Source of the DNA: Tomocerus qinae
Lineage: Eukaryota; Arthropoda; Collembola; Entomobryomorpha; Tomoceridae
DNA length: 64,000 bases
Assembly: GCA_020055645.1 (NCBI GenBank)
Contig: CM034549.1
Location: 10,691,501-10,755,500 of the forward strand
Direction: 5' to 3'
Positions 1 through 64,000 of this stretch are shown here, piece by piece. The notes beneath the pieces were generated by a model. It worked only from the letters and a program-made list of their open reading frames with translations. It was not told the origin of the DNA and searched no databases. Each line of letters starts with the position of its first letter. Position 1 is the first letter of the stretch. Both the position numbers and the translations under genes were made by a program.

Positions 1-3000
1 ATCTCGTCTGTGTACTCTGCCATGTAATTTGTAGAATGCGTAATCTTGTAGAATGTGCTATTCATTTACAACGTCATAATATTTAAAGTCCTGCAGACAT
101 TTATTCTCCAATTTTTACATCTGATTATATTCGTAGCCTAATAAAGGACATATAAGTACGTTTAATAACAATTTATAACGAGATAATAAATACGTGTCTA
201 TCTCAATATATAAATAATTAATATTTGTACTTTGTCGATAGCTACCTATTTGTTACAATCTCATGTAGCTTGGTGGGAGAGTCTTTACAGGACGTAATGT
301 GAGCTGAAATTAACTATAGTAGCTACCCCCACAAGACAATAGTATAAATAGTAGTAGGGATTCCCTAGCGTGGGCTCCCACTCGACAAGGCACACACGAG
401 TACCAAATTTTTTTTCCATTTCGGTATTTTTAATCTGAAAGTATCATCTTTCGCAGCTCAGCAAGCAACATGTGTTGAAAAGAGATAGATACTCTATTGT
501 GATCAAATAATAGCCGAGTGTAAAGAGACTGCGGACAAATTGCACCACATTTAACTCTTGGAAGCTAAGCCTATGAACATTAATGAAGCATGGATAAAAG
601 GCTTTAAATTACAATGGCTGTTGCAGTGTAGTTTACTATACTAGCCTAGACTAGCAAAAACAAGTAGACTTGTGTCATTATTAACTAAGTACTCTGCATG
701 TGGGCTTATGCCGTGCTCTGTCAAAGGATGTTGATGCCAACTCAACATAATTCACCTAATTCGGCTCGTGCGTAAATTCTATTTCTGTAATTGACTATGC
801 ACTTATATCATATCGGATACACATCACTCATCATCTACAGAGTTACACAAAATTTCATTATCTCAATACTTATCGAGTTTTATCCAGCTTAACATACCTA
901 CATATCGTATTTCACAGAAATTATAACTATATACGTTGTATTCCATATAGATATAGCTTTCAAATCATCACCCAAGGATTTTTATACACTTAATCTAATA
1001 CTAACTTAAAACAAAGTGTACAAAATAATATTTATAAAATTATTATAATAAGTTACGTAAAAATTATTCTATCTATACCACTAGATAAAAATGTTCTTGA
1101 CACACATTACATGTGTTGTTAATGATTTGTCATTCTTGTCATTATTTCCTATTTATGCTTTTCGAGTACTATTCATCAAATTACTACAAATATGTTACTA
1201 CTAAAATACTACAAAACACTTATGAAAAGCAATTTGTTAGTTGTCACTGTCAAGATAATAAAAATGTGATTGTTAACACGGAAGATTAATACCGATCTTC
1301 AAATCAAGTGGCAACCGAAAATTTTTGAAATATTTGTGATTCAAGTTCAGAAATCCCTCGGGAATGTATTTTTTTGAGGTTTGTGAATAGTGTAAGTAAT
1401 TTGATTTGCATATGGATATGGATGCATTCCTACTTGACGAGTATTATAAAGTGGCTCATAAAGATAAGTTTGACCTTATGTAGAACTGCATATCTGAAGT
1501 GGTCAATAGGGGCAGATCTAAAATTGCTCGTGATTCTAAACACTTGAGTCCGTCTACCCAAATCAATAAAAAATACTTATGATTTGGGATAGTCAGGTCA
1601 GTCAGTTTGATAAGTATGGAGAAATATTAATCTGTTTTGGTATCTGGTGTAAGTATAAGGTTAAACGCTCGAATTCATCACATTCATGTAGCAAGAATGG
1701 AAATTGAGGAGAGCTCAGCGTGAGAGCATCGAATAAATAAACTTCGCCCAATAACTTTCATATCCAATCATTACGATAACTATATCATGTCCATTGTTCA
1801 CTTGAAAATTTATTATCTCGTCGATTCTATTTAGGAATTTTGCTCTCGACAACGCAGCAACCTTTATGCAATAGAAATGCATGATTTATTTTAACTATTA
1901 TTATTATGAATGAACTGTAGTCTAACTTAATTGGAGCACCCTAAAATCTTTAAATCCTACCTGGAATACCTCTCAACAGTAAATAAAGCCTAATAATATA
2001 ATATTATATAAATACAATGTAGATGCATGCTGTGTGTCTTCGTAGTATCATTATTTGAATTGCACAGCTGAACAATTACATAAATTCGCCTAAAATTTTG
2101 TCCAGCTTGTTCCTTGTATAGAGCTACTGTGTTTGCATTTGGACATTTAGTACATGTTGGTTAGACGTGTTATGTAAAATTTTAACAAATATGTAAGAGA
2201 TATACCAAAATAAGCCTAACTCGGTTTGTGCGGTCACTGCAATAGTAAATCCGGCCAGATTAAAGTTAGGTCCATTGACATGGGATTACAAGAACTAGAT
2301 ATTATGTAGTAGCCCACGTATGCAAATGATTGTTTGCATGCTTTAGATTTGAATTAATGGTACGCACGCCTTTATGTCCTTAATGAAATCCTAACATGAT
2401 CAATTGTCAATGATTGATAAACATCTAGTATTCAAATCACTGGCTAGTCTATGTAAGATAAACAATGGCAGAAGATGGGAAGAGATTATTTATCCAATAC
2501 AAGACCTTTGATAAGGATAAATAAATATTTTCTGTCTCGTCAAATCTTCTTAGTGTATATTATATTTTCAGTATTTTGATAGCCTAAGTCAATGCTAATC
2601 CGGTTGAATCAACTCCAAACGAAAACCAGACAGAGCCCTAAGAAAGTCTGCCAATTACATGGAAATGTTATTAAAATTACTACTCTCAATTGCAATGAGG
2701 GAAAAACGCCCTTTTCTAATGTCTTAGGCAAGTTTTTTTAGTCAGCTTATTTGGTTTTACTTTTGGTTTTGTTTGTTTTGCTATAATAAAAACTCATTTT
2801 CCTTGTCATTTCTACAGAAAATGTGTTATTAGAAACATGATTTAGTTACGTGTTGTTTTGTACGTTGTAGCAATAGTAAAATACAAAATGCAATTCCCAA
2901 GGTAGGACTGTAAAAAAAATTCCGTCAAGATTTGGCAATATGAAGATGGAAAATACCCATTAGAATTAGCAATGTGAGTGAGGCAGATGAGTAATAGTGT

Positions 3001-3528
3001 GATTCAGGCCATTAGCGTCATTTAAAGTGTTGCAGTGCTGTATTTTCCTATTTGTTTATGAGAAATCGAATTCTGATGTTTAATAGCCAAGATGCTTAAA
3101 AAGGGAGTGCATTGTCTATGCGCAGCATTTGATGTAGTTCAAATTGTAAGTTTACTCATGCAGGTTTTCTCTATGAGTCACAATTCGACCCTTCCCTTGC
3201 CATGTCATAATGCAAATAACTAATTGTAAAGTATGTAGTTAAGTTAACAAGTAGATGCTCATCATTTAAGAAAGTTAAGGAAAAAGAAGATCCGGCATTT
3301 GACTGAGAATATTCTTGATAATTGAAAAGCATGACACTTTTCCTAAAGTAATTATTTAGTTATTCACTCGAATAAATTAGACACTATAATAAACCTACTT
3401 CTGTCTCACTACTACCTGAATAAGATTTCCATTTCATGTAGCTATACTCGCAAACAGTTGTAAACACGGATTTACATGACACTAACTAATGTAAACATAG
3501 AAAAAAAAAGTATTGAAAAATAACTTAC
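1..3528. other. no exon recognised; probably intron or downstream part of the gene starting at 3612
   Basis: AT-rich sequence with no exon I can support. It lies downstream (minus strand) of the first coding exon at 3529-3612, so it should be an intron of that gene or sequence beyond it. I looked for EF-hand loops on the minus strand and found none, so later exons may lie outside the window. Confidence 0.5.
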
Positions 3529-3612
3529 AGCTTGAAAAGCTTCATTAAGTTCCCGTAATTCATCCGCGGTGAGTTTCTTAGGGGAGGGCGACCTGCTATT
3601 ATTGTTTTCCAT
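3529..3612 (-). CDS. first coding exon of an unidentified, possibly EF-hand, protein (partial)
   Basis: The exon starts at ATG 3612 and runs to a GTAAGT donor just after 3529, giving 28 whole codons. The peptide begins MENNNSRSPSPKK and continues LTADELRELNEAFQA. The Ser/Pro/Lys-rich start followed by an acidic amphipathic helix ending in EAF resembles the entry to a first EF-hand helix (calmodulin, troponin C, centrin), but no calcium loop is visible because the exon ends there. Upstream, a TTTTCCAG acceptor before 3672 and a GTAAGTTT donor at 3747 outline a 75-bp intron in the 5' untranslated region, with a leader exon from 3748 upward. The exon itself is well supported; the EF-hand assignment is an inference from one helix. 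Confidence 0.45.
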
Positions 3613-3849
3613 TGTAGTAGACTGTTGTGGCACACTCACGATCACTTCCCGTTGTCCTTACTACTTTGAACACTGGAAAAATTGAAAAAAATACATAGTA
3701 AACAAGTAAGGAGAGCTAAATAGGAGAAAAAGGTATATAAAACTTACGTAGCTAGACAGAACAGAATTTACACTCCTGACTGAAACTAAGCTGACAGACA
3801 ACTGAACTCAAGTGCTGAAAACTGACCATGAGCTCTGTACTCTGCTGTA

Positions 3850-6800
3850 CTTAAAGAGTCTATAGAAACGTGATGCTATGCCCGTGTAGAATTATTACTC
3901 TGTGAATTTGTGGAATATCTAATCTAACTAATAATGCATAAAGCCTACAGCTACACACATGTTAAAGAAAACGCTAATGGGTTGTATACACTCGAGGCTC
4001 CTTCCTTTCTACATAAATAGATACACATATCACTGACATTATATATTATCTTTATATACAGTAGAACATACCACACCACTTATTAATGACACTACTCTTT
4101 TCTCTACTCTTCTACTACTATCCATCGACAATTGAAAATTAAAGGTACAATATTATAAATGTGGTCATGTAGCTATAATTCTAAAATGTAAAATATTAAA
4201 TATGAAACTACGCAGGAGGATGTAATGTGATGTGGAATAAATAATATGGAAGGAACAAGGAAAGCTTAGATATTTACGATATACTACTGTTACAATTTAC
4301 AATCGCCGACTTTGCCTCAAGGAAGGTGTATATCGTAATACCTTGTAAATACTTTTGCATTATATGAATTCTACTTTCGTAATAGCTATGTGTGTCGAGA
4401 TAAAAATAAAGTACAATAATACCTACTGAACAATAAGTGTCACTTAGCTTACCTGTATCTTTTTCTCCTCGTTAGTTTACTTTTATATTGTTTAATACTG
4501 AAAAATAAAACGATATTGTACAATAACGCATGTGGATTTACTTTCCTGCATATCGAACAACGAGAAAGAGACACAACAAGTGATAAAGTACCGTGCCCTA
4601 CTTCTCTAGGAAATAATTGTATTTAACTACATTAAGCTTCATTTAAAAATATATTCTTCCGCTGTTTCATACATAACGTATTCACACATCTACTAATGTA
4701 TTTAATTGTATACTATATAGAATGAGTGATATATGCATGGTTTATATCTTATCTAACCTACCAGTACAAGTGGTTTCGTTTCTTTCTAGAGTGATTGGTT
4801 TTCCGTGAGGATAGGATGATAAGCTAGCTTCAAATTAATGTAAACTAAGGAATTGTTAACAATTAATGCGCATTGTTAGTTAGTAAACTATTAATTTTCC
4901 ATTTAATCCCACTTACCCAAGTTCTTGTCTTGTCAGAGCGATATTTCAATTTATTAAATGACAGACACAATAACAATGAAGCCACCGCCCTAGGAATTAC
5001 TGACTCCGTTCAACTGACCTGAATGAGATAAGGACTTGAAACAATGCAGGGATTATTTGTACCACTCTAGTACTAATAGTTGCACAGATTAAAATATTGC
5101 ACTCAAAGTAGAGGTCAACTGTGGCAACAATATTATTGGAAGGAGAGTCAATTGGGAGCAGAAGAAACGGGGAATTATATTTACAGCCAAATCACCAGCC
5201 AGCCGAGTCGGTTCCGTCCATTTAGTTGTTGTGGCTAGGGATGTCAGTCATATCTCTTCCACCAAAACTCTCTGCTCAAAGTCAAAGATTAGTTGGGAGA
5301 GAAATTGCTTTTGTTATCTCTAATACTCCGTAATGTCTCTTAGGACTAACTGCTTCCTATATTAATTTGTATGCGTAAATATTCATCTTAAGTGTCTTGG
5401 CTTTAATAGAGTTTTATTGGATGACGGATATAGATCGTTATGCGTTGACTGTTTGAAAGGCCAAGACATGTCAGCCGGCAATACATAATTTTAATGATCA
5501 TGTAATTTTATTACTTAGTATTAAACACATGGAACGGATGGAAGGAAATCTTAAAACTTTTATTACATATGCATGGATCTTATGGCATTGCATAACCCTA
5601 TGTGCATGTAAATACAGCTGCAAGTGAACAAATACAAGTTGCATCTGCTCCAGTATGAATGTACTCCAGTTCTCAAGTCTCCTGATAAATAAAGTGTAGT
5701 AGCAAGAGGGAATTGTTGAAAGAATAAATTAATGTATTATTATTGTAATTATAATGCTAACGCTTCCTAAGTCTAATGTTTATGCCTATCTGCAATGTTA
5801 TCGTATGCTGTGGATTATGGCTTGAAAATGACCTTATTGTAAGATTATTAAAATAATGACTATCTACCTAATTACGTCAGCATACTATTCACAGTAGATA
5901 TAAATTGTTAACAGAATATTTAGTTAATAATTATGTGCTAACGCTTGGAATAATTTTCAGTCGTTTTCTTGGGAAAGGAATTTCAGTTGGATTAGCATGT
6001 AGTAGCAGAAATATGCTTCAGAATATAAATTCTTCCCCCACGAAGCGACAGTTGGGATTTCTCGTACAAAAACTCATTTTCTAATGATCTCACAATACTT
6101 TGAAGGGTATACAACAGAAAATGACATCATCCACTGTGATCTGAACGCAACTCATTTGCTCTTCCAACAACGTGATATAACGTACCTATCCACACGATGA
6201 TACATGTTAATAAACTAGATGTACTGTGTGATGCGGGAGTAAGTGTTTTACATGCATACACATTTTACATATGGCTGATTTGGTTATCTGGCATCTAACA
6301 ATGTGTAAAGTAAATATAAATCAACATGATTCATTCAATTCCAGTTTGTTCAGCTGGAGATATCCTTATGAGGAATGACTACAGTGCAAACACTACTAAT
6401 GGAAACTTGAATCCAGTTTTTACTATACCAAACTATTTGCATGTTAAGGAACGAACTTGACTTATTACTACATACATTCACAAATGCTCCAATCTACCAA
6501 AGTTCATTAGCATATATATCATTTACTCCAGACTGTCCAGACAGTTTTATCAGATTTAATTCACTATCTGGAAAGTGGAAAATAATTACACTGTCAAACC
6601 AAACCCACTCTTAAGCGACTATTTGTAGGCATTAGATTTTGTATCTTATCTGCAGAAAGTTCTGAATTTATTGCCATTATTGATACCACATAATATCAAC
6701 TAATAGAAAATAGACAATAATTCTGCAGTATTTTGTAGATGCGTAAACAGGGGAGAAAAATATATTACTCATTGCTTCATTGCCTTATTTGGTAATAATA

Positions 6801-8296
6801 ACAAACTTCAAAACTACAAATATTTACCTTTTAGCAGTTAGTGTCAATTTATTGAACTATATTTCTATGTAGAGCAATTAAATAAAGAATTTGTCTTCTG
6901 GGCTTTTGTTATTGTTATACTACAATAGAATCATAAATTAAAAGCATGATGTTCTTGATTGATTTACAAAACGTCATTCAAGAAACAGGATAATGATTAC
7001 ATCGGCTTTAGCATGACTGCCATACCTTGATGACTAATTTGCAAATGACTCATTCGCAATGCACACACCTAGAACGATCTAGACTATGGATAAGGGTTTC
7101 CTGCGTGTTGAAGCTATCGTAATATGCTTCTTCGTAGTTGAATAATCAAATTGTTATCTAATCGATTCCTTCGGTACACATTTGTAGCCTTACACATATC
7201 AACTAGTAGTTACTTCCTTTTTTCTTGTATCTACTGTATCAGTCATCACATCTGTCCGTCAGCATGCTGTAATGTAGCCGGACTTGACACTATTTGTCCT
7301 ATTTCTTCAGAGTATTCTTGCAGTTTTTCTTGGAGCAAATGTTACTCAATACAATGCATTTGCCTATGCACACACCTAGAAATAGTTTAGTAGCTACATA
7401 GATGCAGGCATTGAATATCGTAATATGTTTGTAATTAAAATATGAACCAGGCCAGGTAAAAAGCAGTGTAAAATAATATTATCAAGGTTTAACCAGAAAG
7501 ATTTGTGGCTTAGCAAGTTGAGATAGAAAAACTCCACCTTATTATCCATTCTATTCTAAAATGCACGAGATAAGTATGATAATGTGTATGTGAGTAGTAT
7601 TTCCATTTGTCATATTATCATTAAACTCTGCTGCGTTGCTGTGTACTCATGTGTTAAGGTCAAACTTTAATGATTCAGTCAGCTCTCAGGAGCGTGGCCT
7701 AGAATAAATTATGAATTCATCCACACAAGCTATAACTACCACCAAAGCAAAGAGCTGTGCATAATTACTGCCTTATTAATATATATGCTTAAATACTCGG
7801 TAGCATATGGTGAATATAAGATACACAACTTATATCATATTTGTATTATAGATAGAAATCACTGCAAGCAAAGGAAAAACGCTCGTATCTTATGTCAATA
7901 TATTGTGTAAGTCATTGATTCTTTGCTTATTTGATCCTTAAGTAAGGCAACACGGTAAATGGTGAATCAATTGTTGCTAATAGGGAATGTTACTCTAGTT
8001 ATGTTTCCTATACAGAATGAAATGCATATCGTAATTTAATACCAACTTCGTCAGATACTAATATTATGCATAGATAAAGAAGGCAATGTATAGCATATTC
8101 TATACATTCATGTGTATAGCATATAATTCATGTCTTTCTTCGTATATAAATATTATGTTAAGGTAACTTAATCGAATAATTGGGACAATAGTTTTAGTAA
8201 AATGACCAAATAAGTAAGCTCATTCACATTTTCAGCAGTATTGATACTTCATGAGACCTACCGCCGAACCGAAACCCGAATACTGTTAACTCGAAA
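3850..8296. other. AT-rich intergenic stretch, no gene seen
   Basis: No exon with believable splice sites or recognisable protein appears on either strand. Open frames here are short and low in complexity. Confidence 0.5.
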
Positions 8297-11200
8297 TCTT
8301 AACGGACCATGTGTCTTAAGGGACCATGTGCCTTAGCGGACCATGTGTCTTAGCGGACCGTATGTCTTAGCGGACCATGTGTCTTAACGGACCATGTGTC
8401 TTAGCGCACCATGTGTCTTAGCGCACCATGTGTCTTAGCGGACCATGTGTCTTAACGGACCATGTGTCTTAGCGGACCATGTGTCTTAACGGACCATGTG
8501 TCTTAGCGGACCATTTGTCTTAACGGACCATGTTTCTTAACGGACCATGTGTCTTAACGGACCATGTGTCTTAGCGGACCATGTGTCTTAACGGACCATG
8601 TGTCTTAGCGGATCATGTGTCTTAGCGGACCATGTGTCTTAACGGACCATGTGTCTTAGCGGACCGTATGTCTTAGCGGACCATGTGTCTTAACGGACCA
8701 TGTGTCTTAACGGACCATGTGTCTTAACGGACCATGTGTCTTAACGGACCATGTGTCTTAACGGACCATGTGTCTTAACGGACCATGTGTCTTAAGGGAC
8801 CATGTGTCTTAACGGACCATGTGTCTTAGGGGACCGTATGTCTTAGCGGACCATGTGTCTTAACGGACCATGTGTCTTAGCGGACCGTATGTCTTAGCGG
8901 ACCATGTGTCTTAACGGACCATGTGTCTTAACGGACCATGTGTCTTAGCGCACCATGTGTCTTAGCGGACCATGTGTCTTAACGGACCATGTGTCTTAGC
9001 GGACCATGTGTCTTAACGGACCATGTGTCTTAGCGGACCATTTGTCTTAACGGACCATGTTTCTTAACGGACCATGTGTCTTAACGGACCATGTGTCTTA
9101 GCGGACCATGTGTCTTAACGCACCATGTGTCTTAGCGGATCATGTGTCTTAACGGACCATGTGTCTTAGCGGACCATGTGTCTTAACGGACCATGTTTCT
9201 TAACGGACCATGTGTCTTAGCGGACCATGTGTCTTAACGGACCATGTGTCTTAACGGACCATGTGTCTTAAGGGACCATGTGTCTTAACGGACCATGTGT
9301 CTTAGCGGACCGTATGTCTTAGCGGACCATGTGTCTTAACGGACCATGTGTCTTAACGGACCATGTGTCTTAGCGCACCATGTGTCTTAGCGGACCATGT
9401 GTCTTAACGGACCATGTGTCTTAGCGGACCATGTGTCTTAACGGACCATGTGTCTTAGCGGACCATTTGTCTTAACTGACCATGTTTCTTAACGGACCAT
9501 GTGTCTTAACGGACCATGTGTCTTAGCGGACCATGTGTCTTAACGGACCATGTGTCTTAGCGGATCATGTGTCTTAACGGACCATGTGTCTTAGCGGACC
9601 ATGTGTCTTAACGGACCATGTTTCTTAACGGACCATGTGTCTTAACGGACCATGTGTCTTAGCGGACCATGTTTCTTAACGGACCATGTGTCTTAACGGA
9701 CCATGTGTCTTAAGGGACCATGTGCCTTAGCGGACCATGTGTCTTAGGGGACCGTATGTCTTAGCGGACCATGTGTCTTAACGGACCATGTGTCTTAACG
9801 GACCATGTGTCTTAGCGGACCATGTTTCTTAACGGACCATGTGTCTTAGCGGACCATGTGTCTTAGCGGACCATGTGTCTTAAGGGACCATGTGTCTTAG
9901 CGGACCATGTGTCTTAGCGGACCATGTGTTTTAGCGGACCGTATGTCTTAGCGAACCATGTGTCTTAGCGGACCATGTGTCTTAGCGGACCATGTGTCTT
10001 AACGGACCATGTGTCTTAGCGGACCATGTGTCTTAACGGACCATGTGTCTTAGCGGACCATGTGTCTTAACGGACCATGTGTCTTAACGGACCATGTGTC
10101 TTAACGGACCATGTGTCTTAACGGACCATGTGTCTTAACGGACCATGTGTCTTAGCGGACCATGTGTCTTAACGGGCCATGTGTCTTAGCGGACCATGTG
10201 TCTTAGCGGACCATGTGTCTTAACGGACCGTATGTCTTAGCGAACCATGTGTCTTAGCGGACCATGTGTCTTAGCGGACCATGTGTCTTAACGGACCATG
10301 TGTCTTAGCGGACCATGTGTCTTAACGGACCATGTGTCTTAGCGGACCATGTGTCTTAGCGGACCATGTGTCTTAACGGACCATGTGTCTTAACGGACCA
10401 TGTGTCTTAACGGACCATGTGTCTTAGCGGACCATGTGTCTTAAGGGACCATGTGTCTTAGCGGACCATGTGTCTTAGCGGACCGTATGTCTTAGCGGAC
10501 CATGTGTCTTAGCGGACCATGTTTCTTAACGGACCATGTGTCTTAACGGACCATGTGTCTTAGCGGACCATGTGTCTTAGCGGACCGTATGTCTTAGCGG
10601 ACCATGTGTCTTAACGGACCATGTGTCTTAGCGGACCATGTGTCTTAGCGCACCATGTGTCTTAACGGACCATGTGTCTTAACGGACCATGTGTCTTAGC
10701 GGACCATGTGTCTTAGCGGACCATGTGTCTTAACGGACCATGTGTCTTAGCGGACCATGTGTCTTAACGGACCATGTGTCTTAGCGGACCATGTGTCTTA
10801 ACGGACCATGTGTCTTAACGGACCATGTGTCTTAACGGACCATGTGTCTTAGCGGACCATGTTTCTTAACGGACCATGTGTCTTAGCGGACCATGTGTCT
10901 TAACGGACCATGTGTCTTAGCGGACCATGTGTCTTAGCGGACCATGTGTCTTAGCGGACCGTGTGTCTTAACGGACCATGTTTCTTAACGGACCATGTGT
11001 CCTAACGGACCATGTGTCTTAGCGGACCATGTGTCTTAACGGACCATGTGTCTTAGCGGACCATGTGTCTTAACGGACCATGTGTCTTAACGGACCATGT
11101 GTCTTAACGGACCATGTGTCTTAGCGGACCATGTTTCTTAACGGACCATGTGTCTTAGCGGACCATGTGTCTTAACGGACCATGTGTCTTAGCGGACCAT

Positions 11201-11513
11201 GTGTCTTAGCGGACCATGTGTCTTAGCGGACCGTGTGTCTTAACGGACCATGTTTCTTAACGGACCATGTGTCCTAACGGACCATGTGTCTTAGCGGACC
11301 ATGTTTCTTAACGGACCATGTGTCTTAACGGACCATGTGTCTTAGCGCACCATGTGTCTTAACGGACCATGTGTCTTAGCGGACCATGTGTCTTAACGGA
11401 CCATGTGTCTTAGCGGACCATGTGTCTTAGCGGACCGTATGTCTTAGCGGACCATGTGTCTTAACGGACCATGTGTCTTAGCGGACCATGTGTCTTAACG
11501 GACCATGTGTCTT
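8297..11513. repeat. 17-bp satellite array, about 189 copies, with higher-order structure
   Basis: A head-to-tail array of the 17-bp monomer TGTCTTARCGGACCATG, where R alternates between A and G. The length (about 3217 bp) gives close to 189 copies. Common variants are GGACCGTATGTC, GCGCACC, ATTTGTC, ATGTTTC, GGATCATG and GTCCTAACGG. Monomer phase is kept almost throughout, so variation is by substitution rather than indel. Variant monomers recur at exact multiples of 17 bp, which shows block duplication. The array starts abruptly after TCGAAATCTT and ends in CTTCAAAAATCC. Since 17 is not a multiple of three and all frames hit stops, the array does not encode a protein. Confidence 0.97.
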
Positions 11514-13395
11514 CAAAAATCCAATGTTGAGAGCCCCCCATCTTGTGGAAGCGACCTATGGGTTTAGGAATTTTTTTAAACCTCCTATTTGTTGGTTTTA
11601 TGATGAAAGACATGCCTTTTGCCACTTTTGTATCTATTCTAAAATCATGAGTACATTTCCCGGCTCAAATGAGATATACGTACCCAAATAGATTACCATT
11701 TCTGTTTAATCAGTTATGTCGTCAATGATATCGCAATTTTAGATGGATTTCTGCAACATTTCTGTATCATGAAGCATTGGGTAATGGGGATGCCACGACC
11801 ACGACGCCAAAAGATATCTACATTTGGATTACCAAGTTTTAATTTATAATTAGTAAATTGAATTAGTCATCGGGGAGATACGAGAGTTTGTAGCAGCTGT
11901 AAACAGTATTGATTATAGTAGCTGGATTAAATTGTTATACTAGCTGTGTGAAATGGTTATAAATTGTTTTCCTTAAATGGTATACTTACGGTCAAATTAT
12001 GATGCAGATATTAAATTGAGAATCGAGACGAGGAAGAAGAGACCGAGTAGTTAGGATTTGCATAATTTATGTTTCCTCTACTTTGTTACGTGTTACGTAT
12101 CATAAAAGCAGATGAAGTAATAGGTACATGAAACAATGGGCAGCGAATGTAAATAAATATTTTAGACTATGAACTTATGGTAGCCATCACCCATTGCAAA
12201 TTGCCGCATAGTCAGGTAAAGAATTTGTATTAAACTAGATGTAGTATGTAATACATGATATGTACTACATATGTACACAGACGAAAAAGAGACATAACTG
12301 TCCAAAACTTCCTGCATGATCATAATATAATATTTGCAGAATTTTTGGAGGATGAAAAGAGATAGTGACATTTTATGTAAACATGCAACCCACGTACAAA
12401 TTGTTAGGATAGATATCAGCATTGTACCTGGTTTGTCATTGTCAAATGTACGTCAGTTATTTCTGTGTAAAAGGCAACATTGTGCCTCACAGCCATGCAC
12501 AGTATGAAAATACTAGTTGGTGATAAATATTATAGCAACACATATGTAGTTTAGCACTTAACGTGCCTACAAAAGTTAACCATATACTACTTACATACAG
12601 AGAGCTATACTACATCGTATATTTAGTCAAGTCAAACGAATAACAACGTTAGTAAACTCCCCTTACATAAAGACAGAGTCATAGTCACACGTCTCTTGTG
12701 CCCCAAGCCGATCTGACATCACAACTCTCATTACAAACAAGTCTATAACCACTATTAACATGTATAACTGAGTTTTAGGGATAAGTAAAAGTAAAGTTAG
12801 ACTTGCTACACAAAACTACTTATTTAATATACTCTGTATATATAAGTTTATTTAGACCAGTTAGCATTCGCTTATTACACTCGTGATAGGGAAGTTGGAC
12901 GAAAAATAACACACACGCAAGTAAATCCAGTCATATTCAGTTCTTATACATCGACTGCTCTTTGGTGCAAAAAAGACCTTGGCTTGCCAAAAATTAAAGA
13001 AAGCGAAGGCAAAAGGAATAGTAAAATCTGCATTGAATCTATACTCTCCTTTCGTTTGTGAGTGTGCTAAATATCACATTGCACTTACCAACAGTTTTCA
13101 AACACATCTGTGTAATTTCAAACTGCCTTTTCGCAAAAACGACTATTAACATATTACGAAATAATTATACTACCCGCAGGCTAATAGCAATCAATCTAAG
13201 GTAACTTGAAATTCTGCCTACATCTTAGTCCTTAGTATTCTTACGCCAATATAATTAAAGCTGGTTTAATCTTCCGTCGATAACCAAAGTGTCATTTATT
13301 TCAATAGATTGTTCGGAGGTTGTTAGTTGGAAAAGCTGAGAGACATTCCAAGTTTCTTAACGTAAAAGTACTAAAATACTGAAAAATCTACCAAA
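11514..13395. other. gene-free stretch after the satellite
   Basis: AT-rich sequence with no recognised exon or repeat on either strand. The 3' part should hold the promoter and leader of the small gene starting at 13396, but no distinct TATA box or initiator could be assigned. Confidence 0.45.
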
Positions 13396-14303
13396 ATGTG
13401 TTTGGATTTCGAAGATATGGTAAAGTGCAATTTTTTTATGTTTGATTTCCGTTTTAGTCAATCTATATGTTTAAACCAAATATAAATATTTGTCAAGTTT
13501 GTAATTCTCATTTTTGAATAATTTCAGGTTGAGTGCGCAATTTGTGCAGCCTGTTGTTACTGTTGCATGAGCATGTGTAAAGGTAAGATTTTTTGTATCC
13601 AAAATGCTCTTAATCTGTATAACAATTTTTCCTATGTACACATACACTTTTATAATAAGTGGGAAAGAGGATCGATTTTCTCATTTTCATGCAGAAATAG
13701 TTTATGGCCACGTCAAAGAGTCTTCAGTTACTTCAGGTCATTGTGTGGGCAAACAATAACATGATCGATAAAAGAGAGCTTTTATTCATGCTACATAGCA
13801 CTCGACAAATAGTATGAAAGAGATGTACTAAGCATATCGCTATGTGTTGTATGATATTGAATACAAAGTTTGTACGTTCATTGGTGTATCCTGTCTAAAT
13901 ATAATAAATTCCTATAGACAACAAAAATTTATTCGATTTCTCCAAAGTGTACCAGAAATATATTTTTCAACCAGCAGAAATATTTGTGTTCTAAGATGTT
14001 TTCTATTTCTAAACAGATTCCAGACCAGCTCCAGCACAGCAACCAGTCGTTATTCAGAACCAACCTCAACCGGGAATGTACTATGGACCTGGCGGAGCCC
14101 AACCCATGCCATACAATCAACAAGGACCACCTCCAGCTGGATTTTATCCGTCATCTCCCGGAGCTTATCCACCACAACAGCCTTATCCTAACCAACAGTA
14201 TCCTGGAGCTTATCCTCAGCAATATCCTCAGCAGCATATGCAAATGCCACCGCCACAATATCAACAACAATCTTACTATCCTAATGCTCCACCCAAATAT
14301 TAA
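13396..14303 (+). CDS. small Cys-rich protein with Pro/Gln/Tyr-rich tail, function unknown
   Basis: Three exons (13396-13419, 13528-13582, 14017-14303) join in phase through GT-AG introns to give 121 residues. The N-terminus is MCLDFEDM. A cysteine cluster, VECAICAACCYCCMSMC, occupies about residues 9-25. The remaining 95 residues are a low-complexity tail rich in Pro, Gln, Tyr and Gly with PYNQQ, AYPPQQ and QYPGAYPQQ units, ending in NAPPKY. Dense short cysteine runs of this kind are often palmitoylated or membrane-associated, and XYPPX-type tails occur in adaptor and membrane proteins; both points are family-level analogy. I do not recognise an orthologue. The tail frame is supported by its repeat regularity; the first 8-residue exon is the weakest part of the model. 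Confidence 0.7.
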
Positions 14304-15479
14304 TATGTATCCATTTTCTGGAATTTCTTACACATTCTAATCCCGTTGTTCCCGAGATCATTTACAATTTAGTATACAATTATACGCTTCTAGTAAAATA
14401 TTGACCTGACTGAACTAAAACAGAGTTGTAACAGAAAATTGATGGTAACAAACAATATAGAAGGGGCTCGCTTATCGTTAATAGTTTGCGTCCTTTCAAA
14501 TAACCCAAATAATAGAAATATAGGCACACTGGGGTACGATAATGGTACGATACGATTACAAAATAACAATAACAAACCCATTACAAACAATTAAATATAA
14601 ATCTGTTTATAAGAAATTATCCTTACACTAAGTACGATTACGATACATACAATTACAAATATATTAAAAAATCGTCTGTTAAAAACTGTGTATATTCCAG
14701 TTTCGTATGTCTTTGATATTCCATAACTTCCCAAAATTGCTGGAAATGTAAAATTATTTGAATGTTGATTATGGATTACATTCATTGATATTTTCCTTGT
14801 TATTGTAATCTTGTAATATTGATCTTGTAATATTTCTAAATTATATTGGATATGTTTATCCATGGATTCATTGAACATTGAAAGTTGGAAAGAGATTTTT
14901 TGAATTAAGAGTCTTCTGAAAACTTATAGAAAAGCTGGTAGATCTACTTCATATTATTATATTACCTGTGTATGTATACACGATGTTCCTCTAAAATTAG
15001 AATAGATTTAGGAAACAAAACTTTGTCAATTTTGTCATGTGCATTAACAGTTACTATTACAGCTAAATATAGATTGAAATGATTTAATTATTTATCCTAA
15101 ATATATTATATTATTTTCCTTCTCAAAACCGTATCATAATTTGAGAAACCAAAATCTTTGGTAGCTGTCAGTCTCAATCCGCTGGCCATTGATTGTCAAA
15201 AATTAAGTTAATAATAAAAGCATTAAAATATTAAAGCAAAAACAATGAATTATTTATTTATTACAAAGTATAACATTTGCAAAAGTTTTGCAAGATAACC
15301 CATTTACATTTATTATAGGAATTCGTAATGTAACAACAAATTATCCAGCTATATACCCATTCATGTTAATAAATTGAGTTCCTTTTTTAATAATCCTGTG
15401 TAGTAAGGCAGATTGAGATTTCAATAGTTTTGTAATAAACTTCAATTTAAAAAATAAAGTTAGTAAAAATATTAATATA
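14304..15479. other. convergent intergenic region
   Basis: This region lies between the plus-strand small gene and the minus-strand ORAI gene, so it holds both 3' untranslated regions. TTTATTTATT near 15249 gives AATAAA on the minus strand and is a possible polyadenylation signal for ORAI. Open frames here look random. Confidence 0.5.
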
Positions 15480-16560
15480 CTAAACATTTAATACAGAAGA
15501 AGTTGCCCGATCCAATTGTCTCTTCATTTCTTCCAGTTCTTGATATTTTCTGTCAGAAATAATATATTGGTGTTTGACAATATTCCTGTAAAAAATAACA
15601 CCGAAAATGCATACAGCAAATAAAACAGGTATCATTATGGCTGTAGCGCACCAGGAGGCTGTTTCTGAAAAGTAAGTGAATTTGATCCAGCACAGAATTA
15701 TCACATCGAGTGTGAATAAGAAAATTGAGATTGTATTGGCGAGTACCCACGACACATCAATATACCACATCATTTTCTCATGCGGAGATTCATGAGGCTT
15801 GGAATTCGGAGACATTTTTGCCACAACCACGATATGAGGAAGAATGCATGTGGAAATCATAATGGCCAACATTGTCGTACAAACTAAAAGAGCTGTTGTT
15901 ACTGTAAAAGCTGCGAGAAGAACTGGATCTGCATCATCATTTATTTGTAACTCAACAGTTGCAACCTTAAAAATGGAGAGATTACAATTTACTAGTTAGA
16001 AGGTTATACCTGAAGATTTGACTATAAACAGAAACTCACCACTGAAAACCCTGCCATGAGTGCTGCCCTTTTATAATTCACAAAATTGTTATTTTACCAT
16101 TAAAATTAGTCATTTACGAATGATTGCCTACATCAACTGCTACTTACAGTTGGAAATATTCATTATTCTACATAAATTGTTTGCATTGAAATTTTACATT
16201 TCGGTTATTCCAGAAAGTTTTGCTTTGCTCAGGTGAAGACGGCGCCAAGCCAGAAATTCTGGGGTGTTCGGATCCTCATTTTCCAAATCGTTTACAGATT
16301 CTACCTTTAAAAGATATTTAACGTGAGAAAAAAGATTTAAATGAAATTAAGACGTTTTATTAGCTGGAAGACTTCAAATGGTCGTTGTATACCTGTTCGA
16401 TCCGAATAACTGGCAAAGATATTGATGTCCCGGCACTGGGGCTGGGTAAGCTCCATGATACTGACCGTGGTCCACGAACTGTAGTTGCAGGACTGGGTGG
16501 TGGACTATTTCTTGGAGATACTGATGGTAAGCTTAAGGTTCCAATATGAACATGGGCCAT
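15480..16560 (-). CDS. Orai: ORAI-family store-operated calcium channel
   Basis: Pore subunit of the calcium-release-activated channel, which works in the plasma membrane and is gated by STIM after ER calcium depletion. Four exons on the minus strand (16560-16393, 16304-16198, 16067-16040, 15965-15480) give 262 residues. The N-terminus is Pro/Ser-rich; then come WRRLHLSKAKL, TM1 with GFSVVATVELQ, TM2 with MISTCILP, TM3 with LFTLDVIILCWIKF and TM4 with IMIPVLFAVCIFG. The acidic C-terminal helix (YQELEEMKRQLDRA) corresponds to the STIM-binding coiled coil. The pore glutamate falls at residue 106, as in human ORAI1, followed by loop acids D111, D112 and D114. The 28-nt third exon is short but is the only phase-compatible solution, and it keeps TM1 spacing exact. 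Oddities: basic positions 87 and 91 are Ser and Glu, and the TM2 histidine is Thr. Confidence 0.93.
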
Positions 16561-17640
16561 ATTTTATGATTTTATTGTTATTTTAACCAGCATTGGCTAA
16601 TACTAATTGCAAAAGAACAAATTAGCAACTGTACTCACATTCACAAATAATTCTCGTTGTAAACCAAAGTATTAGATTGTTGACAAAATTCAAAAGACTT
16701 CTACTGATTCTCGTTCAATCGTAAGAGAAGGTAGAAACTGTATCTGCAATTCAATAGAATTTATTCTAGCCTCGCATGTTCAACTTAAATATTTATGATG
16801 TGCCCAAGACAGATTGCTGAATCGATCTGACGAATACTAATTAATTGTCATTACAAAATCCAAGAACTATTATCATCTTAGTCTTTTAGAGATCCAAAGC
16901 TTCTTATTGCTACATACGAACATTGCTAAGTAGTGTCACGCTCCATCAGTAAACCATTTGTCTTGTTCTTTTGCTCTCGAATTGTTGCAGACTATGCAGA
17001 CTTATTGAGCTGGAGCTGGGCTTAAATTACAGTAGTAAGATTTTGTAGCCTTAATTCCAAATTGTATCTGATTTATTTTATGTCATTCATTGCTCATGAT
17101 GATCCCTAATCCCTATAATCTTACGCTTTTCTATTATCATCAATATAATTTATTTATTTATTTAATCAACAGCATTTAAAAAAGCATTTAAAAAATAACC
17201 AGAAACATAAGTGTTATAATCTAGTTTGGTATATACAGTTACACAGTTACAGTACAACTGCCCCTGATGATCGTCATAATGGTGCTTATAATGCACGTAT
17301 TCTTGAAGTCCGTACAAAAATAAAAATTGCATTGATTTCCTAAGTATTAAATTAAGAAGAATTATTATGGGACTAAAAATATCAAAATATAAATAGAGAA
17401 AATGTAATACATTTAAAAAGTATAGTAAAAAAACCACAGGACTTGATAATGAATTGACTGAATAATAACGGTACTCGATAAGTGTTGGGGTACATTATTG
17501 AAAACATTAATTGATAATGAATTGGACTTGAGAATGATAAGCCTTATGAATACAAGGCATAAAACGCTGATTGAAGCCCCTCCCCCTTCTACCAAAATGT
17601 TCCCCAATTGATAGAGTGCACTAAGTTTGACAAATGCATA
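16561..17640. other. ORAI upstream region, no gene seen
   Basis: This should contain the ORAI promoter and 5' leader. No TATA box or initiator stands out, and I found no exon of another gene. Confidence 0.4.
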
Positions 17641-17660
17641 CGAAATGCCACTAGCCGGTT

Positions 17661-17684
17661 GGATTGGACATAACGGTGCGCAAA
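17661..17684 (+). repeat. outer inverted-repeat arm, left
   Basis: A 24-bp sequence starting GGATTGGACATAACGG and ending TGCGCAAA. Its exact reverse complement is at 20632-20655. The pair brackets about 3 kb of repeats with no gene. It may mark a larger composite element or two oppositely inserted copies. Confidence 0.75.
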
Positions 17685-17690
17685 TTTCTA

Positions 17691-18005
17691 AGTCCCAAAG
17701 CACCACTATATCTCGGAATATTTAGACGTGACCCCCCAATGTTTCATCGGATCTTTATCGGACATGACCTGAAGGTCACGTTTCCACCCTCCCCACACCC
17801 GACGGGGGTATGGGGAAAAATGACATTCCACCGGTTATGCACCTAAAATTATGTTTATGCATTATGTTTATTTCATTTAGGTTAGGTTAGGTTAGGGGGT
17901 GGGGAGGGTGGAAACGTGATCTTCAGGTCATGTCCGATAAAGATCCGATGAAACATTGGGGGGTCACAGTCTAAATATTCCGAGATATAGTGGTGCTGTG
18001 GGACT
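17691..18005. repeat. inverted repeat with about 110-bp arms around telomere-like repeats
   Basis: The left arm (17691 to about 17800) and right arm (about 17896 to 18005) are near-perfect reverse complements. They share AGCACCACTATATCTCGG, then the CCCCCCAATG and CATGACCTGAAG segments, and finish in the CCACCCTCCCC block. The roughly 95-bp centre carries four TTAGG units (17877-17896). The layout fits a fold-back or MITE-like element; no transposase is present and no clear target-site duplication was found. Confidence 0.85.
17877..17896 (+). repeat. interstitial (TTAGG)4 telomere-type repeat
   Basis: Four perfect tandem TTAGG units, the ancestral arthropod telomere repeat, lie at the edge of the loop of the surrounding inverted repeat and run into a G-rich arm (GGGGTGGGGAGGG). 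Two-unit copies also occur as CCTAACCTAA near 25619 and GGTTAGGTTAG near 27535. Confidence 0.8.
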
Positions 18006-18384
18006 TTGCATTGGACCCTATAGATTAGATCTGTGAATTTGGGCCCTATGGTAAAGAATATTTTAATTTGATTGCCCAGTTCTTAATTACTGTGGCCTGG
18101 GCCCCTACTTAACCCCATAGGTAACCAAGGATAAATAAAAATCAACAAATAGACATTTAAAATCAGTACATGTGCATTGTATTGTCATTGTCACCAGGGT
18201 AGAGAGTAGAGAATGAAGCTTATCGTTCAGTAGCGTAGGTATCACCAAGGGTACTGAGGATAAGGAGCGTAGTATAATACCCCTTTAGAGAGGGCAGTGT
18301 ACTAACTGCCCCTTTCTTCTGAAAGTTTTACAATACTAAAAGCATGCATTGAAAGCGCTGATTTTCGGTGTTTAGACATTTTCC

Positions 18385-18530
18385 AATGCGCTGATCACGA
18401 ATAAAATAAAATGTCTGAGAATAGCCCAGCGCGGGCACTGCGCATGCGCATAACTAAAATGATTTGTTTTTAAGCTCATGCTCGGTGTTCAACCGTTTCG
18501 TATGCGCTGATTACGAATAAAATAAAATCG
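18385..18530 (+). repeat. degenerate direct repeat pair
   Basis: GCGCTGATCACGAATAAAAT near 18390 recurs as GCGCTGATTACGAATAAAAT near 18504, each preceded by a TTTAGACATTTTCC-like or TTCAACCGTTTCG-like stretch. They look like diverged tandem copies of a roughly 115-bp unit. No coding potential was seen. Confidence 0.5.
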
Positions 18531-19618
18531 ATTGTCTGCAAATACTGACATCCGACAACAGTATTCAAAGTACATTGCAGTACAAAAAAATTTCCAGGCC
18601 TTCGGTCACCCGAGACTTCGTGACGGAAATATATTGACCAACATTTTTTCCAATGAATGAATGAACGGTCAGTGAATGAATTGTTGTAATTAAATAACTG
18701 TCATGTATATAATCGGGCATGGTGGTTATTCTACAAATTACATTATTGTCATGTAATCGGTCAGTGAGTGAATTGTTATGATTACATGACAATAATGTAA
18801 TGGGCCAATGAAAATCATCGCTATGATTACATTACTGTGATGTAATTGGTAGCGAAAAGGTTAATCGGCATTCCATTTTTGTTTATTTAGATAACCAAAT
18901 ATAGCCTATATTAAACTTTTCATTTTAACAATCCAAATTGATCTATTTCTACTATTATTCTACCAAAATGTGGACACGGTCCCCTTTCCTCAGGCGAGCT
19001 TCTGTTACGGCTTGCTGTAGGTTTTACATTTTGCCACCCACCCTAGCAAAAGGGGCAAAAAGTCTAAATCGTAGTTCTTCTACCAAAATAGATGTCGCAT
19101 CGATGCCTCTTCGTTTACCTAAAAACAGGCACTAGAATATCATTCACTCCGATTTTCAATGACAAACAGTTAGTTTACTTGCGTGAGTTATGTTTAAAAA
19201 ATTTTTTGTGCTATTTTAGAAACCTTAATTTTACTTTTGCCCACTAGCATTTTGTCCGCCCACTAGTCACTTTTACCCTAGCCACCCGCCTACTAGCCGG
19301 TGGCTAATAAAACTCTGTTTTGAAAGTGTCAACATAGTGTCCCATTGCTTCTAGAATAGTGAACATAATTTCCCACTCTCCCACTGCGTCAAGTGTCCCC
19401 ATGGGTAAAATGGGGTGGACACACAGACATACATACTCCTAGAAATTATAGTATAGTATAGATAATTAATTATTGTTTTCATCAATAACCAAAAGTCGGT
19501 CATTGTTTATTACAACCAATGTTCACCTATCAAAATCATGGAAACCATAAAATGTCCTATATAATGTTGTGTAGTTATAGTACCGTGAGAGTGATAAGTG
19601 TCACTATAGCCAACTGTA

Positions 19619-20238
19619 TTGGATCTAATATAGATCTACATTATGGCACATTAAAAAGTTATCATAGGGGTTTGTATATATAAGCAATATATGGCTATTT
19701 TACTACAGACTAATTCGACTTGCAAACTTTTACTAATCAGAGGTGCTCAATTTCTTTTTCTGGAGTTGCAATGCACAAAAGAGATCGAACATCTCAGTGT
19801 CCGTTTACAATAGCATCATAAAATTAAGGCCCAATGAGACAACCATTTAACCTTCCCAATTAAAAAATGATTTGACTTTGGATAAGATTCTTTGTACGCT
19901 GTTGTGGGAGATGCCTACCTCATGATTGAGGTACTCTTCCTTTCGATTTTCTATCCCATAATTGACTCGTGAATCACTCCATAATTTCCGTTATCTGGTT
20001 AATTGTCACCAGTCGTTCTCTTGCACCCTAAGTGTTAGAAATGGAACTGGAGAAACAAGGATAGGAACTGGAATGAGCAATTAGCTTTATGCATTCCAAC
20101 TGCAGGACAAGATATTGAGAACCTCTGATTAGTAAAAGTTTGTAAGTCAAATTAGTCTGTAGTAAAATAGCCATATATTGCTTATACATACAAACTCCTA
20201 TGATAACTTTTTAATGCGCCATACTGTATATAGATCCA
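19619..20238. repeat. fold-back element with about 130-bp inverted arms
   Basis: The left arm starts TTGGATCTAATATAG at 19619. It runs through GCAATATATGGCTATTTTAC and ACTTTTACTAATCAGAGG to about 19751. The right arm, about 20116-20238, is its reverse complement with roughly 90 percent identity by eye. Weaker inverted similarity continues inward to about 19773 and 20093. No coding sequence lies in the loop. This is a non-autonomous fold-back or MITE-like insertion, and the arm divergence suggests it is not recent. Confidence 0.8.
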
Positions 20239-20631
20239 ACTGAAGTACAGCTTAAAATACTCATACATGGAAATCTTGCAAAGAAAATATAATTTCTCAT
20301 GAACAAAAGATAGGCCATCCTCAATTTTAATAAATCAAATGAAGAGTGCTTTAAGCTGTTTAGGAAAAAAGTTTTGTCCAAATAATTTTATGCGAAGGCT
20401 CATTTTTGTATATTTGAACGAATCGGATATGAAAATCCTATGGGTTCAAATGGCAAAATGAATTTTATTGTAACAGCAATATTTCGTTAATGAAAAATAG
20501 GCCATCTCTAGTTTGTTGCCACGATATGCCCAAAGGTATCCACTTAAAGGGGGAAAAGTCTCATGCTAATATTTTTATGCGAAGGCATTGATTCATGTAG
20601 CCCAATGCAAACAGGTTAACCTATAGAACCC

Positions 20632-20655
20632 TTTGCGCACCGTTATGTCCAATCC
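20632..20655 (-). repeat. outer inverted-repeat arm, right
   Basis: Exact reverse complement of 17661-17684. It is followed by CACCCCACTAGCC, which loosely mirrors CCACTAGCCGG before the left arm. Confidence 0.75.
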
Positions 20656-22458
20656 CACCCCACTAGCCACGTAATTAAAGATGGGCGAAATGGCGATCCC
20701 AGAAACTACAAGGATTACTACTAGTAGGGGATACCGATAAGATAACACCAGGCAGGAAGAGATTTATTTCTCTGATTTTCCATTCGTTCGCTCCTTTGGG
20801 CAGCCATTTTCGATATTCACCGGAAGTAAACTGCAAAGCACAGAAACAACAAAAATTATTTACGTTGAAATTGAAAATTGACGGAGGTAAACCGGAGGCG
20901 TCCACACCACACTGAACGAAATTCCAGGAATGAACGGGCGTCAATGTGATTATGGCTTGGGACAGCGCCAAAGGAAAATATTAAACACTGAAAACGAATT
21001 AAATATACACTTTGGCTTTTAGAATAATAATCTCGTGCTCTGCAAATTTGCGAAAATGAGGGACGTCTTTAAGGAATTTCAGAATCCGGCGGATCACGAG
21101 TTTTCATAATATGTACTTTTTTGATCCCATTCTAGTCATCCACCTAGCCATTCCTCGATGCGGGTTGCTAGATTGTATTTTAATTCGGCGATTTCTGCCA
21201 TTTCTTCCAATATATTTTAGGCCTTCTCTCCTTAACATTTACCATGGTATAATAGATGCGTATAATTTATACTACATGATGACATAAAATATATAAACAA
21301 GAGTTTTCAGAGAGTTGCAAGGGAGTTACAATTTGTAATCCAGATCCAGCGTAGTGCCAAATTAATTTTAGAGCATGAAATGACTCATCATTACTTGTTA
21401 TGGTTTCATAATGCGATGCGAAAAACAAGTTATTAGTCATTTAGGGAAATTTATAACCAGTGAGTCATTCTGGTAAATGGTACGCATTCTGAAATTAGTA
21501 ATTAGTTTATTTTTCGCAAGCAAATTAGTATTAGTATACCTATAATATATACTTATTCAGCATACCGGCTCTTCAGTTCTTCACAATACTTAAATATTGC
21601 AATACATTACAAGCATTACAATTACATCTCTGTTCAAAAGTAGTTTCGATAACTTTCATCTCATGTCACCCTACATACTTGTCACTTTGTCAATGCTGTG
21701 AAATCAATATGCCAAAAATATGACAAGATTATATGTGCTAAAAGTAGTCGAGTGTTCATGATAAAGTCGTTATTTTGAATACAAATATTGAAAGAAATTA
21801 AGCACTTTATGTAATATGGGTGGACTCTTTATTATTCCCCTTATCTGTAGTTGTAGTGTAATCTGTGCTGTTTTCTACTATATGTACCGTACCTGGTACC
21901 TATACTCGTGTGGTGTGATATCATGTATTTTATTTACGCAAATGCATGTACAGAAACATTAGATACATCTATTATGACTCATTCATATTCAAGTACAATA
22001 TGAACAATATTATGCATACTAAATACACCTCTGTGGTCATTAAATTAATGTAAGCATGTATTAATGACGGGCAATCGCAATCAATAACCTTATGATACTT
22101 TTACTTATCTTTGGCACACCTGCAATTAATTCTAGTATGAAGTTTACATTTACATTACATTAATACCGATGATATATTACACTAATCTGCGCAAGCAAAT
22201 GGCAAAAATTATTAGTAAACTATACGGCTAAACGAATCCGATAAAAGATAAGCATTTTCCTGGAAAATACTTAATTACTACCTCGGTTGGCTTATTTATC
22301 TCATTTACTGTGTTCCTTTTCTAGCCGAAAGACTAACAAATGTTCATTTATACCAGAAAACCGATAAACATTTTATTTTGTAGTAAAACAGTAACCAAAA
22401 CGTTCAACTATTGATTCTTAGTTGAAGGTGAACTACATTTTTATTGCAAAGTCTCAAT
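20656..22458. other. intergenic stretch upstream of the prominin-like gene
   Basis: No supported exon. A signal-peptide-like frame at 22092 (MILLLIFGTPAINS before a GT) was considered as a leader exon for the next gene, but its phase does not fit any acceptor before 22459. Confidence 0.4.
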
Positions 22459-25400
22459 ATGGATCCACCATATCCAGAATACGAGAATAATTTGCCCAGT
22501 TTTGATAATTCGACATGGTTGTCAGAAGTGCATCCTAAATATGACTTCATGGAGGGAGTAATGTGGCTGGCAAACAAAAGCATAGCGAGTATGTTTCCAG
22601 CTTACAGTGATTTCAAAGGATTCAAACTAGACAAAGAGGACTTAACTAATTTTGACAGTTTGGAAATAAACGATATAGTTTGGGAAAATGCAAGTGCTTT
22701 ACCCTTTATCGTAGTAGGGTTGATTTATATCTTCGCGATGCTGATTGCCGGCATAACTTGGTGTTGTTGCAAATTTTGTTGTTGTGCCAGGAAAAGTTAT
22801 ACTAAGGACAATGAAGAATCTTTACATTTTGGTGTTGGGTCCCCAATATTTGAAGACGATGATGGAAAATGGAGCGCATCAAAAATTGCTTGTAATATTT
22901 TGATGGGCTGCTGGATGATTGCATTTTTGTAAGATTTGATGTTTGGATTTTATTACTGAATTCGCTATCGCTTGCTTGTCATATGTTTATTTCCAGTATG
23001 TTATTAAGTTTGAAGAATATAATTTTGACAAACTTCTATTTTTGTTTAGGTTTCTGTTGATCTCCGCATTTACAATGAATAGCACAATAAACAAAGCTAT
23101 TGACGACTTGCCAAATGATATCGACAACCCTCTCACAGATGCAGAAGAGTATCTTCGAATTACGAAGGAGCAATTCAATGCCGTTTTCAATGTCAGCTAT
23201 ATGAACCTAACCGAAGTAATTACAGGGATCGTCAATAGTAAGTGCTATATAAAAACACTTTTGACGCTATTATAAATTCATAGGCTCAAATTCATAAAAT
23301 ATTCATAAAATTAGAGTTGGACAGTGTAGTAAAGTATTTATATATTAATTACAGGTGTGGAAAACATTCCGAATTATGAAGATGCCTATTCAAAAACAGA
23401 AGCATTTAAAATTCAGAAGGAATTGGTTTCCATTAAAGAAGCATTCGGAGTGAGTTCATTGGCTGCATTAAATTCCGTTGCACTTCTAACATTTAATTCT
23501 TCTCTCAAAAAAGAGTCTTCCTTACTTGCTGGATATTTCAAAGAGGTAATAAAATAATCATAGATAGCTTTTTCCCGTTCTCCGATTTACACCGATCTGA
23601 TTATAGTTACAATGAATTTCAATCACCTGAAATAAAAATTAATTGTGGCATTTCAGCTTCATTCCGTGGACACCCAAATGGGCAAGCTAAAAGAAGACAT
23701 TCTTAAAACAGAGGATTTTATTAATGCTAGAAACTACCTAAACAAAATTGGAGCCAGCAAAAATTGGATCAACCTGAGAGCCATATTTCCAAAAATAAAC
23801 GAGACTTTGGAGAAAGTTGGGAAGGACTTAAATAAGCATAATGACGACTTTGCTAAAGCAATAGATGAAATTAAGTTGCATGAAATCAGGGACGAAATAA
23901 AAGACATTGAAGATGGAATGGAAATAGCAAAACCATACTTGTACAGTTTGAATTTTTTTACATTCAATTATCCTAACTATTATGACCAAAAAGAAAATTT
24001 TAACTAACGAGATTTGTTATATGCAGGTATAATACCATGTGGGTGGTGTTGTCACTTTTGGTAGTCATTCTAGCAATGGTCGTTTTTGGAACAGTTCTAG
24101 CCGCTTTATCCAAAAACAAAGGATGCTTCAGACCAGCAATTTATTTCAACAGGTTAGCATTTATTTGTTTTATAAAAGATATGAAAGATATAACTGTACA
24201 TAATATGTCAATTAAGTAATATGCTTTAAATATTTAATTTTACAGTGGAATGTTGGGAATATTTATTTCTGGATTTTTTCTGATGATGCTCTGCCTGGTT
24301 TTATACGTACTCTCTGGATTTTTCCAAATAGCTTGCCAAGGTGTGACATCTAAAGTAAATAAATGCATTGTTTATTAAGGATAATATTTACACTGTAAAT
24401 TTTTGGAATTCTTTAGGTATACGCGACCTAGAAAGGATAGATAACACAACTTCTTCGGAATTGCCTGGAGAAACCTGTCGCGTCACTGATGGCTACGTTT
24501 TGCCATTATATGAAAATATTGTTGAGTAAGTGAAGTTATTTCAAAGATTTTTATGCATCAGTATTTAAACGTAAAGCCTGGAATTATACTTTAACGACGT
24601 AATTATACTTAGGTCGTGTAAAATGGGAGAAAGTGCCTACGAAACTTTGAAACTGTGCCAGGTTTATGATATCAATGACGTCCTAAAGCTTTCAGACGAG
24701 TTCAATAGTTCACTTTCAAAACAATCATCATCAATGAAGGAACTTTATGAGCAACAGTCCTACAATCACTTAGAAAATACTTTGTCATTACTTAAGGTAA
24801 ATTAGAAAACTATTAACAACAGTCCCTGATTAAATAAACTGGTTAAATAATTTAGTAAATTTCAAACTGAGACTAATGAGGAATGTCAATTTTACAGGAC
24901 TCCATGCAAGGAGCGTGTAATGATATTAAAGAATTACTTCAACTTTCAAAATCGTTTATAGAAACGGTCAATGGAAAAGAAATCCCAGAGACTAACCACG
25001 TAGAGATCTTTAAGCTTTCATTTGAAAAGCAAGCAAAGAACATCGAGGAGAAGATTTCAGCTGTAGAATCCAACCTAGAAGTACTTGGTAACATTCAAGT
25101 TTCAGCCCAGGTACATAATTCCTTTCTTTTTCTAAAAAAATTATGACAGTATTCTTTAAAGTCAAAATTATTATTGAATTTAATATTCTTACATCAATAT
25201 TATATTTTTAATAGAATCGCCAAAACCCGGAAGATGCTTTAGATCAAATAATCAATCAAGTCGACAGCTACAGTAAATTCGTTTATAACACAACAAAGGA
25301 CACCATCGGAGAATGTAAACCAATGTACGACGCTTTGGATGCCACAATTGAAGTATTTTGCTACAAAGTCGCATTTCCCGTAGCTGGCTTTTGGTTGACA

Positions 25401-25478
25401 CTTGCCTTTCTGCTTCTGCTCTATATACCTTTAATGGTCAATATTGAAACTTTAGTAAAAATTAGTCGTAAGTATTGA
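22459..25478 (+). CDS. prominin-like five-pass membrane glycoprotein
   Basis: Prominins sit in plasma-membrane protrusions and bind cholesterol-rich membrane. Ten exons join in phase: 22459-22928, 23050-23237, 23355-23545, 23657-23940, 24027-24152, 24246-24340, 24417-24525, 24613-24796, 24898-25110 and 25215-25478, giving about 707 residues. There are five hydrophobic spans. TM1 (about residues 81-101) is followed by a family-typical cysteine cluster, WCCCKFCCCAR; TM2 is split by the first intron. TM3 (MWVVLSLLVVILAMVV) and TM4 (exon 6) are close together, and TM5 (GFWLTLAFLLLLYIP) is near the C-terminus. Two large helical loops with NxS/T sites separate them. The segment before TM5 (GECKPMYDALDATIEVF) matches the family pattern. 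The protein is shorter than vertebrate prominin-1 (about 865). No signal peptide is visible, so an upstream exon may be missing. The end is uncertain: a GTAAGT donor at 25468 could splice to short terminal exons near 25580 or 25654. Confidence 0.85.
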
Positions 25479-25806
25479 TGAAGTGGTAGGCTATTTTAAA
25501 TATTTAGATCCTATGATTCATCTTTATTTTGTTATCGTTTCAATTTCGTTTGCTAGTTATTTTTCGCAATATTTGTATTTCAGTAAGTAATAAAATTATA
25601 TTTTATGTGATGTGACAAACCTAACCTAACATAATGAATTATCTCTTTTACAGCCAGTTTGATAGTTTATCTAATTTAACCTATGGGTGTTAGTCGGATT
25701 TAAATAATTTTATTTATCTATGACAGACACTTGATGATATAGGCAAAATATTGTTTTTGGTAAAGTAATGAGTAAATAGGCGTACAGCAAGTATTCTTTG
25801 CTTTCA
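25479..25806. other. tail-to-tail region between prominin-like gene and MsrA
   Basis: This holds the 3' end of the prominin-like transcript. CAG acceptors near 25580 and 25654 could start alternative terminal exons for it. Two CCTAA units lie near 25619. Nothing else was recognised. Confidence 0.4.
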
Positions 25807-25812
25807 TTTATT
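25807..25812 (-). terminator. polyadenylation signal of the MsrA gene
   Basis: AATAAA on the minus strand, about 20 nt past the base of the SECIS-like hairpin. It places the hairpin inside the expected 3' untranslated region. Confidence 0.6.
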
Positions 25813-25830
25813 AATTTATCAGTATTCGTT

Positions 25831-25902
25831 GGATGAACAAAATAATCAGTACCGTAGAAGCCTCGTTAAAGGATTTCTCCACAGCACGTCATAAGAACAT
25901 CC
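25831..25902 (-). promoter_or_regulatory. SECIS-like selenocysteine insertion element (type 2 form)
   Basis: On the minus strand the RNA has GGAUG at 25902-25898 pairing with CAUCC at 25835-25831 as the basal helix. AUGA at 25892-25889 faces GA at 25847-25846, giving the U-U, G-A, A-G, C-U non-Watson-Crick quartet. An unbroken 11-bp helix follows, GUGCUGUGGAG with UUCUACGGUAC, including G-U pairs. AAA at 25876-25874 lies 12 nt after AUGA, as expected for the unpaired adenosines. A mini-stem CCUU/GAGG closes a UAAC loop, which makes it the type 2 form. It starts about 150 nt after the MsrA stop codon. Folding was done by hand. Position, spacing and the link to an in-frame TGA together make a chance match unlikely. 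Confidence 0.85.
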
Positions 25903-26053
25903 TTCAAACTTCAAAATTAATTCTGTTAATCGTCATCATAATAATCGTATCTAAAAAATTAATAGATAAACCAATATGATAAGGTATGAGATTTTCGTAT
26001 TTGTGGCGTTTAAAATATTATGAGCAAGTATATTATGCAAACCCATTTTAGTC

Positions 26054-27117
26054 CTACAGTTGTCTCACAATGTCACAAATAATATTTTCCACATTAGGAG
26101 GCAAGGCCAATTTCTCTAGCTCTTGTTCGAGGCTTTTAATATTCCCATATCCACCCAGGTATCCATTCAGGCGCGTTGCAACAAAAGAATTTATCATTTC
26201 TTCTCCAGGTTCAATCGTCATTTTTGATAGTAAATGAGGATAGCGCTGAAGCAAATATTTTTGATGATAACTAAAAAAACATTTTTTTATTACGCACTAT
26301 TCAGTTCGCACCGGGCCACCCCCTAGCTACGGCCCTGGTAAGTAGGCAGTAGGCACACCCTATATTGAAAAATGCAAAATAATATGCTTAGAATACTTAC
26401 TTTTCAGCGTCATAAAACTTTTCTAGTGGCAGGATTTTTGTCTGTATTGGTCTTTTCCTTTCACCAGATTCCTTTTCTAGAGATTCTTCTGCTAACTTTT
26501 TCTGCTCCATGGAATGATAGAAGATAGCTGACATGTACTGAAATAGGATAAAATGATATTTACACGAACTTCATTTGTTTTAGCTATAATAAAAGGCAGT
26601 ACAATCTGTAATGGTTATAAATAGGAATAAATCGGAATAATAATGATTTGGTAGTGCCTGTCGTGAATAGCATTTGGATGTCGGATCATGGTTCTTCCAG
26701 AATATCTTCAAAAGCTTCTTGTAAGATGTTACTTTTGGATCAAACTCTATCTGAACGGTTTCCGTATGATCTTTCCTAGTCATACAATAATTAAACATAA
26801 TATACAATTTAAATGCAATATATGGTATATAAAATGTTTGGATAAGTTGCAACTTTGGATTAAACTTACATATTTCTGTACGTTGGATTCTCGGAAGAAC
26901 CACCTGCAAATCCGACACGAGTTCGGATTACTCCCGGAGCGCAGCTATAAAAATCATTAGTGACAATTAATTGGTATAAGTAGTTAAATCTAATATTATT
27001 ATAGTTGGCTAAAATTGCATGTTTAAATTACCCGAACTGGCCCTCCGGGAACCAAAATCAAGACATCCCAAAGGAAGCTTTCTCACCTTCCCAATTTTCG
27101 TACAGATCATCTCCCAT
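26054..27117 (-). CDS. MsrA: peptide-methionine (S)-S-oxide reductase MsrA, candidate selenoprotein
   Basis: Reduces methionine-S-sulfoxide in proteins and as free amino acid. Five exons on the minus strand (27117-27032, 26944-26870, 26775-26658, 26537-26401, 26270-26054) give 210 residues if TGA at 27060-27058 is read as selenocysteine. Motif order fits MsrA. ASFGMSUFWFPEGQFG (residues 14-29) has U20 at the catalytic nucleophile, then VGFAGGSSENPTYRNM and HTETVQIEFDP follow. FWKNHDPTSKCYSRQ, YMSAIFYHSMEQK and NYHQKYLLQR come next, and the C-terminal helical extension ends in IVRQL. All phases agree. Intron 3 uses a GC donor (CAG|GC). C30 (GCAPG) and the Cys in TSKCYSRQ are possible resolving residues. 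The exon continues in frame with conserved sequence after TGA, so premature stop or splicing around it is unlikely. No targeting peptide is obvious, suggesting a cytosolic or nuclear enzyme. Confidence 0.92.
27058..27060 (-). other. in-frame TGA, candidate selenocysteine codon
   Basis: Codon 20 of MsrA, between ATG TCT and TTT TGG, is at the position of the catalytic Cys in the GxCFW motif. Upstream (ASFGMS) and downstream (FWFPEGQFG) residues follow the family pattern in one frame, and no splice site separates them. Confidence 0.88.
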
Positions 27118-28662
27118 TGCGGCACTACAAAAAATGTACGATTTACAGATGTTTTGCACGGACCTTCCTCTGCCTTATTGTATAGTAGGTACTCGTAATT
27201 TCAAATTATACTTTAAGATAAGATTGAATTTGCCAATTTACCCAAAACCGGATAGATTAGTCGAAAGTTTCTCTTCAAATTGTAGCTGAACAATAAAACC
27301 AAATGTTCTGGCTCTGCAAGCTTTATGAGTGTACTGTACTAATAAGCATAGGCTTTGCACAGTATGATATATTTTACGAACAAAATGGCCTGTAGGCAGC
27401 CTTCATTAGAATAATGTGCCATTGCCAGCTATAAGTGACGAACATATAGCATAGGAATAAATATTATTTGCCCTTACGAAGCATGCAGCCTTCTCAGATC
27501 TGTATAACATGTGAGTGAAGTTTACAGGTATAGGTTAGGTTAGAAATGTTGAGCTTGTCTCATACACACATCTATAACGAACATCACGTTACTTGATACA
27601 GCCTCAAGCGTGTGTAAAAAGGTGAAGGACGAATTTCTGCGTCTTCAGTACAGTAAGGCTTTTCTTAACACTTGGGTAGCAAAGATTTGCAAGTGTGAAA
27701 AGAGTAATGTGCAATTGTAGGTGTTAAGAGTACGTAAATAGTTATGCATAGTGAAGTTGAATTTCGCAAAACGTAACTCATTTATAGTCTCTCATTCTAC
27801 ACTACAGAAGATGTATTGAATTGGTCGATACCAAAGAAATGCGTGAGAGTAAATGCTGAAAACAGCCGAAACTCACTAGCTAGATATTCATTTAACCGAG
27901 AATTACCTCATTATTGTCATTTAGTAAGATATCCCATATCCGTATCCTAAAAAAAGTACCAGAGTTGACCAGACATTGACATTTGCATTTGCACAGTGTA
28001 CATGCAATGTAATTTATACTACATAAGGGTAAGTATAAGATAAAATGCAATTTGGATTGTCTCAAAAAGTGTCAGCCTCAACCCTACTAATTCCAATTCT
28101 AAACACTCTCAGGTCTCAGACTCTCCAAGTCTCCAACTCACTCAACCTCAACTCTCTCTCCAATCTCCATCAATTCTCAAAGGCTCACTCAACTTTACTC
28201 AACTCTTATAGAATAGAAGTTCAACACTGTCTCAAGTTCCCCTCTTTCTCAACCTCACACACATACAACAACTTACAATACTAAAGACATTAGACATATT
28301 ATGCGATTTTGGTGTTTACCGTCGCTCCTCCTGTATAGGCAGTTACTGAGAACATGCGGGAATTTTACAAAATGAAAACATGTTGGGAATAATAGGAAAG
28401 TTGATTATAAATACACCTGCTCGGTCTTTTTCCGTGACTAGGGCCAGCTTGTCCTCGACGTCAACGTCCAGTGTCCAACAAAACCGGATTTCAGCCAAAT
28501 CTTCAATTTGTGTAAATAAATTATATTCTTTTTATATCTGTATTAACTAAAATATTTGTATTTGTAATCTCAAATAAATGGTCTTTCTTTACCCTATAAC
28601 TTGTCTATTTTTATTAAATGATGCAATATTTTAGTTCTCTGCTATTTGTTTATTTGTAGAAA
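27118..28662. other. head-to-head intergenic region between MsrA and TRMT1
   Basis: This should hold both promoters. TTTTTTGTAG just before the MsrA ATG (minus strand) and TTTATTTGTAG just before the TRMT1 ATG both look like acceptors, so both genes may have leader exons here. A CT-rich low-complexity tract, made of CTCAACTC and CTCTCC units, fills about 28070-28265. No further gene was seen. Confidence 0.4.
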
Positions 28663-31600
28663 ATGGATCAGGAGAAAGACAACTCAGATGCAGATGTTCA
28701 GATGTCAACTGAAAAATGTTCTGATGGCAGCGGAGAAGTTAAAGAGGGCAAAGTTATCATACGCTATGATGGAAACTACGGAATATTTTATAACCCTATT
28801 CAAGAATTTAATAGAGACATGAGGTTTGCAAAACGGACACTTAAAATCTAACTGCTAGAAAATCAATAGTGGCTTTTGTATCAAAATTACTTGTAAGATG
28901 AGTTAATTGTAAATATCTTACTTTCAGCATTCTTGGAATACACACTTTTATTCAAACAGAAGGAGTGAAGGTGAGTTGGGAGTTACTAAAACATACAAGT
29001 AGTATCTGAAAGTGTAGTATAGTGGAAGTAGGGTTTGCGTACAATTAGACTTATTTCATAGAGCCTATTTGAAAATATTATTTACAATGAAAAATTTATT
29101 TCAACAGGATGAAGTTAAAATTGCCGAAGCTATGGCTGCTTCCGGAATTAGATCAATTCGATATGCCAAGGAGATTGATAAAGTGTCAGCTATTGTAGCC
29201 AACGATTTCTCCCGAAAGGCTTGTGAAAGCATTGATCTAAATTCCAAATTGAATAATGTGGAAGAAATAGTTAGTTCGTCATGTAATGATGCCTGGTATA
29301 GTGATTAATTTTGGTAATTATTTTTAGTTGGCTTTCTCTCATCAGATACATCAATTAAATGTTTTTCATATTATTACAGTGCACTACTACATAGTCATAA
29401 AAACTCTTTTTATGTTGTCGACTTGGATCCGTATGGAACGCCCATGCCATTTTTAGATTCAGCGGTACAAGTAAGTTTTATATGGACAAGCGTAACTATA
29501 AAATATGAATTAATATTATGCCTGGCCTAATTATCCGTTAATTCTAATTATCTGTTATGCAAAATAGGCTGTAGAAAACGGAGGAATTCTTCTTGTAACT
29601 GCAACAGACTTAGCCGTACTCGCAGGAAATCATGCTGATGCATGCTATTCTAAATATGGAGCAATGCCTTTAAAATCAAAAGCCTGCCATGAATTTGTAA
29701 GTGTGTAATATTATATTTTGTTAAAGTATTATTTTCATGTTAATAATTATGCTACATAAATGCCCTTGCAGGCACTCAGGATCGTAATTCACGCAGTTCA
29801 AACACTTTGTAATCGTTATGGCCGAACTGCAATTCCACTGCTATCTCTAAAAATTGACTTCTACGTGAGACTATTTTTTAAAATAATAAAGTCGGCAGAG
29901 AGAGCAAAAGACACGGCCAGGTTAAAAATCTTTTTTTATATATTATTTAATTCATTTGTTTACCCGCGGTAAGATGTTATTTTAGTGTTTATTTTAAAAC
30001 TGTTTTTGTTACTTTCAGTCAAACTTCAATGATATATCAGTGTCTTGGCTGTCAAACTTTAAACTTCCAACCTCTGGCGACTAGAAAAAAAATTAATGAA
30101 AAAAATTACAGTCACAGTTATGCTCAAGGACCGATAGTGCCTCAAAATTGCGAGTTATGTAACTCTAAATCACATGTAAGAATTAAATACTAAACTGTAG
30201 TACTGTCAACGTGAAACAGTCCCAAGCCACACAGAGCTGACTGTACCACGTCTTCCCCATACTCACAAGTCAAACACAAATCTCCATTCTAATTACTACA
30301 CCTTATTCCTCTTCCTTTCCTACATTACACATGTAGTTCAGTGGTCAGAACAATTGCCCGGTTTGCGATAGACACTGGTTTCGATTCCAGTCGTGTGTAT
30401 TCAATTTTTGCCTTCCTTTACCTATCTAACTTCCTAATTTATTCTAATTTACCTTAACTCACCTTCCCTCATTCTGCTCATATACTTACCTCTGAGACAT
30501 CCATCCTGGAGAACTTATAAGCTCACTTACAAGATGCGGGGTAATAATGTATATCACTTCGATATACTTCGGTGTATGTGATGTGCTCTGTGCCCTTTCC
30601 TGTATCTTTCATTAGCATTAGCGAGTAGCCTGACTGACCTCCACCATAGGCAGTCCAATGGCATATATAACTAATCTCTTCAAACCCGACTAACAGTATC
30701 AAACCGTACCTAAGCACATCAAGATGCGAGGGGACCGGGGGGAATGTCAACGTGAAACAGTCCCAAGCCACACAGAGCTGACTGTACCACGTCTTCCCCA
30801 TACTCACAAGTCAAACACAAATCTCCATTCTAATTACTACACCTTATTCCTCTTCCTTTCCTACATTACACATGTAGTTCAGTGGTCAGAACAATTGCCC
30901 GGTTTGCGATAGACACTGGTTTCGATTCCAGTCGTGTGTATTCAATTTTTTGCCTTCCTTTACCTATCTAACTTCCTAATTTATTCTAATTTACCTTAAC
31001 TCACCTTCCCTCATTCTGCTCATATACTTACCTCTGAGACATCCATTCTGGAGAACTTATAAGCTCACTTACAAGACCGCGGGGTAATAATGTATATCAC
31101 TTCGATATACTTCGGTGTATGTGATGTGCTCTGTGCCCTTTCCTGTATCTTTCATTAGCATTAGCGAGTAGCCTGACTGACCTCCACCATAGGCAGTCCA
31201 ATGGCATATATAACTAATCTCTTCAAACCCGACTAACAGTATCAAACCGTACCTAAGCACATCAAGATGCGAGGGGACCGGGGGGGAATGTCAACGTGAA
31301 ACAGTCCCAAGCCACACAGAGCTGACTGTACCACGTCTTCCCCATACTCACAAGTCAAACACAAATCTCCATTCTAATTACTACACCTTATTCCTCTTCC
31401 TTTCCTACATTACACATGTAGTTCAGTGGTCAGAACAATTGCCCGGTTTGCGATAGACACTGGTTTCGATTCCAGTCGTGTGTATTCAATTTTTGCCTTC
31501 CTTTACCTATCTAACTTCCTAATTTTATTCTAATTTACCTTAACTCACCTTCCCTCATTCTGCTCATATACTTACCTCTGAGACATCCATCCTGGAGAAC

Positions 31601-33646
31601 TTATAAGCTCACTTACAAGACCGCGGGGTAATAATGTATATCACTTCGATATACTTCGGTGTATGTGATGTGCTCTGTGCCCTTTCCTGTATCTTTCATT
31701 AGCATTAGCGAGTAGCCTGACTGACCTCCACCATAGGCAGTCCAATGGCATATATAACTAATCTCTTCAAACCCGACTAACAGTATCAAACCGTACCTAA
31801 GCACATCAAGATGCGAGGGGACCGGGGGGAATGTCAACGTGAAACAGTCCCAAGCCACACAGAGCTGACTGTACCACGTCTTCCCCATACTCACAAGTCA
31901 AACACAAATCTCCATTCTAATTACTACACCTTATTCCTCTTCCTTTCCTACATTACACATGTAGTTCAGTGGTCAGAACAATTGCCCGGTTTGCGATAGA
32001 CACTGGTTTCGATTCCAGTCGTGTGTATTCAATTTTTGCCTTCCTTTACCTATCTAACTTCCTAATTTATTCTAATTTACCTTAACTCACCTTCCCTCAT
32101 TCTGCTCATATACTTACCTCTGAGACATCCATCCTGGAGAACTTATAAGCTCACTTACATTGATACTGTTAGTCGGGTTTGAAGAGATTAGTTATATATG
32201 CCATTGGACTGCCTATGGTGGAGGTCAGTCAGGCTACTCGCTAATGCTAATGAAAGATACAGGAAAGGGCACAGAGCACATCACATACACCGAAGTATAT
32301 CGAAGTGATATACATTATTACCCCGCGGTCTTGTAAGTGAGCTTATAAGTTCTCCAGGATGGATGTCTCAGAGGTAAGTATATGAGCAGAATGAGGGAAG
32401 GTGAGTTAAGGTAAATTAGAATAAAATTAGGAAGTTAGATAGGTAAAGGAAGGCAAAAATTGAATACACACGACTGGAATCGAAACCAGTGTCTATCGCA
32501 AACCGGGCAATTGTTCTGACCACTGAACTACATGTGTAATGTAGGAAAGGAAGAGGAATAAGGTGTAGTAATTAGAATGGAGATTTGTGTTTGACTTGTG
32601 AGTATGGGGAAGACGTGGTACAGTCAGCTCTGTGTGGCTTGGGACTGTTTCACGTTGACAGTACGCAATAATGTACTTTATCGTTGAAAATTACCTAAAC
32701 AGATATTTAATTGCTCTATTTTCAATTTCATCTAGTTTGGTGGCCCGATTTGGACAGGACCCATACACGATAAGGCATTTGTTGGTAAAATGCTATATAA
32801 TTTAGCGTCTACCTATTCATATCTGAATACCAAGGATCGAATTGAAGTATGATAACAAATATTAATAAGATGTCTTATTTTCTTGCAGTCCTTAAGGGTT
32901 TTTAGCTATTGGTTAATAAAATGTCAATATGAATTATTTAGGGTCTTCTTACATTAGTAGAAGAAGAAGTGGACACACCTGCGATGTATGACTTGCAACA
33001 GTTGTGCTCAGTAATCAAATGTACGACAGTGCCTATGTTACGCCTTAGGTAAATAGTTTTGACAAATTTTTTCTAATTTTATTGTTGGAGAATAAAAATT
33101 GCAATTCTCCTTATGTTCTTTTAATTATGTTTCAGGTCAGCAATTTTGGAACTTGGATATGAAGTTTCTTTGTCCCACACTGGGCCAAATACTCTTAAGA
33201 CTAATGCTCCAAATAGAGTACTTTGGGATATACTGCATTCATGGCACACCTTTAGCAAAAGCAAAGAACTTCCGTCGGGGACACCGGGATACTTCATTTT
33301 GTCTCAGGACATAGAAACTTTAGGAATTGACTTCAATAAAATCAGACTAGATGCAAATCCAGTTTCTCGGAAAAATGGATACTTAAGATACCAAATGAAT
33401 CCTACAAAATACTGGGGCCCAGGCAGTAAAAGCTCTTTTCACAACAAAGAAGAAGGAACAAAAATAGATAAACGTGCAAAAAATCAAGGGAAAAGAAGAG
33501 AAAACAAAATTCTCCGCAAAGCCGCAGCAGTCAAAGAATATGAAGACAAAAAGAATGAAACGAATAAAGAATCAGAGGAAAGTCTTGAGGAATTAGAAAA
33601 GCAGCCAGATCCGAAAATACCAAAATTAGAAAAGGTTGATCCTTGA
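28663..33646 (+). CDS. Trmt1: tRNA (guanine26-N2)-dimethyltransferase TRMT1
   Basis: Transfers methyl groups from S-adenosylmethionine to G26 of tRNAs. Ten exons join in phase: 28663-28823, 28928-28970, 29108-29295, 29380-29470, 29568-29696, 29772-29920, 30019-30175, 32736-32846, 32942-33048 and 33136-33646, giving 548 residues. Landmarks are [11 protein letters not shown] near residue 45 and the SAM-binding segment [18 protein letters not shown]. The catalytic-site motif [16 protein letters not shown] is in exon 4, followed by [16 protein letters not shown] and a CLGC/CELC zinc-binding pair in exon 7. [12 protein letters not shown] and [13 protein letters not shown] complete the family core. 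The C-terminus is Lys/Arg-rich ([16 protein letters not shown]), a likely nuclear or RNA-binding tail, then acidic. It lacks the CCCH finger of the human protein, and no mitochondrial presequence is obvious. Intron 7 is 2.56 kb, far longer than the others, because of the composite repeat inside it. Confidence 0.95.
30327..30398 (+). other. tRNA-like cloverleaf, copy 1
   Basis: A 72-nt segment folds as a cloverleaf. The acceptor stem is ACACATG with CGTGTGT (7 bp, one G-U). The D stem is GTTC/GAAC, the anticodon stem ATTGC/GCGAT (one G-U) and the T stem ACTGG/CCAGT. Internal promoter-like boxes are TAGTTCAGTGGT (A) and GGTTTCGATTCC (B). The anticodon loop CCGGTTT lacks U33 and has pyrimidine at 37, and the T loop has one extra base. 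It is therefore a tRNA-derived SINE-type head or pseudogene rather than a working tRNA; the nominal anticodon would be GGT (Thr). Confidence 0.7.
30868..30939 (+). other. tRNA-like cloverleaf, copy 2
   Basis: Same 72-nt structure as at 30327, in the second unit, with identical stems and boxes. Confidence 0.68.
31412..31483 (+). other. tRNA-like cloverleaf, copy 3
   Basis: Same 72-nt structure, in the third unit. Confidence 0.68.
31955..32026 (+). other. tRNA-like cloverleaf, copy 4
   Basis: Same 72-nt structure, in the truncated fourth unit, which keeps its 5' part. Confidence 0.68.
32466..32537 (-). other. tRNA-like cloverleaf, inverted copy
   Basis: Reverse-complement copy in the inverted unit, opposite in strand to the other four. 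Confidence 0.68.
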
Positions 33647-33796
33647 CGATTCAAAATGAATGACATTGACTTAATTTATTGCCTTTTAGTGTGATTTTGC
33701 TTTTTAGTTTTCTAAAGACATATATTAAACTAACATTACGTTTTATTACAAATTGCAATGGCATTTATTATTTAGGAATATACTACCATAATTATG

Positions 33797-34844
33797 TCAT
33801 ATATAGTCAACCATCAAATAATTATAGTATCCCAAATCTATCAAATATTTTCCCAAGTCTAAAATGTCAAAAAAGCACTTGAATTTTTCTTCACAAGCTG
33901 GATGATCTTGCACACCAATTTCAGCTGCATATTTCGTTGTCGAGTTATGTTCACTCAATTCCATTGTCTTATAATAAGAACTGTAATTAAAAAGTTATTA
34001 CTATCATATGCAACTGTAATCCTTAAACGAATTCTTAGAAAGTAGAGCTTACTCACAGAGAAAACATTTGGAATAATGTAGAAACTATTCCATATTTTTT
34101 AGGAAAACGATGTACTTCGCATACAGTTTTCTGTAGACAAGTGTTCCAATCTAAGCCTACTTTTTCGGATAGCTCATTAAATTTTTGGTGATTAAAATGA
34201 GACATTTTTGATAGAGTTGTAGCTGTTCCGCCCAACGATCTGTATCCAATCCCAAAAGGAATGATGTAGGTAAAAAGTGATGGGATTATTACTGTGAAAG
34301 CCCATGCAGCTAGACTAAAGAGTCCGAGCGTAGCCTGTAAGGGATATAAAAATAATAAAATTGCATGACCATGGTACTATTATTACATAGTAAAAGGAGA
34401 ATTTACGACCTGCATAGCTAAATGCATTGTGGAGCCCGATGCTGCATGCATAGGAAGAATAACGTGAAACATAGGAACTATGACGTTCATAGTTGTATTG
34501 AAAATTCTTTGTCCTAATATTTTGTCCAAAAATTCTGTTCCAGAAAACTTGGTCAGATAGCCCAAGTCCGAATCATTTTCCAATAGAGGAATTAAACCTA
34601 CGGGTTCTGATGGAGAAATATTTCTCTTTGTCCGAGGAATGACATCGTTGTCTTTCTTTCTGTCAGCACATTTTGTTAACGAAGTAGTAGAATTACTGAA
34701 ATCACTATTACTGATATTAAAGTCTACACAGTCATCATAGAGCACCGAATGGTATTGCTTGTCACAACTTGAAAGCACTATAAGAATACTAAAGTATTGC
34801 ACTTTACTAAATACCCAAAGAAATTGGAACTGTTTTCCCATCAT
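33797..34844 (-). CDS. DM4/12-like secreted or membrane protein
   Basis: Three exons on the minus strand (34844-34410, 34334-34057, 33980-33797) join in phase to give 298 residues. The N-terminus has a hydrophobic signal-like stretch (FLWVFSKVQYFSILIVLSS). An Asn/Ser-rich region with several NxS/T sites follows, including a basic PRTKR site that could be cleaved by a furin-type protease. Exon 2 begins with a hydrophobic span (LGLFSLAAWAFTVIIPSLF). It ends with WNTCLQKTVCE, the Cx6C pattern of the arthropod DM4/12 domain. Exon 3 gives KYAAEIGVQDHPACEEKF and KCFFDILDL, matching the domain's Tyr-Ala-Gly-Cys-Cys ending. The family's biochemical role is unknown to me. Exon 1 uses a weak donor (CAG|GTCGTA), the main uncertainty. 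Its stop lies about 150 bp from the TRMT1 stop, on the opposite strand. Confidence 0.75.
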
Positions 34845-37800
34845 AATATAATTTTACGCTACGGACTTCTTTTTAATCTAGTTTATCTTTTATATAGTTC
34901 AATATTTTTTTAAGTATATTTTTGGAGACAGCGTCTCAATAACCTATAAAATGAATTTGAAAAGATTTTAATTTTTTAAATTCAATTTTGAATGCAATAA
35001 TAATGTAAAGCCTTAAAATGGTATTATGTCCTCGTGTTATCCCGTTTTAACAGGACCTATTCTTTACTGTGAACTGCAAAATCTACTTCTGGTTTTGCTT
35101 CTGAGTAGTGTAAAAAGACATGGAAAGATAAAAGGACACAGCAGTAAGGTGCTTGTACTTTAAGTAAGATAATTTTATGATGTGTGAATTTATGCTTAAT
35201 CATGTATAACAGGACTCAAGTTGGACCTAATAGTAGCAATGGTAATTGGACATCTATGTTCATCGTGTAAGTTTTTCCAGGCACTGTATATTGGAAGTTG
35301 GAATGTAGATGACCACAATAAGAATGTTCATGCTAGGATCGTTAATCAAGCAAATAACAATTGAGGCGATGTGGTAATACTTAAGGCATTGTAGTTCCTT
35401 TGTTTATGATGATTCAATTATACATGCATGGCTTGATGTAGATGTTGCGGAAATACATCTGTCTGCATCTGGAGTTACCAAGTAGTATCGAGATTAAATT
35501 AAACGCTATTGCTGCATGAATGCAAAATGCAGACATAATGAGCATCATCTCTAAATATAAGTAAAACTAGTGTCTATAATAATCTACCAAACCAAACTAT
35601 TTTTAGGAATGTAAATTATTCCGAATCTAAATCGTTTCCCATAAAATTCGAGTAATTGAGAATAACACAGCTAAAAGCAGGTCTTGTGTGTAAAGAACCA
35701 CATTGCAAACAATTAATTAGTACTGCAGTAAGTTTTACTGTCCTTTCAGCATTGTCTTCCTGCACTCTGCACCAGTAAATCCTGGAAATAGACTTTGACT
35801 TGACACACGCATTATAATTTCAAAGATGCACTAATTTGATCAATTAGCATAGTTGTACATTAAATGGCTGTTGGTTATTCTGTGACTGAGCCATAGAAAT
35901 ATGTTTGGACTGCTTAGGACTGAAAAAAAATTAGGACCATAAAATTCCTATTATAATTAGGACACTATAACTTCTTTTTACGAAAAAAATACTTGAATTT
36001 CCTATAAGAATGGTATTATTAGGTGTAATACAGCTTCGGTCCATTTTCATGAAGTTCAAAGCAATTAGCGATTAAGAGGAATGCTACTATTTCGACTTAC
36101 GGTATGAACTTGTGATCTGAGAATCTGGTAAGTGATATTAATGTATTAGTGTCTATGATAGGGAAGTAGCGATAAGTATAATAATAATTCTGCTGATACC
36201 GGAAAGGTGCATTAGTTGTACCAATAATCTATAGGAAGTTTAAAATAACCAAACACAATGTTATAGAGTAGCCACTGTGTGCATAAGGATGTTTTAAATG
36301 TAAACTGTAAATGAACACCCTTCATACAATTTTGGATTAAAGCCAGTGCTTCTACTGTGCATCATGTTTTGTTTGTACATCGCTAGTCAAAACTTTGGCA
36401 AAAGCCAAGGTGAATGCAAAATATCATAATAGTCTGCACTAAAATACTTTTGCATGCTTTTGCTATATAAAATATAAACTGTACTTTGCACCTAATGGTA
36501 ACTTTCATTTAATGTTTTTCTTTTTATTATTATTACAGGATTTTGTTGCACATACACAATTAGGCCACTAAATATTCCCATGTACATGTATCCTAGATTT
36601 TCATTCATTTTATGCAACACCATCAATTTTTATAGATAATAGTGATTTAATGTGTTTATGGGGAGAACCGGGAAATAAATGTTGTTCGTATTTTTATACA
36701 CGTTTACACACGATGGCCTACTAATAATTTATCACGACATTTGACCTATAATATTTTGGAAAGTATACTTGGGAAGCAAAAATGGAACCATCCTTAAAGC
36801 TCTGCCAATAAGACAGAAGAATGGGGAGTTGCTAAAGATTCATTTTCCTCACGTCACAGAGGCAGTTCTGGCAAAGATGCAAATTTGGATTTGATCCGTG
36901 TATATGTCTGTCGGTGCCCATAAGTTTAAAGTGACAACACTAAATATCAGGGACTATAAGTATAACCATAAACAAATGTAGATAGTAAAATCGGTCTTTT
37001 GGGTTTCATTAAGATGTGCCAGGACAGAGTATAACATAAACTCGTTTGTGGGAAGAAAGGCCGGAGAATTCTATCTTCGTCACTTTAATACGTTTGCACG
37101 AGTTGCTCTTGGCTTGGTCCCATTCTGCCTCCCAGAAAACATCTCCGACTTAACCCACCTCATCTTCCTACATTTACTCTTACATCTCTTAACGAGAATA
37201 TACATTGTCCATTGGTAGGTATCTAGTAGCTTTTCAGAATTGAAAACCTCTCGAGATATATATCAGAACAAGACAAAAAAGTTTTGAATTCTCCTGTGTT
37301 TTTACAAACAGTAATGAAAGTACAATAGAAAGGAATACAAAATATAGTGCCTAATCCCATTCTCAATCTTCTTTTCACCGTTCATTCATCCAATTTCATC
37401 AACGAAGTTCGCACTACTACCTTCTAGACATTCATGTAACATTTTACTTGCGTGAGTGTACACCACATATCAAACATCCATATAAGTTATATAGTTCATA
37501 TAACTACGCAAAAGTACTTTCTTCGCTCTGATTCACTTCCTGGGCTGAATTAAAGTTTCCCGAGGGTTAGATTACAATTACAGTGTATCTAACTCGAACA
37601 ATTTGCTCTTTTTAAAGCTCACACCTAAATTGTGCACTAATTAACGAATAAAATACGAAAAATTGTATAATTCGATTTCTACAATTAATAATTTGAGCCA
37701 ACCAACTTTATAGTTTTGTATCTGTGATCCATTTCTTCTTATTTTGCACAACGAATTCTAATCACGTCACAGTGTCCGATATTTGCAATTTTTAATATTC

Positions 37801-37891
37801 TTACAATTTCTACCCTGGTAAACTATTCCCGTAATTAGAAGGAACAATAAAGGACAATAACTAAGGAAATCCATCCCATTTGAGTCTAAAA
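34845..37891. other. intergenic stretch, no gene seen
   Basis: AT-rich sequence between the DM4/12-like gene and the exon at 37892. No exon, tRNA or repeat array was recognised. Its right end may contain the promoter of the transcript with the 37892 exon. Confidence 0.4.
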
Positions 37892-38104
37892 ATGCAACGG
37901 TTGGAAAGGGATGAGACTCCTGAGAGACCTGGAGACGAATTACGAGCTTTGAATCGGGGCGAAGACCCTCACACGTTAAAATTCCTGGACATCCCAGATA
38001 AACCTAGGGGCCCACTTTCAAATGCGTCTTCTTCGTCAGATTTTCTAAGGGAAGACACTTCTCCTATTTACCAAAGGAATTTTGCAAGCAGTGGAAGACC
38101 AACC
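37892..38104 (+). CDS. first coding exon, possibly the long N-terminus of the glucose transporter gene
   Basis: ATG at 37892 opens 71 codons ending in phase 0 at a GTAAGA donor. The peptide is hydrophilic, charged and serine-rich, starting MQRLERDETPERPGDEL, with DIPDKPRGPLSNASSSSDF inside it and ending ASSGRPT. It looks like a disordered cytoplasmic N-terminus. The next phase-0 exon I can see is 45163-45207, and the next is the phase-0 glucose transporter exon at 58069. The exon is plausible by frame, composition and donor. Its link to the transporter is an inference and needs transcript evidence; it could belong to another gene. Confidence 0.5.
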
Positions 38105-41100
38105 GTAAGAATTTTTGATCCTGTAATTTTATTCCTACAATAGTTCAGGCTAGTCAAAACAACAGCGTTATTTTCTTATCTGTGTAATAAGGTATTGAAA
38201 TATATACTTATAATCATAATTCTTAATTCATGAACTTCAATATATACAAAATTGTACTTCAGCTCTAAAAGTACAAATAATTCTCGCAATCATATCTTTC
38301 GAATTCGAATTTAGTACAATTACAAAAAGCTACTTTGTTATGATTTTAACTTCCTTTATTAATCTAGTCCTTGTAATTGGCTAAGCTAGAAGTGTATAAA
38401 ATAACATTATAAACATCATGCTAAGCAAACTAGCTAAATACTAAATAGTAGTTGAGGATAATAATATATTACATATGACGGAGCTTTCTTTTCCTTCGAG
38501 TATATTTATAACAAGCCTCAAAGCAAAGATGTTCTCCAGTCCTAAAAATATCCTGGACTGACGAAAGACCTTCAGTTTATTGGCACAGAGCTTTAAGACC
38601 GCAAAGGTATATTCTAATTACCTACTAATGGATTTACAAGTTAGTATATATTATTACTGGTAAATAGGTATGTTGACAAAGTTTGTTTTCATGTGTCTCA
38701 TTTGGCTGAGATGTTCAAAACAGCAATAGGTACACATGCCGTGTATGTGTACCTTATGTATATACAGGTATGTAACATTGACCCTGCTAAAATATTGTCA
38801 GTGAAATTATTTACGGTAGAGGCCCATAAAGAAATTAGTAAGCACTATTTTGTTATGCATTTTCAGCACCAGAATACTAAGGCCATAGTAGTAGTCTACT
38901 TACCTATGCCAAATTACTAAAAATGAATAATCGTCTGTAGTAGATTATGAATCAAACGAGTAAATGTTGAGGTATTACATCGATGATGAACACTTTTAAG
39001 GATCAATGCCAAACTGCCAATCATGAAAATGTCACGTTACTATTTACAAGACAGAGATCAATACTATTTCACTCTAGAATATTGTATCAGTAGTTCTACT
39101 AGATAGACAATGGTGAAAATAAATTCCATAGTGGCTGCTGTAGACCAAAGTGCAAGGTAAGGAACATGGACATGGAACAAACCTAGTTGCCTAATTAAAA
39201 TGTTGGCACTGAACTAAATTCTTAAGCCGAGACAGGTCCCATAATCTGGCATACAGATATGGACAGTTTGCCAACTTATTGCTAATGTGATAATAATAAT
39301 GTGGAAGATTATGGCATCGTAAATATTATGAATCTTTCAGTATCCTCCTCATAGGCCAGATTGAAATATTTATAGAACCGTTTAGCCCCGTAGTGAAATT
39401 AGAGACTTTCAAATATACGAACGGACACATGGCAGAAATATTCATTTTATATTGGATTTTTCAAAAGCAATGCCCAAACAATTTCTAAAATTATTGATTC
39501 ATTTGTTTACAATTTTTATTAAATTGCCTAATTAAAATCCAATGCGGTATTATATTCGATTTAACTTTTATAATCATAGGTTCTTTGCAGATGTTACTTG
39601 AGCCATGGTTGACTTTGAATAGCAAATTAACATAATGTAAAGTTACAATTACTTAAGAAATGGTAAGAATCCATAAGGATAATATAGGAGTCAGAGGTTG
39701 ATGCTCATACTTCATTGCCATTGGCTCATTTTTTAGGTTTGGTAATGTGAATCATGGAATTAATCTGGAAATAAATCCACGTGGCGATCCCAATCCTTGA
39801 AACAATACAGATATAGCAATAAATTAGAGATAATTTCATTTGCTGGCTACAATTTTTGATGTGTTTACAGTCAGGGTTTATGTCTATAAATAGGACTACT
39901 ACAAATAGGTATTATGATAAATAGGTTACCGTAGGTTGTTGCTGAATAAAGATTACACCCGAGCCACATGCTCCGATTCCTAGTAAACTCGTGCATAATA
40001 TTTCCAGTTGAGTGCCTGACATTTCTAAAATGTGTACTAATAAAGCACGTCAAATAAGGCCATAGTCCGTCCTATTTCTGTATACAGTCCTGCTAGTATC
40101 TTTCTGGATCTTATGTTCTCGTGACGTGGGTTCTTCCGGTTACATCTTACAAAGTATACAGTAGAGTCACGGGATTTGGCTTTCACTCCTTCCGTCTCAT
40201 GTGCGCATTTTGAAAACATTCCACCGAGGAACGCCAATGCAAGTACTGCCAAACACAGACTGTACACGTACATGTTGCTATACAATCTACCTTTCTTGAT
40301 ATAGCATTTACCAATTCACAAATAAATATAACTTAGCCATGTATTACATAGAAACTAGATTCCGGTATCCGCACAAAAAATCCTCATACTCGTGCTAACA
40401 GTTCGGTAACAAGAAATAACACTCAATCTAATTGTTTTAGTCACAGTGCTTTGTAATTTTCACAAATTGTGACAGTAGTAATTATTATTCTACTGTAAGC
40501 AAAGGAGTAACCGGGTATAGCAGATGTAGCAGATGTAGACAAGACAGACGATTCAGGATGCCATAATAACATTTGCTGTCTGTGTCTGTAGACAAATAGA
40601 ACGTATTTGTCGTAGATTATGTGGTATTAGATTACACTTAGTTCCGAAAGTTTGACGTCAGAACTGTATAGTCCGAAAATTTCATACGCCTCCATCCACG
40701 TAGATTCAGTCCAGTGAGAGATAAAGTAATAACGCTGGCGAGTCAGAAGATACACAATAAAGTTAATTGATCAGGCAATTAGTTTCTTAGAATTAGGCAT
40801 ATCATTTAATGCAATAAACTATGAAAGTAGATTTGCAAATCTTAAGCGTGAGGAATTACGATGTAGAGCATTGAATTGAGTTTCAATGGAAGGCAAAGGT
40901 AATTTTGCATAATAATAGTGATAGAGTTCAGAATTTTATTACCCTTCCAAAATCCGGAAACTATGTTACGTTGTAATTAAGAGACATAGCAATGTATGTT
41001 GTACTAATGAACGAAAGAACAATGACTACCTATGCTTGTACACGGTTTCATTAGTGCTAAGCTATTAATAGATTTGTGAGAGCGAAGTATTTAAGCGTGG

Positions 41101-44100
41101 GCGAGGAGAGGACTTTCTTTTCAGAATGCTCCATTAAGCCCTAATTAATTACGGGGCTTTTGTTTTAGGAAGTAGGAGTAATACCAGGGATTAGCATCGT
41201 CTCACCATTAAAACTTTACGACATACATTAATACCTACTGATAACTCTGTGCGTGGGCCTAGAGATTCTGCAAATTAAAATACAATTTAACGAACATCTG
41301 TTATAATGTTTTTAGTAAACATTTCCTAGAAGCAAAATAAAAACAAAGAATGCAATAGCAATTCTTTCAAATTATTGCGAAAATATTTTCGATGAATAAC
41401 AAATACTTGGTCTACAGTTATAGCCATGTTGCAATAGGTATGCTAACAATAATCCACCTATAATGGTTACTAGAAAAGAGTAATAATTTGATTAAAGAAT
41501 AGTTTTCCAGGACTTTAGAGTGCATGGTAGGAAATTACATTTGGTTGCATAATGTTTATGGTAGTGAATTGGTTTGTTTGTGAGTGAAACTGATATAATA
41601 GGATAATGTAGTCAGAGTGGAAGAGGAGAAAAGAGACCTGATTTCACATTTCAAGTCACGAACAGAAAAGAAGGAAGAACGAGGTCGGAGCGAAGGCAGG
41701 AGTCCTGGGTATCCTATCAACGGTCCTGAAATTGTAGGTGGTGGCTGGAAGTTCACAGCGCAAAAGCCCGCTATCGATTCACCACAACTTTTACTACACT
41801 TCTTTTGGCAATAATGAATCAGCTTGGCTCTGTATATCTATATTGTGTATAGTCATCGACTGTTTGCAATCGTCCTGGAAAACAGTCACGCGGTGGTCTT
41901 CCAGTTTGTTGCTACAAAAGGACCTCAATCATAGTCGCACTTTCTCTTACGACAATCTAAAATCACATTTGCACAGTTCCAAACAGAGCAGGTAATTTAA
42001 TCTGCTGAGCCAGAAGTTCCAAAAAGATAGGAAAAACTGACAATTCGATTGAAGGATTCCTGCAAGTAGGTTAATTGCAAACTCCGACGTCAAATAAAAG
42101 TTGAACAGGTGATTCTTCAATGCACTCACTCATTTTACTGCCGAAATACACGCCAGTAGCCATCAAGTGATATTTGCAATATTCAATATTCATCTCATTA
42201 ATTCATAATCTACCGAATCTAACACATGTAGACAACTGGAGTATCTCTTGCTACTGATATTCATCTACTTTCTTATCACACTCATCAGCATTGCACTTTT
42301 CTGCGTCCGTTTTCCATATCCTTTGTGTTCATATCGTAAATAGAGAAAAGTTAGTACCAATACCCATTAGTGTTATTACGTGTGCTTGTAGTTCTTCGCA
42401 TAACACGAAGTAAACAACTTCCAACGATTTTCTCATCTGTGCAAAAGTAAGAAACTCTTACCCAAATGTTTACCATACCTTGATACTTTTTTTCCTATTC
42501 TTCTAATCATTATTAGATGAAGATGGGAAAACACTATTTCATTTTATGTAATCATAAATGTTGACAAATCGTAATCAAAGAATGTCCATGTGTGTTTAAT
42601 GTCAATGTCTGTAATTGTGATAAGATTAAATTAAGCAGGTATCAGTAGTGGCTTATCTGCCAAAGACCATTCCACAGCTATGTGACCCTTTACTCGCATT
42701 ATCCAACTACTTGTCAACTGCTGATACTGAAATAGCAAGCTGTTTTATCTTAAACTCCTTTTTATTTCAGTTTCTCACATCTCCTTGTCAAAAGGATAAC
42801 ATTTCACCTAAGATAAACTAACATCGGAAGACACAATCCTTCATAATGTCGGTACGAATGGTTTTTACAGTACTAACTTTTACAACGTTAATGTAGTCTG
42901 CATCCCTCTATTATTAGTTGTAATGTCCATTATGAAGCAATGAAAACTTATGCTATAACATAGTAAAGGAGATACAGAGTTGGAAGAACCATGGATGCAC
43001 CTATTATTTATTTAGTATAATGGTGGATATTTTGAAATGTGCATAATTTATTCGATAGGCGATATTGTGGATATTATGTAAATTGTAAATTAATGGCTTT
43101 TTTAATTAATGCTGCATTTTGTGTCTGGAATGGATCGGAAATTATAGAGTGATGATAACAAAGAGCAGGTAATCGATATTTTTTGAATTCGCAATAAATT
43201 ATGCAAAATTTCGGAGAATTCTTTCTACTTAGATACGAGTACTTTATACTAAGTACGATTTAGTACGAGTACGATGATATTGATAACCTGCCAGGAAGTT
43301 AGGGCACCGGAAAATCGAATTAATCGAGAACAACGTCAATATTTATAGTAGATCAATCTTTGCACTGGATTCAACTTATATATTCACGTTGCGATCACTT
43401 GAAGCCTTTACAGCCAGAAAGAAGTATCTATTCCTTACTTGTGTATTTAGGGAAAAGGATTTTATGAGATAATTCAATGTTATTACTTCTTCACGTGCAA
43501 TGAGTTGTTACGCAATTGTAATAATGATCGTAATTATTGAGCTGTAAGTGTAACCATTAATTTAGTAGTACAGTTGTTTTGACAGGTTCACATTCACAGT
43601 GCGTGAAAAAGAGAAAAATGATTGAAGACTATTTACATATAATAAAGGCTGGTAATTCATTTGCTACCATAAGCCTCATGCTTAACTATATTTATGAATA
43701 GCTCTTGTGATAGCTTTAGGGGTACCGCAACGACGTATCAGATTATCAATCACCATCAATCATGTTTTGGTATAAAAACAACTACACACTCAGTGGTCAC
43801 CTGTCCATGCTGCATGGAAATATAATCTGCATGATACTATTCAATTAATATGAAACGTGTATATCAGCAGTTCAGTATTGTGTTAATGAACAATAACAAA
43901 CTTTTGATGCACTAATGACTATTAACACAGACAAAGTATTTCAGAATAAAAAAACCGTAAATAGTACAAGATATAAAAGGTAACGGATTTGATATTCATA
44001 CCAAATTAACGCAGGGTTTCTAATTGGACCAACATGATATTTTGTATAGGGAGAATATGTCTATGTAAATTATTTAAAAACAGCATTTTGATAATTTACC

Positions 44101-45162
44101 TACTCTCAAAATAAAATGAACTTATGTAATATTTATTTACAAATATTACATAGAAGTTACATGCTCTTCTACATTAGATATCAGATGAAACTAGGAAAGC
44201 TGTTTTTATTACTTAGTTTTAACCCGTTTCATGAGATTCGCCAATTTTCTTGCCATGTTGTTAATATAAAATATTCATTCCACGAATCCAGTAAATTATC
44301 TGCATGCTGTTAGATAAAATTCACCTCACCGAATATGATATGTTTACTCATATTGACCTTATTTTTGCAGAATTTGCATGCTTGTTATTTATAACCTGAA
44401 AATATTTCAGTAATCTGTGTTTTCCCTCAGATATATTATATGCTACTCCACTACTCAAGTTTTGCTCTATCTTCATAGGAAAATACACCCACACCTATTC
44501 AATTCATTTAGTCTGTATTTATTATCGTTGAAAAACAGTATAATCTACATTCACCTATTGCCATAAAGTTGTTTATAAGTTTTGCATTTTTTCGAACTTG
44601 ATCTGCTTTGCGAATTCGCAAATTGATAAGACATCGCATGGCTTAGATAATTTTTTGCATTTTTCTAATCTTCAGGGTGGACATGGTTTATTTTGGCGAG
44701 CCGATTGATTTCAATTCTTTTGGTAGTAAATGTAGAAGATTCTTACACAGCACAAACTTGATTTGTAAACATTAGCAATAAATTCAAGGTTTCAATTGTC
44801 ATTAATATCACAAAATCACGCAGCGCCACAAAGTTTAATCTGAGCAAGTTCCTCGAACAGAAAATTGAAAATTATTATTTAAGAGATATAAGAATCAATG
44901 TCCACTTGAGTATTATGAGTATGGATGGCAATACTGAACGAGTACATCACAAATCAAAACACTCCAAATATCCAATGCATCCAAATATACGAATAAATGA
45001 GGATTCCATATGAATTGATATTTCCTGGTTGGTTGCTGATAATCTTTGCTTTTTAAATTGTATGATCTTTCCGTGTCAAAATGTGATAATTGTATTGATG
45101 TCTATATTTGTATAACATTAAAAATTGTGAACTGTATTTTTTAATCATGCTCACACCAACAG
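38105..45162. other. long non-coding stretch, putative intron of the long isoform
   Basis: Apart from the weak antisense signal-peptide frame near 40270, no supported exon was found. A charged frame at 41617-41814 was examined and rejected. The rest is AT-rich with no array or inverted repeat that stands out. Confidence 0.4.
40143..40273 (-). CDS. possible signal-peptide exon of a small secreted protein, antisense in an intron
   Basis: On the minus strand a frame starts MYVYSLCLAVLALAFLGG (alternative Met four codons upstream at 40285). It continues with KCAHETEGVKAKSRDSTVYF to a GTAAGA donor. The hydrophobic core and following charged segment look like a secretory leader. I could not find the next exon with confidence, and no family is recognised. 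A chance frame remains possible. Confidence 0.25.
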
Positions 45163-45207
45163 GATAGGAATCCAATAAACCCAGATTCCGACAATGGAAC
45201 TAACAAG
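45163..45207 (+). CDS. small internal exon, possibly of the long glucose transporter isoform
   Basis: A CACCAACAG acceptor and GTAACA donor delimit 15 codons, phase 0 at both ends, reading DRNPINPDSDNGTNK. The composition (hydrophilic, Asn/Asp-rich) resembles the end of a disordered N-terminus. It can join 37892-38104 upstream and 58069-58167 downstream without breaking frame. Short exons like this arise by chance, so confidence is limited. Confidence 0.4.
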
Positions 45208-48200
45208 GTAACACTAACTTTGAATTAATCAGCCTCATTATTACTACTAATTACACGATAGAGTCAATCAATTCTGCAACTCTATGTAATATGTTAATTA
45301 ATTTAATACACATGCATGTTAAAAGTATGAAAGATTGCATTCAAGAGAAACAGGAAAAATTTTTCTACCATGATACTTTATCTCGCTATTTTTACTTGTA
45401 ATTGATTTTACGCTGCTCTCTACGAAATCCGCTTTATTCCTGTCTTTTGGCGACGGTGACCTGTGATATGGCATGACACTCATGATATAATGCAAACTCG
45501 GATGAAATCTCAATTTTCTACAACGTCATTTAATACTGGATCGTCTCGGGTCACTATTTTTCTATCAATTTCTCTACTTCACGCATTTTCACTGAATTAT
45601 CTTTTGAGAAGGAAGGGGATGATTCCCACGTAAGTATTTACCTCTATTTCACATCTAAAGTGGTTACAGATCAAGTAGTATGATTTCAAATCATACTTAC
45701 GTAGCTCTTATAGCTTATGGCAAAGCAAAAAATCATAAAGTGTATAAATTTCAGCCATGAGTGATTAACAAGTTAATTAGGTAGGCAGCTTATGTATAAT
45801 ATGGCATGTCGAATATGTCACATTTCTTATCAAATGCCAAGTATTGCATGTTACATCACATTAAATAGTATCTACTACTTATCAAAGTCATCAGAGTTTC
45901 GCTTACAGACAATAAGTGGGATTGTGCATGTAAAACTGCGTCACAATCACAAGTACCAAACTGAATTCAAATACTTATCAAAGCCATTATCAATGATGGA
46001 ATGAATAGCTAATTGTGGAACTCAGTTAACAGTTAGAGTAATTATTAGTTAAAGATACTCTTACTATAAGCTCAAGTATTTACTTGTATAGGTAGTATAT
46101 AGTTATAGGGATATAATGAATGTTCAGATAATATCTGTACATGTTTGTAATGGGAAATAATGTAATTGTAAGGGTATAATACTAAAATTATCATGTCATT
46201 CGCTTTTAAGATTACAGCCAGGAACCGCAATCTAGAATTCTGTATTGGCGTCCATGAATATTTGAAATTAACATACAATGCATGCAAAATGCTCCAATTC
46301 TATATACAGTATAGTCTGTATAGAATTATTAGAGTACAAATGATATACATATAACATTCAATAGAAAGAAAGCGATAAAATCCGTGAATTACTTTGCCCT
46401 TGGAGTAGGACTCTTATACAATCAACTCTACTACAACTCAAAAGAAAAACACTTATTGGACTTCTGTAATAAAAGTCAGGATTTTGCAGGACTCTTGCAC
46501 AATAAATCTGGAGCTTTATTGATTGAAAGGTCCCAAATGAAAATGAGGAGGAGGAGGGTTTGGCCCTTTTAGTATCAAATAGGCAAGTGTCTTTTTTAGT
46601 AGCTATTAAAAGTAAAACAATTTTCCAAATGAATGATATCGTGTAGTTTCTTGACTGGCATGACTTTGATCTTGAAGAGCGTTGAGTCGGCTTCATTCTA
46701 CGTTCTTAAATTGAATGTCATATAAAGCTTGGCGTCTGGCAAATTCCAAGAAGAGTCTTAACCATGATAAGATAAGAAAAGGTGAAAGCTCATCTTCCCT
46801 TTGTCGTCTAAATGCTTTTTATAATGTCAGATCAGAGAATACTAAACGACAGATACTCTAAGTTACTGTGCAAATCGCAACCAGTGCTTTAAACACACTC
46901 AGATTATCTTTTATGAGATAGCAAAAAATGTACAATTAAATAAAATTGAACAACGCATGTCTTAGCCACGATAAAATCAGAAAATGTTAATTTTTTTCCT
47001 GAGTGGAAAATTCTTGACAAAAGGGTCAATCCTCGTTATATCTTGGAAAGGACATTCTCTTGAAAATTGAACCGTCTGGGTACAGCTACTTCGTTATTAG
47101 GTTATCTCTGTATGTAAATAGAATTGTTGTGACTCATCCTCTGAGCTGCTTTATACCTGCATTCTAATAACACTGTTTAATCCGTAAATACGCTTGACTA
47201 GAATTGGAACAATTGTAGTTTTGTTTAAAGTATACTAGAACCGGGTTTTGTCAGGTTAGCTATTTATAGTAAAAATAAACCTTTTGATAGTGATTTTGGT
47301 TTATAAAGAGTTCATTCATCGTATGCACTAAAATTAACTAGAAGTATAAATGAGGATGATACTCCGAAGTATAACACGTGAATGACACATACAGATAATC
47401 TATTAGGTCGGATAATAAGCACAAAGAATTATAATTAATGGAGCCTGTTAGTTGTCAAGTAATGTTATGATTATTTAATCTGTTTGGGTTGTGTTTGTAA
47501 CACTAAAATCTAAATCCATCGATAGTGCCTATTTGAAACAACAGTATTTGAATTGCAGACTAGAGCAACGAACTTGTCTTTGTGGGACGATAGAATTGAT
47601 AGATGACCATTTTCATTTTTAGCCCAAAGTGAAGTGATGATTGGTATGTGTTAAGATAAATCTATAAAGCATGAAGATCACATGGAAATATGCAATATGC
47701 AATTAAGATCAAGTTCAATCTGGAATATTATTATAGGAAAAAGATTAACTTGGGTTAAGGGTTCATTACTTAACAAATCATGTATTACATTTATGACAAA
47801 GTGCTGATTAAACATCGTTGGATCTCATGCTGACAGTAATAATTAAATTAGCACCAGACACCACAGAGATTCAGAGATCGTTAAATCTAAAACGGATATC
47901 AATGCACACTTGCACACATGATGGGCATTTTGCAACTTTTCCATGTGCTCAAATCATTTATTTTTACCGTGAACTTGATGAGATCCATTCAACCTATTTT
48001 TACACTGCAGAGTGACACCAGAAAAGATATCTACTGTCTCATCTTTTTCTTAATTGCTCTGTCTTGCCATCTCAGTTCTCTATCCTTATACTGTGTGTGT
48101 GTTATATGAGGAAGCATCCCAATTGGTCATTCAGCTATTACTGTCAGTTCAAAATAGTTTGATGTGCACTAACATGAGATATGGCATTTCGTTTCAATAA

Positions 48201-49743
48201 AAGGTTTTAGATAAGATATTCACACTGTAGATTAGAAACTCCCACATTCTCTAATTCTTTATCAAAAACGTAAAATATTGAGAAACTGCGCAAATTCAAC
48301 TTCCTTAGGTAACTCTATCATGGAGAGTTGTGTAATTAGTTCAATTGCTTTACAGTTTGTAATCCTTCACGATGAATTTATTGGGAAATGCATCAATCTT
48401 TTTTTTACTATTGTAGCAAATGAGTTGTAAATTCTGACTCAGAAAAATCTGTATTTTGTAGTTATAACATTAATATTAGTTTTGTGAAAATGTATTAAAA
48501 GACTACTAAATGAAACTAAAAATAATTTCGTAATAATTTACTATAGTTGAATGCCATTTTAGTATGCAGAAAAGTTTAATTTTGTTGAATCGCTTTAAAA
48601 ATTTACAGATTAGCAGTGTAGTATCAATCTACCAAAAGTTTCAATTTCCTGAGTAGCTTAATTTGAGGGAATTAAATGACTGATACTCATTAGTTGCAAC
48701 TTAAAAGTAGGATTTGGGGGAAATGTATTAGAATAGAGTTACAAATGAGGCTTATAAACGTGTAATGAAAACAAATCCCCATAAGTTTGTTACACGCTGT
48801 ACTTCAATATGTCCTGTCCCATAGTAAAGTAGTATGTAACAAAGAGTTAGTAATTAGAGGTCTAATGGTTGAGAAAAGTTGCTAATACGCCAAATATTTA
48901 TGAAGAGTCTGCCAATGTTGACGTAGAACGGGCGTTCTTTCTGAAATTATGAATATGTATGTTATTTCTTATGTAAATTGGCATTACGCAAGTACGTACT
49001 ATAAATTAGAGCAGAAGTATGATGCATAAAACATATGACTGTGTAGGTAGGGATGGCGTAGGTACGTCGCTCCAGCTAATAAGATGCAAGATACGGGGAT
49101 ATATGAGATATAATTTAGTAGGTATGTAGTCTATACCTGCTTACATATGTGAGTGTGTGTGTAAAGGAAGCTGGCTGTTAATGCACAGCGTCTGTCTGTA
49201 TGAGAGTAGTAGTAGGTTGTAGTGTGCAAGTACATAGATGCATATTCCTTTGAGAGAGATAATAATATTAGATCTCCTCCGCACATTAACTCTCACTCCA
49301 CTTGACTCCCTGAGAATTGTATAACTAGTCTGACTTGATCTTGACTCTGGCTCAGTTTGAACCAAAAGTCCGATCCAGCAAGAAAATAAGACCCCGGGAG
49401 ATACTCTCTCTTCTCTGTCTCTTTCTATCTAGTCGGACTAATCAATACAAACACTCATTATCAAAGTGATAATATTTTACAGTGTAGCCCTTGAACAATT
49501 TCTTGTCAATAATTTTCATTCCTATTTCATTCACTACTCTAAATCCTACACACTCGATTCTTTATCAATTTGTACAACTTCAGTTGTATAACGTGTAGTA
49601 GACATAGATTACCTTCACAATTGAAGGAAGTATACTGCACTAAACGGAACACTTTTAAACACTCAAATCCAATCGTTACTTAACGCTCTACCGGTCTCCA
49701 GTCAATTTAAACAAATTCTTACCAAAAGAATTCTGCCTTCATA
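45208..49743. other. intron or promoter region upstream of the short glucose transporter first exon
   Basis: No supported exon was recognised before 49744. The last 350 bp (CT-rich around 49400-49440) probably include the promoter and leader of the short transcript. No TATA box could be assigned. Confidence 0.4.
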
Positions 49744-52700
49744 ATGGTCATCAAAAACGTCGGGGTATGTATTTTATTTCTCAATTCTAATTAAAAGTTT
49801 CTTTTCTCAAAGAATGCTTACATTTGCATCTAGTTTTATTATTTTTAAGACTCTTTTCACTCTACTTACGTAGAAAATTCTCTTTAGGCAATTACAGTAA
49901 AGAAAATAGCAAAGTAAATGGAATCCATGAATTGGAAATTCTTTTAATGGCTAGGCAGAAACATTTTTAGTGTCAAGTGGTAGATTTTCCAGATGCAGAC
50001 AATGCATTTAATTTTTATTAGCCTTTTACTAGCATCTGGGAGAAATTCCAGCAGAAACTAATTGATTTGAAAGGTTGAGATTATTTATTAGTCTGGTTAG
50101 GTTTTACCAGGCAAACATTTTACTCCTGATTAGCAAGCCATAAAAACAAGTCTCATTTGAGCACTGCCTATTGCATTAGCCTTTAAACAAACTTTTTAAT
50201 ACTTTTTAGTTGAGGAACTTGATACTTATTTCAAGCATAACTGTCTACGTCCATTTTCCTGCTTATGCTGGGTAGTAATAATTAAATGGGCAATAGGGAT
50301 CCATGAATATTCAGAACGGAAATGGTTATAGCAGTTTTAATTTCATATTAAATATCCTCTCTGCTTTTTACAACATGCTTTTGAATCTACAAAACGTAAA
50401 CAAGATAGTAATGCAAAATCACTGCAATTAAATTTGCAAAGTAACAAGTCATCAAAAGTAATTAGATAGCTGTTTGTAGCAACATCAGAATCATAATTGC
50501 TTATTATAACATTGTTGCTCTAGCTTAGTATTTTGTGCTGTATCAGTTAGCAGTTAGGATTTACATTTATAGTGATATATTTAGCAGCATATAACGATCA
50601 TTGTCATTTGCTCATAAATAATATTTTGGTTCAATTACAATTGACGATGAAAGTATATAGACTAGTATCTATATAGACTTAATACTCTCGGTACAGGTCA
50701 GCATTTTTATTACTAGATAATATTACCGTCGTAAAATTCGACTTGCGTTGTAATTTAGTAAAAGTTTATGGAGGACACATGAGATAGAGACACGTCGACA
50801 AAGACAAAAGAAGGAGAGTCGCTTCGAGAAAAGGGCAGGGATAAAAACTATCGAATCAAATTAAAGTTGGCAACCCAACCCTTTTACTCAGGACACTTCT
50901 GCGTTTGCACTCAGGGAAATGTTACACTTTTATATATATATACTTTATATTTACACAACTGAGTTATTTCCAGACTAAAGTTCTGGCAGTATAATAAATC
51001 CTACAAATTGGAAGATATTTTTACTATCTCCGCATTTGGCAATTTTTATTTATTGCAAAAGCTTTCTAACTGCAATTGCCATTTTTACATAATAATATAG
51101 CCAGATCACTTATTGTTATTTTAAGTCAGGATTTTCCTCTTATAGATTGTCCTTTCACGTCCTACCTTAACACAAAGTAGTGTAACCTTCTCATGTTAGT
51201 AGAACAGCGTCTGGCATAACAGATGAACTCACGTATGCCAATTTTTGCTTTGTTTATTAGTTAGCAAAAAACAAGTCTACCCTAGAAATATTAGCAGGAA
51301 GCAATAACCATGCATTTTCCATAACTTATGATACGAATTGTAACGCAAACGAACATGATGATAATGGAAACTCATCATTAGCTCAATGATAGTTTACAAG
51401 TTAAAAGTTTTGTCTGGTTCTTCTTCACTCACGAGGTTTGCATTCTATGTCAGGATATTTTTACATGGATTCACTTAACAATTAAATTGAAGTCTCAAGG
51501 TGATTATTACTTACAAGTGCACAGATTAGCGTGACTTTGAATTGTACATTGAATATTTATATTATGCATTAGATCTACATTCACCTCAGCTTTTCCATTA
51601 CGTGCAACAGGTATTAAAATGCTTGGGAAATTTTTGACGTTCGTAGTTCACCCCAAACTAACAATTACATAGTTCTATAAAGAACATTTTGACACAAGCT
51701 ATTTTTAAAAATTTCTAGTCTGCCATTATCATTTATGCTAATTATTAGTTATGATTTATGATTAATTGGACCATAGGAATAAATACTGAAGTGTATGAAG
51801 CATTTTAATAAAACCTTTGCCCATAGGCTACAAATTAATTTTGAGTTGAACTCGTGACATAGGAACCTTCCTGATATGGTGTTACAAAAAATTAACAGGA
51901 TAGTGCAGTTGTGTGAAACGTAGTTACATAATTTAAGTATAAATTTCGTGCAATAAACCGTCAAGTCAGTCACGTACTTTTCTGTTATACATATTCAGCC
52001 ACTACTATAAATAGTTATACGTACTATATTACTCCTATAATTATAAGCAATTAATAGTACAGAGTGTAGAAATGTAATTCAAATTATAAATTCATTTATG
52101 TTAATGAGTCTTTTACATCAGACCGAAGCATTTCGCAGATTTCTGTTAAAATCCATTTACATCTTGTAAACTTCCAAACATCAACCGACTGTGTTCATTT
52201 GTCTAGCCAGATTATCTTATTAATGCATGAGAAATGCAAATTACTTGAATTAATTCCCACTTGACTCTTTTGTTTCTTTTTTCGAATACGAATTTAAAAT
52301 AAACGTACGCAGATACATTATTGTGAGGATGTCTTGTAGCACGCGTTTTTAATTACCAATAAGGCAATCGGTTTTGTCATTTATAGGTAGACGGAGAATA
52401 TTCGCAGTGATATAGCACATGACGAATTAATTTTACTTGACAAAACCAGAACAATAGTATTTTTAGAACATTTCCAATTAGAAAATAAATTACAATTAAG
52501 GTTTTAATGAATGATTACAAGATTTATTACGTGTAACTACTTAGGAATAGTTCTTACTGCATCTTATGACTTAATTAGAAACGATCTGGCATTTGGATGA
52601 TGAGACAGTTGAAAAGAACCTTTGATTCACAAAGAATGCTATACATTGTAGTAGCGTTTATGCAAATAAAACCACTTCATTCTAGTATTTTGTGTTGGAA

Positions 52701-55700
52701 ATCTGCCAAAAGACACTAAATCAAAGAGGAAGATAGATATCTGGAGGGATTTGAGACAGACAGGAAAGCAGATGCGAGATTTGCAAATCTTTTGCAAATA
52801 GCTAAAACGAAATGCATAATTACGTGCGAGACATGTGCCTTCTTTTCGTGCCATGCCTTTTGTTCATAGTAGTAAGGAATGTAGTCATGCCCTGAAAACG
52901 CCTACAGGATGAGCCAATGAAACTCTCTGGTTTTACCAACCCACAGACATTTACAACCGCACCGTCGACCGAATTGACATTCACGTCTCTATATTTACAC
53001 TTTAACATAACAAAACTTATATTCTCAGAATCTTAAATAGAATCGCTTTATGACAGTACACTCCGTTCTTTGTCAACTCTATATCATAATTATAAGACTG
53101 CCAATTCCTAGGATATATATCATTATAAACTTGGGAAGTGCTTCAAAGTACTTACGCTAGTGTAATATGAGTTTGCAAATGTGAATGACTCAATAAACTT
53201 TTGACTTAGGTAGGTACTTAGTGGATATTATTACCATTAGAGCATGCAGTTAGGAAAAGGCTTAAAATAAATCCGATACTTGTAAGGAAAATGCATTTTG
53301 AAGCGCAATTCAAATGTCTATTTCCACTTTGCATCTATTTGGCAATCGATCCTTTTTTCAAAGATGATATTGCATTCAGCTACTTACGTGGGTACTTTAA
53401 TTCTGTCAAAGCCATTGACGTCAATATGCTTTAACTACTAGAGATTGATGTTTAATTCTAATAATAATATCCTGTAATAAGGTGTGAGAGTACGTCGTAA
53501 TATGTTTTTGCTAGTTTCAATGAATTCAATTTACGTGTTCATATTCGCGTAGCTGTAACTAGTTTAAATTGTAGACTTCCTTATTGTTACTCAGTCCTAT
53601 ATAGTCTAAATTACTTCTGAATAGAAAGACAGTTACAGAAATATGAAAGAAACTCTTCTTGTATTTGCGCTGTAATTTTACTACAGTGTTTTTGGCATCC
53701 TTCCAGTTTTCTTTTGTGAATCGGAGAATTAGACTATTTTTTTGATTGTCTGAAAATCCTTTGTTTTGATAAGGAAGACTAAACAGTCCCACCTACAGTT
53801 CCATCGTACTAATTATTTTTTCTGCAATTTTTCTAGTCTCAGTCTCTATTGTTTTCTTATAAAACCAAATCGCAACAGTTTCCATTCTCTAATTTAAGTA
53901 GTTCATTGATCAGGATAATCAGGATCTTAATTCAAGGACGCTTGTTAAGTTAAACGGAACTTTTTAAAAAAAGGGCCTTTTTTGTAAATTCAAACTAAAT
54001 TGAATTTACTTAAATAGTGTACATAAATTTATAGTGTTTGTGACATCGCTTGTGATAAAACGAACTTCTAAAGTAATCTAAGTAGGACGGAAGACTCGGT
54101 TAGCATTTTAAGATATGCCTTTCTTGCAAATTGTGGTATGTTTTTACAATTACCAAATTAATATATAATTCTGTTATAATTGACTATTGTATAGTGTTTG
54201 CATGTTACATTTATAATGCTCTATCGCTACCCGAAAGTTGTTTAGGTTCTTGGACACGTATTCTTGATAAAGTATTTGTTCGCTGTAGTAATGGCTGTAG
54301 AGATAGACACGCTAATGGCCCGTTGCACGTTATTAGATAAAAATTCTCTATTGCCCATCATTAGAAGAATTATTTTGCTATGACAAGGTTCATTGAAGGT
54401 TCACAGTTAAATACGCAGTTAACAATGTCTGTAAGTAATTTAACATAATTTAAACAAGTGCATTTAACGTTAGTTAATAGTAAATACTGCATGAATTTTA
54501 CATTTGAACTATTGCAGAGACATCATTAAATAAGTATTGTCTAGTTCTATTTGAATTACAACTTATACCTTAGCAGAAAGAATATAAGATTTAGCAAATA
54601 GTAGTATTTAGTACTGTCGTGTCTCTAATTTCAAGATGTATTTTGATTTGGATGTAATCTGCGTAGATAAGGCTTGCTAATTCATTTAATGATAGGATTG
54701 TATGTACCTGGAGATAATTTATGCCGCCCCTATCATTATTTAGCACACAAAAACTCAAGATCTCAAAAGGATAGTGTAAACACTAGATATAAATGTGTAC
54801 TCACTTTATAATATAGCATTTTACATTCCGTCTATCAGACCGACCTTTATCCAATCTGTTTGTACATTTAAATTCCTTGACATAAAATATTTTCAAAGTA
54901 GTTTTCCATACTCCTGGAGAGATTTTCTTAGAATCATCTGTCAGACTCCAATCACAATTCTCACACTTGTAATAATAACATTGCATAATAATGAAGTGAA
55001 TATAATCTGTAGCTATTTCGTTATTAAAGACTGTGAAAAGGAGAAATAAATGTTGCTGAAAGAGTAAGTAGACAGTGCTCGTTTGTTTATTCCTAGAAAT
55101 GTCAATCTGGAAATCTTGTTTTGATTGACTGACACTAATCTTATACAATATTTGACACTTCCATAGAGAAAGTGATTTGTAGTAGCTAATATTTAATTCT
55201 AGCACAACTTAAATTCAACGCATACTTATACATTGTGATATCTGGTACTAAATAGTTATGTGTATAAGACATTATTCCATTGCACTCTCATGTATATTTG
55301 TATAATTAAGTAGCCAGACACAGACGCGTATGTCTATAGCGTGTCTGGTTCGCCTTGAAGATCAACTTGCTAATTACTGAATATTATCTTTCTAAATTAC
55401 GATATTTATAGATATAAGGTAGTATGCATAACAGACAAACTTAGACAAAGCATCATTAATTTCCCATTCGACATTTTCTCTATGAATTTATTATTTACAC
55501 CTATTAGATTTAGATCCGAAATTCACACATTTTTATATTATTATGTATTCATGCATTTATTTATATAAAAATGAGTGTGACGTTTTCAGGGTGCGAATTG
55601 TATAGTACTTAAGGGTGCTTTGGTATCTATCTCATTCATATTCAACAGATATTTGTACAAAGTGCATGTCATACCGGCACGATTCAATAATTATTCAGAA

Positions 55701-58700
55701 TGGTATTTTTCTTGTTAACACAAATCTATTTTACTATAAGGATATGATATCTGCCTGCATTAGAATTGATTTCTTTGTTTGATTTAAGATAGAATTAGGC
55801 ATAGAGTATAAATGTATAGTAAACGTGTCTGGGATTGTGAGGACTACAATGTAATAAGATAAGAACAGGTAGACAATGACAAAAAACACAAAAAGTACAA
55901 GATCATTTTGTTTGGGTATCTCTGCTTGCACTTTTTGCTATCTTTACAAAACAAACGCTGGAGGAGCCGGTTTTGAAATGATTCTTCCGGCGCCTGGATT
56001 CTGACAACATCTCCAGGATCTTATCTATTGTCCATGTATACCAGATAGATTAGAGTAAAAGAAATCATGTTTTACATGCAGAGTATCTCAGTTGCCAATT
56101 TTTCAAGAGTTAAAGGGTAGCTATTCTGAATTCTACTTACTTACACTGTATGATAACACTTTAGACACTCCACTACTAATTATGAATAGAATATTGATAG
56201 ATATTTATGCATTGGACAAAAGAGCTCATTAGAAAAATGTGCTTCTATTTAAATACATAAGAATGGACCCCACAAGTAAATAGTAAATAAATAATGTCTG
56301 CTCCAACCTGCCAATTGAACTATGCGTGGTAATAGTCCAATAGTATATGAATTGTGCATGTGCTAAATAATGAGTTCAAAGTCAGTATGCAAATATTCAG
56401 TCAATAAATACACACTGGGATGTTAATTGACTAAATAAGAGTTTGGAAAGACCAAAGGATAATAACATTACGTTTTATCTTAATAAGAGATTTGCACCTA
56501 CTTCACATATTAAGCTACTATATAAATATATTATAGTTTATTGCATTTTTGAGGGAGTAAGTAATAACTATAAATGGAACAGTTTTTTTGAGAAAGATAA
56601 ATAAATAGGGTGAAGTTTAGTATACAATACACAATATAATTGTTTACACACAACACAATAGGTATACTCATGGCATACATATGCAAATATAGACTACATG
56701 TATAAAATACTACTAAACTACTAACTACTAGTAGATGGACAAAATTATTTACTACGTAGTATACGGTAGTAAATTGTAGCTTGACTGATTTCATAAATAA
56801 TACTAAACTAATAAGAAAGGTTGCTCACTCACCTACCTGCTTAGAATAGAAGATTGAAATAAATCCAGGTTTTTTTCTGTAGCGAGTGACATCGTTATTT
56901 ACTTTTGTATTTATTGCCATTTTATTATTATATATTGATCGTGAGTGACGATAATTTACGTCACTGTCACTTCACAAGACAATGTTGAAAGCTAATTAAA
57001 ATAGCAAAAAGTTCCATCTCTACTTCGTATACCTATCTATGCATCCTAATTATCAACCTATCTTCACATCTCGATACGTATAGGAACTATTTCATGAATT
57101 GTTGTAAGGTAGGTCGTTCTGTATATAACAAAGTAAACAAAAGTGAGTAAAAAACGTAAATATTTCTGGGCTGATATTTAACCATAACGAAAAGCATCAT
57201 GGAGCAAAGTCCAGGGTTGCTAAATCCTAAGATATCTCTAAATCTAAGTGATTGTGAAATGATTCTTGCATTTGCAATAAAAATGCAAAGATTAAAGTCA
57301 GAAAAGAGAACAGGTAGATAATTGGCAAAGCGTATTTCATTTTCACCTCTGGATTAATTTAAAGCTCAGCGTTAAGTAGTTTGCGGTCAAGGTGAATCAA
57401 ATGCAGATAATAAAATTCTCTATTGCGTCATGAGTCATAAAAGACACACCTCCCATTTCTGAGACTGGAAACTGTCCATGAAAGGGCAGTTTTATTTGCA
57501 TAGAAAGTAAAAGCATAGTAATTGAAGTTTTATTTCTTTTTTTTTATTTGCTATGAAAAGTCTTGTTACTCCACTTTACAGTTCATCCTTTTAAAAATAT
57601 TCGACCGCCTTTGTTAGCGTTACTTAAGGCGATTAAAGTTTGAGACGAGGATAATCTTACTAGTCAGCTAAAGTTATTATTTATATTTTATTGTATGGAA
57701 AATCTCCAACAGTAAAGCCAAAGGCTGAGTGTAGCAAAAAAAATGTGTTTTTATCCAATCTCGTCTCTCTGCCTACTCAAATGCACTTAATTCATAGACA
57801 TTACTTGACAGAATTTTTTACACCATCAACAAAATAATTGTCATCCTGACATAACGACTGTCTGATCTTGTAAGCATCAAAAGCGGAGAATCTCAATGCA
57901 TAGGAAACTATTGTTCCGTCTAATTTATGTACTTTTCGAATTAACGCTGCTATTTAACGTGGGTGTTCTGTCTCGTTAGAAATTGAATACTGGAATAATT
58001 TATGTATTAAGAGCGAAAGGGACTACTTTACTTACCCACCTTAATAAATGCATTTTTTAATTTTCTAGGGACTCAATGGGCGGTTGGCGCTCGCCATTGC
58101 TGCTGCAGCTTTTGGCTCCAGCTTCCAGCATGGGTACAACACCGGAGTCGTCAACGCTCCTCAAAAGGTAATTTTATAACCACGTTTCTTCATAAGGGTA
58201 ATTCTACACTACCTCACTACTTACGGACAACAATGAATTTTTTTGTTACATTTATTTGATTGTAATCCTAAAGGTAGGTAGAAATTGTTACTTGCCAATT
58301 TCATCATTACTTTTTTCGTAGCTCCTCTAAAGCAAACATACCTTACTATTGTTATAGTTTTAACAATTGCAACTTAGAGTTAGAACTACCTAAGTACAAT
58401 CAAGGACAATAGTATTATATTATAATTACCCCCAAAATAGATAGTTTTGACAATTTAGGAAATACTTATAAATAAATATTAAAAAATTTATTAAGACGTA
58501 TGCAATTTTTTATTGTTGCCAGTTGAAGTAGCAATTACAGTTTATCTGTAACAGTAATATTACAAAATATACTTAAATACTAGAGAAAATGTAAAATGGA
58601 AATATAGACTGCACTATAAATTAGTTATGCATTTAATTTTAGTTGAGGTGATAGGTGAACTATTATCATACGTAATAGGATTTAATAGTGTCTAGAAGGT

Positions 58701-61700
58701 CAATCTTAAAATACGTTCAGGATCTGCATTGATTCGGAATGTATATCTGTAGAATGCAATTAAGATTATTATTATTACTAAAGAAGTTGCTCAGTCACAA
58801 GATTAAAATTGTACTGCAGGAGGATGTAAGTGATTCTGACGTTTAGTGGAAAGGAACAGATATTTACTGGAGAAGCAAAAAAAGAATATCTTTCTACTAC
58901 CTCTAATCTCTTTGTCTTGTGATTTCTGGATAAGTATTAACTGGGTTTTCATCGATAAATCAACACGCATAATGTTTCGGCACTCCTTGAGCTCAAACAA
59001 ACTCAAGAATGTAGAGTTTGTATAAATAATGGATTATGAAGGTATGTCTATAGATGCAGTCGGTTATTGCTCAACAAAAAAGATAGGAATGCACTTCAAA
59101 ACTCAAGGTGTCCACTTTAATTAGAATGGTAAATATTCCATGATTTTAAATGTGGCATATTAATGAGGAGTCTGGCTTATTAGCATAAAAAGGTACGGTG
59201 TAAACAGATACCGATATTGCACATAAACAACGTTTAAAATCTTCCGACAGACATGACCATCGAATTCAGCTGGGTTTGTAATTGCAGAAACATATTTCAT
59301 TAAGTAAAACGTGCACTACGCATAATTTAGTAATGTAAATTATTTCATCTGATTGTCAGTGGGTGTATATCTCCAGTTAAATATGATTATAAATGAATAC
59401 AAATAGTATTTCAATTATCTAAAGTATTGTTTTGCATAAACGTGTTCAAAAGTTATGTAAAATATAAATTAATACAAACATCTGTTTAAAAACAGAAACA
59501 GATAGAATCATTTTTGGCTGTGCATGTTCATTTAATTGGAACACTTCACAATCGTGGGATCCTTACATCCATTTGGCTATGGTGTTTCCTAGTTAGTATC
59601 GATGTATATGCCTTGTGGCACAATCTATTTCAATGTCATTGTAAAAGATACAGACTCCACTTAGTACACATCGATAAAAGAAATGTATACGAAACCTACT
59701 CATGGGTGTTTACGTATATAGGTGAAGTGCGTCTGTTTGCATGCAATGATAATTGATAATAAAGCCATTTTTGATCTTCTATTTTATTCTATTGATCTAG
59801 AAGAAGTACTTTTACATACTACACCTCAAAATCTATTTTACGTAATGTTGAGTAAAATCTAATACTATTTTCTGCCAAATATGACTTCTAATTTGCACAT
59901 TTATTTTTATGGCTATCATTTGGATGAAACAGATCTGTTATGATATTTTGAAGTGGTCTATGCCAGACATTGTGTTACAGAGTTACTTGTTTGTGTTAAT
60001 AAATTATTATTGTCTGCATTACCAATTGTCTATCCACTTCAATGGTTACAGATTAATTTTGGTAGAGAAGAGCTACAAGGAAATACCATTTTTTTGACTG
60101 GGAGGTTAATGACGACTCATTACGATAATTTACATTGCATTGACGCAAGCGTTATGACTTCTTATTGCTAAGCGAAGTAGCTTTTGCAGCAGAAGACAAC
60201 TTTGGTACAAGATATAATTACATCATTATGAAAAGGAATGAAATATCGTTTCATTTAGTACGAAGTACGAAAGCGGATTAGTGATTAGTAATTATTGGCT
60301 ATTTTTATTAATCGCGAGTGACGAATTGTACATGGACTAGTCGAATTATGATTGGTTACTGCGTACAAAGATGTAAAATGAGTCATGTCATGATGAACCC
60401 GTGTAGAGTGAATATTCTACAAATTAATGTTAAAGTTCAGGTCAAATGACCTCATAAAAGTGTCGAAATACATTCATTTAGTCAGTTAGCACTAGGATTT
60501 ATCAAAGACTGCGGATTATGAGTGCAAAAATAGAAGATAACTATAGTTAGATGTATTTAAGTAATCAATAGAAAAAACAACATAATTAGCTCTTTTTGTG
60601 AAACTAGTTATTACTGGAAGTATCCATCATTGCATTTATAATAAGCCTAATTTTGTGTTAAGCTGTTATAATCTTTTTTTCCTTGAAATTCTTATTAGAG
60701 GACTATCTTCAAGATCGTCGCAATATTTTGTATATAATTGTAATTGGAATAGTTGTACCCTTGAACTTCAAGACGAATTTCTTCCAAATCAGCTTGCACT
60801 TTGCACATGTTGCGTCATATTAGTATATATTATACATTTTACAATGCGTTACTTCATGCTTTGGTAATATTAGTGTTAATACACTGTGGGTTATTATTAG
60901 AAACTTTTAAGACACGATAATGTTTAATTACATGATAATTATGCAAAATAACATCTGCTAATCAGCATGATACTGAATTGTATCAACAAGAAGATACTGT
61001 CTTCGTCACACAACATGTATTTGATCTTGTATAATGATTGATCAGGAGTTTAAGACAGACCTACATTTTTAAAAATAAAAAATAGGTAAGATAAGCACTA
61101 ATAAAAGTGTTGGGTTAATACATGTTATGATGATACATTCCGGAATCTAGTTTGATTTATTATTATCGAATCGAAAGACATGTATTTCCGAATTCATTGT
61201 ACGGACAATTTGTTCCCCCAAAACAATATTTTGTAATGAACAAAAATAAACAAAATTTTATTTCTCTTTGTAGCTCATTTCTTCATTTATCAATGAAACG
61301 AACGTGCGAAGAACTGGTGTGGGCATGGAAGAAGGCACGATAACGGTGATTTGGTCATGGGCTGTAGCAATCATGTGCGTCGGTGGAATTATTGGTGCGC
61401 TGATGAGTGGATATATTGCGGATAAATTGGGAAGGTCAGTTTTCCGTTGCTAAACATGTAACGAATATCATAATTACATTATGTTTCTTAATTATTATTT
61501 AATTATTAGTGAGAAATACATAGTTTGACTTTTTTGTCAATCTTAATGTGTAAAGGGTATTATGTATTAATCTGAAAATTATTTTTACAGAAAGACCGGT
61601 CTGTTGTGGAACAACGTGACAGTTGCAATTGCCGTGGTGCTGGAATTTTTCTCGAAATCTTGCTGGTCATACGAGATGCTTATCGCTGGTCGATTTTTCA

Positions 61701-63058
61701 TCGGTGTGAATGCCGGATTGAACGCAGGTCTTGCTCCGATGTATTTGGCTGAGATTTCTCCAATCCATTTGCGAGGAGCTGTGGGAACAGTGTACCAACT
61801 TGTAGTAACAATTTCTATTCTGGTGAGTCAAATCCTCGGTCTGGGTGGATTATTGGGAACTGAAGATCTGTGGCCTTGGCTGTTGGCTGCCACTGCTATC
61901 CCAGCTATCTTCCAACTCTGCACTTTGCCACTCTGCCCCGAATCCCCAAAATTCATCCTTTTGAATCAAGGAAAAGAAATCGAAGCTCAGAAGGCTTTGA
62001 CTTGGCTCCGTGGGACGATCGAGGTTCATGATGAATTGGATGAGATGCGCGCTGAATACGAAGCAATGAAAATGGTATCAAAGGTCACACTTAAGGAAAT
62101 GTTCACCAGCAACGCTCTCCGTGCTCCGTTGATCATTGCATGCATGATGATGTTGGCCCAACAGCTCAGCGGTATCAACGCTGTCATCTTCTTCTCCACC
62201 AAAATCTTTGAGTAAATGACCCATACACTTCAGTAACTGATTTTATATTCAAATTTACCTCTTCAGCAGTTAAATCATGTTCCTTATTACAGATCCGCTG
62301 GTCTCGATGAAGCTACTGCCCAATATGCTACTCTTGGAATGGGCACCATGAACGTAAGCATTAAAATAACAATTTTACAGTCTTTTGTTTGTTTCAGACA
62401 TAAAAATTTTACATTTGTACTTTATAGGTAATCATGACTGGAATTTCCTTGGTGTTGGTTGAAAAATCTGGACGTAAGACTCTTTTGCTGATCGGTTTGA
62501 GCGGAATGTGTGTTGATGTCATTCTGTTGTTCTTGTGTCTCGTGGGCAGGGTAAATGTTTTTCTTGGATTTTGTACTATTAGTACGTTATTAAATGTCTC
62601 AGAACTGTTTTAACCTTTGTTTTCGATTGCAGGATGTTGCTAGCTGGATTTCCTACGTCAGCATCGTATTGGTCATCATGTTTGTCGTAATGTTTGCCAC
62701 TGGCCCAGGATCTATCCCATGGTTCTTGGTATCCGAACTGTTCAGCTCAGGAGCTCGCCCAATGGCTACTTCCATTGCTGTCGGTGTCAACTGGACTGCT
62801 AACTTTATTGTCGGCTTGGCCTTCCTTCCATTGCAGGTATGATACTTTTTCAATCTTAATTTTGTGTTATTTTAATTTCATTTTTCAATGTTTAAAATCC
62901 ATTTTTTGATTACCCAGAATCTAATGGGTCCGTATGTTTTCATCATTTTCGTCGTAATCTTGGCAAGCTTCACAGCATTTACGTACTTCAAGGTACCCGA
63001 GACCAAGAATAAGACTAGTGAAGAAATCGCTGCATTCTTCAGACAACAAAGCTATTAA
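49744..63058 (+). CDS. Glut1: class I facilitative glucose transporter, GLUT1-like
   Basis: Moves hexoses across the plasma membrane down their gradient (major facilitator superfamily, 12 spans). Eight exons join in phase: 49744-49764, 58069-58167, 61274-61434, 61591-62211, 62293-62353, 62428-62550, 62633-62836 and 62918-63058, giving 476 residues, close to human GLUT1 (492). The short first exon reads MVIKNVG. Markers in order are [19 protein letters not shown] in TM1, IADKLGRKTG between TM2 and TM3, and [14 protein letters not shown] before TM5. PESPKFILL follows TM6, [13 protein letters not shown] with the class I QLS signature is in TM7, and [20 protein letters not shown] spans the TM10 region. 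NWTANFIVG and a VPETK end close the protein. The extracellular loop after TM1 carries one NET site. Coding GC is clearly higher than in flanking DNA. A polyadenylation signal AATAAA is at 63176-63181. The first two introns are 8.3 and 3.1 kb. Exons at 37892 and 45163 may supply an alternative N-terminus. Confidence 0.93.
49765..58068 (+). other. first intron of the glucose transporter
   Basis: From the GTATGT donor at 49765 to the TTTTCTAG acceptor ending at 58068. AT-rich; no nested gene recognised. Frames up to about 134 codons on the minus strand (54801-55205) show no domain or composition bias and look random. Confidence 0.6.
58168..61273 (+). other. second intron of the glucose transporter
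   Basis: From the GTAATT donor to the TCTCTTTGTAG acceptor. No nested exon, RNA gene or array was recognised. Confidence 0.6.
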
Positions 63059-64000
63059 ATTCAATCCATTGCAAAACTCTCCTAGAAAATATTAAATATG
63101 CAATGAGTACTATCTAATGTACAATAATATTACTTTTAACACATAAAAATGGAAACAAAAACCATTAGGAACTCTAATAAAATACAAAACTGTAAGTACA
63201 CTATAGTATATTTAATATGTAGTACAGCCAGAATTATCCGAACAATACGAAAAAAGCTTTATGTGTCTAATCGGATTAAAATAAGAAATATGTGTGCTAA
63301 CCTGCAGGATCAATGAAAATTAAAGATAAAACGAGCAATGTTCGCAATGTATAAATTATGATAAATAGATGGTCAAAACGTGTAGTATAAATGTATGTAT
63401 CTATGTAAATTATCCATCATGGGTACTACGATATGCTAAATCATAAATCTAAAATTAAAGAAGATATTTTAATCGTGTATTCTTTAGGCTGGAACTAACT
63501 AGATATTCTATATTACTGTACGTACACTATAATGTAGTATTTTTACATAAAACTATAAATACAATTATAAAGACAGACTTATTTTACAATGTATAATAAT
63601 TACTTACTCTAAGTTGCAAGTTGCTGTTTGTGTTGATGTATTATCGCATGTGAAGCAATAATATTTACAATTAATAGTGAAAACATTTAGAAGAATAATG
63701 TTAGGATTACTTTCTGTGATTTGTTTCCTTTGCATGTATGTCTTATTCTTTAGTACTGTTGTTATTTCTAGTTTACTAGCCAAGTTCTTGTATAGAATAC
63801 TGTTTTAGTACTTCCGAAAAATTAGTTGGTAGTTTTATATTTGACATTTTAAATGTGGTAGGGAATTCAACTGTTTGTTCATGTATGTATGTCAACGGTT
63901 CGTTCATCGTGTAAATGTACTTGCAATAATTGATATTTAAAGCTAGTTAACTAAAAAAGTAATAAGGGTCAATAGGCTGATTGTTTTGAATGTAATAATT
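63059..64000. other. 3' untranslated region and downstream sequence of the glucose transporter
   Basis: AATAAA at 63176-63181 is the first strong polyadenylation signal after the stop. Beyond it the sequence is AT-rich with no exon recognised. Confidence 0.5.
63176..63181 (+). terminator. polyadenylation signal of the glucose transporter gene
   Basis: AATAAA about 118 nt after the stop codon; a weaker ATTAAA lies nearer, around 63091. Confidence 0.5.

Follow-up and report, generated by a model that had tools for sequence, protein, structure and literature searches.

The MsrA of Clostridium oremlandii (CoMsrA), represented by PDB entries 4lwj and 4w8c (PMC4333827), is described as a selenoprotein in its native form, with 20 times the activity of the Cys form and almost none once the helical domain is removed (PMC4333827; PMC4479559); variants of its residue E55 have also been described (PMC4479559). 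In animals, MsrA with selenocysteine (Sec) is listed for Daphnia pulex, Ixodes scapularis, Strigamia maritima, and Branchiostoma floridae, and as of 2014 only Cys forms were given for insects and vertebrates; insects are reported to have lost most selenoproteins (PMC4244043). Another survey gives Sec-MsrA in five of six invertebrate genomes, B. floridae among them (PMC3473315). A further relevant system concerns the decoding of the Sec codon: stem-loops beside the Sec UGA, known as Sec redefinition elements (SREs), are reported to promote UGA redefinition in SELENON and to occur in selenophosphate synthetase (SPS) genes (PMC3541580, PMC4561486).

Here we analyzed a 64-kb window (C4:10691501–10755500; C numbers denote contigs) of a 334.4-Mb assembly of 115 contigs, with 14 prokaryotic genomes as controls. 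The window contains an MsrA gene, referred to as gene A, whose nearest solved structures are those of the MsrA selenoprotein of bacteria, including its helical domain.

An MsrA Gene With TGA at the Catalytic Codon

Gene A lies on the minus strand, which the earlier note does not mention, and spans, from ATG to stop, exactly positions 26054–27117 of the window. Coding exon 1 (27032–27117) runs from the ATG to GG, followed by the donor GTAATT; exons 2 and 4 lie at 26870–26944 and 26401–26537, and exon 5, at 26054–26270, ends with the stop TAG and carries the profile match to the helical domain (residues 162–195). Exon 3 (26658–26775) is followed by a weak GC donor (GCACTA), to which the earlier note makes no reference. 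The introns measure 87, 94, 120, and 130 nt, and three of the four are GT-AG; the GC donor of intron 3, at which relatives B and C (see below) have GT, counts against the explanation that we favor. The earlier note had described a five-exon MsrA that keeps phase to a normal stop, which the spliced gene bears out: its 633 nt form a single frame of 210 residues plus stop, without a frameshift and with the TGA of codon 20 as the sole internal stop. This TGA (27058–27060, minus strand), the putative Sec codon, falls on the catalytic Cys in alignments to CoMsrA structures, the Cys being that of FALGCFWG in PDB 7c13, 4u66, and 4lwj, so that the replacement of the catalytic Cys by TGA and the motif GMSUFWFPEGQFG were both correctly read. 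The TGA-containing MsrA is a real observation.

With codon 20 entered as Cys, the translation matches Pfam PMSR (PF01625; 6.1e-43, 147.1 bits, cut-off 23.7) and, in its C-terminal part, MsrA_helical (PF20939; 2.7e-10, 40.3 bits, cut-off 23.7), a family titled “Selenoprotein methionine sulfoxide reductase A, helical domain.” Thirty distinct PDB sequences match it at E ≤ 0.001, and the best seven of them include 4lwj and 4w8c. The active-site motif GUFWG/GCFWG reads SUFWF in gene A, with U, F, and W kept and the two Gly replaced by Ser and Phe, both of which also occur in relatives B and C. The Gly following W varies elsewhere too, being His in sequence L001. At the positions of CoMsrA Glu55, Tyr47, and Tyr90 gene A has Glu (its Glu59), Tyr, and Tyr; the two Tyr of CoMsrA presumably have roles in the enzyme. 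Scans of a viral collection and of prokaryote genomes yielded one distant MsrA and one relative in an archaeal bin, respectively, neither of which helps to place gene A.

SECIS Element

The SECIS-like hairpin announced for the 3' region is also real, and is located outside the coding span at 25832–25901 (minus strand), 152 nt past the stop codon. It consists of ATGAC, an 11-bp helix, an apical AAA, and CTGAT, with a poly(A) signal AATAAA just beyond it (25807–25812, minus strand), and is structurally complete and well placed. The SECIS_1 match scores 30.2 bits, under the Rfam gathering threshold of 35, which is why a gathering-level search of the window gives five tRNA-like matches only. Its E value, 0.0026 in 2.5 kb, becomes 0.066 when the entire window is set against 4227 families; dividing the latter value by the number of families gives about 1.6e-5 for SECIS_1 alone. 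At E values up to 10, no other SECIS match occurs in the window, and of the matches that are not tRNA-like this one is the best. The element folds at −22.8 kcal/mol compared with −13.9 ± 2.6 for shuffled sequences (3.5 sd; none of 200 as stable). A strict SECIS descriptor found one match on both strands of the window, compared with 0.17 on average in 30 simulated sequences of 64 kb, and a looser descriptor found five. A genome-wide SECIS_1 search at E ≤ 0.001 returned none, but scored 150 of 6070 candidates and is uninformative by its own output.

A Predicted Hairpin Across the First Exon Junction

Folding of the spliced mRNA predicts a 9-bp stem that starts after a 6-nt spacer downstream of the TGA. 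Its 5' arm, TTCCCGGAG, lies in exon 1 (27043–27051, minus strand) and its 3' arm, CTCCGGGAG, in exon 2 (26931–26939, minus strand). Because the arms sit in separate exons and meet by splicing only, the hairpin can form only once intron 1 is removed: over 60 nt, the spliced RNA folds at −27.7 and the unspliced RNA at −10.3. In a 1030-nt mRNA model the pair probabilities range from 0.466 to 0.999, with eight of the nine pairs above 0.93 and the outermost at 0.47.

The 48 nt past the TGA fold at −24.0 kcal/mol, compared with −11.1 ± 2.8 for synonymous versions, none of which (0/2000) was as stable. The count rose to 1 of 2000 when codons were drawn from a wider pool and to 22 of 2000 with G+C-matched versions; against the latter, the hairpin stands out at about the 1% level only. 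Across the coding sequence (170 twenty-codon windows without the TGA, 200 draws each), the lowest z scores, −5.1, −5.0, and −4.7, were found for windows starting at codons 23, 22, and 21; in seven other exons of the 64-kb stretch (291 windows, 80 draws each), the lowest was −2.43. By the synonymous null, the hairpin is exceptional in gene A alone (z = −4.39) and weaker in all four relatives encoded by the same genome (B, −1.78; C, −1.46; D, +0.54; E, −1.76). By analogy, it may represent a splice-assembled Sec redefinition element. We also considered the hairpin as the driver of the Gly-to-Phe change after Trp and rejected this idea, as Gly codons weaken the stem only partly (−19.4 to −21.5 vs. 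−24.0 over 48 nt) and the Phe is common to B, C, and E, whose hairpins are unexceptional.

Four Relatives of Gene A in the Same Genome

A genome search with PMSR gave 14 exon matches, two of which belong to gene A, five to two ordinary MsrA genes with the GCFW motif (C1:44.4 Mb, two matches; C2:43.1 Mb, three matches) and seven to four A-type genes. Relative B (C1:111414153–111415057, plus strand; three GT-AG introns) has TGA at the same codon as gene A. In relative C (C1:137815169–137816491, minus strand), for which a start codon was not found, the site is TCG (Ser). The other two are intronless: relative D (C2:1610407–1611093) has TGC (Cys), and relative E (C2:1881358–1882200) has Met-Lys at the site, with 3 extra nt and with the TGA persisting out of frame within ATGAAA. 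The helical domain was detected in B, C, and D and not in E (E ≤ 0.001). GMS-x-FWF is common to A, B, and C, which implies that this odd motif is old. At the position equivalent to CoMsrA Glu55, Glu is found in A, B, and D, and Gln in C and E; the Gln fits copies that would have given up catalysis together with Sec or Cys.

All ten pairs among A–E show pS of 0.72–0.94 (0.71 for B and C in a separate alignment) and pN of 0.24–0.44, values that reflect long-term constraint and are insensitive to a very recent decay of A. For A and B (61% identity) pS is 0.91 and pN 0.24–0.25, and for A and C they are 0.755 and 0.27. Such near saturation of synonymous sites together with conserved proteins argues against gene A being a pseudogene, and strongly so against a long-standing decay. 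In the family tree, which is weakly supported, the branch of A is the shortest (0.007); with support of 45–74, we claim no order of events among the relatives.

For relative B, Rfam, the strict descriptor, and the energy scan detected no SECIS, but for the TGA-bearing SPS genes described below scans of these kinds likewise yielded weak candidates at best or no match. We nevertheless noticed ATGAC…AAACC…CGAT at 211 nt past the stop, a candidate SECIS with a weak helix (−7.2 kcal/mol) that resembles the core of the GPx SECIS. On these two grounds, we do not count the absence of a SECIS from relative B as a finding.

Selenocysteine Machinery and Other Probable Selenoproteins

According to the earlier note, a Sec-MsrA would show that the species keeps Sec insertion, and the absence of tRNA-Sec and eEFSec from the genome would refute such a gene. 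Both tRNA-Sec and an eEFSec domain were looked for and are present, together with SepSecS and TGA-bearing SPS genes. We found three tRNA-Sec genes (76.9, 76.4, and 76.4 bits, cut-off 47) with the anticodon TCA. Since the tRNA-Sec family matches all 14 prokaryotic controls, five of them above the cut-off, score and anticodon carry more weight here than a bare match. An eEFSec domain on C1 (54.7 bits) has no match in any of the 14 controls. SepSecS has four matches on C5 and is matched in 3 of 14 controls; two of the four stretches contain TGA, as the last and the third residue, apparently at exon edges.

SelD gave 13 matches and is matched in 13 of 14 controls; only the gene on C3, with in-frame neighbors, exceeds the curated cut-off. 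The selenophosphate synthetase genes carry TGA at the Sec position on C3 (48327281–48328438; DLKG*GCK) and C9 (76099–81914; ELKG*GCK), and CGA (Arg) on C5 (1727040–1727866). SPS, like MsrA, therefore occurs in several Sec-position states within this genome. The copies with TGA and Arg recall the SPS duplication that has been placed near the insect root (PMC4561486), and an independent duplication is possible. Part of the SPS region on C9 recurs inverted (46000–55900 vs. 75000–84900), the two being 98.5% identical along 6.4 kb; the first SPS exons, which bear the TGA, lie beyond this alignment and did not turn up in the second C9 stretch.

Among four GPx matches, three have Cys, and in one of these the matching segment contains a TAG close to its beginning; the fourth has TGA in NVASK*GKT. 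Downstream of the latter (L044, C5:14941516) there is a SECIS match of 25.3 bits, below gathering, and this GPx is likely a second selenoprotein. Taken together, tRNA-Sec, SepSecS, the eEFSec domain, SPS, and the TGA-containing GPx make selenoprotein synthesis in this species very probable. A search for 7tm_6, the family of insect odorant receptors, run without an insect control, gave one weak genome match (31.7 bits) that contains a stop. The animal is therefore unlikely to be an insect with the usual odorant receptors and is probably no typical insect; a non-insect hexapod, for instance a springtail, would fit both this result and the SPS copies.

Genomic Neighborhood

The neighbors of gene A include genes for Orai, a prominin-like protein (under the Pfam cut-off), Trm1, and a sugar transporter, as well as a weak DM4/DM12 match, a family that we take to be of arthropods. 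The Orai-like channel (15480–15995, minus strand) shows many differences from the aligned PDB structure sequence, presumably from Drosophila. At 30200–32664, within an apparent intron of the Trm1 tRNA methyltransferase gene, a unit is repeated in four direct copies and one inverted copy spaced by 541–544 bp. Each contains a tRNA-like sequence assigned by ARAGORN to Thr (GGT), an anticodon unusual for a eukaryotic nuclear Thr tRNA. A minisatellite with a 17-bp unit (8297–11513; 94.6 copies of a 34-bp period by TRF) is responsible for a local rise in G+C, and the contig-internal position 17877–17896 contains four units of TTAGG, the telomere repeat most arthropods share. The sequences L015 (165–379) and L038 (208–343) contain long inverted repeats with microRNA-family matches under the cut-offs, and are possibly small inverted-repeat transposons.

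Discussion

We consider it highly probable that gene A is nuclear and functional and encodes a helical-domain selenoprotein methionine-S-sulfoxide reductase A, its decoding and activity being deduced from sequence; the Sec-MsrA interpretation of the earlier note is thereby supported. In the mechanism that we propose, the SECIS would help the ribosome to decode UGA codon 20 as Sec, and the UGA-proximal hairpin would probably aid decoding as a Sec redefinition element. Sec20 would then attack methionine-S-sulfoxide with the assistance of Glu59, and the enzyme might be recycled by glutaredoxin/glutathione or by one of its own Cys residues (C30, C89). Besides the GC donor, points against this reading are the SECIS score below the Rfam gathering threshold, the level of the hairpin at matched G+C, the weaker hairpins of all four relatives, and, for what it is worth, the empty genome-wide SECIS_1 search.

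A Cys codon (TGT or TGC) is one base away from TGA, so that a Cys-MsrA gene bearing a sequencing error or a rare nonsense allele has to be considered. Such an origin would leave a SECIS in the right place to coincidence and would leave unaccounted for the TGA at the same codon of relative B, which is on another contig and has diverged to synonymous saturation, as well as the Sec machinery kept by the genome; we regard it as extremely unlikely. Decay of a former selenoprotein gene into a pseudogene would agree with the GC donor of intron 3 and with the replacement of both Gly of GCFWG by Ser and Phe, and a very recent decay is compatible with the pairwise rates. However, gene A has neither a frameshift nor a second internal stop, its SECIS structure is complete, and the Ser and Phe are old, as they are shared by relatives. 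The pS of 0.755–0.91 to B and C compared with pN of 0.24–0.27, and the shortest family branch (in a weakly supported tree), likewise speak against a pseudogene, which we find very unlikely.

The UGA might also be decoded as a different amino acid by read-through that does not involve Sec insertion driven by a SECIS, which has been proposed for insect SPS1-UGA, and a hairpin near the UGA is reported to be able to promote read-through by itself (PMC4561486). Yet SPS1-UGA is described there as SECIS-less, while gene A has a SECIS and keeps the equivalents of CoMsrA Glu55, Tyr47, and Tyr90, and we judge this reading very unlikely as well. As for bacterial contamination or recent bacterial transfer, suggested by the bacterial origin of the nearest solved relative, its probability appears negligible in the face of four introns, a eukaryotic SECIS, a poly(A) signal, an identity to CoMsrA of 41.5%, and a position on a 33.8-Mb contig among animal-type genes; gene structure is already enough to refute it.

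Accepting gene A as a Sec-MsrA gene, we tentatively put forward a broader scenario, which we hold to be possible though somewhat less than an even chance. One genome would contain, along with the parent Sec-MsrA, four or more descendants that are leaving or have left Sec by different routes: B with TGA and a weakened SECIS, C with Ser, the intronless D with Cys, and E with Met-Lys and a TGA shifted out of frame by the 3 extra nt. The copies without Sec or Cys, devoid of the catalytic Glu, would serve in another role, and Sec insertion in the parent would be tied to splicing, because the hairpin assembles only on the joining of exons 1 and 2. A Sec parent accompanied by Cys, Ser, and Met-Lys relatives, all with conserved proteins, provides a within-species series for testing how a Sec codon is replaced while the enzyme is kept, with copy D, which has Cys, as a substitute at hand. 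The cross-junction hairpin, if true, would make Sec decoding dependent on splicing.

Comparison With Known Systems

A Sec-MsrA in an arthropod had been expected to be notable. The gene itself stands, but Sec-MsrA was already listed for non-insect arthropods (PMC4244043), and would surprise more in an insect. A search by titles and the beginnings of abstracts, covering part of the literature, found no report of Sec-MsrA from a hexapod, which does not prove novelty. Gene A resembles the invertebrate Sec-MsrA of PMC4244043 and PMC3473315 in being an animal MsrA with a putative Sec at the catalytic site, a likeness by description rather than sequence; the descriptions available from these sources do not mention a five-copy family. 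With CoMsrA it shares the catalytic Sec (as deduced for gene A), the helical domain, and Glu55, with 41.5% identity over 195 aligned residues. CoMsrA differs in being encoded by a bacterial gene and in its GCFWG/GUFWG motif, compared with SUFWF in gene A, and is described as free of any Cys (PMC4333827), whereas the gene A protein has C30, C89, and C204.

The hairpin of gene A is comparable to the SRE of SELENON and SPS2, described as a stem-loop directly 3' of the Sec UGA (PMC3541580, PMC4561486), but, unlike these, it has its arms in different exons and is known here from predicted folding. The relatives of gene A, in turn, parallel the insect SPS1-UGA and SPS1-Arg copies of SPS2, which are likewise reported as duplicated copies of a selenoprotein gene whose Sec site carries UGA or a different residue (PMC4561486). 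SPS1-UGA, a different enzyme, is described as lacking a SECIS, in contrast to relative B with its possible weak one. Compared with these systems, the surprising parts of the present locus are the five-copy family and the predicted splice-dependent hairpin, rather than the Sec-MsrA itself.
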